From Phalacrocorax aristotelis (lineage: Eukaryota; Chordata; Aves; Suliformes; Phalacrocoracidae), in the NCBI RefSeq assembly GCF_949628215.1, contig NC_134286.1:2728001-2792000 (forward strand): a DNA stretch of 64,000 bases, read 5' to 3'. Position numbers and translations under genes: made by a program. The notes beneath the pieces are model-generated. The model did not search any database and was not told where the DNA came from. It was given only the letters and a program-made list of their open reading frames with translations. Below, piece by piece: positions 1-64,000 of this stretch. Each line of letters begins with the position of its first letter. Position 1 is the first letter of the stretch.

Positions 1-71
1 TGTATGATACTTTCCGTGGCACAAGCACCCTTGCCGTGTGCGTACGCAGGGTGTGCTGTCCCACCGTTCTG

Positions 72-111
72 GCACGTACGCATGTGCACAGCGCATGCAC
101 ACGCGTACGTA
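72..111. repeat. Alternating purine-pyrimidine tract (Z-DNA type)
   Basis: Forty bases alternate purine and pyrimidine with a single register break (90/91). They are rich in GC, CG, AC and GT steps, including GCACGTACGCATGTGCACA and GCGCATGCACACGCGTACG. This is the base pattern that favours left-handed DNA. It is probably a decayed dinucleotide microsatellite. Confidence 0.7.
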
Positions 112-1509
112 GTGCAAAGGCACCATCCAGCTGGGTGCTGAGAGCTGAGCAGGACGAGGAAGGAGCAGGCAGCTCAGCAGCTTTTCAGAAACAGGGAGCC
201 TGCGTGGGTAACTTCAACTCTCAGTGCTGTTTCACAGCCTAAGTGAATGCATGAGATCCTGTATTTAGTGTTCTCCTGTGCTTCTGAACAGAATTAGGCT
301 GAGATTAGTTTTCTAAATTAGTATCTTCCAAATGGTGATTATATGGCTTTATTCTCTCCTTTGGAGCAGTAGAGAAAAGGTTTCTTATTTTTTCGTAACT
401 AATTCCTTAAACTTCAATATCAAGTCAGCAACATAGCAGTTAGGAGCCTGCTCAGCAGGCTGCTTTACTGGGCTGTACCAAGCAGAGGAGCCAGGCCTGC
501 ATTACTGGCTGAACTTTCCAAAGCAGGGTAATGGGACTAAAAGCCAAACTCCCCCTGGGGATTTTATTCTCTTTGCAGTCTGTGTCAAAGGGTAAATAAA
601 AGTGAGTGGGAGTTGGGTCCATAAGGGCCTTGGGCTCCACTGAGAATCCTGATCCCCAGGACTTCAGTGCATGGAGGTGACATTAAATTTCATGTTTGGT
701 TCTTCTGGTAGGAGAAAACTTGTTGAACGCACTAGGATCTTTTGACTTGGGGTTTGTTGGTGTGGGATTTAACAAATTTTTAGGGCTTGGGTTATTGAAT
801 GAGTGCACTTATGGTGGCATTATAATCCGTAAAAGATAAAGCTTTTATTTTTGTTCTCATGAATCAGCTTTTCCATTTATGTAACTTTCTATGGTTTCTG
901 GAGCAAGTTCTGCTCTTGTTTTGGGAAGTACAGGCTTTGTCCTTTGTACTAGCCATATTCTTGGCTTGTGCTGCAAAATCTGATCTGTGGTGTGGTACCT
1001 TACGCCTGGATAATGCCCCACTGCAGGCAGACCATGTGCTTCCAGATGTGATGTAACCTTCAGGTTAGGTTGCAAAAACCTCTCTGTAGCCTGGATTTTT
1101 CCCCCAGCCTTGCTCTTGAGAGGTCCTTTTGCATCCTTTTGTGACCACCTTTTGGTGGTCCTTTTGTGTCCTTTCACCCCGCGACTTTTTCCTGCGTTTA
1201 TACAGTGTCTTCCAGAACCACACATGAGAAATGGGATCAGGTCTCCACTCTCACTGCGAGCTGGAGAGCCCCTTCCCTCTGCCCTGGGCCTCAGGCTGGC
1301 ACGTGGTGCTAATGCAGCCCAGGGGTGGTGGGCGCCCGGTGGTGAGAACCATGTCCAAATAAACAACTTCTAAGCTGTTGGGGGCAAACCGCATCAAGAG
1401 AGGGCTGCTGCAGCAGCTATGCAGGGTACATGTTGATATGCCATGGGCTTTCCCTGGAGGGAGAGAGTAGGTACATATGGAGCCCATCTGGACACTGCCT
1501 AATTGCTGC

Positions 1510-1533
1510 AAAAAAAAAAAAAAAAAAAAAAAA
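1510..1533 (+). repeat. A24 homopolymer
   Basis: Uninterrupted run of 24 A. No target-site duplication or retrocopy is recognisable upstream. Confidence 0.9.
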
Positions 1534-4500
1534 GGCAGCACAAGTACAGCATGAGCTTTTCTAACCTCCTGTCTTTGATTTAGGTCGCATAAGCTCATGG
1601 TGGTTTTGCTGTATTTGTCTTCCATCTCATTCCGTACAGACCAGAAACCAAGCACTGGGAGAGAGAATTATGACATTATTACACATAATGCTCGACTTAA
1701 AATAGCTGAACAAAAAAGTGGTTTGAGTTCTGTAATGATAATCGCCCAGACCTAAAAATAGGTAGATGTTCTACCAGGCAGAAGGAAGTAAGAGTAAGAC
1801 GCGAATCCGTGGGAGACAGGTCAGAGACAGGCTGCAAAGCTCTGATCGGGCAGGCTGTTGCTGTAGGTGCCTGCAAGTTTACCACCTCTCGACCACCATT
1901 TACAGCCGGTGGTGGCCACCAGCACCACCAGACCTGGCACCTCTGAATTTTAAGCTAATATAAGGGGGAAGAAAAATCTGGCTTGTTCATAAAAATAAAA
2001 ACAACAAAAAAACCTTTATACAGAAAAGTGGCTCCTTGAATGCTGCAGTAAAACCAGAGAGAACTCTGATGGAGGCTGGGACCGAGCCTGCTCAGAGGTG
2101 TTTTGTCTCGGAAGCGAGCCCTGCTGTAGTGTCCTGGGGGTGCAGAACAAGCCGGGGCGGGGGGCCATCAGGAGTCGTAAGCATTCAAATGCATAGCTGA
2201 CCTGCCGTTCTGTTTGCCTCCCAGTGCAACATAATTCCTAGGAGTTAAAATTATAAGCGTTTTGCAGCTAATTTGCAAGTATTAGCTTCTGCATTAGGAA
2301 CTGACATGAGGAAGGCATTATCATTTGAGATATTAGATGAGAAATGTAAAAAAAAAAACCAACAAAACCAACACACCCAAGTTTTTTTTTTTATTCCAGA
2401 AAGTGGCTGTGAGTAGCCCTAGTGTTAGCCAGCCACAGCAGCAGAGGGGTCAAGTCCTGAAGTCACTGACGCTAGAACATAAACGCTTCTGCTAAAGGAC
2501 ATATTTAGCTTTACTTCTCCTTGCCTCACTAGTTGACTTCTTGGGCTGCGTAGCAGTGCCCCTGCGCAACCCCCTGAGGCAGGACTGGTGCCCGGCTGGT
2601 GGTTTTCGCCAGGCAGTTTGCTTTCTCGCAGGGGCTTGGGAGGCGCAGTGGGAGTGGGCTGGGGCACGGTGCGCAGCTCAGCCTGTGGGATGCCCTGCAG
2701 CAAGTTCATTTGTCTTGGCAGCAGCACAGCGTGCCCTGTGCTGCCCCGCTCCTTCCAAAGAAAACCATTTTTTGTGCATTTTCACCTCGGCTGCAGTGAG
2801 CGAAAGGACAGCACTGCTGGCTGCCACTGGAGTTTGCCACAGATTTCTTATGCTGCACTTTTCCCATTCACTGTTTTAAGTTTGAGCATATCAGTCTTCA
2901 AAAGGTACTGAACTATTTGAAGAACTGATGGTTACAGGTCTGGCTACAAATGGTGGCATCATCTGGGGATTTGAACTTTTTCACTATTTTGCACAAAGCA
3001 GATACCCCCTGTGATTTAAAGAATTGCCCCCCTAATGATGAAACAGCTTGTTTAAAATCATCAGTGGCTTAACATACAACCACTTTAAAGATGTAGTTGC
3101 TTTTCCTTATCTAGAACCCAGAAGGCTGGAATAGAAAATGGTAAAAAACCTTTTAAAGCTGGTTTGGTTTTCAAACTGGGAAGTGTGAGGGATCTAGGTG
3201 CACTGTAAGGTGGTGCTTCTCCGTTGTCCTGGTGCTGGCTCTCAGCTGAGAGGTTGCGAGAGGCAGCGCAGGCCACATGCTCAGCAGGAGCTGGATGTGG
3301 TAAGCTATGATATAACCATGGCCAGGAACTTTATAGGAAATTTCTTTGCAGTTCTTTTAAGTCCTCACAACAATGTATGAACCATTTAATCTCGTGTTTG
3401 GGGAGGAGGTGCTTTTTTCCCTGTGTGGAGGTCAGGAGACAGGACCCACAGGAATGGCAGAGAACGCCACATGCCGAGTGCCAGAACGGCAGAGCTGCAG
3501 CCGCGTTACCAGCACGGGGAAGTTTGTTGTGTGATCAAAACAGCAGCACTCAAACTGTAAACTTATTGCGGGTTCCAGTGGTCCATAAATAGATTTCCAA
3601 AACACGCCTATTGTCCAACAGGAATTTATTTATAAACTGAAAAAATAACAAGACTTAAAAAACCCCAAACGCCTCTTGGCCAGCAGTGTAAACTAGCCTA
3701 TTCTTTTGTACGTGTACGCCTGTGTATGCCAAATAAGATAGAAACTTCTTTGATGTTCATTTCAATAAAGCGTTTAAAACAACTGTTTCCTTGCAGCAGG
3801 GTAGTGCTGAGGGAGGCTGCTGCTGGGCAGCCAGTGTACGCTCCTGGCTGGAGCTGGGGATGGAGTATTGCCTGCTCGCTGGACCAGCACCGCCCCTGCT
3901 TCCTTTCTGCTTGTTATCTTTTAGCTGAGTTCTTTTTATGGGTTGGGGTTTTTTTCCCAATGAGTAAAGATTTGGAGGAGGAAAAATAATGGAGTCTAAA
4001 ATGTTGTAGCATTTTCTGGAAAGATTTCTGCCCGCTTTGGGGTTAAAGCTCCATTTAACCTGGACTGTGACTTGTTGGAAAATGTCACCCGTCTCTACTC
4101 GTGGCAGCTTCGATGTAGTTTCTTGCGTTGCTGACATCACCCACTGATGCGAGTTAGATGTTAGAACAGTAAATTTAACTTCTGATGTGTATTCAAGTGA
4201 GGGGCAATAATCCTAAACTACATATTTTCATAATGTTACTCTATGCACGTGCTCTGTTGAAAACTTAATATTTTAGGATTGGTTTGTAACTGGAAAGGAA
4301 GGGAATCATGATACACAAGGTATCTTTAAAACAAGAAAAGCCTGCTAGAAGCATGAGCTTCTAATGGTGCTTGTGCAGATTTGTATGCAGAAGATTATAG
4401 GTTGGTGGTGAGACTTTGCTTAACCTCCGAGCACTTACCATAAAACTATTTCTGTCTTTGGAACAGACAGTGAAAGCCAAAACCAAGTGAAAATAGATTC

Positions 4501-7500
4501 ATTTGGTTAAATGATTCCTTTCAACGTTATCTTAGGAATGTCAGCAAAAAGTGTAATGTTTCCACTCAGAAAGTATAACATTTCCACTCACCTGAGTAAT
4601 TTTAGCTGGTCTTCCCACAGGAATGCCCCGAGAAGCGAGAGTCAGTGTGTTCAGGCTAAGAAACCAGGTGTGTGTTTTGGGGGTGGGGGGCAGAGCCATC
4701 TGTGAGCAGAACTGGCTTTCACCAGGGCATTCTTGTTCCCCCAAGCAGGGCAGCGGTGAGGTCCAGCAGGATGCGGCCCTTCCTCTCGGCAGTACTGGCT
4801 TCTGCTCCCCACCCCAGCCCTTCTCCTTCCATCCCTCTGTCTCCATCCTACCTCCACCCCTGGGGTTTTGCCCTGTCTCTGTCCATCCATTTTGCTCTGC
4901 CCCATCCACTCCTGCCTGCAGCCCCTTTCCTTCCTTGCAGTTGCCTACCCGTCCCTGCACGTGATTTCTCTGTGGTTCTTGTGCTTTTGTGTCTGTCCAC
5001 GAGTCCTCCTGCCTCTCCGGTGCTGCTCCCGCAGCCTCAGGACCCTGCCACAGCGACGTTGCTCTCAGCTCCCAGTCTCCGGCGCTGACTGTATGCACGT
5101 TCCCGGCTCTCCCACTGGCGCTCTCTGCCCTGCAAAATGTCAGGAGCACTCCGTATAAACAAAGATTTTCATGTTTGCAAACTGCGGTTAGCTGCAGCTA
5201 ACAGGCCAAAATAGCTTTAGACATGACAGTTGTTTGTGTAGGACAAGGTGCGGTATCGGGAAAGGCGCTGGCCAGTGTCCATGCCCGGTGAGGCAACTGG
5301 GAGAGGTTTTTTTGGGAAGCGAGTGCTGCGTGTTGACAGGCACATCCTGAAGAAAGGCTCCCTGCTCCTTCCCAAACATGGGCAGCAGGAACCATCTTCC
5401 AGGCTTTCGTCCTGAGGAGAGCGTGTGCCCTTTCGAGTAAGACAGAATATCCTGAAGCAGCAGCAGGCATCTCTTGCTCTATTTCAGGCCCTTCCCTCAC
5501 AGTGGTATTCCACTGCCTGAGATTTATAGAAGTTTTCTAAATAAAATCCCATAAAGTAATGCAGTCTGGCAGCTCGGTGTCTGTTTCTGCCCAGCGGTTG
5601 GTGCTGTGTTTCTTTGGAGCATTTAATGCTCTTGTGAAATGCTTGTCACCGTGGTTGGAAGACTTGTCTTAGGAGCTGGGAGGAAGACCTCGCCTCTTAA
5701 TCTTCCAGCTTGTTTTTTTCCTTTGGCCAGAAAACTAGGGTTTCAAACCAGTATTACTCATTTGTCAACACCAGCTCCTTGCTTTTCTTTACAGTTCTTT
5801 AGAGAATCACCTCCTCTGACGGACTGCGAGTGGCACAGAGACCCTGCTGCCATGCTTGCCTTCCACACGGTGCCTTTTCTAGCAGAAAAAATAACATTTC
5901 CAGCTTTGCTAGCTCTTCATAGACAAGCAGAGCGGGTTATATCCTGTGATAGCCCTTCGGTACCGTGGTCGTGAACTTTGGGTCTGGTTGTGCTACCTGT
6001 GGCTGAAGAAACAACCCAAGGACTGTCCTTGCTCCATGAAGCTGGGAGAATGAGCAAAAATAGAGCAAAGCAGGCAATGTGGCACCGTACAGAGAGCTGT
6101 TCTGCATACATATGTCAGAGAGGAAGACTCTAAGTTCATCATATGAAATAATGGCAACACAGTGTAGCCAGAGGCATTTTCTTCATGTTGAAGAAGTGTC
6201 TTAATGGCTGAGACAGTCCAGCCCTGTCAGAGTGGGTGCTGCGGGAAGGGGCTGGATACGCAGAGTTTGCCTGTGAAGGGGTTGCACTGTGAGACTGAGC
6301 TGAGATGCTGTGAGGAATGCGAGGATGTTTGTATGGCCAGGAGGGAATCTAATAGTAAAAATGATTTTAAAAATAAACAGACTTCTCAGGAGATCAAAAT
6401 GCTAATTACCGTCAAACTTAGAGCTCTTGTTTTACATGGCAAAGTGTATAGTTCAATAGTACATTGAGTAAAAACGTGGTTTTCTTTCTTAAAAACTCTG
6501 GGACATCTCAAAGCCTGTTCTCACTAAGCAGCAGGTTTTGGACGAGTTAAGGTCCTGAGACTAATGAAAACTGGCTGGATCTGTAATTTACAAATGGTGG
6601 GAAATGGTTAATTAAAATCTAACTAGTTTTTGGGAAAAAAAATTTCCCCTTATTCCCAGGTCAGTGTGTTGCCTTTGATACTGACCACTGCCAGAGCAGT
6701 TTACAATTACAAAGACCTTTCCCTTATTTTAGTCCTATGGAATAGTTCATGAAGGAGGTATTTGCTTGGTTTTTTTCCCTCTGAGCTGCATGGCACGATG
6801 GAGAAACACTTCCCCTGGCTGCTCCCTCCTGCTGTGACCCCTGTTATTAAAGGCAAGCAAAGAAATCTCTTATCAGTAGATTCGAGTCTGCTGAGAAATG
6901 TTTTTCTATACAGCCTGTAACATGAATTATTTCCTCAGGGTGGTATTAACTTGTCCATTTTTATTTATTTTTAGCCTTGATGAAAATGCCCAGCAATATT
7001 CTTCTGTTTAAGGGTACAAGGGTACTCGCTAATCGAGTTCAGCGGCTCCTCTGCTGACATGTTGGGAGGAATTATGTTGGCTCTCGCAGCCCTGGGCCGG
7101 CGGTTCCCTGCTGAAGCACGTTTTTCCTCTGTTGGGAGAGCAGGGTTGCTCCCTTTGCACTGCACTGAGCTGAATGCAGAGGGAGACCTATCTATCCAGT
7201 TTTTTTTCAAACAAACCACCCCACCCAAGATCCAGTTTAACCTGGACTGGTTCCTTATCACAGATTGTCACGCAGCCGGCAGCGATGGCTCCAAAGGAGC
7301 TGCTAAAGAACGAGTCAGTGGATGCTTAAAGACTGCCAAGGCATGGCACTCTCCTCTTCTCCTCTTTGGAGAGGCTGGGCTCTACTCTCCCAAACCGCAC
7401 CCTTCCAGGGCAGCACGTTTCCTACGCTCAAACCTCACACACTCCCTCCAGCTCCCGGTCCAGCTCCCTTCCCCGTGGGTGCGGGGCTGTGCGAGCCGGG

Positions 7501-7510
7501 GGCGCAGGCA

Positions 7511-7520
7511 CCATATTTGG
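7511..7520. promoter_or_regulatory. CArG box (SRF-type site), intronic
   Basis: CCATATTTGG fits CC(A/T)6GG exactly. It lies in a GC-richer pocket (7440-7620) of SH3BGRL intron 1 that could be an enhancer. The motif is seen; function is inferred. Confidence 0.4.
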
Positions 7521-8677
7521 CTCTCGGCTGGCTGTGCCCTGACCTCGGCGCTGCTCGCCGGGAGCTGCCTGTTTTGCCTTCGCCGTATATGGAGAGGCTG
7601 CTCGGGGAAGCTGGTGGCTGACCTGAATTAGAAGCAGCGCAACATCTGTATGAAGCACTGCTCTTCTTGCACTCAGCTAATTAGGTTAAAGCCAGACCTT
7701 GGACTGGTTTTGTAGTGAAGGGAATAATTTGAAGAGAACAAATTCCCCATTAAATACCATTTTTTATTGTTTGCCAGGCTGCGCATGGTTATAATTTTCT
7801 TTATGGTGGTAAAGTCATGCAGAGGAAGAACAGAGCATAAGCAGAAGATCTCTGTATCAGGAAGTCAATAATTCATATATGACAGTAATAAAAACCACCT
7901 TTCCTGTAAAAAGCCAGCAGTCTTGGCCACACAGCTCCTGCTTTTCACTTGGGTGCTATGTGAGTCCACAGAGGACGGGCTGCGTTGGGTGTGGGATCTC
8001 ATCCAGCTGGTGCAGTCAGCCCCCCCGAGACTTCTCCTTGAGACACGCAAGGACGGGGAATGCGGGGTTGCAGCTCTTCAGAGACCATACCTGCTGTCGC
8101 TGAAACCCGGAGCAGAGCAGGAGAGGGGTGGGTTTGTTTTGGTCCAAAGAAACACAAGCCAAAATTGCTTTGAGATCTTACTGTTAATGGTGACTTTATG
8201 AGATCTGTCAGGAAGTCCCTGCAGCGAGCTGCATAGGCTACATGAGGAGGACAAAAGCCTGGACTCTGGGAAGGGTGGGTCAAGCCTGTGCTTCCAGGGG
8301 AACGAAGGAAGCCGGTTGTACCTCAAATGTCCCTGCAGCAAACTTCACTGCGCCTGAAAAAGCAACGCTCCCCCAAATGCATTGTAAGGCCTGTACAACG
8401 CAGCCTCTGCAGGGGGACTGCTCACACCTTCGCTTTTGGTTGGAGACCTTTCAGGTTCACAGCACTCGTGTATATAGGGACAATGTCTTTAGACTCCAGC
8501 CTGTTCAATTATATAGGAGCCAAGTCAAGGCTCAGATATGGCTCTTCAGAAGGTACTTTTTTCTTATAAGAATTTTCTTACCACTTTTGTACCCCCTTGT
8601 TTCCACAGTGAAACCTGGAATTACATAATTGACAGCAGAAAAAAATGGTTTGACTGATTTTGTTTGCTTTCTTCCCA

Positions 8678-8690
8678 CCCCCCCCCCCCC
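8678..8690 (+). repeat. SH3BGRL: C13 run in a splice-acceptor tract
   Basis: Thirteen C in a row between ttcccA and TTTTGTGACAG. It forms most of the polypyrimidine tract of SH3BGRL exon 2. Confidence 0.9.
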
Positions 8691-8701
8691 TTTTGTGACA
8701 G

Positions 8702-8887
8702 ATTAAAAAGCAGCAACAGGATGTGTTAGGTTTCTTGGAAGCCAACAAAATTGAATTTGAGGAAAAGGATATCGCCGCCAATGAGGAGAATCGGAAATGG
8801 ATGCGCGAGAACGTCCCTGAAGACAGCCGGCCAGCAAGCGGGAACCCCTTGCCGCCCCGGCTCTTCAACGACAGCCGGTACCTCGGG
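8702..8887 (+). CDS. SH3BGRL: SH3BGRL coding exon 2
   Basis: The exon starts after the acceptor ending TTTTGTGACAG and stops before the donor GTAAGG at 8888. It encodes residues 16-77, from [16 protein letters not shown] through the proline-rich NPLPPRLF to SRYLG. It supplies the first long helix and the central strands of the thioredoxin-like fold. There is no cysteine in this exon, as expected for a family without redox activity. The third codon of the exon that is Lys in the human protein is Gln here (IKKQQQ), a mild change. Confidence 0.95.
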
Positions 8888-11800
8888 GTAAGGGACACTC
8901 CAGGTCACCATCTCTTCTCATCCCGTTCCTTTTACTGGCTGCCATAGTCTGTGCTTTGCTGTTGGGATCAGCAAGAACGGACTTAGCCAGCTGTACGTGC
9001 AAGTGTGCAAACTGCGAAGGGCATGGAAGGTGTTAGACGTTTACCCCTTCTCTTGGGCTTTTAATAATTGATTCTTGAATATGCCAGTTTTGCTGTAGAG
9101 CAGAGATTAAAGTTTGGACTTCCTGATTCTCAGATCATTGTGCAGCTTACTGGAATGAGCTCACCACCACCTTGCAGTGTATCTGTATTTTTTTTCCCCT
9201 GTGATTTTTTTCCCCCTCTTATGGCTCTGAAAGTTTATAGTTTCGGTTTGGTTTTTTTTTTTAGTTCTCATGTTCACCATGATTGTGAACTAACACTTCA
9301 CAGAAACCTGGCACTGTTGCATCAACCTTATGTGCTGTAGCAAGTTCAGAGATCTGTTCTGTCCACATGGGGTTTGCCAATATGTGAGGATTCCAGATCA
9401 CTCTCTAGTCTGTTCATCTTCCAAAATAAGTGCTCATATGCAGTGATGTCAGCCATGGCCATAAATCAGTTTTCTGATCCTTCTTGGGATCAGTTTTTGT
9501 GCACTGCTTGCAAAATGAAGGCTGTTGTGGTCCGCTTACTCCAATGCCTTGAACAGATTAAAACTCCTATTGCAAATACAGTTCCTACTTGTAATTATTT
9601 TAATGCTTGATCAAAAGTCAGTTGCCCTGCAGCACTCCTACTCAGCGGGCCATGCTTGAATGATTATTAGATTAACTGTTAATTTTATTTTTAAAACCTA
9701 ATATCTTCTGAAAAGAGCTCACAGTATGTATTCCTCTGGTGCCACGTGTTGGTTTCTAAGTCGTTTTGCAGTCTGGTCCTGACCTGCAAATTTGGTAAGT
9801 CAGAACCTGCCAGTTCTGGACCTTTGTGAGGCAATTCTGTGGCTACTGACAGAAATTATTCTCAATGCAGCAGGATTTTTTTTTTTCCTGCAATAAAAGC
9901 AGAACTTGAAACAACATCCCCAGTGAGTTAACATACCACTTGGCTCTCAAAATTTTACTGACTGTGGTTGTGACATGGGACAAGGTTGGTTTGGAGCGAC
10001 AAATGTAATGATCGATAGTTGTCTGCAGCTGAAAGCCGAGAAGGGGCTAGCCCCGAAGAGCTGAAAATCTCTGTTCAGTTATCCCTCTTTAAAACCAAAC
10101 AAACAAAAAAAAGAGGCAAATCTTTCTGTACCAGTAGGAAGTCCAGTGGCAACAGTACCACCTTTCTCCCTTGGTCTGCCAGAGCTTTAGGATGCAAGCA
10201 CATCACCATACAGTTGTCCTTTGCCAGTGAAATGTTGCCAGATTTCTGCTGCATTGCTGTAGCTGTGCAGCAGAACAGGGCCTTCCTATGCAGTGGGGTG
10301 GCACAGGGAGAGAAAAACCTGTGTGTACCTAGATCTGGATGCTTGCTATCAGAGATGCTTCTAATGTATCCCCAGCTGCAACCCATGACCGATCTGTATA
10401 CTGTAATTTTGGGGACAGGACTACAGATGCTTCAGACCAGTTCCTGCTCTGGGTTTATTTCATCCCCAGCATTTTGGTTGATGTCCCTTTGAACTTTTGA
10501 AGTTCGGTCAATTTGTGTAGCTGGATTCAAGCTACCACAGTTTAGCTTTCAGGAAGGTAAAAGGTAATTCTACGGCCACAAGCTTGAACCTCTTTATGCC
10601 TTTATCTGATCCATCTCAAGCATGAACTTCCCTGTTTGTTTCATCTGATGCAGTATAACTAGCAGAGGAATGAGCATATTGGCTTTTATTGGCCTGTGCA
10701 CGGCAGAAGGGCTGTAACTGTAGATGCCATGCAAGCTGGCAGGAGCCCTGCTCCTTAGTCACAGGCATTCCTTTCCTGGTAGATGCGACGAAGCAGACTG
10801 CTGGACTATGCAGTAGCAAGATAAACAACCCCTTTGTTATCAAGCAGCCCCAGTACTGTCAACAGAAGGGCTTCGGGGAGGATGTAACATAATCATACAC
10901 ATTTTTATCAAACTAGTACCCAAATGCTACGTGTACAAATCAATCAATAATTTGACATCCCCGATCTCTCGGCAGCTTGAATCCTCTGTTCCCTGTACTT
11001 TCTTCTGTTCCAGCTGCAACAGCCTCTTAGAGCTGCCCCTGCACTGAACATGCTGCTGTTTACAAAGAGCTTTTGCTATTTCTTGGGCTTCTGCCTACCA
11101 GACAGCCAAGCATGCGAAGCAGCGTGCCTATAATGGCAGCTCTCTCCCCGACTTCAGCCCGAGACTGAGCCTGCCCTGAGCTGCTGCCTTGCCTTGGGTT
11201 TCTCAGCCAGGACTCCCACATCAAAACATTCCCCAGTAAAGGTGGAGAAAGCTGGTACTGTTGCTTCAGTTGGAAAGGGGGAGAAGGAAAGTCATAGCAC
11301 AGATATGTGCTGAGTTTGGAAATCAGAGCGAGGGAAGTATGTGGTAACTCGGACAATGGTGGACTTGCACAAACCTTCTGGGTTCATTTGGTCAATGTTT
11401 GGCAGCTGCTGTTACTGAGCCACACTGCGGGCTTTTTGCTTGCTCTTTCCTGACTTAGCAGACAACTAAGCTGTGTTGTTTGTACAGCACTGCATTCGGC
11501 CTCAAACATAAACAAGGGCGGAGAAGGAAGCATTGGTTTTTCTTTTATTATTTCATTGGTTTTACCTTCATTTTCCTGGGAAGCGGCTGTGTACATATTT
11601 AGAGCAACCGTAGCGCACTACAAGTACAGTGAAGAGTGCCACCTGTTTTCCTTCGTTTGCATAGACTAATCATTAATGGGAAACATGATGGGAAAGGATG
11701 TACTCTGTCTGCAGGTTTAAATTTAACTTCTAACAGGTTAAAGAGTTAATGTCCATGGTTGCACAGTTGCCATTACTAACCAGTAATTAGCGATGGCACC

Positions 11801-14606
11801 TGTGGGCATCAGTGTTTCTGATGAGAAGGTAAGGGCTCAGCCTGCTCTGGCAGGAGGGATGTCCATGCCAGACCAGTGACAACCACCTTGCTACAGAGGC
11901 TGTCTCTCTGGGAAAGGCGGAAGCACCTCACAGCAGCATCTTGCTGCTACAGATACTGAAATTCCCAGCTTGTCACTTTTCAGACAATACAATTTCGATG
12001 GTATCAGTGCTGCTGATCCTGAGGCGATGCTCTGAATTTTGCATTCGGCCACAGGAAGCAGTTTGCTCGGTGTGGGTTGGGTAACACACCAAACTGAGCT
12101 GCAATTATTTCTGACGATTCATACCGCTGTCTTTTGTTTCCACCCCCCTCCCTGACTCCCATGGTGAAGGACTACGAAGCTTTCTTTGAAGCCCGGGAGA
12201 ACAACGCGGTATATGCGTTTTTAGGCTTGACTGCGCCACCTGGTTCAAAGGTAGGTGTGTATGTTTCTCGCAGTAAACCACAGCCTGTATTTTACACCTT
12301 GTTCTTCTCTGCTTGTAGTAGGACCTTTTACGTGGTCTGTGGTTGCCCCAGTCAATCCACCTGCTGGTCTGACATTCGGTCTTGAGAGGCTTCAGCATCA
12401 CAGCAACAGGCTGGTTTTCCATGCTGGTTTGTTTGGAGGATGCTGTGTTTGCTGGGGGCATCTTCCTCCCCTTCCTTCTACCAGAAAAACTCAGCGTTCA
12501 GTACAGATGCTCTTTTGGTGTCCTCACTGCAGAGCCACCCTGCTCTTTGTGAAGTTGATGGAAAAGCTTTTGTTGCTTGGAAAGCAGGGCTGGGTCAGAT
12601 TCTTCACCAGTAATAATTGTCTCCTACCACTTGATTTTTTTTTTTTGATTGTACACTCTGGGAACAAGTGAACAAGTAGTTAGTATTTGCACTGAAGAAT
12701 GCACAGGAAATCTAGATACAAAAAAAAAATCACAAAACCAAAGAATTATTTCAGTTCAGTGAACAAACTTAATTCATCTGAAGTTTTGATGAGATTTTTA
12801 TTCTAGAAAATACCTTGAAACCAGAGTCACTGTTTTTGAAATAATGTGGTCTTGCTTCAGAGTGATTTCTTCCTCCAGCTTGTTATCTGAAGTCTTGTTT
12901 TCCTTTGCCAATTACAAACTGGGTTGCCGCTTTGCGGATGCAGTGGGCTGGAATTCTCCTTTTGATTTTGATAGGATAGGACAAGCCTGCTTTATACGTT
13001 TCACTTGACAGCAGCAGGATCCTCCAGGTCACTTCCAGCTTTCTTGTTCCGACGGATAAACATGCCGTTTCCTTTCAACCTTATTCACGTAGGAGTTGAG
13101 GGTCATGCTGTCCACATCACTCAGAGGCCTAGTTTTAAAGGTGGATGATGATCCATCAGTATTAAACATTACAAGTTGTGGGTCAGATTGAAACAGTTAG
13201 TGGAGCTACCACTAGAAATTAGTTTTGCTCCCCAAATGTGAACGGTGTAGCAAGGAAAAACTGCCTCGTATGGAGAACTGCAGAGAGCAAAACCTGCGGT
13301 ACAGGCCCCTGTGCCACGCATCGCCGGCGTCAGGAGGCCGGCTGCGCACAGTGCGATGGTCGCGTTAATCTTACTTGAGTTTCTTGAAACACCTGCACAG
13401 CACTGCACAAAAGAGTATGCAGAATGGAGCCAAGGAGTGAGAAAGCAGCACTGAGACCGCAGGACGCATGAAAGCCCATGTGTTTCCCCTCATAGCCGAG
13501 CTCTGGGAAGTGCAGTGGTACTGGAGAGCAGTTGCTGCCGTAATGGATCAGGTCATCTGTCCCTGTAACATTTATGAATGTTGCTGCTTAATTAACCTGC
13601 CAGATTGCAGAAGCAGTCTGCATGGCTGTTAGTTGCTCTGATTCTGTCCTAAGGGGTGGTTTGTAAGGAAGAGGTGAGTTTTAAAAGTGAGAAACATAAC
13701 ATGTTTGTACTCTGCTGAATTTTCATATTGCTTGCTACGGCACGGGGAGGTGCATTCGAGCTGACGAAGATAACCTTTGCATAAGCGACCTTGTACCCAG
13801 TGCATTCTGCTGTTGGGCTGACTTTTGGTGTCCATCCCACAATGACACGATGTCAAATCAAGCTGATTGCCTGCTGCCAAGGAGGAGAAACTGATTTGTA
13901 GATGCTGAAATTGGCATTTAGAGCATAGCTGCATGCAGCTTGGATATGCTACTGTAGTTAATGACATTGCGTCTGCATATGTTGCTACATAAAATGGAAG
14001 GAGTCTGGGATCAAGCTGCGTGCTATCCCAGGAGAGGACCTTGACAGCAAACCTCCATTAAACATCATCGTGAGAGTTTTGGAAAGTTGTTCGACTCTGA
14101 ACACAAAGTTCCAATATTAACGCTAAAGAAGGAGGGCTCAGAAGTGAACATGGGAAGTGCAAGTAACGATTTACTGAGCCCTGGTCCTTTGGCTCGTGCT
14201 TTGGGCTCTGAGAGCACAAATGGACCTACAAACCCAGGGAAAGGTTGGCATTTAATTTATCTTAAGTATCCCCACTTCAAGCAATATGGGTATTAAAGGG
14301 TGAGGATTTGGCGAGTTAAAGGGTGTGAATAATTATTTAAGGACTGAGAGCATGCTCAGTGAGGGGCCTCAAGGGAGAAATAAGAAAGAGTATGAGAGAG
14401 GGATAGTGTCAAATGTGAAAAGCTGAGCCTTTCCCGGGTAACTTGCAGGACCACGCCCAGGGAAATGGAGTTTGACCTTCAAGGTTAGCATGTTCTCTGA
14501 GTTACTTGTACCCACTTTTCCTGGCGATGAGGAAAACACCAGGAATCCTCTCCAGCTTATCACTGCCTGTTTTGAAGAGAAGTACCTTGTCCTCCATTTT
14601 CTGGCC

Positions 14607-14638
<32 letters not shown>

Positions 14639-16500
14639 TGGATGTCACTTCTGTAGTGCCTACGACTGGCTAATGGAGTTGCTGGAAAGCTGAGGGAACT
14701 ATCTTCTCTTTGTTACCATTCAGAGAGTCACTTGTCTTTCAGAGAATATCAAATATCCCTTTTCTTTTTTTCCCCAGGCTTTGTAGACCTTTTTAATCTT
14801 TCCTTCATTCTTCCCCTGCCTTTTCTGCTGTGGAGCGATAGGATGCCCTCGCACGAGCAGCGTGGCTGCTCGGTGACGTCCCGGCTCCACACTTTGGCCT
14901 GCGCCGTGTGGCCAGAGGAGCAGAGCATGGTCCGGGAGCGCGGCAGACCTGAGCCAGCGGTCTGAGCAAGGCCATTCCCACGCCTCTGAAGTAAAAGGCA
15001 GCACAGTGCGACACGCTTGGGCAGATGGCCAGGAAAACCAGAGCGATCCTCCACGTCTAAGATAATGGAGATATGTGTGGTACTTCCTGCCGTGCGGGCG
15101 GGGGTCACCCACTGTGTCCCCTCTTGTACAAGTCTTACAGGCTTCTTGGAAATTCCTGTCTTAGTCCTTTCTCCTCTTGCCTTTATTTGTTTAGCATTCT
15201 GGCTCATGTTAATGATATTGTTGAGTCTGTTATCTTCAGTATTTCTGTGCAGTCACCAAAGCAAACAACTCCATTACATAAAAGTTGAGTTTAGCAGATG
15301 TTGAACTTGTTCCTTTAAAATAAACCATGCTGTCCACCCTGAAGTGCTGCAGTGAGAGCACTGTGACTGCTCATCTTTTTGTAGGCCATGTTGCTGCTAG
15401 CGGATAATTAAATTAATCTTCAGTCAAAAGTACACTTGTAGAAAGCATCTTGAGAAAAAAATTCCTTTTGCATTTCTTCTGTTGTCAGCCTGTTCCCAGT
15501 TGTGACCACCTTACAAAGTCTGAAAGAAGACTGAAAAATGCAGGCTGTTGGTTTTTTTTAATGTTCCTTCTGAGACATACTGAGAACTGTTGGAGGTTAG
15601 CTGGTATGTCTGCTGAACTGCTTCAGCTCTTCTTTCATCTCTGAAGCTCTGTAGGAATGTTTTTGTGTAGCCCAAGGGCACCAGATCTATACCCGGTCCC
15701 TGGAGGCGGTGTGGGCTGGGAGCCCAGGGCATGGAGAGCAGGCAGTGGGCAGGAGCGGTTCCCAAGGAGCGCATCACCACTGGCTTGCTTGCCCTGCCGC
15801 AGGAAGCCAGGATTACTCAGCAGTGCTGGTGCCAGGACAGACCTTCTGCCAGCCCCGGGATGGAGCTCACGCATGGGTCTTCAGCTGGACCAGCTCCCAG
15901 CCCTGTCTAAGGGCTCACAGGCTGCTCTGACCACCCTTCTGGCAGGCGAGAGCTAAACGCTGGCTTTTGGTTGTTTGGTAGGGTTTAGTTCAGAAAGGAA
16001 ATGATGACGTCTCTGCTGAGACCTGGTGGTTGGTTTTTTTTGATATAGACACTTATTAGTTAGAGAATTCCTTTTCCATTTAACCATAGTTCTTCAAATC
16101 TTCTTTGATCTCTATTTAGTTCTTGTGTCCTAACACAAAATCAGGGATGACCCATTATATCTGATTGCCTTTTGTTTTAAACTTTTATGGTCAAAACTGG
16201 TCTTGGGCGCTGGGTGGAATATTCCTGCAGGTCCTATTTGAGCTAGCTTAGAACTGGAGTTAAAGCCAGCACCGTATGGGACTTGGTTTGTAATGTCATC
16301 GTAGGCAGCAGGAAGTCCCTTCGTGAGCTGGGTTTGGTGCTGCTCAACACTTAACCGTGTATTGCTGCAATTTTTGTGATGTCGTATGTTGGTGCCTAAC
16401 ACAGGTACGTGTAAATTGTCACCTTTCATAAAGGACTAACACGTGTAATTCTGTTCTGCTCTTTCAGGAAGCTGAAGCACTGGCAAAGCAGCAAGCGTGA
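8702..16500 (+). CDS. SH3BGRL: SH3BGRL, 3' three coding exons (5' partial gene)
   Basis: Small adaptor-like protein with a thioredoxin/glutaredoxin fold that lacks the catalytic CxxC. The family is cytosolic and binds partners through a proline-rich SH3/EVH1-type motif. Coding pieces are 8702-8887, 12170-12250 and 16468-16500, all joined in phase 0. They give 62, 27 and 10 codons, i.e. residues 16-114 if the missing first exon supplies the 15 residues expected from the 114-residue human protein. The match to human SH3BGRL as I remember it is close: the segments [38 protein letters not shown] and the terminal KQQA are diagnostic for SH3BGRL rather than SH3BGRL2 or SH3BGRL3. The proline-rich site reads NPLPPRLF. 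Exon 1 is not visible in 1-8701 and must lie upstream. Recognition is near certain; the splice borders are inferred from sequence only. Confidence 0.96.
8888..12169 (+). other. SH3BGRL: SH3BGRL intron 2
   Basis: Bounded by the donor GTAAGG at 8888 and the acceptor AG at 12168-12169. I see no additional exon, RNA gene or recognisable repeat in it. Confidence 0.85.
12170..12250 (+). CDS. SH3BGRL: SH3BGRL coding exon 3
   Basis: 27 codons, residues 78-104: [20 protein letters not shown] followed by TAPPGSK. The donor is GTAGGT at 12251. The acceptor is unusual. The intron ends ATGGTGAAG, so the AG is preceded by A rather than a pyrimidine, and the C-rich tract lies about 10 bases further up. Both the phase and the protein fit SH3BGRL, so this border is still the best choice. 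Confidence 0.94.
12251..16467 (+). other. SH3BGRL: SH3BGRL intron 3
   Basis: Bounded by GTAGGT at 12251 and the acceptor AG at 16466-16467. It contains a 28-base A run (14607-14634) and a small CpG-rich patch near 13315-13375. No exon or RNA gene is supported. Confidence 0.85.
14607..14634 (+). repeat. A28 homopolymer
   Basis: Uninterrupted run of 28 A in SH3BGRL intron 3. No recognisable retrocopy body precedes it. Confidence 0.9.
16468..16500 (+). CDS. SH3BGRL: SH3BGRL terminal coding exon with stop
   Basis: After the acceptor CTCTTTCAG the exon reads [10 protein letters not shown] and then TGA at 16498-16500. The human protein ends EAEVQAKQQA, so this short tail confirms both the gene and the stop. 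The 3' UTR follows directly. Confidence 0.94.
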   Translation, partial: EAEALAKQQA

Positions 16501-17448
16501 ATTTCAACTGCCTTAAACGTTCTGTAAAGGGAATTTCCACAGCTTTTTATAAAATAGTACAATTGTCTCTGCTTCAAGAAATGTAGATGTGATCTCTGAC
16601 ATTTGATTGGTGCTTGCAGCATTCACCGTACGTAATACCAATTTGAACACAAGATGAAAATGTGAACGTAGGAGCATGGAGTGTATTATTACAAAGTTGG
16701 AAGCATAGGAAACTGAAGCGATTAGACACAAATGATTTTCACGTAGTTTAAACCCTCTTGGCAATTTGACCATTTTGTGCAAACTTCGAGAAACTATTTT
16801 AGTGCTAACAATCCAGATGGGGTGATACCTAGAGATCCAACTATTTAAAATACGGAAAACAAGCAACAGCATCTAAAACCTTGTCCATGCTAACTGTAGT
16901 GCCTGAGTTGCCTCAAAAACGTTACTGAATTACATGGTAATTTTTCAGCGTCTCTCCTGGTTTCAGATGAAATTGTAGGTGGTATCGTGTAGTGTAGCGG
17001 TTGTAGTCACTTTTGAAAGTTGTGTTTGTTCTTTTGTAGAATGGATATTTAAGATTTGTATTGTAACGCGCTGTACAGATGATAAAAAAATAATGCCATG
17101 GTATTTCTCACTGAAGTGATCCGCGTGGGCTCTTTTGACAAAGAGGAAGGGATTTGGGCGAGGGACAGCCTTTCCGTTGGCAGGTTCGTCACGCAGCTGC
17201 CGAGGCACGACTCGGTTACACGTCTGTGTGCAAGATGCAGTGCACCTCGGGGAAGCAGGCGCTAATTCCCAGGCGATGTTGCAAATAAGCCAAAACGGCC
17301 AGAAATGGCATTTCCTTACCAGTGTAAGGGTGAAAGCCTATAATGTATTTCTCTACAAAAATACCAGTTCACACTGCTTAGAGTATTAGGCATCTTACTG
17401 CATGTTCCAGTAGTCATTAGATTCATATAGTATTTTTTCAAACAAGGA

Positions 17449-17454
17449 AATAAA
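17449..17454 (+). terminator. SH3BGRL: Poly(A) signal AATAAA, proximal, SH3BGRL
   Basis: Canonical AATAAA about 950 bases after the SH3BGRL stop. The downstream sequence is A/T-rich without a clear GT-rich element, so use may be weak or alternative. Confidence 0.45.
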
Positions 17455-19256
17455 TGTTTGAATAGCAAGAACTATTGTAATTAAGCAAGATTTTTTTTTA
17501 AGGTTTAAGAACTTTTTCTCCATTCTTATTGCCATATCACGAAGCTATTACAGGAATTGCAGATCTATTAAAGTGTCTTGTATCAGTGAATTTACAATGT
17601 GCAATATTAACCCACCTGCTCTCCCAGTGCTCGTGAGATAGACTGCGTTTCTTGGCCGTGTTCTGCAAAAATACAAATAATTACAAGCGCCCTGAAGGAT
17701 AAGAAACAGGTTTAAAAAGTGTGTGGGTAATTTAAAATGCATTTTGCACCACATAATGTACTTACTCCCCAAAAGCATCAAAAGACAGTAAGAAAGATAA
17801 TTAGTCCTTGCAGTAGAGGATCATTCTAACAGCTCTGCACAGGCACGTTTTGATTTTCTCTGCTTTATGAAGACAGAGAAACAGGTGGTACAGATCAGCG
17901 AAAGGCTGCAGCTTGTCATCGCCGCCCGGTTATTTTACACTGATGCTGTAAAATGTGCCCAGTGCTTTTAAAATACTTTCTGAAACGGCTTACAGTTCGT
18001 AGTTTTCAAGTCTGAAATTAGGAACAGAATAAAAGTAAGAACTTACAAAGATGTTGTAAAGTACAGGAATTTAAATCCTTCCCTCACCAGCATTTCTTTG
18101 GGGCTTTTGTTCCATTCACTACAAGCGACAATTTTGCCAACATCTGTTGAAGAGCAATGTGGCTACTTGCTGTGGTTGGAGAGGAGCTCTGCATCGAGGG
18201 AGCTCACGACGAAGCCTCCGCAGGCGCCCGAGTGAGCAGGGTCTGGCATGGAGCCGAGGGACTTAAAATGGTATTTCATTCGCGGGTTATCTTCTTCGAT
18301 TTGGGAGCCCGGGAGTTACTTTGAAGCTCATCCTTACAAAAGCAAGCACGGTATCAGAAGGCGTGGGGAGAGATCAGTGTTGCCTTACCCCCAAGATTTG
18401 TGCTTTTTCATTAACAAGCTTTATCAGTAATTCCTCAAATTCCGTGAAAGTTATTTCTAAGATTTCTGGGGGGTGGAAGTTTGGTTACAATTCAAATCCG
18501 GTGTCCAATTTTTGTTGTTCACTATGATTCCATCCTTCTGAACGGAGGTGATTTTTCTTTCTTGATATTAGCGTAATCTTTGTGTCTAAACCGGCGGTCG
18601 AGTTTTTGAGAAAGTACGTAAGAATACTAAGTGAAGTCTCGTGAAGAAAGTGGAATTTGACACACGAGTCGCTATACTCAGGCCAATTTGCTGCGTTTCC
18701 TGTGTAAGGAAGGTATGGTGTAAGTTTTGTGAATTACAGTCATTATTTTGGAGAAGCTGTACTTGAAAGTCGCTGCCAAATTCTGTCAGTTCAGCGACCC
18801 AGAACGTTCTGAAAAGAGGTCAATCTCTGTTTCTGAACGGGGAAGAAAATTGCCAAGTTAAAGAAACAAAGTCACTTCCCTCGGCTGGTCCCCCGCCCTT
18901 GCCATATGGTAGCGTTCAAACCGTATCAGCATTCCTAGGAAAGCTCTGTTGAGACAGACTGAATTATTTCTTTGTCCGGGGAACAAGGCACCAACACAAA
19001 GTAAAAAATACCAAAAATATCTCTTTGTGTGGGACTGCGTGTAAAACTTGCGTTCATTTTGATGCAGATATCCTGCGTGACCTTAGGAGTGCTAGGAATC
19101 TGTTGCCTACTTGCTGTTTTTCTGTTTCCCAAACCCCTGTTAGGTTAACGATGGGCACAAGAACTCAATTTGTTCATTTCTTGATTATTTTTTTTCCTAT
19201 GTAGAAGGCAGGCATCGAGGATTTAACCTGTATATTAACCGTTCCTGTATCATTCC

Positions 19257-19262
19257 AATAAA
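19257..19262 (+). terminator. SH3BGRL: Poly(A) signal AATAAA, distal, SH3BGRL
   Basis: Canonical AATAAA in the context CATTCCAATAAAATCG. It is followed within about 30-55 bases by a T/GT-rich run (around TTGTTTGCATGTTTTGTT), which resembles a downstream cleavage element. It is the likeliest end of the SH3BGRL transcript. Confidence 0.55.
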
Positions 19263-20658
19263 ATCGATTTAGAATGCTTTCTCACACGATTGACTTGTTT
19301 GCATGTTTTGTTCACGGTTTGAAGTGGTCCTGTAAGTTGAAAGGAGTTTTCAAGTGAAAATACTGCTTTATTTTAGAAGCGCAGGACCACCACACCGCAA
19401 CGAACAGAACGCATCTGCCGCCACCGCACGTTAAGGCTGGTGGGGTGGATCTCTCACCTGTGGCAGCTAATGGGTGTTAATGACTTGGGATACACCTACA
19501 CAGGATCGGCTTTGGAGGCGGGTGGGGGGTGCTAGGAGGGCACTGAATACGTGTCCTAATTAACCCGCTTTCCCTCTCTTTCCCCAAGGCGGTTACAAAT
19601 TGAAAGCGGCCAGGGCAAATCAGCCTCGCCCCACGCCTGCAGCGCTTGCCAAACAGCCTCGGCTGCTTTTTTTGCAACGTGTAATTAATTAGCTTTAAGC
19701 TGCTCGCAGCAGGGGAACAAGGTTATTTAATATTTGTGTTGCCAGAGGGCGGTGTAGGATAAATTTTTAAACCCAAACTATTCCTTTTTACCTTGTTTGC
19801 CTGGTAGATCCAGCAGGTATGTTCTTTTAAGCTTTACGCGCTGAGGTTCTGCAGCACCTAGGTGATCGGTGGAGCTGCAGAAGACACATTCTGAGCCCCT
19901 AAACTGGGCTAGGATTTGCCCAAATCCCAGACCAGTTCATGTCCTCTGAAGGAAACCAGTGACTTAATTCTTCAGAGGGGTTTGCGAGAAGGCTGCTTAC
20001 TGGCCATTTATAGGATCAACCTTCTTCTGTCTGAGCAAACAACCAAAGCACAACCAAGAGCTGTTGCTTACACTGATGTCTTCTATGGTGTTTATGGCTT
20101 GTATCTCACACTTACTTGCCCTTCCTTAGCATCTTAAAATTGGTCCATAGTTTAAGAGAAAAGGGCTTCTGATGCCATTTCTAATTACAATGAATCCCAT
20201 TGATTTTTCCCTGTATATACACTTCACTTGCATAACCCAGAAAAATCTCTGATTTTCTTGTTTGTTTATAAAAAGTTTTAAAATACCAAGTTGTTATTCA
20301 TTAATGTAAAGCTTAATAGAAATAGTCTTCAAGAATCTGTATAAAAAACCAACTGCATGTGTGCATACGTTTACTTGCTGATCCAGGTTACAGTGGTGTG
20401 CGCTGTAATAATAAACTTTTCTACCAGTTCATGTGGGATTTTATTAATTTCTCATTTAATAGTACATCACAGAAAATCCGTGAAGTCCCACTGTATGTTT
20501 CAGCTCGCATTGCACATGCCAGAAGTCCTGCGATACATATCTGCGGCGTCACTAAGGCAAGGCCCAGACTGGGTTGCTCCGAGGCACGGGTGGGCTCTGC
20601 AGAACTGGTGAGTGAATGAGCGGCTCCTGAGCAGCTCGGTTACTGCAAAGAGACCGAC

Positions 20659-20722
20659 TGTATATAGACAGTGTATGTATATACACACTGTATATAAATA
20701 TATATATGCACAGTATATAAAG
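20659..20722. repeat. TA/GTATA-rich microsatellite with palindromic pieces
   Basis: AT/GT dinucleotide-rich stretch with repeated GTATATA units (for example TGTATATAGACAGTG, GTATGTATATACACAC and TATATATATGCACAG). It is partly self-complementary and may extrude a hairpin. It lies about 0.5 kb upstream of the CpG island. Confidence 0.75.
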
Positions 20723-21189
20723 ATTTGTTCCATGTCTTGGTTTTCTCGGGTTTTTTTATTTAACATGAGAAAAAGGTATTAGCTAGTCCTGTGTGCTCAG
20801 GCCCACCAATCGAGAAATGCAAGAGAGAAGATTTACCAAGAACAGCATAAATTTTTTTTTCAAAAGGACTAATTTAAATCCACTAACATAATAGATTCAG
20901 ACTAATCAGTAAAAGCTTTATCAGACCTCTCCACTGATGCAACCCATTACCTGGGGCCAAGCCATTGAAGTTTCCTTAGTGTTTTCCTCCTTTGCCAGCC
21001 TCGCTTTTTCAGGATGTTTTGGTGACGTGGATACAAGAGTGGGAAAGTGCCTACAGTTCTGCCTCGCGCGAGGCATCCTGTGATCGCATTTCGAGCTGAT
21101 TCAAGGTCTAAGGGGAAACGCAGGGCAAGTGATTTTTGGTTTATGCACACAGAACTTGATCAGATACACGGTTCACAGTCACGGACGTG

Positions 21190-21880
21190 GCATTAAATCC
21201 AAATTAGCGTTGGCGAAACCCCGGGGCCGAGCCCACGGACGGCAGATCCCAGCACCGACCCGCGCAGCGGCTCTAGGCACGGTTCAGCCCCGTTCCCCTC
21301 AGCCGAGGCTCAAAGGACGAGGCAGGCGGCGGGACGGGATGGGGCAGCGGCTCTGCCCTTCCTCCCGCCGCCCTACCCACGGCCGACGGGCCGAGGAACC
21401 GGGCCCAACCCCGGGCGCCTGCGGCCTGCCTCTGCCTCACCGGGAGGACGAGAAGCAGCCGAGCCGCCGCCGCCCGGGCCAGGGGATCGCCCCAACCCGG
21501 TGCAACAGCCCGTAATGGCGCCCGTGTCCCCTCACGGCCCGCCGCCTCACGCCGTTGCTGCGGCAACCGACAGCCACACAGCGACCGAGGCGGGCCTGCC
21601 TCGCCTTTCCCATTGGCCGCTCCTCTTGTCTGTCAGCGCGAAGAGCCGCCCCTTCCGGTAGTGGCGGGCGGCGGGCGGGCTGCCCCGCCCGAGGCGGGCT
21701 GCCCCGGGGGCGGAAAGCGCTTCAGCAGCCGCGGGACGAGCCGTGTGGGAGCGCGCGGCCAGGTCAGTGCGGGCCGCTGCCCGCAGGCGGGAGGTGGCGG
21801 CGGAGGGACGCGGGTGGGCGGGCTCGGGAGGCGTCGCCGAAGGGCGGGAACGTGTGTTCTGGTAAAAGCGAGGAGCTCCT
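21190..21880. promoter_or_regulatory. CpG-island promoter
   Basis: A sharp GC- and CpG-rich block in otherwise AT-rich DNA, TATA-less in appearance. It contains an inverted CCAAT box (ATTGG, 21612-21616), GC-box sequence (CCGCCC, 21647-21652) and an ETS/GABP-type site CCTTCCGG at 21651-21658. These are typical core elements of a housekeeping-style promoter. The nearest downstream + strand coding exon is the TASL-family gene at 25.8 kb, so the simplest reading is that this is its promoter. A divergent transcript on the minus strand is also possible. Confidence 0.8.
21660..21762 (+). other. Candidate non-coding first exon (start approximate)
   Basis: Immediately 3' of the ETS and CCAAT elements the sequence reaches GCGCGGCCAG followed by GTCAGT at 21763, a good splice donor. 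If spliced to the acceptor ending at 25811, it would form the 5' UTR of the TASL-family gene, with an intron of about 4.05 kb. TASL-family genes carry their coding sequence in a single 3' exon preceded by non-coding exon(s), which fits. The exon start is a guess from promoter position. A second possible donor (GTAAAA at 21861) cannot be excluded. Confidence 0.45.
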
Positions 21881-24852
21881 TGTGCGCGAAGGTGCTTGAG
21901 AACTGCGAGAACTCTGGGCTGGTGAAATGGTACTGCTGGCTTAAACGGAAAAGAAAAGGCTTGCGACAGCTACGTGTGGAAAAAAAGCCAGTTAAGGTGC
22001 TCAACTTCAGTTTCACGTTAGCATGCGTGTAAAACACATAATCTGGGCTGAAATAAGGGACTTTATGTACCTGCTGCTATAGTTAATGTGGTATAGTAAT
22101 TGTGTATGGTAACGCTCATTGCTGCGTTATCTGTTTTGTCCATATAGAATGACATAGTAAAATTTATACGCTGTGTATACATTCTGCTGTAAGGTTAGCC
22201 TCGGGGTTCGGCCGTACTTGTCTTGCCGGCTGTTTCTTCTAACTGCAGTCTGTTTTCAGAAATAAATGCTTCTGAAATAACTCTGGTTTTGTCTTATTTT
22301 GATTTTATTTTTGTAACTGTAAGTGTTTTTTTTTCTAAGATCTTACTGATTGAAGGCTAGTAACTTCCTTGGATATTGGTGCATTTGACACCTGAGTACA
22401 ACTGAAAAGGAAGGTGACTTGTTTTTAATCACTCAAGACTCATAACCACCTTGATTTCTTCCCTCCCCCCCTCCCTCTGGGTTACCCCTCTGTTTTGTTG
22501 AAGCTACCGCACAAATCTGTGGCCGCAGCGGGCGCTAGTTCCAGGCTCAGAGGAGGAGGCACGGTTTTAGAGCTACGTGGAATTTGGACCACTCTCCTTC
22601 CCGTGAGGTTTGGTCCCCCCTGCACTGCGGGCAGGAGTACTCCGTTGAAGTCACAACCACATCTACCAGCCAGGAGGCAGCCGTGCGAGATGATTAAAAA
22701 TAATTTTGAACAGCCTTTAAATACAAAATGAGCTTTCTATAAATTCAGTGGGAATAAAAATAGCTTTCGTTCTGCCTCCATAAAACAGAAGTATTTTGTG
22801 AAATATAGGAGATGAGGGAAGAGGAATAATTTGGACCTATGTGGTTATAGTCACTTCAAAACTTGCTTGAATTCATTTCTAAGGCACATCGTTATTTTAC
22901 TGCCAAAACATGTTGAATGACGGGTTGCAATCAAGATGTTGCCGTACTGTTACCTTTACGCTCTAGTTTTGTTTTACATTTGTGTCTCGCTCCTATCGTT
23001 ACACTAAACAGTGCCTATTTAAGAGTCTAGTACTTGGATGAGATTCAGTTGCTGATTTTTTTTTTAATCTTCTGAAAAAAAGGAAATTTAGAAAACAAAC
23101 AGAAAACTCGTCAGGCTGTCTATGCAGCGGGCCTAGTGCTGGGGCAGGGAGCCGCGTGGCTTCAGCCTGCGTGAGAAGGACACGCTAAAAACACTATGGG
23201 GACACCTCTGCCATGCCATTGAGACAGAGGTGGGGTTTGAGCCTAGAGAAAGTGTCTTTGCTCCGTGACGGACAAGGCTGTCCACAAGCTCTCTGATGGC
23301 TACTGCTTTCAAAGAGGAAGCTTCTCATATCTGCATCTTGTAGACAAACGATATTTCATCAAAATCCTGATGAAATGCAGTTGCCGACTTCTTCCCCTCC
23401 AGAAGAAGGTCACAAGACTGTAAATGTAGCTGCTTGTTTCAAAAGGGGAAATGGTGTAAATAACATCGCCTGTGTAAGTCAGGTGGGTGATAGCGCAAAG
23501 CTGACCTTCTGCAGATGGAAGTGTTCGGTGGAATTCAGTTTCGATTTTGAACAGCCTGGTGAAGTCCAGGCACCCTGATCATTTAGTAGCCCTTGTTGTT
23601 TTTTAACTGATGCGTTACGGCAGTTAGCGACTCATCGGCATTGCGCCACAGTCAGAAACATCTCAATTCATTTTTTTAACATCCTCTTTTAGGTTTGCTG
23701 TCACTTTGTATTAAAAAACCGCGCACTGTTCCAGTGGGATCACTTCTGTTTTAAATGGGAAAAAAACGGGGAACTAAATCATGTGTGCGTCAGGTTTTTT
23801 TTTCCACACAGACAGCAGTGAAGAAGAGTATGTAAGAATCTAGTCTCCCAGCAGCTGTAGTAGGAGAGTTCTGGGCTATGTGATTATCCGCCTCTCTTAC
23901 CCTGCTAGGACTGGTAAGTCTGGGCTTTTTGTGGTCTTTTTTTTTTCTTATGCTTTGTTCCAGAATGCAGGCACCATTTACTTCATTTGAAAGAGAGCAA
24001 TTTTGCTAAGTTTACCATATTTTAGCTCTTACATTAGCACTATGAGCATTTTCAAAGCAATACAGCAAAATATTTTAGCACGTAAGGATCTGGGTACCTG
24101 TGTCCTGTTTTTCAGAAGCAAATGAGGCATGCAGCATTCTGAACTCCATTGTCACTCAGCAAGATTTAGACTGCCAAGTACTCTTGTCTCTTTCGAAAAT
24201 GGTTCTTGGTTTCCTAAATCCTTTAAGTGCTTAAGAAAATGTTGTCCTGCTTTTTGCATGTGTAAATGGTTCTGTTTATGCTCGTATAGCCAGGAGAAGG
24301 CTTGGTGTACTGCCATTCTCGACTGCTTTGGTCTCACTTGCAGGCTTATCGCAATTCCAGTGTTGTCTTCAGGGAGGCAACAGTGTGATTTAAGCTAAAA
24401 GAGAGCCAAAAATTAAAAAACAGCAAACGGTAGTACTTTAGCAATGTGTCAATTCAGCAGGGAAGTCAAAAATTTCCATCTCTCGAGTAACTGGAGTTTT
24501 AGAATAGCTTTCTGGAAGGAGTACTGGGATTAAAAAAGGTGACCCAGAGTATCAAGTTTTGTTGCAGAACAAATAAGCCAGAGTCCACGTTTTGGTTGCT
24601 GATAGAGCAAATGAGTAGAGTGAGGAGGATCTTTCTGGCTATATATCAGATTTGCAGAGGTTTCGTCTGTGTGGAGCGCTGCCTAGTGACTCGCATGGCG
24701 TTGCTACTGATGTCAATTGCCAGCACTGTGAAAAGGATTGAGCCTTAATTGTCCGTGATAGAAGTAGAGTTCTTGGTGCATTTCAAACAGCATGCCAGTA
24801 TGTCATGTTCTTACTATGTACCCTTCAGTAAAACTGCCTCATCTCTTGCTCC

Positions 24853-24869
24853 TGTGATTCTGTGATTCT
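24853..24869 (+). repeat. Possible CR1 3' tail relic
   Basis: TGTGATTCTGTGATTCT is two copies of the 8-base unit that ends CR1 elements (ATTCTRTG type). The upstream sequence is not recognisable as CR1, so this may be an old relic or chance. Confidence 0.3.
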
Positions 24870-25858
24870 CCCAGCTATTTCAAACCACGAGCGCACTGGG
24901 GGTGTGTGAAGGTACTTGAAATATGTGGAGATTTAAAAAAACATTTGAAGAACAGAGGAATTTTCTTGTGTTTGTCTTTCCCATTCCTCCATAAGAGGAG
25001 CATTTTTTCCTTAGCGAGTTTAGGTCAGACTTGGCTCTAAATGGAAAGATTCCCATTGATTTTAACAGTAGGTGGTTTGAAAAGGAATGATATGGAGTCA
25101 TTAAATGTAGTAGATTATTTTGAGACATATTGGCTACCTTTAATTATTCATGTGCATTTAGTAAAACTGTGGAGCCTATAGATGCACAAACATGCTACCC
25201 ATCACTTCATTGTTGGGGAAGACAAATTAAATATTTATATCTTTTTAAAATCATCATTCAGAGGGATTCTAAAAACACTCGTATATGTGAACTGCATTTT
25301 GGATGCAGTCCTGAAGAACCGTCAGCATCTTTTGAAGCTGCTTGGCACCTCACAGGAGGGCTCAGGCCAATTCAGAATCAACCTCTCTGACTGAATTTGA
25401 TCTTGTTTTCCTTCCTATGTCACCTCTTTAGCTCTTAGAAATTGTTGTCTTTCAATGAAAAAAAAAATGATTTGCAACTGATGGTAGTGATATAGACAAG
25501 TAAAATACTTTTGCTGATTTTTACAGCTCATAAGTGTGATTTATCTCAACTAGCCATAATGCAGAAGAGATACCTAGGGACAGAAGTGATATTACAGTTG
25601 AAGAACCCAGTTAATGCCCTTCCTATATCTTCAGAATGACTTTTGGTGGCATGGTAAACATGCAGTTTACTGTTTACTAAAAATAAATATTCTAGAGAAA
25701 AAGAAAAATAACAGACAGACTTTATAAAGAGAGCACTGTTCATTTTCTATTATTATTCCTCTTTTTCCAAGTAAGTTTGAGGCACTCTGCCTGTCTTTCT
25801 TTCACTCACAGGACTACATGGAACTCTGGTGATTAGACTGTTACTCACGCTTGTCATC

Positions 25859-26836
25859 ATGTTGGCAGAAGGCATCTTAACTAGCCTCATATATAAGGAA
25901 AGCTGTCATCAAGATAAGCCTCGCAAATCTCATGCATCCAAAAAGGATAAAGAGGGAATCTGGAGACAGAAACTCGTAGACAACCCAACAATTAAAGGCT
26001 TTGCTGATGGACATGAGAAGCAGGATGAGATCTCTCCTAAAAGTAGCAAAATGGAACACAGGAGCGGTCCTCAATGGAGATCTGTAAAAGAGGTACCTGC
26101 AAAAGATCAGAAAACACTTGTTAAAGGAACCATATCGCCAGCTTTACATATCCCCAAAAGAGAGCGGAGTCCCCAGCAGATGGATTTGTATAGATCCTGG
26201 TCGTGCAACAGCATTTATCAGCACTACCCTGACTTACATATTGGGGGGGACCGTGTGGGGGACCATACGTGCGATTCAGGCTGTGTTTTGGACCATGTGT
26301 GCGATGAACTTCCCAATGGCCCTGTTCTGCTGTCCATAGATATTCCTCTAGGTCAGTCCCTTCTGTGTGAGCATCCCGAAAAGGCAAGTGTCAAGTCCCT
26401 GCCTGGAGATGAAGCTGGAGAAAGGAGTAGCATGCTCTGTGTGGAGCCTCTTTCAAACTCCATGCTCAACAAGTACATGGAAACAAAAGTGGCAGAGCTC
26501 TATAAACAGTTCTTTGAAGAAAACTTGACCAGGTGTGGTTCTGTAACAAACCTCCTCACCTGCAGTTTGATAAGGAATAACCTGAATCTGATAAGCTTTC
26601 AGATATCCCAGGAGCAGAATATAGAAACATCAAAAGCCAGAGAAGTGCTCTTGCACTCCTTAGCTTTGATTAGTTTGTGCAACACTACCAACAGAAATAG
26701 CTCTGAATTTAGTACTCCAAACTTACAAATCTCAAACCCAGCATGTGTGAAAGAGCTGCAGGACACAGTTTACATCGTGACTGATCTGCTTAGCCGAAGA
26801 GATGAATACGATTCGGATACGAATATTTCACTCTAA
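25859..26836 (+). CDS. TASL2: TASL-family adaptor (probable TASL2), intact
   Basis: 325 residues, uninterrupted, in one exon. TASL proteins are lysosomal innate-immune adaptors: the N-terminus docks on the transporter SLC15A4, and a C-terminal pLxIS motif, once phosphorylated, recruits IRF5 downstream of TLR7/8/9. Visible matches to human TASL (from memory): N-terminal MLAEGILTSLIY against MLSEGYLSGLEY; a central block with DLHIGGDRV against DLQIAGGQV; LNKYMETKVAELYKQ against LNEYLEQKVVELYKQ; the motif ETSKAR; and STPNLQIS, where the pLxIS serine is residue 292 (codon 26732-26734). The start was chosen because MLAEG is the family N-terminus and has A at -3. The open frame extends 10 codons upstream but without an ATG. 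TASL itself maps to the Xp21 block in mammals, whereas mouse TASL2 (Gm6377) lies on X, as I recall near Sh3bgrl. Adjacency to SH3BGRL therefore favours TASL2; a TASL relocation is the alternative. Confidence 0.88.
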   Translation: MLAEGILTSLIYKESCHQDKPRKSHASKKDKEGIWRQKLVDNPTIKGFADGHEKQDEISPKSSKMEHRSGPQWRSVKEVPAKDQKTLVKGTISPALHIPKRERSPQQMDLYRSWSCNSIYQHYPDLHIGGDRVGDHTCDSGCVLDHVCDELPNGPVLLSIDIPLGQSLLCEHPEKASVKSLPGDEAGERSSMLCVEPLSNSMLNKYMETKVAELYKQFFEENLTRCGSVTNLLTCSLIRNNLNLISFQISQEQNIETSKAREVLLHSLALISLCNTTNRNSSEFSTPNLQISNPACVKELQDTVYIVTDLLSRRDEYDSDTNISL

Positions 26837-26883
26837 GGATTATGTTGGGGAATGACAACATTTACACACTACAGACTTGTTCA

Positions 26884-26889
26884 AATAAA
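26884..26889 (+). terminator. TASL2: Poly(A) signal AATAAA, TASL2-type gene, proximal
   Basis: Canonical signal 48 bases after the stop codon, followed by a T-rich stretch and CCTTTGTTAG. It would give a very short 3' UTR. Distal signals exist at 27479 and 27500. Confidence 0.5.
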
Positions 26890-27478
26890 TATTTTAACAC
26901 TTAAACCATCCTTTGTTAGCAGGGGAAGTAAAGGTCACTGTTTTCTTTTTTCCTAATACAGAATTTGAAATTAATTTCTCTCTAAAATGCTAGTCAACCA
27001 TCTTTTCATAATTTGTATGTCATCCTCCTAAGCCTCTGGCTGTACAAGTAATTGTACGTCTGTACCATTGGACTTACTCCTGCAAGAAAAATCAGTTGAG
27101 ACGTGTGCTGGTAAAACTTTGATCCGAGAGACTGATCCAGCCAACCAGTAAGTAAGAGTCACGTTGTCTTTGCTGGACTTTGGATTGGGCTGTGTAGTTG
27201 AGGCCCAAGTTTTTGGACGTTCATATTTTGCTCCTGCAAAGCTTGTTCACAGCGGCTAAGAAAACGCTCCTTTGGTCTGAAAATCTTGTCAGCAGATGGA
27301 CATGTTCAGGGCTCTGGATTATTTTGTATATATTATCATACATAGGAAATGTATCAACATGGAACATGAATGAAGGCACTGATATTGCATATGTATGTTT
27401 GTACTGCATAGGTGGAGTATGTTACAGTGAAAATCTAGGTGAAATAGTTGATATTGTAAAAGTACTTCATTTTCTGTA

Positions 27479-27505
27479 AATAAAAATGTTTTCCTTTTAA
27501 ATAAA
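27479..27505 (+). terminator. TASL2: Two distal poly(A) signals, TASL2-type gene
   Basis: AATAAA occurs at 27479-27484 and again at 27500-27505. Sequence about 30-50 bases further on is T/GT-rich (CTTTTCTGTCAGTGGGTTATT). If used, these give a 3' UTR of about 0.65 kb. Confidence 0.4.
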
Positions 27506-30500
27506 TCCTTGCCTCTTTGATGAAATCCACTCACTTTTCTGTCAGTGGGTTATTATTTTATGTTCCATTTACGTTTTTAGTGAATGGACTCTGCCTTTAT
27601 TTCCTTGGAAATGAAGCACCTGCAACCCCAGCAAGCTAGGCCGGCTACAGCATTCCTGAAAAGGTAGTGCAAGCTTTCTTCATCTTCATTTGGAAATGTA
27701 AATGCAGGGTTTGATACTGATATTTAATTAATTAGCTTTCAAACCCATTTTCTTCCTTTTCTATTTCTTCTTCTCAGTAAGTGTTTCAACAGGAAATTAA
27801 TCACTGTGTCACCGTTGTAAAATGATAAATTGGACTGTTACCTGGTCTGCAGAAGTTTCCTTCTAGTAAGGGCTCCTCTTTACTTGCACTCCGAATACGG
27901 TTTGACACGCCTGCGGTTCTGGGTTTGCAATCCTGAAATCCAAATCCCGAATCTAGCGACCAACTGTATTTATACGATTGTAAGCTTTGTAACGTACGCT
28001 AATACGCAAGCTACATCACTTCATCCAGTTCCTGATGCCGCTCAATGCATATGGATGGGATGAGTTATAAAGCAGAGCTTCTCAGTGAAGCTTGCTGTGA
28101 AATAACTAGTGTAAACCAAAACCTTCTTTGTCTTTGAGACGCATCTCTCAAACTCTGATGCATAATATGCATTTCTTTTAAAATCTTTGTCAACGCTCTA
28201 AGAGAATATGAAGGATCTTGTGATCTGTGGGTAATAATACATCAAATGCAAACATTTTGTGTTCATAAATTAAGGCCCTTGGCATCTGATCGGTCCTTTG
28301 AAGAGATCAAAGTTGCTTGTTGGGTTTTTGGGTATTTTTCCTTGGGTTGTTTTTGTTTGTTAATCCAACATCTTTAGTTGTTGGGCTTTTTAAGAAATCA
28401 TCTCTGAGTTGGCATTTACAACAAACATATCAGTAGGCTTGACAGAATGCCTCAGAAGATCATAATTCACAAGGAATTCACCTTGAAGCTCTTAATTCAA
28501 GTAATTTAGCTTATTAGTTGGTTGCATCTACTGTAGTAGAAACTGTATGATGGGGCTTAGAGTTAAAATTGTACCTGTTTTGGCCCATAGAGAGAAGGAA
28601 ATTTGCAGAAAAAAGTGTACTGGACCCTTAAGCTGTACCTATAGAAAGACTGCACCTTCATGGCATGGGGCTTCTTTTGGGGGAGGAGGATGATGAAGAT
28701 GCAGCTGCTGCTGTGTGCATCATTGTATGTGGTGTCAAGCAGTCCGCTAAATACAGCAGCATGCATAATGGAAAGGGAACTACAAAACTTCCATGTATCT
28801 TAAGATTCTTAACCTTTTCTGATGCCTTGCAGTGCCTTTTAGGGTTGGTGGAACTTAAATTCATTGACCCATGCACTTGAGTTATGTACGTCGTGTCCTG
28901 ATCCATTCGAATGCAAGCATGTGGGGTTTAATAGGGTTGTGTAGGTTCAAATTTGAGATCGAACATCAAAGCTCCAAAATAAAGGACAAAAAAGGAAAAA
29001 GTTGGCTGACAAGGCTGCTCAGCGTGATAGGGTCATTCAGACTATCTAAGCATCCAGCCAGGTCAGCGTTTGAGCAGAGAGAATACCCCTGGTTTTGAGG
29101 TGTTTCCCAGGGGTTTTTTATATACTTTGATTTTAGAGCTGTAGGAAGATGGGCACTCTGCTGCTCTGGAATTGCCTTGAAAGCTGGGCATTCATCTCCC
29201 CCAGCTGCCTCTGACAATCCTATTCCTGCACTTTTTCTCATCTTGAATACCCAACTTTCAATCGTTTATGTTGTTTTTGCAGGCAGTCTTCAGTCTGAGG
29301 TAGACTTTTCCATGCCAGCGTTGCGGTGGGGCGGCTATTTTCAGAGGTGAAAGAACAGAGGGATTGCTGTCGTTTGGTGACTGGCAGGGCTGAGGAGAAT
29401 CGGCTCCTGTGGTGATCTGGGTAGCCAAAGGAAGAACCTCTCCCTCCTGATTAAAGTGACAGACAAAGGCAATTCCTGCCAAGTATGTAGCAAATATTTA
29501 AATGAAATCGGACTCATACGTGTCCAAGGCATAAGTGAACATTCCTTGCCTGATGAAAAATTCCATTGACCTTAGTGCTGCAGGAGGTATAAGTAATACT
29601 GAAACTGCTCCCTGTTTTCTAAGAGGGTGACAGGAAAGGATGCTCGGCTTTTACTATGCATGGCCCTAATTCCACATGCGTCTCATTAATCGCCTTCTCA
29701 GCATTCAAAATCAAGTCAGGAGTCCTTCGGAAGAGGCCAAATGACTTCATTAAATTCCAGAGGAGTCCAGAGTGGGCAGCACTCTAAGGTCTGCCTTGGT
29801 AGAGGTGCAGAGAATAAGTTAACTGAGGGTGAGAGGAAAAATATTCCGGAGGGCGTCCGTAACCAAAGGGTTTGCAATTAACTGTACAAAAAAGTGCTCT
29901 GTGGCATTTGTGCTGCCTTACCCTAGCCTTTGATTTCCCCTGGGATGTATTTATAGTTCAAACCGAACTCTTGAAAGAAGTTAATTGCGCAAGGTTCTTC
30001 CTCAGGAAATGTGGAAGTCAGAGTTTAAGGCTGAGGTCCAGGCTCTGGTCGTTTTTCTGTCCTTCCCAGCCCTGAGGGGTGCGTTAGAGGAGACCTGTTG
30101 TTCTCTCCCACTACCCGCACAATCCGAGCCCTAGAAGTCAACTGCGGTTTCAACGTTGATGTCAGCAGAAGCAGCAGAAGCTGCTGAGCATCGCCAGTGG
30201 CTACAGTCGGAGAAACCCTGACGGGCCTGCTCCTCCCGTCTCCATTGAGGAAACGGAGTGGCAGAAGAGAACATGGAAAAGAATATTCTGTATTTGGCAG
30301 AACGTGAGGTTACTGTGAAGCCGTGTCCACCCCATACCTTTTCAGGACTAGTTCCAGAGCCCCCTTTTGAATGAGTTTTATCAAATATGTGGACAATTTA
30401 AGCTATAATATAAATGTTAGAATGAAAAGAAAACACAACAAGCAGTGTTATGAGAAAAGCTTGTTATCTGTAGCCTTCCTGTATTATAATTATAGTCTAT

Positions 30501-33500
30501 ATTACAACCTGATGGAGGCGAGGAGCGTGTTTTATAATTCCTGATAGCAGCTATACTGAGACCAGCCGTATTACGGAGGCAGATGAAGCGAGGATATGTT
30601 TAGCACCTGTAGGGATAATACATGGCTGTATTGCAGGCATGCTTTTGGGCTTTGTTTTTCTAATAGGAAAACATAAGATTACTTAGTTTTTAAAATTTTA
30701 ATAAATGAACAGTTTGGAGGAGAGAAAGAGAAAATGAGGTTTTGGCTAATTTATGTAGCTACTTAGCACAATAATGCATGTTTTAGCAGTGCAAATGAAG
30801 ATGTAGATAAATGAGCATTGTTAATTTATACTACTACAGACTGGTTTTTGTTATTGATGCTATACAATTTTGCCCGTGGTAAAGTATTTTCTATGTACTT
30901 TTTCCACCCAGCATTTGTTACTCTGGTTTAATCCAAAATTTAAATAACTTTTCAAAATTCATGTCTCTCTGTAGGAAGATATCTGCAGTGTTGCTGCAGA
31001 CATTTTAGGAGCAAAATCTGGTAATTTCTGGAAAGATGAGACAAATACATTTATTACTCACTTAGATACTATTTTTATTTCAATTTTAATTGACATCTTT
31101 TAATACATGACATGCTTTGGATTTATTCATATTTGAAAGACACCGAGACCCATTCTGAATTTAAGTAAGTAAAACTCCGTCAGCTGCTCTGGAGCTGTGC
31201 CCATTTTCACTAGCAGGAAAAATGGCTAGAGAACTCAAATTACATAGGGAAAATGACTTAAAAGGTGTGCTTTTCCAGACTGCTGAAGGACAGCAGATGT
31301 ATTCTATTACAGCTGAAAGCAGTGCCGTGTTTTACGGGTCAGACCCATAAGGCCACATTCTGGCTGGCAGTTGTTTATCCATGTGACAGAAAATCTGAAA
31401 CCGAAGGGGAAATAGCGGCAGGGAATTTTTGCTTTCATTTCCAGTTCTCATTCCGTGTTTCCCCTGAAAAATGGTCATCAGGTGCTGGGACCAGGACCCC
31501 GGAGTAAGCTGGGCTCTTGAGTTACATCTACCCGATTAACTGAGACCCACAGTGAGGATGCTGGTCCCCAGCCTGTTATCTGGTGTGGGGTATCAGCCCC
31601 TCCAGAAGCGGGCTTAATCTAGCTGGGTGTGTAGTAGGGATTTTGAACATGCTGGGTCAACATTAACAATTTTTCTGATATCTATTAAATAGTCAGACGA
31701 TGATATCTAGTGGTGGTTCCCTTTAGTACCTTTTAGTTCAGAATTTTCAGAGGTTTATAACCATTTTGTAAATAAGTCTCAAAGTCCACCTCTCTTTGGA
31801 GGGAGGATTATTTTGCACAAAAAAAAAAAGGTGCCAGGTATGCAAAATAACAGCTTCCATCAATTGATGTTTTTGTATTCTGCAGGTTAAGATCTAGAAG
31901 GATGGAATCCAGCTTTTTTCCCACCGGTTTACATATGAAATTGCAATTCGGATTTTTTTTCCCTGTTTTGCTCCTGTTTTACATATAGGTTTCCAAAATT
32001 TATCTATTTGATTTTAATTACCCCAGTTTTCTTTTCCGTTACCAGAACAACTTCACCACTGAATTCCTGCCTGCATCTCCTTTGAGTTAGTTTGTGATAA
32101 CACCATCAGTCTATCAGGAACGTGAATCACCTGTGCGGGCCAGCAGCCGCCCGGTAGATGAGTGCCCAGCTGCTAACACACCCTGCTGCTGCCACGTACT
32201 GTGCCCCGGCTGCCCGCCTGCGGCCTTCGAAGTGGGAATAAAAGTGCTTAGGGTGACCTATGAATCCCAAGAGGCCAAAGACCTTCCTTCTCCCATCCTG
32301 TCCCACACAGGGATTGCGGATATTCCCCCTTCACCTGAGGGCTGTGCGCTGGGGCGGGCAAAAAGACTGGAGGAATATTTGATGCAGTGGAGCAAGCTGG
32401 GGGCAGGGGGGATTTATGCATCAGTCAGCACCAGGGCTGTCTGGAGCTGAATTACCGAAACTTGCCCAAAATGTGCCAGGGCTCTTTTGTGGACTATGTC
32501 TGACAGGACTTTATTTTGCTTGGGATGCTTGTTTGGGGCTCTCTTTCAGGGAGAAAATACAGCACTGCTGTTATGATCTTGTTAAATTGCCATTTCTTGG
32601 AAACATTCTGGCATCTTGTCACTTTTCCTGGGGCTTTATTTCTTGATGTTTGTTTAAGTGCTGAAAGACAAGTGAGCAAGGGACTGAGGAACTTCACCTG
32701 GTGAACGATAACTGCAGGAGACCAGAAGAGCTGTGTCTTTAAAACCAGCCACAGAAGAAGCACTAAGCCTCGCAGGCGTTCTGATGTCTCATTAATGCTG
32801 CTTCTCCTTGAGGGTAAGTGGAAACAGCATCCTTCTTAAATATAGCTGTGGTTGTGTGCAATGGAAATATGTGGCTCTGAACTCTGTGAAACTCTGTTTG
32901 CTCTGTCCATCAGCAGTGGTGGCAAGTTAGCTGGTGGTGGCTTACGTGTTTATTTTGATAGGATCGCTGCAGTTGAATTAACCCCAAAGAGGGCTGCTAG
33001 CTTTAATTTCTCTCTGCTATTTACATGGGTCTGGAAACCCTAGCTTTGCTGTGAGCGTGGAGTTTCATTCATTGAAGCTGAAGTTCTTCCCTTTACATAA
33101 AGACACATGGTGTGGCTCTAATTTGCTTCTTGTGCTTTTGTATCAGGCTTTCCTGCAGACTTGCAGGTGTTACCGTACGCAGCCGTAGGAAGCCCCGTAC
33201 GGGCTTCCCGAGTTCCGAGGCACTGCCTGTGCTCAGAGTGCCCTGGGACAGAAATGCGCCCTCAGCATATTGCGGGTGTGTAAGTGCTGACTTACTCTTC
33301 GGGAGCCCTTGATGCTCCTCAAAAAATTTCTTCTTTTGTGCAACAATATCATTTCTTAATATGCTCTGTTGCTGTCTTTTCTTATTCCCCAGCAGCAGTG
33401 AGTGCGCACTTCTGCTTTCAGCGCCAAATTTATAAAATGCACTGACAATTTATTGACTTGCTCTGTCCGTTGCTCAACCCTGTAAGGTTGGTGATTCGAT

Positions 33501-36380
33501 CATTAATGACTCATCTGAGATGCAACAAATTTAGCAAGAAAAAAGTGAGAGAAATCCCAGACTTGTGCCTGCTCTCACCCTTTTTGCGTATGTAAACTAT
33601 ATTACTGCTTTGTTTCAAATAAATAACATTTGTGAACTCAATGGAACAGACAACATAACTACAAACTAATTTCCAAAAAATAATCTTGGCTTGAAGTTTT
33701 AAATGAACAGACTCTGTTCATTCTTGTTCCTCTTTCCTGTGAGTTGAATTATGAAAAACCTTTCCCGGAACAGAAAATGAAGATTTTAATGTTGCATATG
33801 CAAAAATTTGGCAAGTTAAACTGTAAAATAATATGCCTGGATGTTTGCATTGGTGGCGTTTGAATGCTCAGAAAGGAAGCCGACACAACTCCGTTTCCCT
33901 TTGCTAACCATTCACCGCTCCAGCCCAGCTATCAAACGTGAAGTACAGGTCACTGGTCACGGGCAATGCCATTGCACTGAAATGGCTTTCAGATGGATTT
34001 ATTGAATATTTTTATACAACAAATACACCCTAGGAAGTAACCACCTGCTTATGTTTATTCCACAAAAAGAAGCCGAAGGCTGCATTCAGCAGATAAAGCA
34101 CTTCAGAAGAAGCAGGCATCTCCTAAGGGTGCGTCTCCAGCCTACCCTGGAGTGCGTCGCCGTGCACGGGACCAGCACGTGGGCGTCCAGAGGGCGCAGC
34201 GTGGTGCTCAGGATGCCCGCAGGTGGGATCTGATCTCCACACTCAGATTGAAATTAAAATATCTGTGCTGTAACTAGTAAATATACAATTTTCAGGTGGC
34301 AGGATGTGCTCATACCTCTGGCTGAGGTGAAGAAATATCGTGCCCGTATATACCGGATCTACCACAGCTTTATTACAAGGCATTGACAGTTATAAGTCTC
34401 CATGCAGGTGACGCTGCAGTTGGCCTGCTGTGATCAGTGATGCTGATTCCTAGGGCTTGTTTTCCTCTTTGGCTCTTGCTTTAATTTGGGATTACAGAAC
34501 TACCATGACGAGGCAGCATGACAACAGTAATACTCACCGTTTGGTTTGTCCAGGCTTGTGTATTTTTCCAGTGGGTGGTTAGCAGTTTGGTCAGGGGACA
34601 GGAAGAGTTGAGTAAACTGGCAGAAAATGGTGAATGAGAAGAACTTCTTCCATCCTCCCCCGCAGCTGAGGCTGTGCGTGAGTGTGAGGGAAGTACCAAG
34701 AGCCGCAATGGAGAGGAAGCAGCTGATACCCCTCACCCTTCCCAGCAGCCAGGCCACAGCTGAAGAAAGGATGGAGCTTTGCAAAAACGATCCCTGATGT
34801 GACCCATGCTCATCCCGCCAGGGCAGGCTCCTGCAGGAGCTGCTTCTTCGCACCATGAAATACCTCCCAGTCTTGTTACGTGTAATGCTTGAGGCCAGAG
34901 CAGGAGAAATCTTCAGCTGTGCCCTCACGAGGAGGGTTTGAAGGATCCGTGGAAGCCCTGTTGGTTCGGGCTCCTGGTGAGTGAGAAACAACTTCCATGT
35001 CATGGTTGACAGCACCGTGACCTGGAGACTTTCTGCGCAAATTTAAGGACTTCACTCTAACTTGGTCATCTAAAAAATAACATTAAAAGTAGTATTTAAT
35101 GGAAGAAATCTGATATGACCGCTTGAATGTGAATCGGATTTGCAGTTGTGTGAGTTCTGGATGTGTCTCTGGCAATTAAACATTTGGACTTTAAGTTAGA
35201 AAAATAGTTTTTAGATTACCAAAAAGGACAAGTATTAGTTGTTTTATTGAGGTCACAGTTCCAGCCTTCTCCGGTTATAATGATGAAGAAAAATATTAAA
35301 GGCCATTTAGTTTACAAGTGATTTAAGCAACTGCTCAAAGTGCTCAAGCTGTTATTGACAAAAGCAGAATCCCAACAGAAGTCAGTGCCAAGATGATTAA
35401 AGCCTGGAATCGCCCTGTAGGAATTTTTTAAGACTGTGTTAATTAGGCAGTTGTTAAATATAAAGCTGCAATGCAGTCGGTTTGCAAGTCTGCTGCCTGA
35501 ACGCTGCGTCGCAGGGCGCGTAACCAGGTCACTGTGTCTGCAGAGAGAGCAGTATGGAAGCCGTATGGAGGCTGCGTGGAAAACGAGTAGGCGCAAGGCA
35601 AGGAGAACAGGAAGATCCAAAAGACCCACAGTGTTGATGTGGGAGGGACTATTTGTCGACCTCTCTCCAATTAGGCAAGGTATTGGTGATAAATCTGTGA
35701 TTTTCAAGCTGGCGAAATGTTCAGCAATGAACCACAAAATTTGTATCTAGCGTTGTATACGCTTTCTGCAGCTTCCTGACGATGACGGAGTGTGGGTACA
35801 GAGAATGTCTTACTCTTGTGATTTATTCTTCTTTACTCATTTCTTATATTAATATTGATTTTCCTCACTGTAATTTTGTTCAAATTCTTGTTAAAACCAG
35901 ATTTTTCAATGAGGTCCCTGATGCTAAATTAAAAATGCATTCTTGCCTGGGCTCTGTGGGGTGCACAGGAGTTAAGCAGCACATCAACTCCTCCAGCACA
36001 AAGTTAGTTTCTCTGTATATTCACAGCCTGTGATATACTGAAAAAACCCCCATGGGGTTTTCCATTCCTGCTGTCCAGAAAGAATGCAAGCGTGACGCTT
36101 CCCAGCAAGGGAGAAGTGTCATGAGGGGCTCGGTCTTAATTTCAGTTCCGATTAAATGCTCTTGCTAAACTGCTTGGCTGCTTTACATGTGTTCTGTGTT
36201 CGCTCGCAGGCTTGCGTATGGGTGGAAATACTGTCCCTGCTTCTTCAGAAGGAAAGTCAGTGATTTATGCAGAGTCTTCACTGTGCATATCAAAATGTAA
36301 TGGAAAACGCAGGCAATGAGGAGAAGAAGCTGAAAAATAAGGTGATTATATGTGAAAATACGAGCAGTTTCCATTCCGAT

Positions 36381-36392
36381 GGGGGGGGGGGG
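36381..36392 (+). repeat. G12 homopolymer
   Basis: Uninterrupted run of 12 G in the intergenic region. Confidence 0.9.
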
Positions 36393-37039
36393 AAGTTTTT
36401 GCACCTTCATAAATGAGAACAGCTTTCTCTGAATTTTAGACAATGCATGTAAACAAATGGCCGTTCTTCTGATCTTAATGGGAAAAAATCATATTTACAT
36501 ACCAAATGTAGGTGGTATTAAGACTTACATTTTATCTTCTGACAAAGAGCTGATCAGACGGAGCGTACAGGTAACTCTTTAAGAGCTTTTCTCTGTGTGT
36601 CCCGCAGCTTTAAGGTAAGCTGGAAAAAAGGTTTACTTTCAAAAAGGGTGCGTGTGTGTGTGATAAACATCATCTGGGTGATCTTTAAATAAAATTCATA
36701 GAATTCATCATGGCGCGCTGAAGGGTTTCCCTAGAGGAAGCCAAGAGCTCCCAGAGGGATAATACACTGTATTACTTCTGGGGCTGCCCGTGGCCAGGTA
36801 AGTGTTCCCTGGGGGGTCAGATGCAGAAATCGTTTGTCTTCTGAGAACAACATGAGGCGAAAAATTTATCGTGATATCATGTCTGTAGCATCAAAGTCAA
36901 AAAGCCTTGGAAGTGGGTAGGTCAGGGATTAGGATCTGCTCGTGGTTTTTGAGGAGCGGGGGATTTACAGAGCTAGCCTTGGCCCAGGTCTACCAGAAGT
37001 GGTGTTTGGAAAGAAGGCGCAGAAGGGCAGTTTGTGTTT

Positions 37040-37155
37040 GAAGGGTTACCGGCGTAGGGGAGAGCATCCCTTGCTGGGAGCCGCGGCTCGGTGCCCGCGG
37101 GGTGAGCGGTGCAGCCTGGCGCTCGGGCGATGGGCGAGTAGCGGGGAGGGACGTG
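37040..37155. other. Small CpG-rich pocket in intergenic DNA
   Basis: Locally GC- and CpG-rich (for example GCCGCGGCTCGGTGCCCGCGG) in AT-rich surroundings, 3.9 kb upstream of exchanger exon 1. It could be an alternative promoter, an enhancer or simply a GC patch. No splice donor or TATA element stands out. Confidence 0.35.
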
Positions 37156-40100
37156 GTCCTGCGGAGACCATGAACTTTGAAAGGTAACAGAGACAAGTGT
37201 GGGCTGTTTCCAAAACCAAGTTACCTATTTAGGGCGCTATGTGCTATCAAAAGGCATCCTCTCCGTAAGAGAAAACCATACTGAGAATGGACACAGTGTC
37301 ACTGCCTTTAAATAATTTCTGGAAATATTAAACTTTCCTAGTATAGAAATACAAAAAGAAGTCTTAGCCTTGCTGAGTCCAGTAAACACCACAAGTATTA
37401 TTTGAAAATCTCTTTATTCTTGGCATAGATCATGAATCCACAGGTAGAACGGCTCTGGCCGAAGGTAGCCCTGTCCCTGCCGGCAGCCACTGGCCCTGGG
37501 GTTCGTGCTTTGCTGGGATGCCACAGATCTGGCATTTTCTTCTATGAAATAAGAAATATTTTCTTCTGTGAAAGAAGAAATAATTCTAATAGGATTACCT
37601 GGATTCCACTGAAGAGGGGGAGTCAGTGGGAGTCCCGTGAGTCCCTTTGCAGTGAGAGGAAGACACCTGATGAGTTTCGAGCCTTGCAAATTTTTTCAGA
37701 GGATTATACGAGGTGATGCTTTGTGCTGGATATTTCTGGGAGGCCCCGATCAAGTGTAAGATTTTCATGTGTTATTAACCATAAACTGTGAAACTTTGGG
37801 TACTTATAGTTGAGTAAATACTTAAATGATTTCCTGATTTGAGGCCCAAATATGGGAAGTCTTTGCAGTAGCGGAGCTAAAAGGTGCACCACAAATTTGT
37901 TTTCTTCCCCCCATATAAGGCATGAGCTTATTGAAAGTTCTCTTTCATAAATTTCAGTGGTTGACACATGAATGTCAGGAGGTGATGGAAATTGGGATTT
38001 GATTTACAGTATTTATGTTTTCATGGGGTGATACATGCATTTGTAGCAAAAACAGAGGAGGCAGAAGTTAGAACACATTTAGAAGTAATTACACCTGAGG
38101 AAAGTAAGAGGAAAGTAAAGTAATTTGTTGCAATTGATTGCAGAGTATAATAGCAATAAAACTGTTAATCTAACGTAACATTTTCATTGCAGGAGCCTGA
38201 ATTCTGGTCCCTGTAACCGTATCACACAATATTCTGTTCTTCTCGTAGTCCTGTCTGTTCCAGCAGGAGCGAGGTACCCATCAATACAGTTACGGGGATC
38301 AGAATCTGTCCTAACCTAAAACCTGAAAATGTGGGAAGGCACATTACATTAGCAAAAAATGAAATCATGTCAATAAACATATGATCAAATGGTATTTGCG
38401 TTAAAAAGTGGTTCAATAATATCAATAGCCATTATGAGAGGAACAACACAAATGCTGTTATCATAGAGCTCTGGAAAAACATTGTGCTTTGGCTTTTCGT
38501 TTATTTAGAACTAGTACTTAATGAACAGCGATACATATAATTTAAGGGAAGGGGCAAACTTATTTATGTAGAACTCTAGGGGAAAACAATTCAAAACAGA
38601 AAAATGCGGAGTTTCAAAATCCTAAAAGCAAACTCGAAGGTTCTCACTGTAATGAAATACAATGTCCAAAATATTTGCGAAGAGCCTTTCGTTATCCTTG
38701 CCCAGGTCTGGCTACAGCGGACCAGCAATGAGGCTGAGACGGAGCGGGGAGCTGATACGGAGACGCACGAAGCTTTGCAGGCTGAAAGCCAGCTTGCAGA
38801 GAGGCTGCACTGATCCATCGGCGTGGAGCTTGTTGCAGGCTTTGCTCCACCATTACAGAAAGGAGCAGAGAAGAAAGCAAGTGAAACAGGTTCATGAAGA
38901 ACTCCGCACAGGGTACTGGCTCAGGCTCTTTTCTCTTAACATTTCATAGCTTTTTCATCAGAGCCGTGGTGTGTTTTGCTCTGTTTAGACAGAGAGGTTT
39001 GGTGAGCAGTTAAATAAGTGCGCACGCATGTCTCTCTGCTTCACCTGTGAACTGTTGCTTAAAGTCCTGATTTTATAAGCTAGCTTTATTTGAAAAATGG
39101 AGCATATTTTAATGTTACCCTCTCTGACCTTCCTCAAATACTGTCCCAACTCTGCTGCTTTTTTTCTGGTTCCATTTTCAAGTAGATATTGATTCTACAC
39201 ACAAAACCATTTTCCAGATAGTGCTATTGAGCTCCACGCTGCAGGTCTTTTTTCCTTTCAGGATGCAAACATTTCATTTTTGGCTTAAGGTAAATGTAAG
39301 CGAATATTAACTTTCATGCCTTTTCCCCAAGAATAGCAAAGATCAAAACGGATTGTTTGGGGTGGGGGGAATGGGATGTCGGCCAAACCCCGTATCCGTG
39401 CCACCAGGCTGGAACAAGTCTTTGACCTCCCAGGTTCAGCACCAAATGGTTCATCAGAAAGAGGAAATATGATGGCTTGCCATGTGAGCCCAGGCTCAGA
39501 ACTGCTTCCACTGCTCTTAGCTCTGGCTGAGTGATTTCTTAATTACTTAACTTCCGTTAAGAACACTATTCTCCCTCCTTCAGAGTAAAAGGGATGCTGT
39601 CTCCTCTCCTCTTCCTCTCCTTGCCAGCCCAGACCCTATGGACTTGAACGAAGGAACAAAGGGGGAGGAAAACTGTGTGGGATTTCTGTCCTCCAAGTGT
39701 CCGTCCTGCAGTTTTGTTTATTTTTTATGCAAAGGGAGAAGTGGCACCAACATTAAAAAGCTCAGTTTGCCAGAAGGCCACTCCGAGAGGAGCGTTGCTT
39801 TGCTTTGAAGCCAGCAGGTGTGCCAAAGGCACGCTATAAATTCCGATTAGCCATGGTGAAGTAGAAAGAAGTCGCTCCTAGAGTGCAGCACTGCATCTCT
39901 CCCGTCTCCCAAAGTTTATCCTCCTCCTGCTTTGTAAATCAGATCAGAAACAGGGAGCTCACATGGTACTGAGAAACCCAGGGTCCGTGTCTGCATGATA
40001 TTGGGTTCTGACTTTACAGCAGAAAAGTGGGTTACCAGCCTGTTATTGGCAGCTCAGTTTTGGCGTCATTTAGGCAGCTGAAGAGAAACAAATAGGCCAT

Positions 40101-41051
40101 CGATCAGTCTAGCAACAGCCCGGGGCCTCCGTATTTTAATTATATGTGTTCTCTGGACCAAATTCATCCTTGTTGAAACATTATCAACTTACATGAAAGG
40201 CCGCAATGGAGGAATCTGGCCCAGTGTGGTTTTTTCACCTTGTATTATTGATACACCTAACACTGTTGCAAATAGCTTTTTATTTTTCCGTCTCTCCAAC
40301 TTCTCCAAGCAAGCTCACTGTTTTCAGTGCTGTTTTCAAGTAGCAAAGAGAGGTGAAGATAACTTCTCCTGTTAGCCCTTATCATAGGAAGAGGCTTTAC
40401 GCAATTGTTGAAGCTTCCTCTCTCAGTGCAGGTGACCTCTGTCCCGCACAATGCTGCAGCTCCCGATTTGGCGTAAGGCAGCTGGGTGCTTTGCTTGATT
40501 TACCAAATGGAAACTGTGATTATCAGTTCTGTTGCTGCTGTGCGTTCTCTCTGTGGGCACTGGAGAAATCCAGTGAAGCCCACTGTAAGATGGGGCCGTT
40601 TCTGGATGGGGCTGTTTCATGTAGGACCTGTTCCATCAAAGCCTGGCTGCTGTAGCAGCAGTGAAGACTTTCCCCTCACCCCCAAAAAGGGTTTCTGAGA
40701 GACTGGAAGCCAAAACATGTCAAGAAATAGGGTTAAAATGGAACTCATCTCTTTTTCAAGCATAGATGTGCGGTAGGTCTGAGGGTGCACGAGGCATTTC
40801 TTCAAGGAAGCATCTGCAGGAGGAGCCTCTGCCTATTTGGGCACGTGGTGCCAAAGGGCGCGATTCTCCGCAGGGTCTCCCAGCTGGAAACTAATGGGCC
40901 AGGGAGGAGCGTCAGTGTGAGGTGGAGCGGTTGCTCCTCTCTTTGCAGCGACCCATGCAACGAGGGCGAGCCGAGCTCCGCCGTCTCCGGCGGCGGTCCC
41001 AGCCGCTCGCCTGCAGCGGTGAGGGTGGGAGCAGCCAGCGGCCAAATCCCC

Positions 41052-41120
41052 ATGGCAGACGGCTTCCAGGGCGTATGGAGGGGCAGAGGCCAGGGTGCAA
41101 AGCTGCAGCTGCTGTCCTAG
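41052..41120 (+). promoter_or_regulatory. Upstream ORF overlapping the exchanger start
   Basis: An ATG at 41052 in a fair context (G at +4) opens a 22-codon frame ([11 protein letters not shown]...) that ends TAG at 41118-41120. It starts before and overlaps the tentative main ATG at 41075 in a different frame, so it could reduce translation of the exchanger if the leader includes it. Confidence 0.45.
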
Positions 41121-41351
41121 CTGCGTCGTTACTCTCCTCCGTCCTCCAGGCCGCCAGGGTCAGAGCCCCGCAAGGCTCCCCGTCAATGCCGCTGCTGGAG
41201 GACGTGATCCCGGAGAACATCAGCTGGGCTGCCGAGGAAGCCCAGGGCAACGAATCCTCAGAGCACGCGTTTTTCTCTCTGGATTATCAGCATGTTCAAG
41301 TCCCCTTTGAGATCACGCTCTGGATCATGCTTGCATCCTTGGCCAAAATAG
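41075..41351 (+). CDS. Na+/H+ exchanger exon 1: signal-like N-terminus and first membrane helix
   Basis: Residues 1-92. The chosen ATG starts [20 protein letters not shown], a short polar head and a hydrophobic stretch like the signal/first segment of NHE1 and NHE2. An acidic extracellular part follows with two N-glycosylation sequons (NISW, NESS). The conserved segment [19 protein letters not shown] and AKI closes the exon. The donor is GTAAAG at 41352. The frame stays open upstream and in-frame ATGs at 40922 and 40958 would add an Arg-rich extension, so the start is tentative. An overlapping upstream ATG lies at 41052 in another frame. Confidence 0.85.
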
Positions 41352-44300
41352 GTAAAGCATCTGGAGAGGGTGAGGAAGGACAGGGTTCACCGTGGGGATG
41401 GTGTGGGCAGGGGTGGCCTTTGCTTCACCTCTTGTCCAGTCCTGGTGCCTGAGAACGTACCAAGTCCTAAGGATGCACATACGCTGTGCCAGATATACTG
41501 CATGCACGGAAAAGAACTACCTAGTTGCATTTTAGGTTGGAAATGATGGGTTTCCATCTCAAAATTCACACCTGTGGGTGTTGCTGTTAGTAGGAAAACT
41601 CTCAGGGTTTCCAGGAATTTTGTTTACCTGCAGTACGCACCAAGGTGCGCATTCGTCTCGTTTAGCTTGCCAGCGTGCATGTTGTCCACTGACATCCTCA
41701 TCTTAAAATGAAGGCTCAGTGCTCTTAAAAAAGGGTGCTGTGTCTGGCCAGCCACAAGGAATAATTCAGTCCATGTGCAGGGCGTTACAGAGCCTAAAAT
41801 AAAATGTCTCTGCGTCCAGGAGGTTATCTGTAATGACACCTAAGAAATCGTATTTTGTATAACTTGGACTCTTTTTTTCTGCAAAACTGGGCATAGGAAA
41901 GTTAAAATTATAGGTTCTTTTTTTTTTTTCTTCCAGAAATTGTGATCACTTCTGTTAAATTACTGATATAAAAGTTATTTTATGGCTTTTTTTAAAATTA
42001 TTTTTTTCCTCCGAAGGGAGAAGTCTCTGAGATTCGTTTAGATCAGAATTCCTTTCAGATGGAAATGGTCTTTGTTTTGCTGGTCTGCATATGATGAGAT
42101 CTCATCTCTATTAACATGCATGAAGGAATAATAACGATCACAGTTATTTTTTTTTCTTATTAGTCCTATTCCAGTTTGGCTTGTTTCAATTACTTTCTTT
42201 TAATAACTCACCTCGAGTACTTATAGCATTTGTTAGCATTTCTCTCTAACGTTGGGTGTTGCACAAGGCTGGCTTGATTGGGCTTGTTTCAATGTTGCCT
42301 TTAGCTTTAAGTGTTAATGATTAAATAATATTAAAAGTGGCACCATTTATAATTAATGACAATGCTTTTTGTGATTTTTTTTTAACATATGGAATCTATA
42401 TTGTGTTTAAAACAAGCAGTTGCTATTCACATTAGTGCCGAAGATAGCGTGCTAACTAGATTATATCATAAATAATTCCAAATACCTTTTTATTTATGCA
42501 GATTCTTTAGTTTTTCTATTTGTGTGTTACCTAAAAATATATCTTTAACCTTATGCTGTGATGAATGCAGTCTGAACCAAAAATAATTTTAGAAGGTTTG
42601 GTATTTTCAGTAATCTTTCAGATTTTCTAGCCAATTTCTGACTGAGTGACTTCACCTTAATTGTGTGCGTTTATCCCTGCCACTCCAAAGCGTAGGCTGC
42701 TGAGGGGTGGGCGCTCGGGTTGGTGCCCTTCAGCCCGTTCGGGCTGATGAGATAATACAACTTTTTTTTCTCTTCATCCCCTTCCAGGGTTTCATCTCTA
42801 TAACAAGCTGCCTTCTGTCGTTCCCGAAAGCTGTTTATTGATATTTGTAGGACTCATCATGGGGGGAATCATCTACGGCTTAAACGACAAGTCACCGCCT
42901 GTTATGGACAGCGACATCTTTTTCCTCTACCTGCTGCCACCCATCGTCCTTGATGCAGGGTACTTCATGCCCAGCCGCCCCTTCTTTGAGAACATCGGTA
43001 CTATCCTCCTCTACGCGGTCGTGGGGACGATATGGAACGTGTTTGGGATTGGCTTTTCCCTGTACGGGATCTGCCAGGTGGAAGCCTTTCACCTGCAGGA
43101 CGTGTCGTTGCTCCACAACCTCCTGTTCGGCAGCCTGATCGCCGCCGTGGATCCCGTGGCGGTGTTAGCGGTCTTCGAAGAGATACACGTCAATGAAAAG
43201 CTACACATTTTGGTCTTCGGCGAATCGCTCCTGAATGACGCGGTGACGGTGGTAAGGGCTAGCCTTTATTTTGAGTATTTAACATTCCGAGGAAGGATGG
43301 GCTGGTGCTGAGAGGTGGGATGTGAGATCTGCAGAGCGAAGAGGCATCAAGAGCCTCTTCTAGTGGAGGAGTCCTGCTCCGCTTCTCTGGCGTGAGGTCC
43401 TGAGAAGCTTTCAGGTGAACATCTCTTCGCCTGTGTGTCTGGGGATAGAAAAGCACGTGAGTGCCACAGCACTCCCCTGGCCGGAGCCTGACCTCCCGAG
43501 CAGGACGCTGACCCTGCACTGGCAGAGATCCTGGCAGCGTGTTTTAGTGTCATTGCTGCGTATGCCCATGTCTGGTGAATGTCTTGTTTACGGTCATTTT
43601 TCCTCTTTCATTTTTCACCCAGGTGCTCTACAAGCTATTTCGATCTTTCTGCGAAATGCCAACCATCACAAGTGTGGATGTTTTTGCTGGAGTTGGAAAA
43701 TTCTTTGTGGTTGGGATAGGAGGAGTTCTAGTAGGTCTTACTTTTGGGATGACCGCCGCCTTTACCACACGATTCACCAAGGATATCCGCGTCATCGAAC
43801 CGCTCTTTGTCTTCCTGTACAGCTATCTTTGCTACCTCACTGCTGAAATGTTTCACCTTTCGGGGATCGTGGCGTAAGTATGTCCCAGCATCGTGTCTGT
43901 CCGGGAAAGCTTTCTGGCTGTATTTACTGAAAAGCATCAGGAGAAGTTTTAAAGTAAGTTTGCTGAGCTGGAAATCTGTGTACGGCAGCGAAGAGTGAGT
44001 ATAGAAGCCTGTGGAAGAGCTGAGAGGTGTAACCCCGTTTCACACGCCCCACACCATTACACACCAATGGCCACAGCTGCAAGTCACAAGCAATCCAGAT
44101 GACTCCTGGGCAAGCTTCGGAGGGCTGGTCAGTGTTTGTAGGTTATGGAGGAATGTTTATTTGAACTCCATGTTTTTCATTTGGAAACCCTTGAACTTTC
44201 AAGCAGCGAGACGTCTAGAGGGTTTGGCAAGCCAGAAGAGGCTTTCTGGGCATGTTTTGTTATTTTCCATGTGTGGCCCAGTCAAAACTAACATTTGAAG

Positions 44301-47300
44301 AGCTGCAAGGGCTATTTAATCAAAACCTCAGAAAGGTTTGGACTGAGTTTACAGCACATCTGTTCTAGCACCCCCGTCCTGATCCGCGTGCCCTGCCTGC
44401 CAGCTGCCTTTGGGTGGTGGCCCCAAAGGCGTGCTGAGGCAGACCCGGCAGTGTCGGAGCAGAGTGAGTGATGGGTGGGAGCTGTGTCTCCCCTACAGAG
44501 CTGGTGCCTGGAAATGTTCCTACTGTTTGGGAGCGGAGGGCTCTAATGGAAACCTCTGCTTTGGAGATTCAGACTTCTGTCAGAAGTTCAGACACAGCTC
44601 ATGAGTTTTTCTGGTCTCCTGAGTGAGGGTGTCATCTGTCATCTCTATCTCCAGTAACGTTTGAAATCTGACCAATTTCAGCCAAAGTTGTCAGAGATCA
44701 AGGTTTCAAAGGTACTAAACCCAAACTGAGTGCACTTTACTACAGCACAGTCAGTCCTACGCGCTCTTCAATCTAAAAAGCGCTTTAGAGCGTGGAAGGG
44801 TTTACCCTGTGGAGCTTTGTATGACCAGGGTGTAGCAACATGGGGCAGACAAGGACTGCCCGTGCCCTGCAGCCGAGGCCCGCGCTCCGTCAGGTACCAC
44901 CTCGCATATTCCCCTGCAGCTTTTTGGATCAGCGAAGAGAAGCTACTCGTTTCTGTAAATTCGGTCTTTCACAAATTGTAATTTATAGATAATACCATTA
45001 ATTTACATTTCATTTTACTGAGTAGGTCTTTCAATAAAATGAATAATTTTGGGCCAGATCCTTCAGTTTTAGGAGAGGAAACTGAGCTTTGGGCTTACCT
45101 CATGCATTTCACTTGCAGAGCAAGTGCTGAGAAAAAAATAGATATAATAATCTTAATGACCAAGAAAGGTCACCTTGGAAAGCAGAGACAGATGAAAAGC
45201 AGAGTGATTCAGTCCTCCTGGTTTCTGTGGGCTGGTATCTGTGGCATTTGGTTCTCCTCCCTAAACTAAGTCAACTGGTGCCAAGGATCACAACCAATTA
45301 TTTAATATTTCCCTAAAAACTATAAAGTGCACTTAGACGGCATTGATGGCTACAGTGTAAACAACTGCAAATCCGATAATAATGAACATAAAAATCAAAT
45401 AAAGAAATTAAGTCAGGTACCAGCTAGGTGCAGAGTATCTGGGAGATCTATTTTAAAACTAATGATACTGCTTTGGACAGAAACCATTCCTCTGTCTTGC
45501 AGATTCTTTTTTCCTCGAATGGTTAATAGGAGCAATATTGTAGCATTACTGAAAACAATTCTAGCTCTGGGAATAGGTAAGAGAAAGCCTATTTATAGGA
45601 GCGAAAGACAGAACAGTGAAATAAATATGCTGCATAATCATCATGGAGCAGAAAACATTCAATCCTAATGGTGTCTCCTTCTATCAATCACAATCTACTG
45701 TGCCCATTACGGAACCTATTTTCTATTCTTTTGAATAATGCATTGTTTCTAAAGCAAAACGATCGCAAAGGCAGCTGATTCCTGCACTGCTGGTCTTATA
45801 ATTGCCAAATTATAAATGCCTCTTCCAGATATCTTGATTTCAAACAATTCAGTCATTTGTGACCAGGGAATACTGTATTATAAGCAGCAGATTCTGGCAG
45901 TGTGTTTCTTTGAAAAATAAATTGATTGCCCAAAAAATCAATTTTACATAGTCAAAAAAAAAAAAAAAAAAAAAAGAGAAGATCTGTGAATGCCACCCAA
46001 CCTGCTAAACAGTCCTGCAAATGTTTTTTAGCTTGGTTTCTTTTGTTTCTTCTTCCCCCCTTGCCCTAGTGGCACTGCCTGCCTTCGAAGCTGTGACAGA
46101 ACAGGTCAAGTTTATTTCCTGTCTGTGAATCTGGTGTGAACCCGTAGCCTCTTCCCAAGGATCTTCCCAGACCACGGCTCTGGGAGTCACTTTCCACAAA
46201 TATTTGTTAGATTTCTTAGTTCCTAGCTGGAGCTATTTTATCCACTGTTTACTGAGGCAGATACAGAATCAGAAGAATTGTTTTTTTATTATTATTATTT
46301 ATTTTAGATTGTGGTTCAATCCCTGTTACTCTTCCTGGCTCGGTGCTTTATGCAAAGCGGGTCACTCTGAAAAGGATCAAAAGGATCAAAAAAGACCGAT
46401 TTAAAAATATTTTAAGTATTGGTTCATTTTCTTAGGAGAAGAAAAATGGGGACTCAAACAGCATTAGATAAAAAAAGGGATCTGAATCTTGGTCTCGTGC
46501 TGCTGGATAATGCAGGATCTCTCTGCCCAGTAAGAGCATTGTGCCTTTGCTGAGCCTGACCTTTTGTACCCTGTGCCTTTACTACAAGTCCTCTCCCTGA
46601 AGCCCGGTTTTAACTTCAGACAAACCCGAATGTTTCTTTCTCCTTCAAAAAAATGTGTGGTGTTCTGATGGCAATGAGCAAAACCAAATAACAACTATTT
46701 CTAAATGAAAGAAACAGAAATGTCTGTGTTTGGGGTTTGTTTTGTTTGAATGCAAAGCCCAGTAATCGGCAGCTCCCAGGGGGTGGAAGTACATCTTCGT
46801 TTGAAAACGTGGTTTTTTTTTCCTTGTAATTTCTTATTTGTTGCTCCAGCTAAATACCTGACAGTGTCTTCCTATAATAGTGTTGCCGATTTTCTTAGTG
46901 CTGTAAGTAGAGCAGAAGTGGATGTAGCCGTTGTTCATTCCTTTGTCCTGGTCCAACAATAGATGCAGTGGAGATCTGTTAGTGCTTCTCTGAGGAGCCA
47001 GAGGAAAGTGGCCCTTGCTCTGCTTTTGTCAGGAGCAGCAACGCAGTGGCCGACGGTGTCTTCCTGAAATAAATAAATAGCTGTGAAGGAGAGAATTGGG
47101 GTCTTCGGTTTCATACAGGTTCTAAAGCCACAACCAGAGCGCGGTTGGCTCTGCCCACCTGCAAACCGTCCTGTTTGCTGCGGGCAGCCCTGGGTTTTTT
47201 CCATCACAGCCCAAGTAATGCAAAGAATCTCCTTTGTGAAATTCTGGGGTGAAATGTATTGTTTTCACTGGAAAGCAGTAGTCGCTCAGCTGTTTTCTGA

Positions 47301-50300
47301 ATACTTCTTAGCTGAGAGGACGTGCTATGGATAATGTGCTGTGGAGGCCACCACCTATCTTAACACCTCTTGGCATGTATATGGGTTGCTTTCCTGTCCT
47401 GGTCACAGCTGGTGCTTCAAGCCAGTCTGCCAGACCCAGGCGCACTTCTGCAAGCCGAGGATCTACTGCTCTGCGGACTTGTCTGCATGTGATATAAAAT
47501 ATGAAGAGACTTACCATTATGTCCCCCGTGAAAGGATGTTTTAATGCAATAAAACTCCGTGTGGATGGCCTTACCGAATACAAGTGGAAATCAGATCTCA
47601 GAAACGTAAATCCATTTTGCTATTGCTGGTACAATATTTAGAACAAAATGTTTCTGTCCAGGTTAAAATATAAAAAATGGAGCTTCGACTCTTTGAGTGC
47701 TCAATTGTTTTGACCTTCTAAGATTGCTGGCCTGAAAATGTATTGATTTGAAAAGCTGATGAATTAGGCTAACCACATGTTCCCTGTAACTTGAAGAACC
47801 AATTATCCATGAAAAATTGCAAGGCAGAAGTTTTAATTGGTGCTGCACACTTCTGAAGTGACCTTGGATACGCGGTACCTGAGGAGGTCAGATGTTCCGA
47901 CTGCAGCAGCGGCATTTCTTGGCTCATTGTGCAGCCTTATGAGTGTGCTTGAGCATTTTATTGTCTCTTGGTTGCATGGAGTCAATGGCTTCCTAGCTGT
48001 GCCCAAGCAACATACAGTGCAAGGCTGGTCAGGCTTGGAAATATACAGTGCGAGTCCTACGCTGTCGCATAGTTGAGTTTCTCCAACTCCAAATTGGCTT
48101 TGGTCCCTTGGGTGAAGGGGTACAGCATTCGAGCTGCTCTTAAACTGCACCCATTCTGAGTCCTACGAGAACCTGCTGTAGTGACCAGATACCAGCCAAA
48201 CTCGGAGGAGTCCCATTCACGTTTCTCACGTGGAGAAACAAGTCTCCCATTCCCTCAAACATCTTTTTCTCAGCCGGGCAAAATAGGTAACGTGGGCTTC
48301 TAAGCAGGGAACTCTTGAGCCGAGATGGTTAGAGTTTGGCAAAGTTAAACAATGTGGTGTGATGGGAAGAGTTGGGTGTAGTTAATCACAGGCGTTGCTG
48401 TGTGGCTGTGATAAATGCAATAGAAGGTGAGTTGTTTATCTGTTAGAAAACAGATTCAGCCAGTCTGGTCAACCCATATAGTATCTTATTGTCCTGGTGG
48501 TCCTCCTGATGTTATTGGTCTGGTGTAGGAAGCAAATCACTACCCAGTGAGATGTCTGCAGACAACTAAGAATTGAAGCCTATTTCTTTATAGATGACAA
48601 TGTGTCAATTTTGTGTGCTTAAGTAGAAAAATTTCTTGTTTCTTTTTCTCAGAATCATTGCATGTGCCATGGGCATGAAACGTTATGTGGAGGCCAACAT
48701 CTCTCTGAAGTCTCACACCACAGTCAAATACTTCATGAAGATGTGGAGCAGTGTTAGTGATACCCTCATCTTCATCTTTCTTGGAGTTTCCACCATTGGA
48801 GAAAATCATGAGTGGAACTGGCCATACATTTGCTTCACTGTCATTTTCTGTCTCATTTGGAGAGCACTAGGTATGATGAAATTTTGATTTTATTTTTTAT
48901 ATATATAATTATTTATGGGGGTGAAAAATGTGATTCCATTATACGAGAGAATGCTCCTGCCCCCACCGTCATCCTTTCCTGCTTGCTCTGTCTGTGGTTA
49001 TCCCAGATGAGAATGCACGGACTGCAGTGGGACACCCCAGCCGATGCTTCCCCCCTCCTCCATCGCTTGCTCCTTAGCAAGTCCTGCAGGAAAGGATGAT
49101 GGTGGGGGCAGGAGTGTTCTCTCATTTAATGGAATTTCTTATGCTGTGCACTCACCACAGACAGCACTGGTGCTAAATAGAAATTCTCATAATATCTATT
49201 TTATTGACCCCTAGGGCCTTAGACCTCCTTTGATTGCCGTGATCTCCCCTTACATTTCAGTGTATTTTAGTCCCTTGGTATCCTCACAACAGGGAGGAGA
49301 TTGTAAGTACGTAGCTTGGGATCAGAGAGCTGTGTAGAACCGTGGGGCCTCTGACAGCTTATTCTGAATTGCAGAGATTTAAGGGCTTTAATTCATAACA
49401 AGTCTGTGTACAGCAGCATCCCTAAATGGGAAACTGGAGGAACCCTCAAACAGCTGTTCCTGGAGATGCTGTTCTGCTTTACAGAAGAGGATCTGCCCAG
49501 CTTACTGCTGGGTAGGTGAGAACTGGGATCTAAAATGTGAGGATGCTTCTGCTCCTACTCAAGAACTTCAGATAAGGACTGAGGGTGACAGAATTGCACA
49601 GAATCGGGGAACTGCTGAGGTTGACAGGGCCCTCTCGAGATCATCTGGTCCAACGCCCTGCTTAAGCAGGGTCAGCTAGGCAGGACTGGGTCCAGAAGGC
49701 TTTTGATTATCTCCATGGACAGAGACTCTACAACCTCCCTGGGAAACCTATTGCAGTGTTTGACCAACCTCACGGTAAAAAAGCGACCAAGACTTAGTGA
49801 TAACAAGAGGGAGATAGCTACTTATGAAAATACTTCCCTGGTAATTGTGGCTAAAGGTAATCTTCTTGAGATCAGTTACAATGAAAGCCTGAGTCCTGGT
49901 CCCAGAATACTCTGGGATCCCATTTTCATGCATTGTAAATGACCAGAAACAGAGATGCGCTGTTTTACCATCTTCCCCAGTTGTATCTCGTGCTGGTTTG
50001 GTGCTCAGAGAGGCTGATTCTCCATTGCCTCTTACACTGTGCAGTTACTGTCACCAAAGTGAGCGCAGAGTGCCTGCCTTCCCATTTATGCATGTGTTTA
50101 TATATTTACTATATCTGCAAATATAACAGAGCATGCATTTTGGCAGAGAGTTTGAGAGCTAAACAACATTCAACAGGATTTATGTTTGCAAACCACTGAG
50201 TCAACCAGAGCGAACTCAAACTTGACAGACACTTCAAGAAATTGCTTAAATAGGGTAGGCCATGGTTAGCAAGACATAGCAGAATGGGTTTTATTAGCTG

Positions 50301-53300
50301 TTAATACATGCCAAGGTTTGTTTTAATAACTGTGCACCATAAATGCACTTGGAAACAGGCTTATTAGTCAGTTATGCATACATTCAAATGTTTTATTATG
50401 ATTAAGTGGTTTTCTCTTGTTTACTCAAATGAAAAGAAGTTCTGAGTGAATTTGAGTTCAAAAATTCTTCATTGGAAGACATAAGGAACATAGTAGCATT
50501 ACAAAAGCACACCAAAAACCCTCTGGCTCTCTATACGCAACTCTTCTGATTGCATTCTCAAACTATGCAGCACATTATTAGAGAAGGGCTCAGCGCTGCA
50601 GCCAGGAAAGAAAACCCTCTCTCTGTTCAAAACTCCCCTTGAATTAAATAAGAACGTACAAACCAGGGCTGCAAATCGTCTTGCTCATCTGATCCTGAAT
50701 AGGGTGTCCCTCCTGTGCAGCGCCTTGCTGGAGAGCGTGGGGGTGCCGGGAGGAGGCGAGCGGGGCAGGGCGCTGCACCAAGCCGGCCTGGGAAGCTCCT
50801 GCCGTGGAGGTGGTGGCCGAGGTTAGGCCCTGACCTGCTCAGACCCGTCCAGCAGCTCTGGACGTGCTCACGGCACCGATCCAGAAATGGGAGGCACCCA
50901 CAGGGTCTGCCTGTGGGAAGTGGGGACTTTTGGGTTGCTAGTGTTGGGGTTAGTGTGTAGGCGGTACTCTAGACCTTCATTGGACCCTCCCGGTGCTCAT
51001 AAATGAGAAATGGTCATGCTGAAGCCTGGGGACTGAATTACTTTGATATAAGAGGGGTCTTCTAAAAACCAAAATACATTAATTGCAGGACTGCACTAGC
51101 ATTCTACTGTTATCCAAGCGCTGGGCAGGTTTCCTTCTGCTCTTTCTCAAGGTGTATCTCCAGGAGAAAATATATACTGCTCAAAATGATTAATTTTATG
51201 TCGTCTCTTGGAGCAAACTAGCCTTGAATTAGTTTAGAGGATGCTAATAATAATATATGAGGAAGGATTAAATTAAGACAAAGGCCAGGGTATCAGCTCA
51301 AGGAAATTTTGTTCCTTTAAATTATTGGCGCTGCCTGAGCCCTACAGTAGCTGCAGATGTGATCTGAGGTATGCTTAATTTTATTTATTTGTTTATTGAA
51401 TTACAAAGAACCTTGAAACAGAAGTACTTCACATCTGCTAGTCTGGGCACCAGCTCCCCGGAGCTCTGGAGATGGGGAAGGTCTTGCAAGGTTCAGTTAA
51501 TTGAGTTCCTTATTCCTGAACATCCCCAGCTTTTTGTTTTCTTCAAAGCGGTCTGATGTGCAGTCAAAGTTCAGATCTTTTTAGTTGTACGTGTGTGGGA
51601 AGATGTTTGATATGTACAAGTGCACTATTTTTGAAGTTTATTTCTTTTACAAATACCCTTTAGAAAAGCAATAGCGATGTGGATCCGGCTAATTCCTAGC
51701 AAAAGTCAATGAGAGTCTGTGTCATCAGTTCTCAAAACAGCCATTAATCCTCAGGAAATAAGATGTTTATCATATCCGTGGGTGTTAAGATCACAGCTTA
51801 CTGATTTAAGGCCTGACTTTTTGTACCTTTCTGCATCTGTTTATGTATTTTCAAATGACTATAAATTACATCAATTGCTGTGTCACCTTACGTAGTCTTA
51901 AGTGCACAGTTTAAACCTCTGAGTGAAAGACTTGTGAAGAAAGGACACTTACAGAGGCAGAATGTAGCTACTTATCCAAGCTACTGCCTGGAAACTTTTG
52001 GAAATTGGGGGTAACTTGTGCCTAAATTGTTGCTGATGGTTTGCCTCGAGAGCATTTATAGCCCGAGCAATTCAATCATTTGTTATCACCAAGTAGAACA
52101 AATAAATTAGTATTTCAAATCCGTTCTTGGAATCTGGCTCCGTGTCATTATATGAGCGAAGTTTCGGCTGGCACATGACCACAGAATTGCCCTAAACATT
52201 TTAATTAACTACCATCAAAATAAACGCGCTAACGCATCCTATGTTGCCGATAGTTGTGTGTGTTCGGTATGGAGCTGATGCGTAACACCGAGTCACCAGG
52301 TAAATGGCATGTTCTGGGGATCCGTGGTCGTGGGAGCGGGATGACACTAAAACCCCTCTGCAGAGTTCAGAGTCCTTCTGAAGGAAACATTGGTTTCCCA
52401 GCGGGACTGTGATAAGCACAAGGCTGAGTTAAAAAACCAAGAGAATTTGCTACAAGGTGAGCTACCTAAAGTTTTATAGTCGTGCAAACCCCCAGGACTG
52501 TGGCCAGTCAATGATGTTCATAATCCCCCACATCAGAAATGGGTTGGGGATTGATTTTTATCTGGACAAATCAAATGCAAAGCTGCTGGACCAGGCTGGA
52601 AGAGCAGCCCTTCTCCAGTGGTATATTGGGAATACACCACCTCGGGCCCTGGCCAGTTCCTCGAGATTGGTGTTTACCAGTTCAGTGGTGTTTTACTGTA
52701 AAATATAAGATTATGAGTTTTGTCTAATTCCTCTTTCTGTTTGATGTGCTCCTGTCTGCTTTCCTGATTTTCAGGGGTTCTTGTGCTGACATTCTTTGTG
52801 AACAGATTTCACGTGAACACCATCACCAGCAAAGACCAATTCATTATAGCATACGGGGGTCTCCGAGGAGCCATTTGTTTCTCTCTGGTTTTCTTGCTTC
52901 CTGACTTTCACAGAAAGAAGCTCTTCATTGCAGCAACAACTGTTGTCATCCTCTTCACCGTGTTTGTACAGGTAAAAACAATCTCGGTGTCACCAGCAGA
53001 TGGAAAGAACGAGCATGATTTTTTTTTCCCCAGACAAATAACCAGTACTAAACCATTAGATGGACACAAGGGTTTAGCAGTCATTAAAACTTCCCTTATG
53101 TCGAATGGTTAGCCATATAAAAATTTAAAATTATTACTGAAAGAGGCGGAAGGTGTGGGACAGTGTCACGCAGTCCTGAGGTTGACTAGCAGCTGTTGAC
53201 TTACAATACGTGCTGAGCGTTTTCCATGCCAGCTTGTCTCATCTTTGGTCCATATTGGGGTAGCAGTGGTGAAAATTGTGAAGAATGATGCTGGCATAAA

Positions 53301-56300
53301 TTTTCTCTCTGAAGTAGTGCTTTTACATGTCTTATGTGAGAGCAAAGCCAACTCAAATCAACCTCTCCAACCAATTTGCTCTTTGACCAAGGAAGAACCG
53401 CTTGTTACTGTAGGCCTTGTTGGGAAATGAAAAGCTGCCTGAGCCATGCAGGAACGAAGGTCAGTGTTCCTGGTTCCAGGGGTGAGAAGATGGAAGATAC
53501 TGGAGATGCTCCAAACCCTCAGAACATGGGCAGCGTGAATTTTAAGAGGTTTATGGTTTGGTTGTCTCAGTTTTGGTATTTCACAGGTGGGACAATTTAA
53601 AGGGACCTAATTCTGAAGGAGTGACTTCTTAACGTTTTCTGAGAACAAGTTCCTTTTTACCGGTGCATCCAGCAGCTGACGCAACAACCCTTATTAGCTG
53701 TTTATCAAAATATTTTGTATATATATCTGAGATGTTTTCACATTCGTGCAGCAGAGCAGCTGCAGTTATTTTATGATGATGCAGCAGGAAGGGGATTGCT
53801 TTAACTCTTCCACGGGAAAAAAAAATTGGGTGTGTTACTTGTTATAAAAGCAAGGAAAATCAGAAGCAAATAAAAGTCACCGCACATTTGATTTATTTGC
53901 CTCTAATTTTTCTTTTATAACTGATCCCTAAGCCCTGTTGCTACCTGCTTTCTCTTTCTGCCCTAGTATTCTTGGTTTTTTTCCTACCCAGTGGGAAAGC
54001 TTCTGCAAGGGAGTGCAACCTGCCCACGTCACGGGGTGGCTGTGGACGAGTTAACCCCTGCTGCCAGGGTAGGAGAGGGAGGTGGACCCTCACAGCACTG
54101 GTTCCTCTGAGATACTGGGTTTATTGTTTAAATTACAAATGTACTATTTTTTCTTTCTTCCTTTTTTTTTTTTAAAAGACTGATTTCTGCCGTGGGTGTT
54201 TTTGCAAAGCCCAGTCATACGGAAAAGCTGTAGGAGCCCCTGCAGCTTGAGCTGCTCCTGGGCAGCTTGCGGGAGGTGCCACATCTGACCCCTGCCTGCA
54301 GCCCCACAGCTGGCAAGGACCCAGGCTGGTCAGCCCGCAGCTGGGGCAGGGCAGAACTTGGTGCCGATATGGCTCGCCTTACTAATGTGCTCTTATTTTG
54401 CACGGATTCTTAGTTAGCACCCCTCCAGGTGTATGATGGAGAAAGGTTTTCTCTCCCTTAAGCAGAGGCTGAGGCTGTAGGGAGTTATTGTGCGTCGGGG
54501 CGCAGAGAAGCCCTGCCCGGGAGGAGCGGGCGGGCAGCAGCGCTCGGCATTGCTGTGACATCTAGTGGTAAAAGCACTCTTGCAGCCTTCTGTGGGATGA
54601 AGATTTTGGATGTGTCTCCCTGCTGTTCTCTGCCCAGCAGCACGTCTGTAAGGGCGAGGCTCCTTTCGGGGTTTCACTGAAATATACCTTCTAGTTCACC
54701 TGGGAAACGCTGTCACATTTGAAGGAGGGTGTGGTGGACAAACTGGGGTCGTCTGGTCCCAAAATGAGCAAGGCTGATGTGCACCTGGTGTGCTTTATCC
54801 CCAGAAGTTAAGATTGGGTCTCCATAGGGCCGGAGCAAGTGGGATGGGGGTCTGGGGAAGATGCTGTGCCGAGAAGCTCCCTGGGAGCTCCTGCTCAAGG
54901 GCGTGAGGTCCATGCAGAGCTGCTGGCCCAGGGCTGCCCTCCTCCTGCCCTCGGATGGAGGGAGCAGAGCAGCTGCTGGGGCCTTGGGAGATGGTGAGTC
55001 ACGGTGACAGCTGCCCCGTGGCTGAGCATTACTCCACAAGAGCAAATTCCTTCTGCTTGGCCTCCCTGAACGCCTCAGGTTTGGGTGTCAGGCACTTGGG
55101 CAATGTGGACGGTTGGAGTTGACTCTCTGCTTCCCCACATCCACCTAATCCACATCATGAGCTGAAAAAATGGTCAACAAGTGTGACGTGCCGATGGGCT
55201 CGGCGCTGAGACCCGCAGGGCAGCTGGACCGGGCGCAGTTTTCAGACTGAATGGAGAGAGCAGGGGCCGGGGTGGGGGGAAGCCTACTTAGGTGGAGGTT
55301 GACAAGTTTTAAGATGCAAATGTGGGTCAGAAATTGAAAAGATACGGTCACTAGGCACGTCCGCTCATGCAGAGACGCTCTTGAGTCGCAGACAAAGGTT
55401 GTTCTAAGGCAGCAACTGCATTCTGCCGGGGCTTCGGAAAATCCTTCCCAGGACCAGGAAAAGGGCTTTTGTGTAACCTCAAGGCTCAACTGGTGATGTC
55501 ATCTCCATGCGAAAGGGTGAGAGTTAAACAGGGTCCCCCGTGGGTGTGTGTCGGCGGGGCGACCCCTTGACCTTCAGCCATTCAGCGGGAACATAGCATC
55601 TATAAAGACAGACTTTGCTCAGGCTCCAGATACCTGCACTATGGTGTAGCTGAGGCCACCACGAGAATGGGGGTAGAAGAAAAGTAAACTTGCTTAAACG
55701 CCGAACCAGGAAGATATTGCTGTAGCTCAGCATAGAAAACATAGGTAACTATAACAGCAGCTGGTATTAAGAGGACCCTTCAGAAACCTGGGTCTGCAAA
55801 ATGACTGCTACAGCTTCTGAAGTCCGTGGCGCTGCTGTCAGCCGCATCGAAGGATGGAGGATTGAAGAGCAAATATCTTTAATATCCCAGCATCTTTTGT
55901 GGTGCATGTCACTTCGGGTGGAAAGGACAAGTGAAATATTGGCTACAAACCACGTTCTGTGGATAGAGGCCTTGAGTTGTTGTTTTGTGCAATAACTTTT
56001 CTTGCTATTCACAGCGGTATCGGTACAGACTTGGTGGGGTGTGTCTGTGTTAAGATAGGACAGAAACTAGGAGAGAGGTGATTTGAGCCCTTTTAAGCCG
56101 GTGAAGGCCAGCAAGGCGTCTTGTTGGAGCACAAACCCACTTCATTTTCTTGGAAATCCTGATCACGCTCTCTAAAAACCTCACGCTACACAGAGTAATG
56201 ACCAGCATGTAAGCAGTTGGGCTTGTCCATACATGGGTCTATCAGTGCATTACACAACCCAGGAAACTCATTTATTTTGGCCTAACTCAGTTGCATAAGG

Positions 56301-59300
56301 CTCTTCCCACAACAAGCGTGGTTAATAATTTTGAGAAGGTTGACTGAGCAATTGTTGAGTCCTCAGCGCTGCCAGGCAGGCCTGGGTATGCGCCACGTAG
56401 GCCAGAAAGTCCTCCAAGGAGCTGTGGGCTTGTCTGGAATGTCACAAAAAGCCCTCATTGTTCTGTCTTTCAGTGCGGTTTAGAAATGAAATACCACGTT
56501 CTCTATTGAAGTTCACTCTCTCAGCCTATTGGCCTCTGACCTCTTCCGTGAAATTGTTAGCAAATATAATAATTATGAAGAGGTGGGGTTTTTTTTGTTC
56601 GTTTGCTCCCTACGCTGCCCCGTTAGCTCCTGGATCGCTGGCCGGAGAACAACTTTGTGTGAGCCATGGTAGAGCTGTCGGCATCGGGTGATGCACTTCA
56701 GAGGCGTCATCCCTGGTGGGTGGGGGAGCGTCACAGGGGACCTAGAGGTGTGTTGTGAAATGACACGTGGCCCGAAATGACACGTGGGATTCCTGTAATG
56801 CTCCCAAGATCAGGAAGGGCCAAAGGAGTTCAGGTGTTTCTAAATTTGGGATTCCTGGTCACAGAACTCCAAAATGCCACTTTAAAATGAAAACAGACAC
56901 AGCTGATTTTCCAGTGGAGGCAAGAGTCCAAAGTCTCTACTTAATTTTTGTAATATCTGTTATTTCTGAATTTGTGAGTTTTATGTTGTTTACTTGGAAT
57001 AGCAATGCATTTTTTATTGCTATTAGCTATTAAAATGACACATTAATTGTTTCTGCAATTAAAAATGTGTTCAGCTCTCCTCCGTGCCAGCACTTGTGAC
57101 ATTCAGAAGTCATAAACATCAACTACTCCATCATTTTTGCTGTAAACATGTCCTAGAAAAGTCATTTCATACCAAAGCCAGGCTAAGAAACACATCACAG
57201 CAGCATTTAGAAGCTCTCGAGGCTTAAAGGACATTAAAACTCTTCCCTTGCCCCTTCCCACCAGGTGGATACTTTGATTAGTAAACTTAGCCACCGGCTA
57301 GCCATCAGAGACGGTTGGAGTAATGATCTGTGACACATAATACTCAGAAAGTTAGCAGAGAAATGCTGGCAGAGGCTGCGCCCTGTGAAGTCTCAAGGAC
57401 CATCGTCGTTTCAGGCATTTGAACTTTGAACGTTTCAAGCCCCTTTCCGTCTGGTAGGCCACAAGCAATAGCAAACCACAGGCTTGACCTTGAAGTTATT
57501 GGTTGACTTTTTGTGGTCTTTGAGATGCCAGATGATGAGAGCGGAGCATTCCTCCTCTCTGCCTAGCCCCATCCCGAAGCCCGTATGTGAGCTCCTGGTG
57601 AGACTAAGAACGCATCATGTAAAGAAAGGCTGATTTTTTGTGTTTGTGGTTGTGCTGCAGGGAATGACAATCCGTCCTCTTGTCGACTTGTTGGCTGTCA
57701 AGAGGAAAAGAGAGAGTGCTCCCACAGTGGGAGAGCAGATCCATATTCGGGTAAGTGATGCGTCCGTCGTCGACACGCAGCCAGAGCTTTCCAATATGCT
57801 TTGCTGATAGCAGTACGGTCCTTCTGGTATGTGGCGAGCCTCCAGGGACGCCACAGGCCTGCGATTTTAGCCGAGTCCTCTGCAGGGCAGTCCCTTTCCA
57901 GGTTTGAAGCCCTGTGCAGCTTCCTAACCACGGGGGGTTATTTGCATTGGAATAGCAGCCACAGACTTACTCAGGCTGGTGCTGCGTTAGGTGCTGCGCA
58001 AACGTGCCACGGAAGGGTAATCGCTCGCCCAAAAGCTTGTACTCAAACCTAGCCTTTCCTGCTTCTCTGAAAAGAGGGGAAGAAAGAAAATGAGACGTGG
58101 TTGCTCTCAGGGTTGGGATCTTCTGTGTGTTCGAGCGGTCACTTCACCACCATCGGTTTGGATATTTTTGCAAAAAAAATCAGAAAAGGGAGGGTACAGA
58201 AAGCGGAGGGACCCGCCGAACCCAAAGGTGGCATTTAGTTCACCTTGCTCTCCCGTCCAAACTTTGGCCTTTCTAGTTACAGAGGATTCTGCACCGAGGA
58301 ACAAATCGGAGAGGCTTTGCACCAGCTCTCCTTCAGTCTGAGCCTGACAACTCGATAGGGAGCTGTGGCCTGGGGTCGTTAATGCGGTGGTACCCTGCAT
58401 CCGCTGCAAAACATAACGTTTCCGAACCGAATTGTTCATGCCCGGTCACATTTCTGTAGGTATGGCTTCTTCAGGAATATTTCGGTCTCCTTTTTGGGTA
58501 GCTAGAAATAAAGACATTAGGTCTGAGAACATTTATAAAACCAGTTTGGCATCCTCACAATTAGGTTGTATTACAGGGCTTTGTCTGAGGTTAACAGAAC
58601 AGTTCAATAGGCTGAAGAGGCTTTTCCTGCCATGAACAGAGAATACTTTCTTCTTTTGTTAGCGTGTGAATAGTAAATCATCTCTGGAAATGTGTTTATT
58701 AGGAAATGTGAGCTGAAAACGGCTGTGTACCAATTAAGTTAAGTAGGGAAGGTAATGCAGATAGTTGGAAGCCAGGCACGCAGAAGGCAGAAGCTTTCTT
58801 CCTCGAATTTATTTCTCCGTCCGGATTGTCGGGACGTTCTTGCTCTCAGGAGCGATGACCAGCGTGGGGCGGGGGGGGGGGCATTTGTTGGTGCTCAGGC
58901 AGCAGCTAATAGCAATGTGAGGACTCTAAACCTGTACCAGGCTGCAGGGCTGAGCGAACCGCTCTGAAACTTTTCTGCCTCTGACCTCACAAAAAATAAT
59001 TTCTTTTTCAAATTAGAGCTGGACGAAGCTCCAGGGACACCGGTACCTGCGTGTGGAGGGGCATTGACTGTGGTAGAGCAGAGACCTCTCCCGGGTTCGA
59101 GCTGCCAGTAGGAGGGAAAGCGATTTGGGAAATTGCAGAGGTTTAACTTCTAGGTGGAAAAATCAACCTGTCCAGGTTTTTTAATATAATTTTAAACAAC
59201 AGTAATGTTTTTGCATAAGGCATGATACAGCCAATGATTTCATTTAGTGGGAAGCGTCTGGGGAAGGCAGTATTTATTATTCGAGTCGAAGCATCATTTG

Positions 59301-62300
59301 TATGTTATCTACATCTATATCCTGAAGATACTGATCTCTTGGGACAAATTGTCCTCAAAAACCTCAATATGAGCATTTCCTGCTTATCAAGGCCCAATAG
59401 GCAGGACATGCAAGCCATCAGCCATCCTGTACCTATCATAAAGAGCAGATCCACGTCCCTCAGCAATTATTCTTTGCTCGCACAGACCTGAAAGCAAGCA
59501 GCCAAACCACTTATTGTACTGTAGAACCGAGGGATACGCGTGGATGACTGGATGGGGAATTAGCCCGACATTCCCTCCTCTTGTTTACCGGTGTTGTGTA
59601 CTGAGCTGAGAGCAGCTCCCGCTTTGTCTGCTGGCTTTTGATGTTTGCTGACTGAGTTCATCAGGTATGCAATACATGCAACCGGTGTATAGCAAAATCC
59701 TCTCTTCTGTTTAGTTCTTGGATCATTTGCTGGCTGGCATCGAAGATATATCTGGACACTGGGGACAGTATTACTGGAAAGACAAGTAAGGATTTGCCAA
59801 AATACAACCGTGTACATGTGTAGAAAAATATGAGGCTGGTTTCTATTCCCTAAGTTTCTACTGTGGGCAGCCAAGCCTTGTTCATCCTTGGGGTACAAGG
59901 CAGGTGACAGAGGGGCAGCTTCTCCTCGTCCAAGGTGAGACCAGGTTCTCAGGGCGCTTCCCCGCTTGCAGGTCACGTATCATACTTCACCCTAAAAAGA
60001 CTCCGTTCTCCTCTCCTATTGCGTGTGTTCCTTCTTGTCCAAAGAAATCTGCTGGAGGCGAAGGGGCCGTGCCCGCACAGCACAGCCTGCGTGGCTTCAG
60101 CCTCTCGCTGCCTGCAGCGGCGCTGCCCGCGCCCTCCGGCCTGTCCGGCCACGCGGGGGCTGAGGACCCAACCCGGCAAGTGCACAATTAACATGAAAAA
60201 TATGGGCTTGTGGCACTTGGAGGGGCAACTGCTTATTGTGCATTGACAAATTATAGAGGACCTCAACAGATTTCTCTAGCAAAGTGCTCAATTTTCATGA
60301 AGTTCTGGTAGGAGGGTTGTTTTCTTTAAAATACAAATAACATAAAATACATTAATACCAACCTACCAGGTTTAATTCCTTAGCTGTGCAGACACAGATG
60401 CAGCTAACTTCATGCTAAGGACTCTGATTAATGCAGCTGGCAGGGATTTTCTTAGGAATGCCAGTGCTTGGAAGTGCCACTAGAGGGTATGGGAATCGCT
60501 GCCGCTGCTGGGGAGCGTCTGGCTCCTTGCGAGCAGGCTTGTGAACAGCTAACAACAGCCAGACTTGAGTGCCAGTATTTGATACTGGCTAGATCTTTCC
60601 CAAAGGTTGTGCTGTATTTGAGCAGAAAGCGAGAGGAAATGGCTCAAGAGGGGATCTGGAAGCGTTTAAATCTGTTGCGTCCCTTGGGGCTACTGCGTGT
60701 ACTTGTAGGACTTAGAGTTCATGGTAAATCTGGGACTTCGGGGAGTTTTTATTGTATTTGGTAAAGTTTTAGTATCTTAGCTCATGTACTGTAGTGCAGA
60801 AATAATTAGGGACTGATCACGTGGACCGCTGATTTCTGGCAAGAAGGTAATGGAATATAATGGAACGTGGGGTAGTCAGGGACTATGAACCTGCTGGCTT
60901 GCTCAGGTCCATTTCGGTGCTGGGAGGTGGCTAAGTCTGTCTTGTTTTTTTTCTCAAACAGATTAGAATATTTCAACAGCAAATACCTGCAGAAGATCCT
61001 ACTTCGAGAACACGACCAGCCAAAATCAAGTATCGTGCTTCTCCATGAAAAGCTGGAGCGGAAACACGCCATTGAGCTGGCAGAAGCGGGGCAGCTGGGT
61101 CACGGCCCGTCCCACCCATCCTTGCTGTAAGTGCTCCCCTTTCCACCGCTCCTCCCAACCCTCCCGCCGGAGGGAACGGTTGTAAAACGCTCTTGCAAAC
61201 TTCTCTGCCTCCTCTGCTCTTCCCTGCTGGGCTGTCCCATGGGAAGGAGCAACATAGCTTGGACAAATGCAAAGCAAGCACTATTTAAAGATTAGTAGGT
61301 GGGTGTTAAAAATGATCAGGTGGATGAGCACTCTTCTGGCACTGATGAGCACAGTTTCTGATCTTGTACACAGAGGCTCACCTGTATCCTGGCCCCGAAT
61401 TACACAGAGATGGTGCTCTGAGGAAGAGGCTCTTGCACCATTTTTTGAGGGCTTTGCACCGTTACACTTACTTAAGGAACCAAGGGCTAGAACGAGCATC
61501 GGCTGAGCCAGCAGGGTCAAATATTTGCATGTCAGAATGGCTGTCTCATCTCTCAGAGACGGTTCTGCTCTGCCACAGCTCCCCGCAGCTCTTTTATCTA
61601 CCGGCAAGCACACGGATGGCACAGCTCTGATGCAAATACCAAATGCCCCTTCTGCAGCGATCTCCGTCTGCAGGGATTAGCTGTTGGTCGTGTCCACTGG
61701 TGGTGGGGTCCAAAAGGGCTGCTGTGAACATGGGGCTTTGGGGATGCACCGGTTGTGCTGCTGTGCATCCTCCAAAATAAAGCATTCTGCTTTTCTTTGC
61801 AGCCATAACGACAGGACTGTCATAACAGACAAAAAATTGGAGGATACTCTGAATCCGGATGTCCTGGAAAATATACAGGAAATATTGGCAAGGAACCTGT
61901 ACAGAATAAGGAGAACGGTATAACTCTTCCCTCGATCTGTATTTTAGATGTCCAATAACAAAAGTTATCTCAGTTATCCTAACAGCCTGAGCAGATGTTA
62001 TGAATATTTACATAATTACTAATGATGTCTCTTTGTGAGCAGAGAATAGTTGGCTGTGTGAAGCCAGATCCAGTTTCCAAGTCAGTGGCACATTTCTGTT
62101 TGCAGCGTGACAGCTTTTGAAAGGTTCACCCAGTCAGCCTATAATTTCAGGAAGTATTTTAGGCATCAGTACCCAGAACCAGAAAGCAGAAAGGAGGAGC
62201 ACATGGATCTTCAGGCATCAGGTTAGCAGATCCAGCAGTTGCAACAGCTCCTGGTTACCTAGAGGGCAGAGCAGGGATGGGGTTATCCTCACGCTGCATT

Positions 62301-63377
62301 TTTACCCCGGAGAAGAGAGCACAGTCAGTGAGCTGCGAGTGAAAATTAACCTGCAGAGGTTTTAAAGCCGCTCGGCGGTTTTGCTGTGAAACTGGTACAG
62401 CTGGTAAACAGCGTAGAAACCACTTGCTGTTTACAGAATGACTTGTGAATAATCTGTCTGAGGTTTTACACAGTACCTAGGACTGTGAATTGTAATTACT
62501 GTGCACATGGTGATACATGGAGCCTTATCCTTAAAATCCACCTAAGCCTTTGTTTTATGGATTACGCACGAAATACTGAGTCCTTGGGGATGCGGCTGGT
62601 GTGGGCAGCTCAGCACAGGGGGATCAACCACCCCCTCGTGTCCCCTTGCTGAGCCGAAAGCAGCAACCAGATAAGGCTGGGAGGAAACCTATAGTAATGG
62701 TGAATGGGATGAAGATGAAGGCATACCTCCTGTTTGCACTTACTCCTACCTAAATCCAGCCTCACCCCTTCTAGCGACAGTTATCCCAGCTCCCATTGAT
62801 GTTAGTAGGAGAATTAACTTCAGCTGGTTTATGGATTTTGAAGCAGGTTTTATGGTTCCTGTTGATTGCAAGATTTATATATGAAAGTGGGGCTGGTATA
62901 AAATATTGGGGGGCTGGGCAGAGGCACTGAGGCTGAAGACGCCTTGAACAGAGTAGTTGCACTAGGTCAGTCTGGCAGCTGGACTAATAGAGATGCATCT
63001 CAGTCTTGTCATTCAGTGAGCTGCATAAAGAAGCAGAGTCTGGAGTCCCACCTTCCCTCTTTGGCTCTTTCCCTCCGTCCCCACCTCTCATACTTGGGTG
63101 GATCAGTTTATCCCCATAACTAGGCAGGACGGTTACAGGGGGGGTGAAGGCGGCTGGAAGATGCAGGCACTAGCGAAGGGATGCTGCCCTGGAGGGAGGG
63201 TGGTCCCACCTCCAACAGCGGCCTCTCTGGTGCAACGTGCAGGGGCCGGCGTACAACAGGCACACCCTGCCCGGAGAGACCGAGCCTGTGGAGCATGCCA
63301 AGGAGATCCTGATCCTCCGGCACAAGAGCCTGTGGGTGGAAGTGAGCAGAGGTGACACGGCCAGCTCCAGGAAGGAG
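41075..63377 (+). CDS. Plasma-membrane Na+/H+ exchanger, NHE1/2/4 branch (3' partial)
   Basis: Electroneutral Na+/H+ antiporter of the SLC9A family. Ten exons join in consistent phase: 41075-41351, 42788-43251, 43623-43873, 48653-48870, 52775-52971, 57661-57750, 59715-59785, 60962-61126, 61803-61917 and 63243-63377, giving 661 residues. The transport core is complete: [12 protein letters not shown] with Asp214-Pro215, FGESLLND with Glu238 and Asp243 (NHE1 E262/D267), and YGGLRGA with Arg434. The cytosolic CHP-binding helix keeps FLDHLL (500-505). The tail continues past the window. Segments alternate between NHE2-like ([29 protein letters not shown]) and NHE1-like ([33 protein letters not shown]). 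SLC9A2/SLC9A4 sit elsewhere in vertebrate genomes, so orthology is open; a beta-NHE/SLC9A1B-type paralog is one option. Odd: Asp367 where the family has Glu. The start codon is tentative. Confidence 0.93.
42788..43251 (+). CDS. Na+/H+ exchanger exon 2: transport core, ion site
   Basis: Residues 93-247, entered in phase 1. It encodes [17 protein letters not shown], then a helix with [10 protein letters not shown]. The inhibitor-region helix is [18 protein letters not shown], followed by [12 protein letters not shown], the [12 protein letters not shown] unit and [12 protein letters not shown]. It is the most conserved part of the family and holds the acidic residues of the cation site (Asp243, Glu238). 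The donor GTAAGG follows at 43252. Confidence 0.95.
43623..43873 (+). CDS. Na+/H+ exchanger exon 3
   Basis: Residues 248-330 plus two bases of 331. It reads [19 protein letters not shown], then two helices with [12 protein letters not shown] and [20 protein letters not shown], ending HLSGIVA. The AG acceptor is at 43621-43622 and the donor GTAAGT at 43874. It is closest to NHE2 in this stretch as I recall the family. Confidence 0.94.
43874..48652 (+). other. Na+/H+ exchanger intron 3
   Basis: 4.8 kb intron. It holds a 22-base A run at 45954-45975. No other gene or RNA is supported. Confidence 0.8.
45954..45975 (+). repeat. A22 homopolymer
   Basis: Uninterrupted run of 22 A in exchanger intron 3. 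Confidence 0.9.
48653..48870 (+). CDS. Na+/H+ exchanger exon 4
   Basis: Residues 331-403, leaving one base of 404. It includes [19 protein letters not shown] and [20 protein letters not shown]. The KSHTT and KMWSSVS segments are NHE1-like. The residue equivalent to NHE1 Glu391 is Asp367 (GAT, 48759-48761). The donor is GTATGA at 48871, weaker than consensus at +5/+6, and is followed after 63 bases by a large inverted repeat. Confidence 0.94.
48934..49134. repeat. Near-perfect 49-bp inverted repeat (long hairpin)
   Basis: Left arm 48934-48982 and right arm 49086-49134 are reverse complements at 44 of 49 positions by hand comparison. They are separated by 103 bases. The arms begin TTCCATTATACGAGAG and end ATCCTTTCCTGC on the left. 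The complementarity continues loosely with TTGCT/AGCAA inside the loop. Transcribed as part of the exchanger pre-mRNA it would fold into a long stem. It could be a short non-autonomous DNA transposon (MITE) or a local inverted duplication. Confidence 0.9.
49591..49790 (-). mobile_element. CR1 LINE fragment (3' region, antisense)
   Basis: The sequence matches the well-known avian CR1 3' region read in antisense: CAGAATCGGGG, GAGATCATCTGGTCCAACGCCCTG, a Gly/Thr-rich middle, then GAGACTCTACAACCTCCCTGGG (quoted in parts) and CACGGTAAAAAAG. It is diverged and truncated at both ends. CR1 is the dominant LINE of birds and also occurs in other sauropsids. Boundaries are approximate. Confidence 0.85.
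52775..52971 (+). CDS. Na+/H+ exchanger exon 5: GGLRGA helix
   Basis: Residues 404-469. It encodes [20 protein letters not shown], then [20 protein letters not shown], a short loop DFHRKK and a last hydrophobic segment [17 protein letters not shown]. The loop after FLLP is two residues shorter than in NHE1 and NHE2 (compared from memory), with the frame preserved. The donor is GTAAAA at 52972. Confidence 0.94.
52972..57660 (+). other. Na+/H+ exchanger intron 5
   Basis: 4.7 kb intron. The notable content is a 17-base tandem repeat that places two CACGTG E-boxes side by side (56757-56786). No exon is supported. Confidence 0.8.
56757..56790. repeat. Tandem 17-bp repeat carrying paired CACGTG E-boxes
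   Basis: The unit GAAATGACACGTGGCCC is followed directly by GAAATGACACGTGGG. CACGTG (the USF/MYC/TFE core) lies at 56764-56769 and 56781-56786. The sequence is seen directly; any binding is inference. Confidence 0.7.
57661..57750 (+). CDS. Na+/H+ exchanger exon 6: membrane-to-cytosol junction
   Basis: Exactly 30 codons, residues 470-499, phase 0 at both ends. It reads [19 protein letters not shown] and then the start of the CHP-binding region, EQIHIR. The basic KRKR cluster follows the last membrane helix. The match is very close to NHE1 ([16 protein letters not shown]). The donor is GTAAGT at 57751. Confidence 0.94.
58871..58881 (+). repeat. G11 homopolymer
   Basis: Run of 11 G, preceded by GTGGGGC, within exchanger intron 6. 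Confidence 0.85.
59715..59785 (+). CDS. Na+/H+ exchanger exon 7: CHP-binding helix
   Basis: Residues 500-522 plus two bases of 523: [17 protein letters not shown] then QYYWKD. The four hydrophobic residues that in NHE1 contact the obligate subunit CHP (Phe526, Leu527, Leu530, Leu531) are all kept, at 500, 501, 504 and 505. The acceptor is CTGTTTAG and the donor GTAAGG at 59786. Confidence 0.93.
60962..61126 (+). CDS. Na+/H+ exchanger exon 8: cytoplasmic tail
   Basis: Residues 524-577. It reads [20 protein letters not shown] then [20 protein letters not shown], matching the NHE2 tail pattern ([20 protein letters not shown]). It ends in a less conserved Gly/Pro/Ser stretch. The acceptor is TCTCAAACAG and the donor GTAAGT at 61127. 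Confidence 0.92.
61803..61917 (+). CDS. Na+/H+ exchanger exon 9: cytoplasmic tail
   Basis: Residues 579-616, with codon 578 shared with exon 8. It encodes [20 protein letters not shown] then [18 protein letters not shown], comparable to the family segment ending in RNLYQIRQRT of NHE2. The acceptor is TTTCTTTGCAG. The donor is GTATAA at 61918, a weak match at +4 to +6. Confidence 0.9.
63243..63377 (+). CDS. Na+/H+ exchanger exon 10 (last exon in window)
   Basis: 45 codons, residues 617-661, phase 0. It reads [20 protein letters not shown] then [20 protein letters not shown] and SSRKE. It aligns with the YNRHSL...QAKEILIRRRHSL part of NHE2. The donor GTAAGA at 63378 shows that the gene continues to the right of the window. 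Confidence 0.9.
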
Positions 63378-63850
63378 GTAAGAGTGACTGGGGAAGGCTT
63401 GGACCTGCAGAGACCATGCGCCGGGCTGCTTTCCCTACGCAGGTTTAACAAGTGCTAGGAATAGTGCTGTTTGTTGCTGGTGTTATTTCTTTTTAAAGAT
63501 AAAACCAGTTGACTTTAGAAAACAACAACAACAAAAAGTGTTTCTCAATCCTAACTTGCATTCCAATGAGTGGGAGATACCGAGGCCAAGAAAACCAGCC
63601 CAACTCCTGACAAACAGATGAGCCATCTCGGGTGCAGCACCGTTCAGTGCTTTGTGAACACAGGCTTCCATCCGTGCTAGGGAAGTTATTTACTGAGCAA
63701 ATGTTATTAATTGGGCTTCAGTCTCTAGCTTCAGAGCTCTGGTTTTCCCATGTTTTCTTTTCTGGGATATTTCATCGAAGGCGGGCACCGGGTGCACCCA
63801 TTGTCAGCGCTCCAGATGGACTGTAAATATTTGAAACTGTTTGGTCTTTT

Positions 63851-63863
63851 CCCCCCCCCCCCC
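63851..63863 (+). repeat. C13 homopolymer
   Basis: Run of 13 C after a T-rich stretch, near the right end of the window in an exchanger intron. Confidence 0.85.
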
Positions 63864-64000
63864 AACTCTTTTGAAAGGACAGAAGCATTATTGTGAGTTT
63901 TCCTATTTATTCCGGAGGTGAATGTTTTGTTTTCAAAACCAACTATGGTTCTGGGCAGACCTGAAGAGAGTAAAAGAAAGGGAAGTGTTGCATACCAGAT

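Follow-up and report, generated by a model that had tools for sequence, protein, structure and literature searches.

The DNA considered here is a stretch of 64,000 nt from Phalacrocorax aristotelis (GCF_949628215.1, NC_134286.1, positions 2728001-2792000), hereafter the window; the assembly searched comprises 1.279 Gb in 352 contigs labelled C1, C11, C36 and so on, the window lying on C11. It holds an intact gene of TASL type, which reads as one open frame without a single interruption over 325 codons, from its ATG to a TAA at 26834-26836 (Table 1). In a Pfam scan, residues 1-293 of the encoded protein cover positions 1-299 of the 300 of the TASL profile PF15133 (340.8 bits, E 1.3e-101, for a curated cut-off of 27 bits), and residues 196-293 match the solved TASL chain 9irc_B (E 6.2e-16). 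The frame is real and not a product of chance, the match to the TASL family being far above what chance would give.

Table 1. Features of the window, with positions counted from its first nucleotide.
Feature	Position	Strand	Basis
SH3BGRL exon match, neighbouring gene (approximate ends)	8702..8899	+	tblastn with human sequence
SH3BGRL exon match, neighbouring gene	12170..12250	+	tblastn with human sequence
CpG-island-like stretch, candidate promoter of the TASL2-type gene	21001..22000	.	GC 0.64-0.75, inferred
Splice-acceptor-like AG (pyrimidine tract, then CACAG), candidate	25810..25811	+	sequence inspection
TASL2-type coding sequence, one open frame, 325 aa and stop	25859..26836	+	ORF translation, Pfam TASL E 1.3e-101
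N-terminal 13 residues, MLAEGILTSLIYK, counterpart of the SLC15A4-docking helix of TASL	25859..25897	+	paralogue alignment, published contacts
Conserved C-terminal region, residues 200-277, three modelled helices (low confidence)	26456..26689	+	
pLxIS-type motif STPNLQIS, residues 285-292	26711..26734	+	translation, paralogue alignment
33-residue tail beyond pLxIS, mostly helix in a low-confidence model	26735..26833	+	Pfam, alignment, AlphaFold
Candidate polyadenylation signal AATAAA, about 50 bases 3' of the stop	26884..26889	+	

Both ends by which the family is recognised can be followed residue by residue against the second TASL gene of this genome, located on C1 and described below. The N-terminus reads MLAEGILTSLIY, beginning with MLAEG, and M1, L2, E4, G5, L7 and Y12 are identical in the C1 protein, position 6 being Ile here and Tyr there. 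In human TASL, residues 1-14 are reported to be helical and to reach into the inward-facing cavity of SLC15A4, E4K abolishing binding and Y6A, a change of the contacting Tyr6, weakening it (PMC10589346); for chicken SLC15A4, the first 13 residues of TASL are described as sufficient, and mutation of Glu4 as disrupting the interaction completely (PMC10502012). With Ile in place of the contacting Tyr6, docking of the window protein on SLC15A4 may therefore differ from that of TASL. A search of its 33 N-terminal residues against solved chains returned no match. Towards the other end, L289, I291 and S292 of the motif (NLQIS) are identical in the C1 protein, and the tail that follows lies outside the Pfam match save for its first residue, the C1 protein having merely a short end there. 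An AlphaFold model built from a two-sequence input places helices, all at low confidence, at residues 3-12, 115-122, 200-224, 229-253, 257-277 and 294-322, the last of these lying in the tail; with a mean pLDDT of 36.8, it is too weak a basis to build on.

Upstream of the start codon, the acceptor-like AG together with the CpG-rich stretch (CpG observed/expected 0.91-1.0 and GC 0.64-0.75 across three 500-base steps) makes one or more non-coding 5' exons possible, and the sequence suggests that 5' untranslated exon(s) lie 5' of that site; mouse Tasl is reported to have one coding exon (PMC11759703). A short upstream open reading frame, ATG GAA CTC TGG TGA, sits at 25818-25832, 3' of the acceptor-like AG and 5' of the start codon, with which it is out of frame.

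Regarding the neighbourhood, two SH3BGRL exon matches lie upstream of the gene on the same strand, followed by a weak third piece at 16465-16497 (tblastn, E 24). It is on this SH3BGRL side that we take TASL2 of mouse to be placed. Downstream, at about 41282-61085, the forward strand carries exon fragments belonging to an NHE1-like sodium/proton exchanger. Across 168 residues, the longest fragment is about 62% identical to human NHE1; this gene may be a paralogue of NHE1 instead of NHE1 itself. On all these points, the original prediction, made from the letters of the window, stands as it was written: it had described a complete reading frame for an intact TASL-type protein beside SH3BGRL, with the pLxIS motif STPNLQIS and its serine at residue 292 and with the SLC15A4-docking N-terminus kept, as is borne out by M1, L2 and E4 even though Ile6 replaces Tyr.

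A TASL-family search of the whole genome found three places: one on C1 scores highest (397.7 bits), the window gene comes next (340.7 bits), and the third, on C36, is weak. The first, C1:91541400-91542257, is a complete TASL of 291 residues in a single open frame (MLSEGYLYGIAY...STPSLHIS...). With human sequences as tblastn queries, GK was found as 17 pieces in four loci at about 91.574-91.607 Mb on the same contig, starting about 32 kb from TASL, and NR0B1 as two pieces at about 91.421-91.422 Mb, about 119 kb from TASL and on the side opposite GK. The order NR0B1-TASL-GK is that of human Xp21, and the C1 gene is the ordinary TASL. As a complete TASL thus sits between NR0B1 and GK, the genome carries a pair of TASL-type genes, and the one in the window is no relocated sole TASL. 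The want of a separate TASL elsewhere had been named beforehand as what would speak against a distinct TASL2, and a search for one yields a complete gene; likewise, the synteny comparison proposed at the time puts the window gene on the SH3BGRL side and the C1 gene on the GK side, with NR0B1 opposite. By eye, some frames in the flanks of the C1 TASL resemble CR1 reverse transcriptase. As for C36:24337706-24337861, its profile match (18.9 bits, E 0.69) falls below the cut-off and was set aside as probable noise; it covers 52 residues in a short open stretch with an acceptor-like CTTTACAG, and it could conceivably be the genuine terminal exon of some gene.

The window gene is very probably an intact TASL paralogue of TASL2 type that goes back to an old duplication and has been kept next to SH3BGRL, in addition to the TASL of the NR0B1-GK block. 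With TASL (CXorf21, PF15133, 9irc_B) it shares nearly the full profile, M1-L2, E4, L7, Y12, the C-terminal region and pLxIS; it differs from it by an identity of 35% to the C1 protein (96/272 aligned residues), by Ile6 for Tyr6, by its 33-residue tail beyond pLxIS and by its location in the SH3BGRL neighbourhood rather than between NR0B1 and GK. The closest known counterpart is mouse TASL2 (Gm6377), likewise a TASL paralogue coexisting with TASL and conserved in its N-terminal and pLxIS regions. Mouse TASL2 is reported to need its first 8 residues for binding SLC15A4, and these as well as pLxIS for IRF5 activation, and to bind mouse but not human SLC15A4 (PMC11759703). Unlike this functionally tested protein, the window gene is known from its sequence, and its orthology to Gm6377 is inferred. 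According to the same source, TASL2 functions in mouse, is missing from the human genome and has orthologues in other vertebrates (PMC11759703), so that the original prediction's statement of a gene functional in mouse and degraded in humans agrees with it for the mouse and differs in wording for the human. A literature search over titles and abstract openings found no study of a bird TASL2. With TASL2 orthologues already in print, the window gene adds a good new example of the gene pair described in mice.

Docking, phosphorylation, recruitment of an IRF and expression are what would be expected of the window protein from its motifs and by analogy with mouse TASL2. The N-terminal helix, with its free Met1 and with Glu4, would enter the inward-open cavity of lysosomal SLC15A4; the C-terminal helical region would present Ser292 of pLxIS to a kinase for phosphorylation; the phosphorylated motif would then recruit an IRF, which is IRF5 in mammals, and the latter, acting downstream of endosomal TLRs, would switch on genes for cytokines and interferons.

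It is at the step of IRF recruitment that the most serious alternative arises, namely that the window gene encodes a real TASL-type adaptor acting via another IRF, with IRF7 as the obvious candidate, IRF5 being missing. Two domain searches of the assembly, with the IRF-3 domain (10 matches in 5 places) and with the IRF DNA-binding domain (15 matches, 14 of them above the cut-off, in 7 places), found no IRF5. By eye, we take five of these places to be IRF10 (C8), IRF6 (C21), IRF4 (C2), IRF8 (C13) and IRF7 (C5); the two further ones are presumably of IRF1/IRF2 type (C4 and C8). The exon on C21 has the IRF5 structure 3dsh as its best PDB match, no IRF6 chain being among the five matches listed; in direct comparison, it is nearer IRF6 (112/128) than IRF5 (76/128). 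By eye, no IRF3, IRF5 or IRF9 could be recognised among the seven places, and this is an assembly with a pair of TASL-type adaptors. Against the use of another IRF stands the report that GC-rich avian genes are often falsely declared missing, IRF3 and IRF9 being such cases, and that IRF5 of duck and emu could be obtained only by assembling or predicting it from reads and contigs (PMC12220609). A gap in the assembly is therefore likelier than a loss of IRF5, and an adaptor working through another IRF is unlikely. Going further, TASL and TASL2 could have been kept though IRF5 was lost, the SLC15A4-TASL platform having been rewired to another IRF, e.g. IRF7, and the Ile6 helix and the C-terminal tail having become specialised, a scenario that we regard as quite unlikely. 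The original prediction offered either two TLR7-to-IRF5 adaptors or a replacement for one: two TASL-type genes are present, and the IRF5 end of the link is uncertain here, no place for IRF5 having been found. The question raised is through which IRF the TASL-type adaptors act where IRF5 proves elusive.

A second alternative, that the window gene is a recent, lineage-specific duplicate or retrocopy of the C1 TASL and not a TASL2 of mouse type, bears on the age of the split between the paralogues. In its favour, both genes have a single open coding frame; against it, an acceptor-like site lies shortly 5' of the window gene's ATG. In the C-terminal region, identity to 9irc_B amounts to 66 of 94 residues for the C1 TASL and to 41 of 94 for the window gene, the paralogues agreeing with each other at 43 of 98. 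Site patterns were compared among the three sequences over 99 columns, of which 8 were gapped and 91 used, as a short-stretch proxy and not a tree: all three agree in 34 columns, both TASLs are united against the window gene in 30, all differ in 15, and the window gene agrees with the C1 TASL only in 7 and with 9irc_B only in 5. The tilt towards the C1 TASL is very slight, without the marked excess that a recent duplication should give, so that the split is most likely older than the separation of this animal from the species of 9irc_B, as far as this proxy shows. Along with the 35% identity between the paralogues and the 30 columns joining both TASLs, it makes a recent local duplication unlikely, and the location on the SH3BGRL side, where mouse TASL2 presumably sits, also counts against it. 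The window gene might conceivably be a fast-evolving younger copy; as a whole, a recent duplicate or retrocopy appears very unlikely. The earlier proposal of an old TASL2 lineage kept in this animal is thus strengthened by an intact copy distinct from the C1 TASL and by site patterns arguing for an old split, its remaining element, the orthology to Gm6377, standing as a probable one. The findings favour an early division of TASL into two adaptors, both kept in this bird; if the split is old, the TASL-only state of humans would be a derived loss.

Synonymous sites between the two paralogues are saturated (pS 0.815), and their dN/dS is consequently uninformative on selection. The notion of a decaying or unexpressed relic whose frame is still open by luck can point to the altered contact residue at position 6, but it is most improbable in view of 325 stop-free codons, a match to nearly the full Pfam profile with the key residues kept, and a nonsynonymous difference from the C1 TASL that drops from pN 0.515 in the middle of the protein to 0.381 in its C-terminal region.

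For an intact TASL2-type adaptor beside TASL, a setting for testing exists in the chicken, since a gene under the label CXORF21 appears in a list of immune genes with differential expression, the source not specifying which paralogue is measured (PMC6890255), and since transcripts of TLR7, TLR21 and SLC15A4 are reported from putative plasmacytoid dendritic cells (PMC10634274). Bird immunology would gain two candidate adaptors to examine downstream of TLR7 and TLR21.
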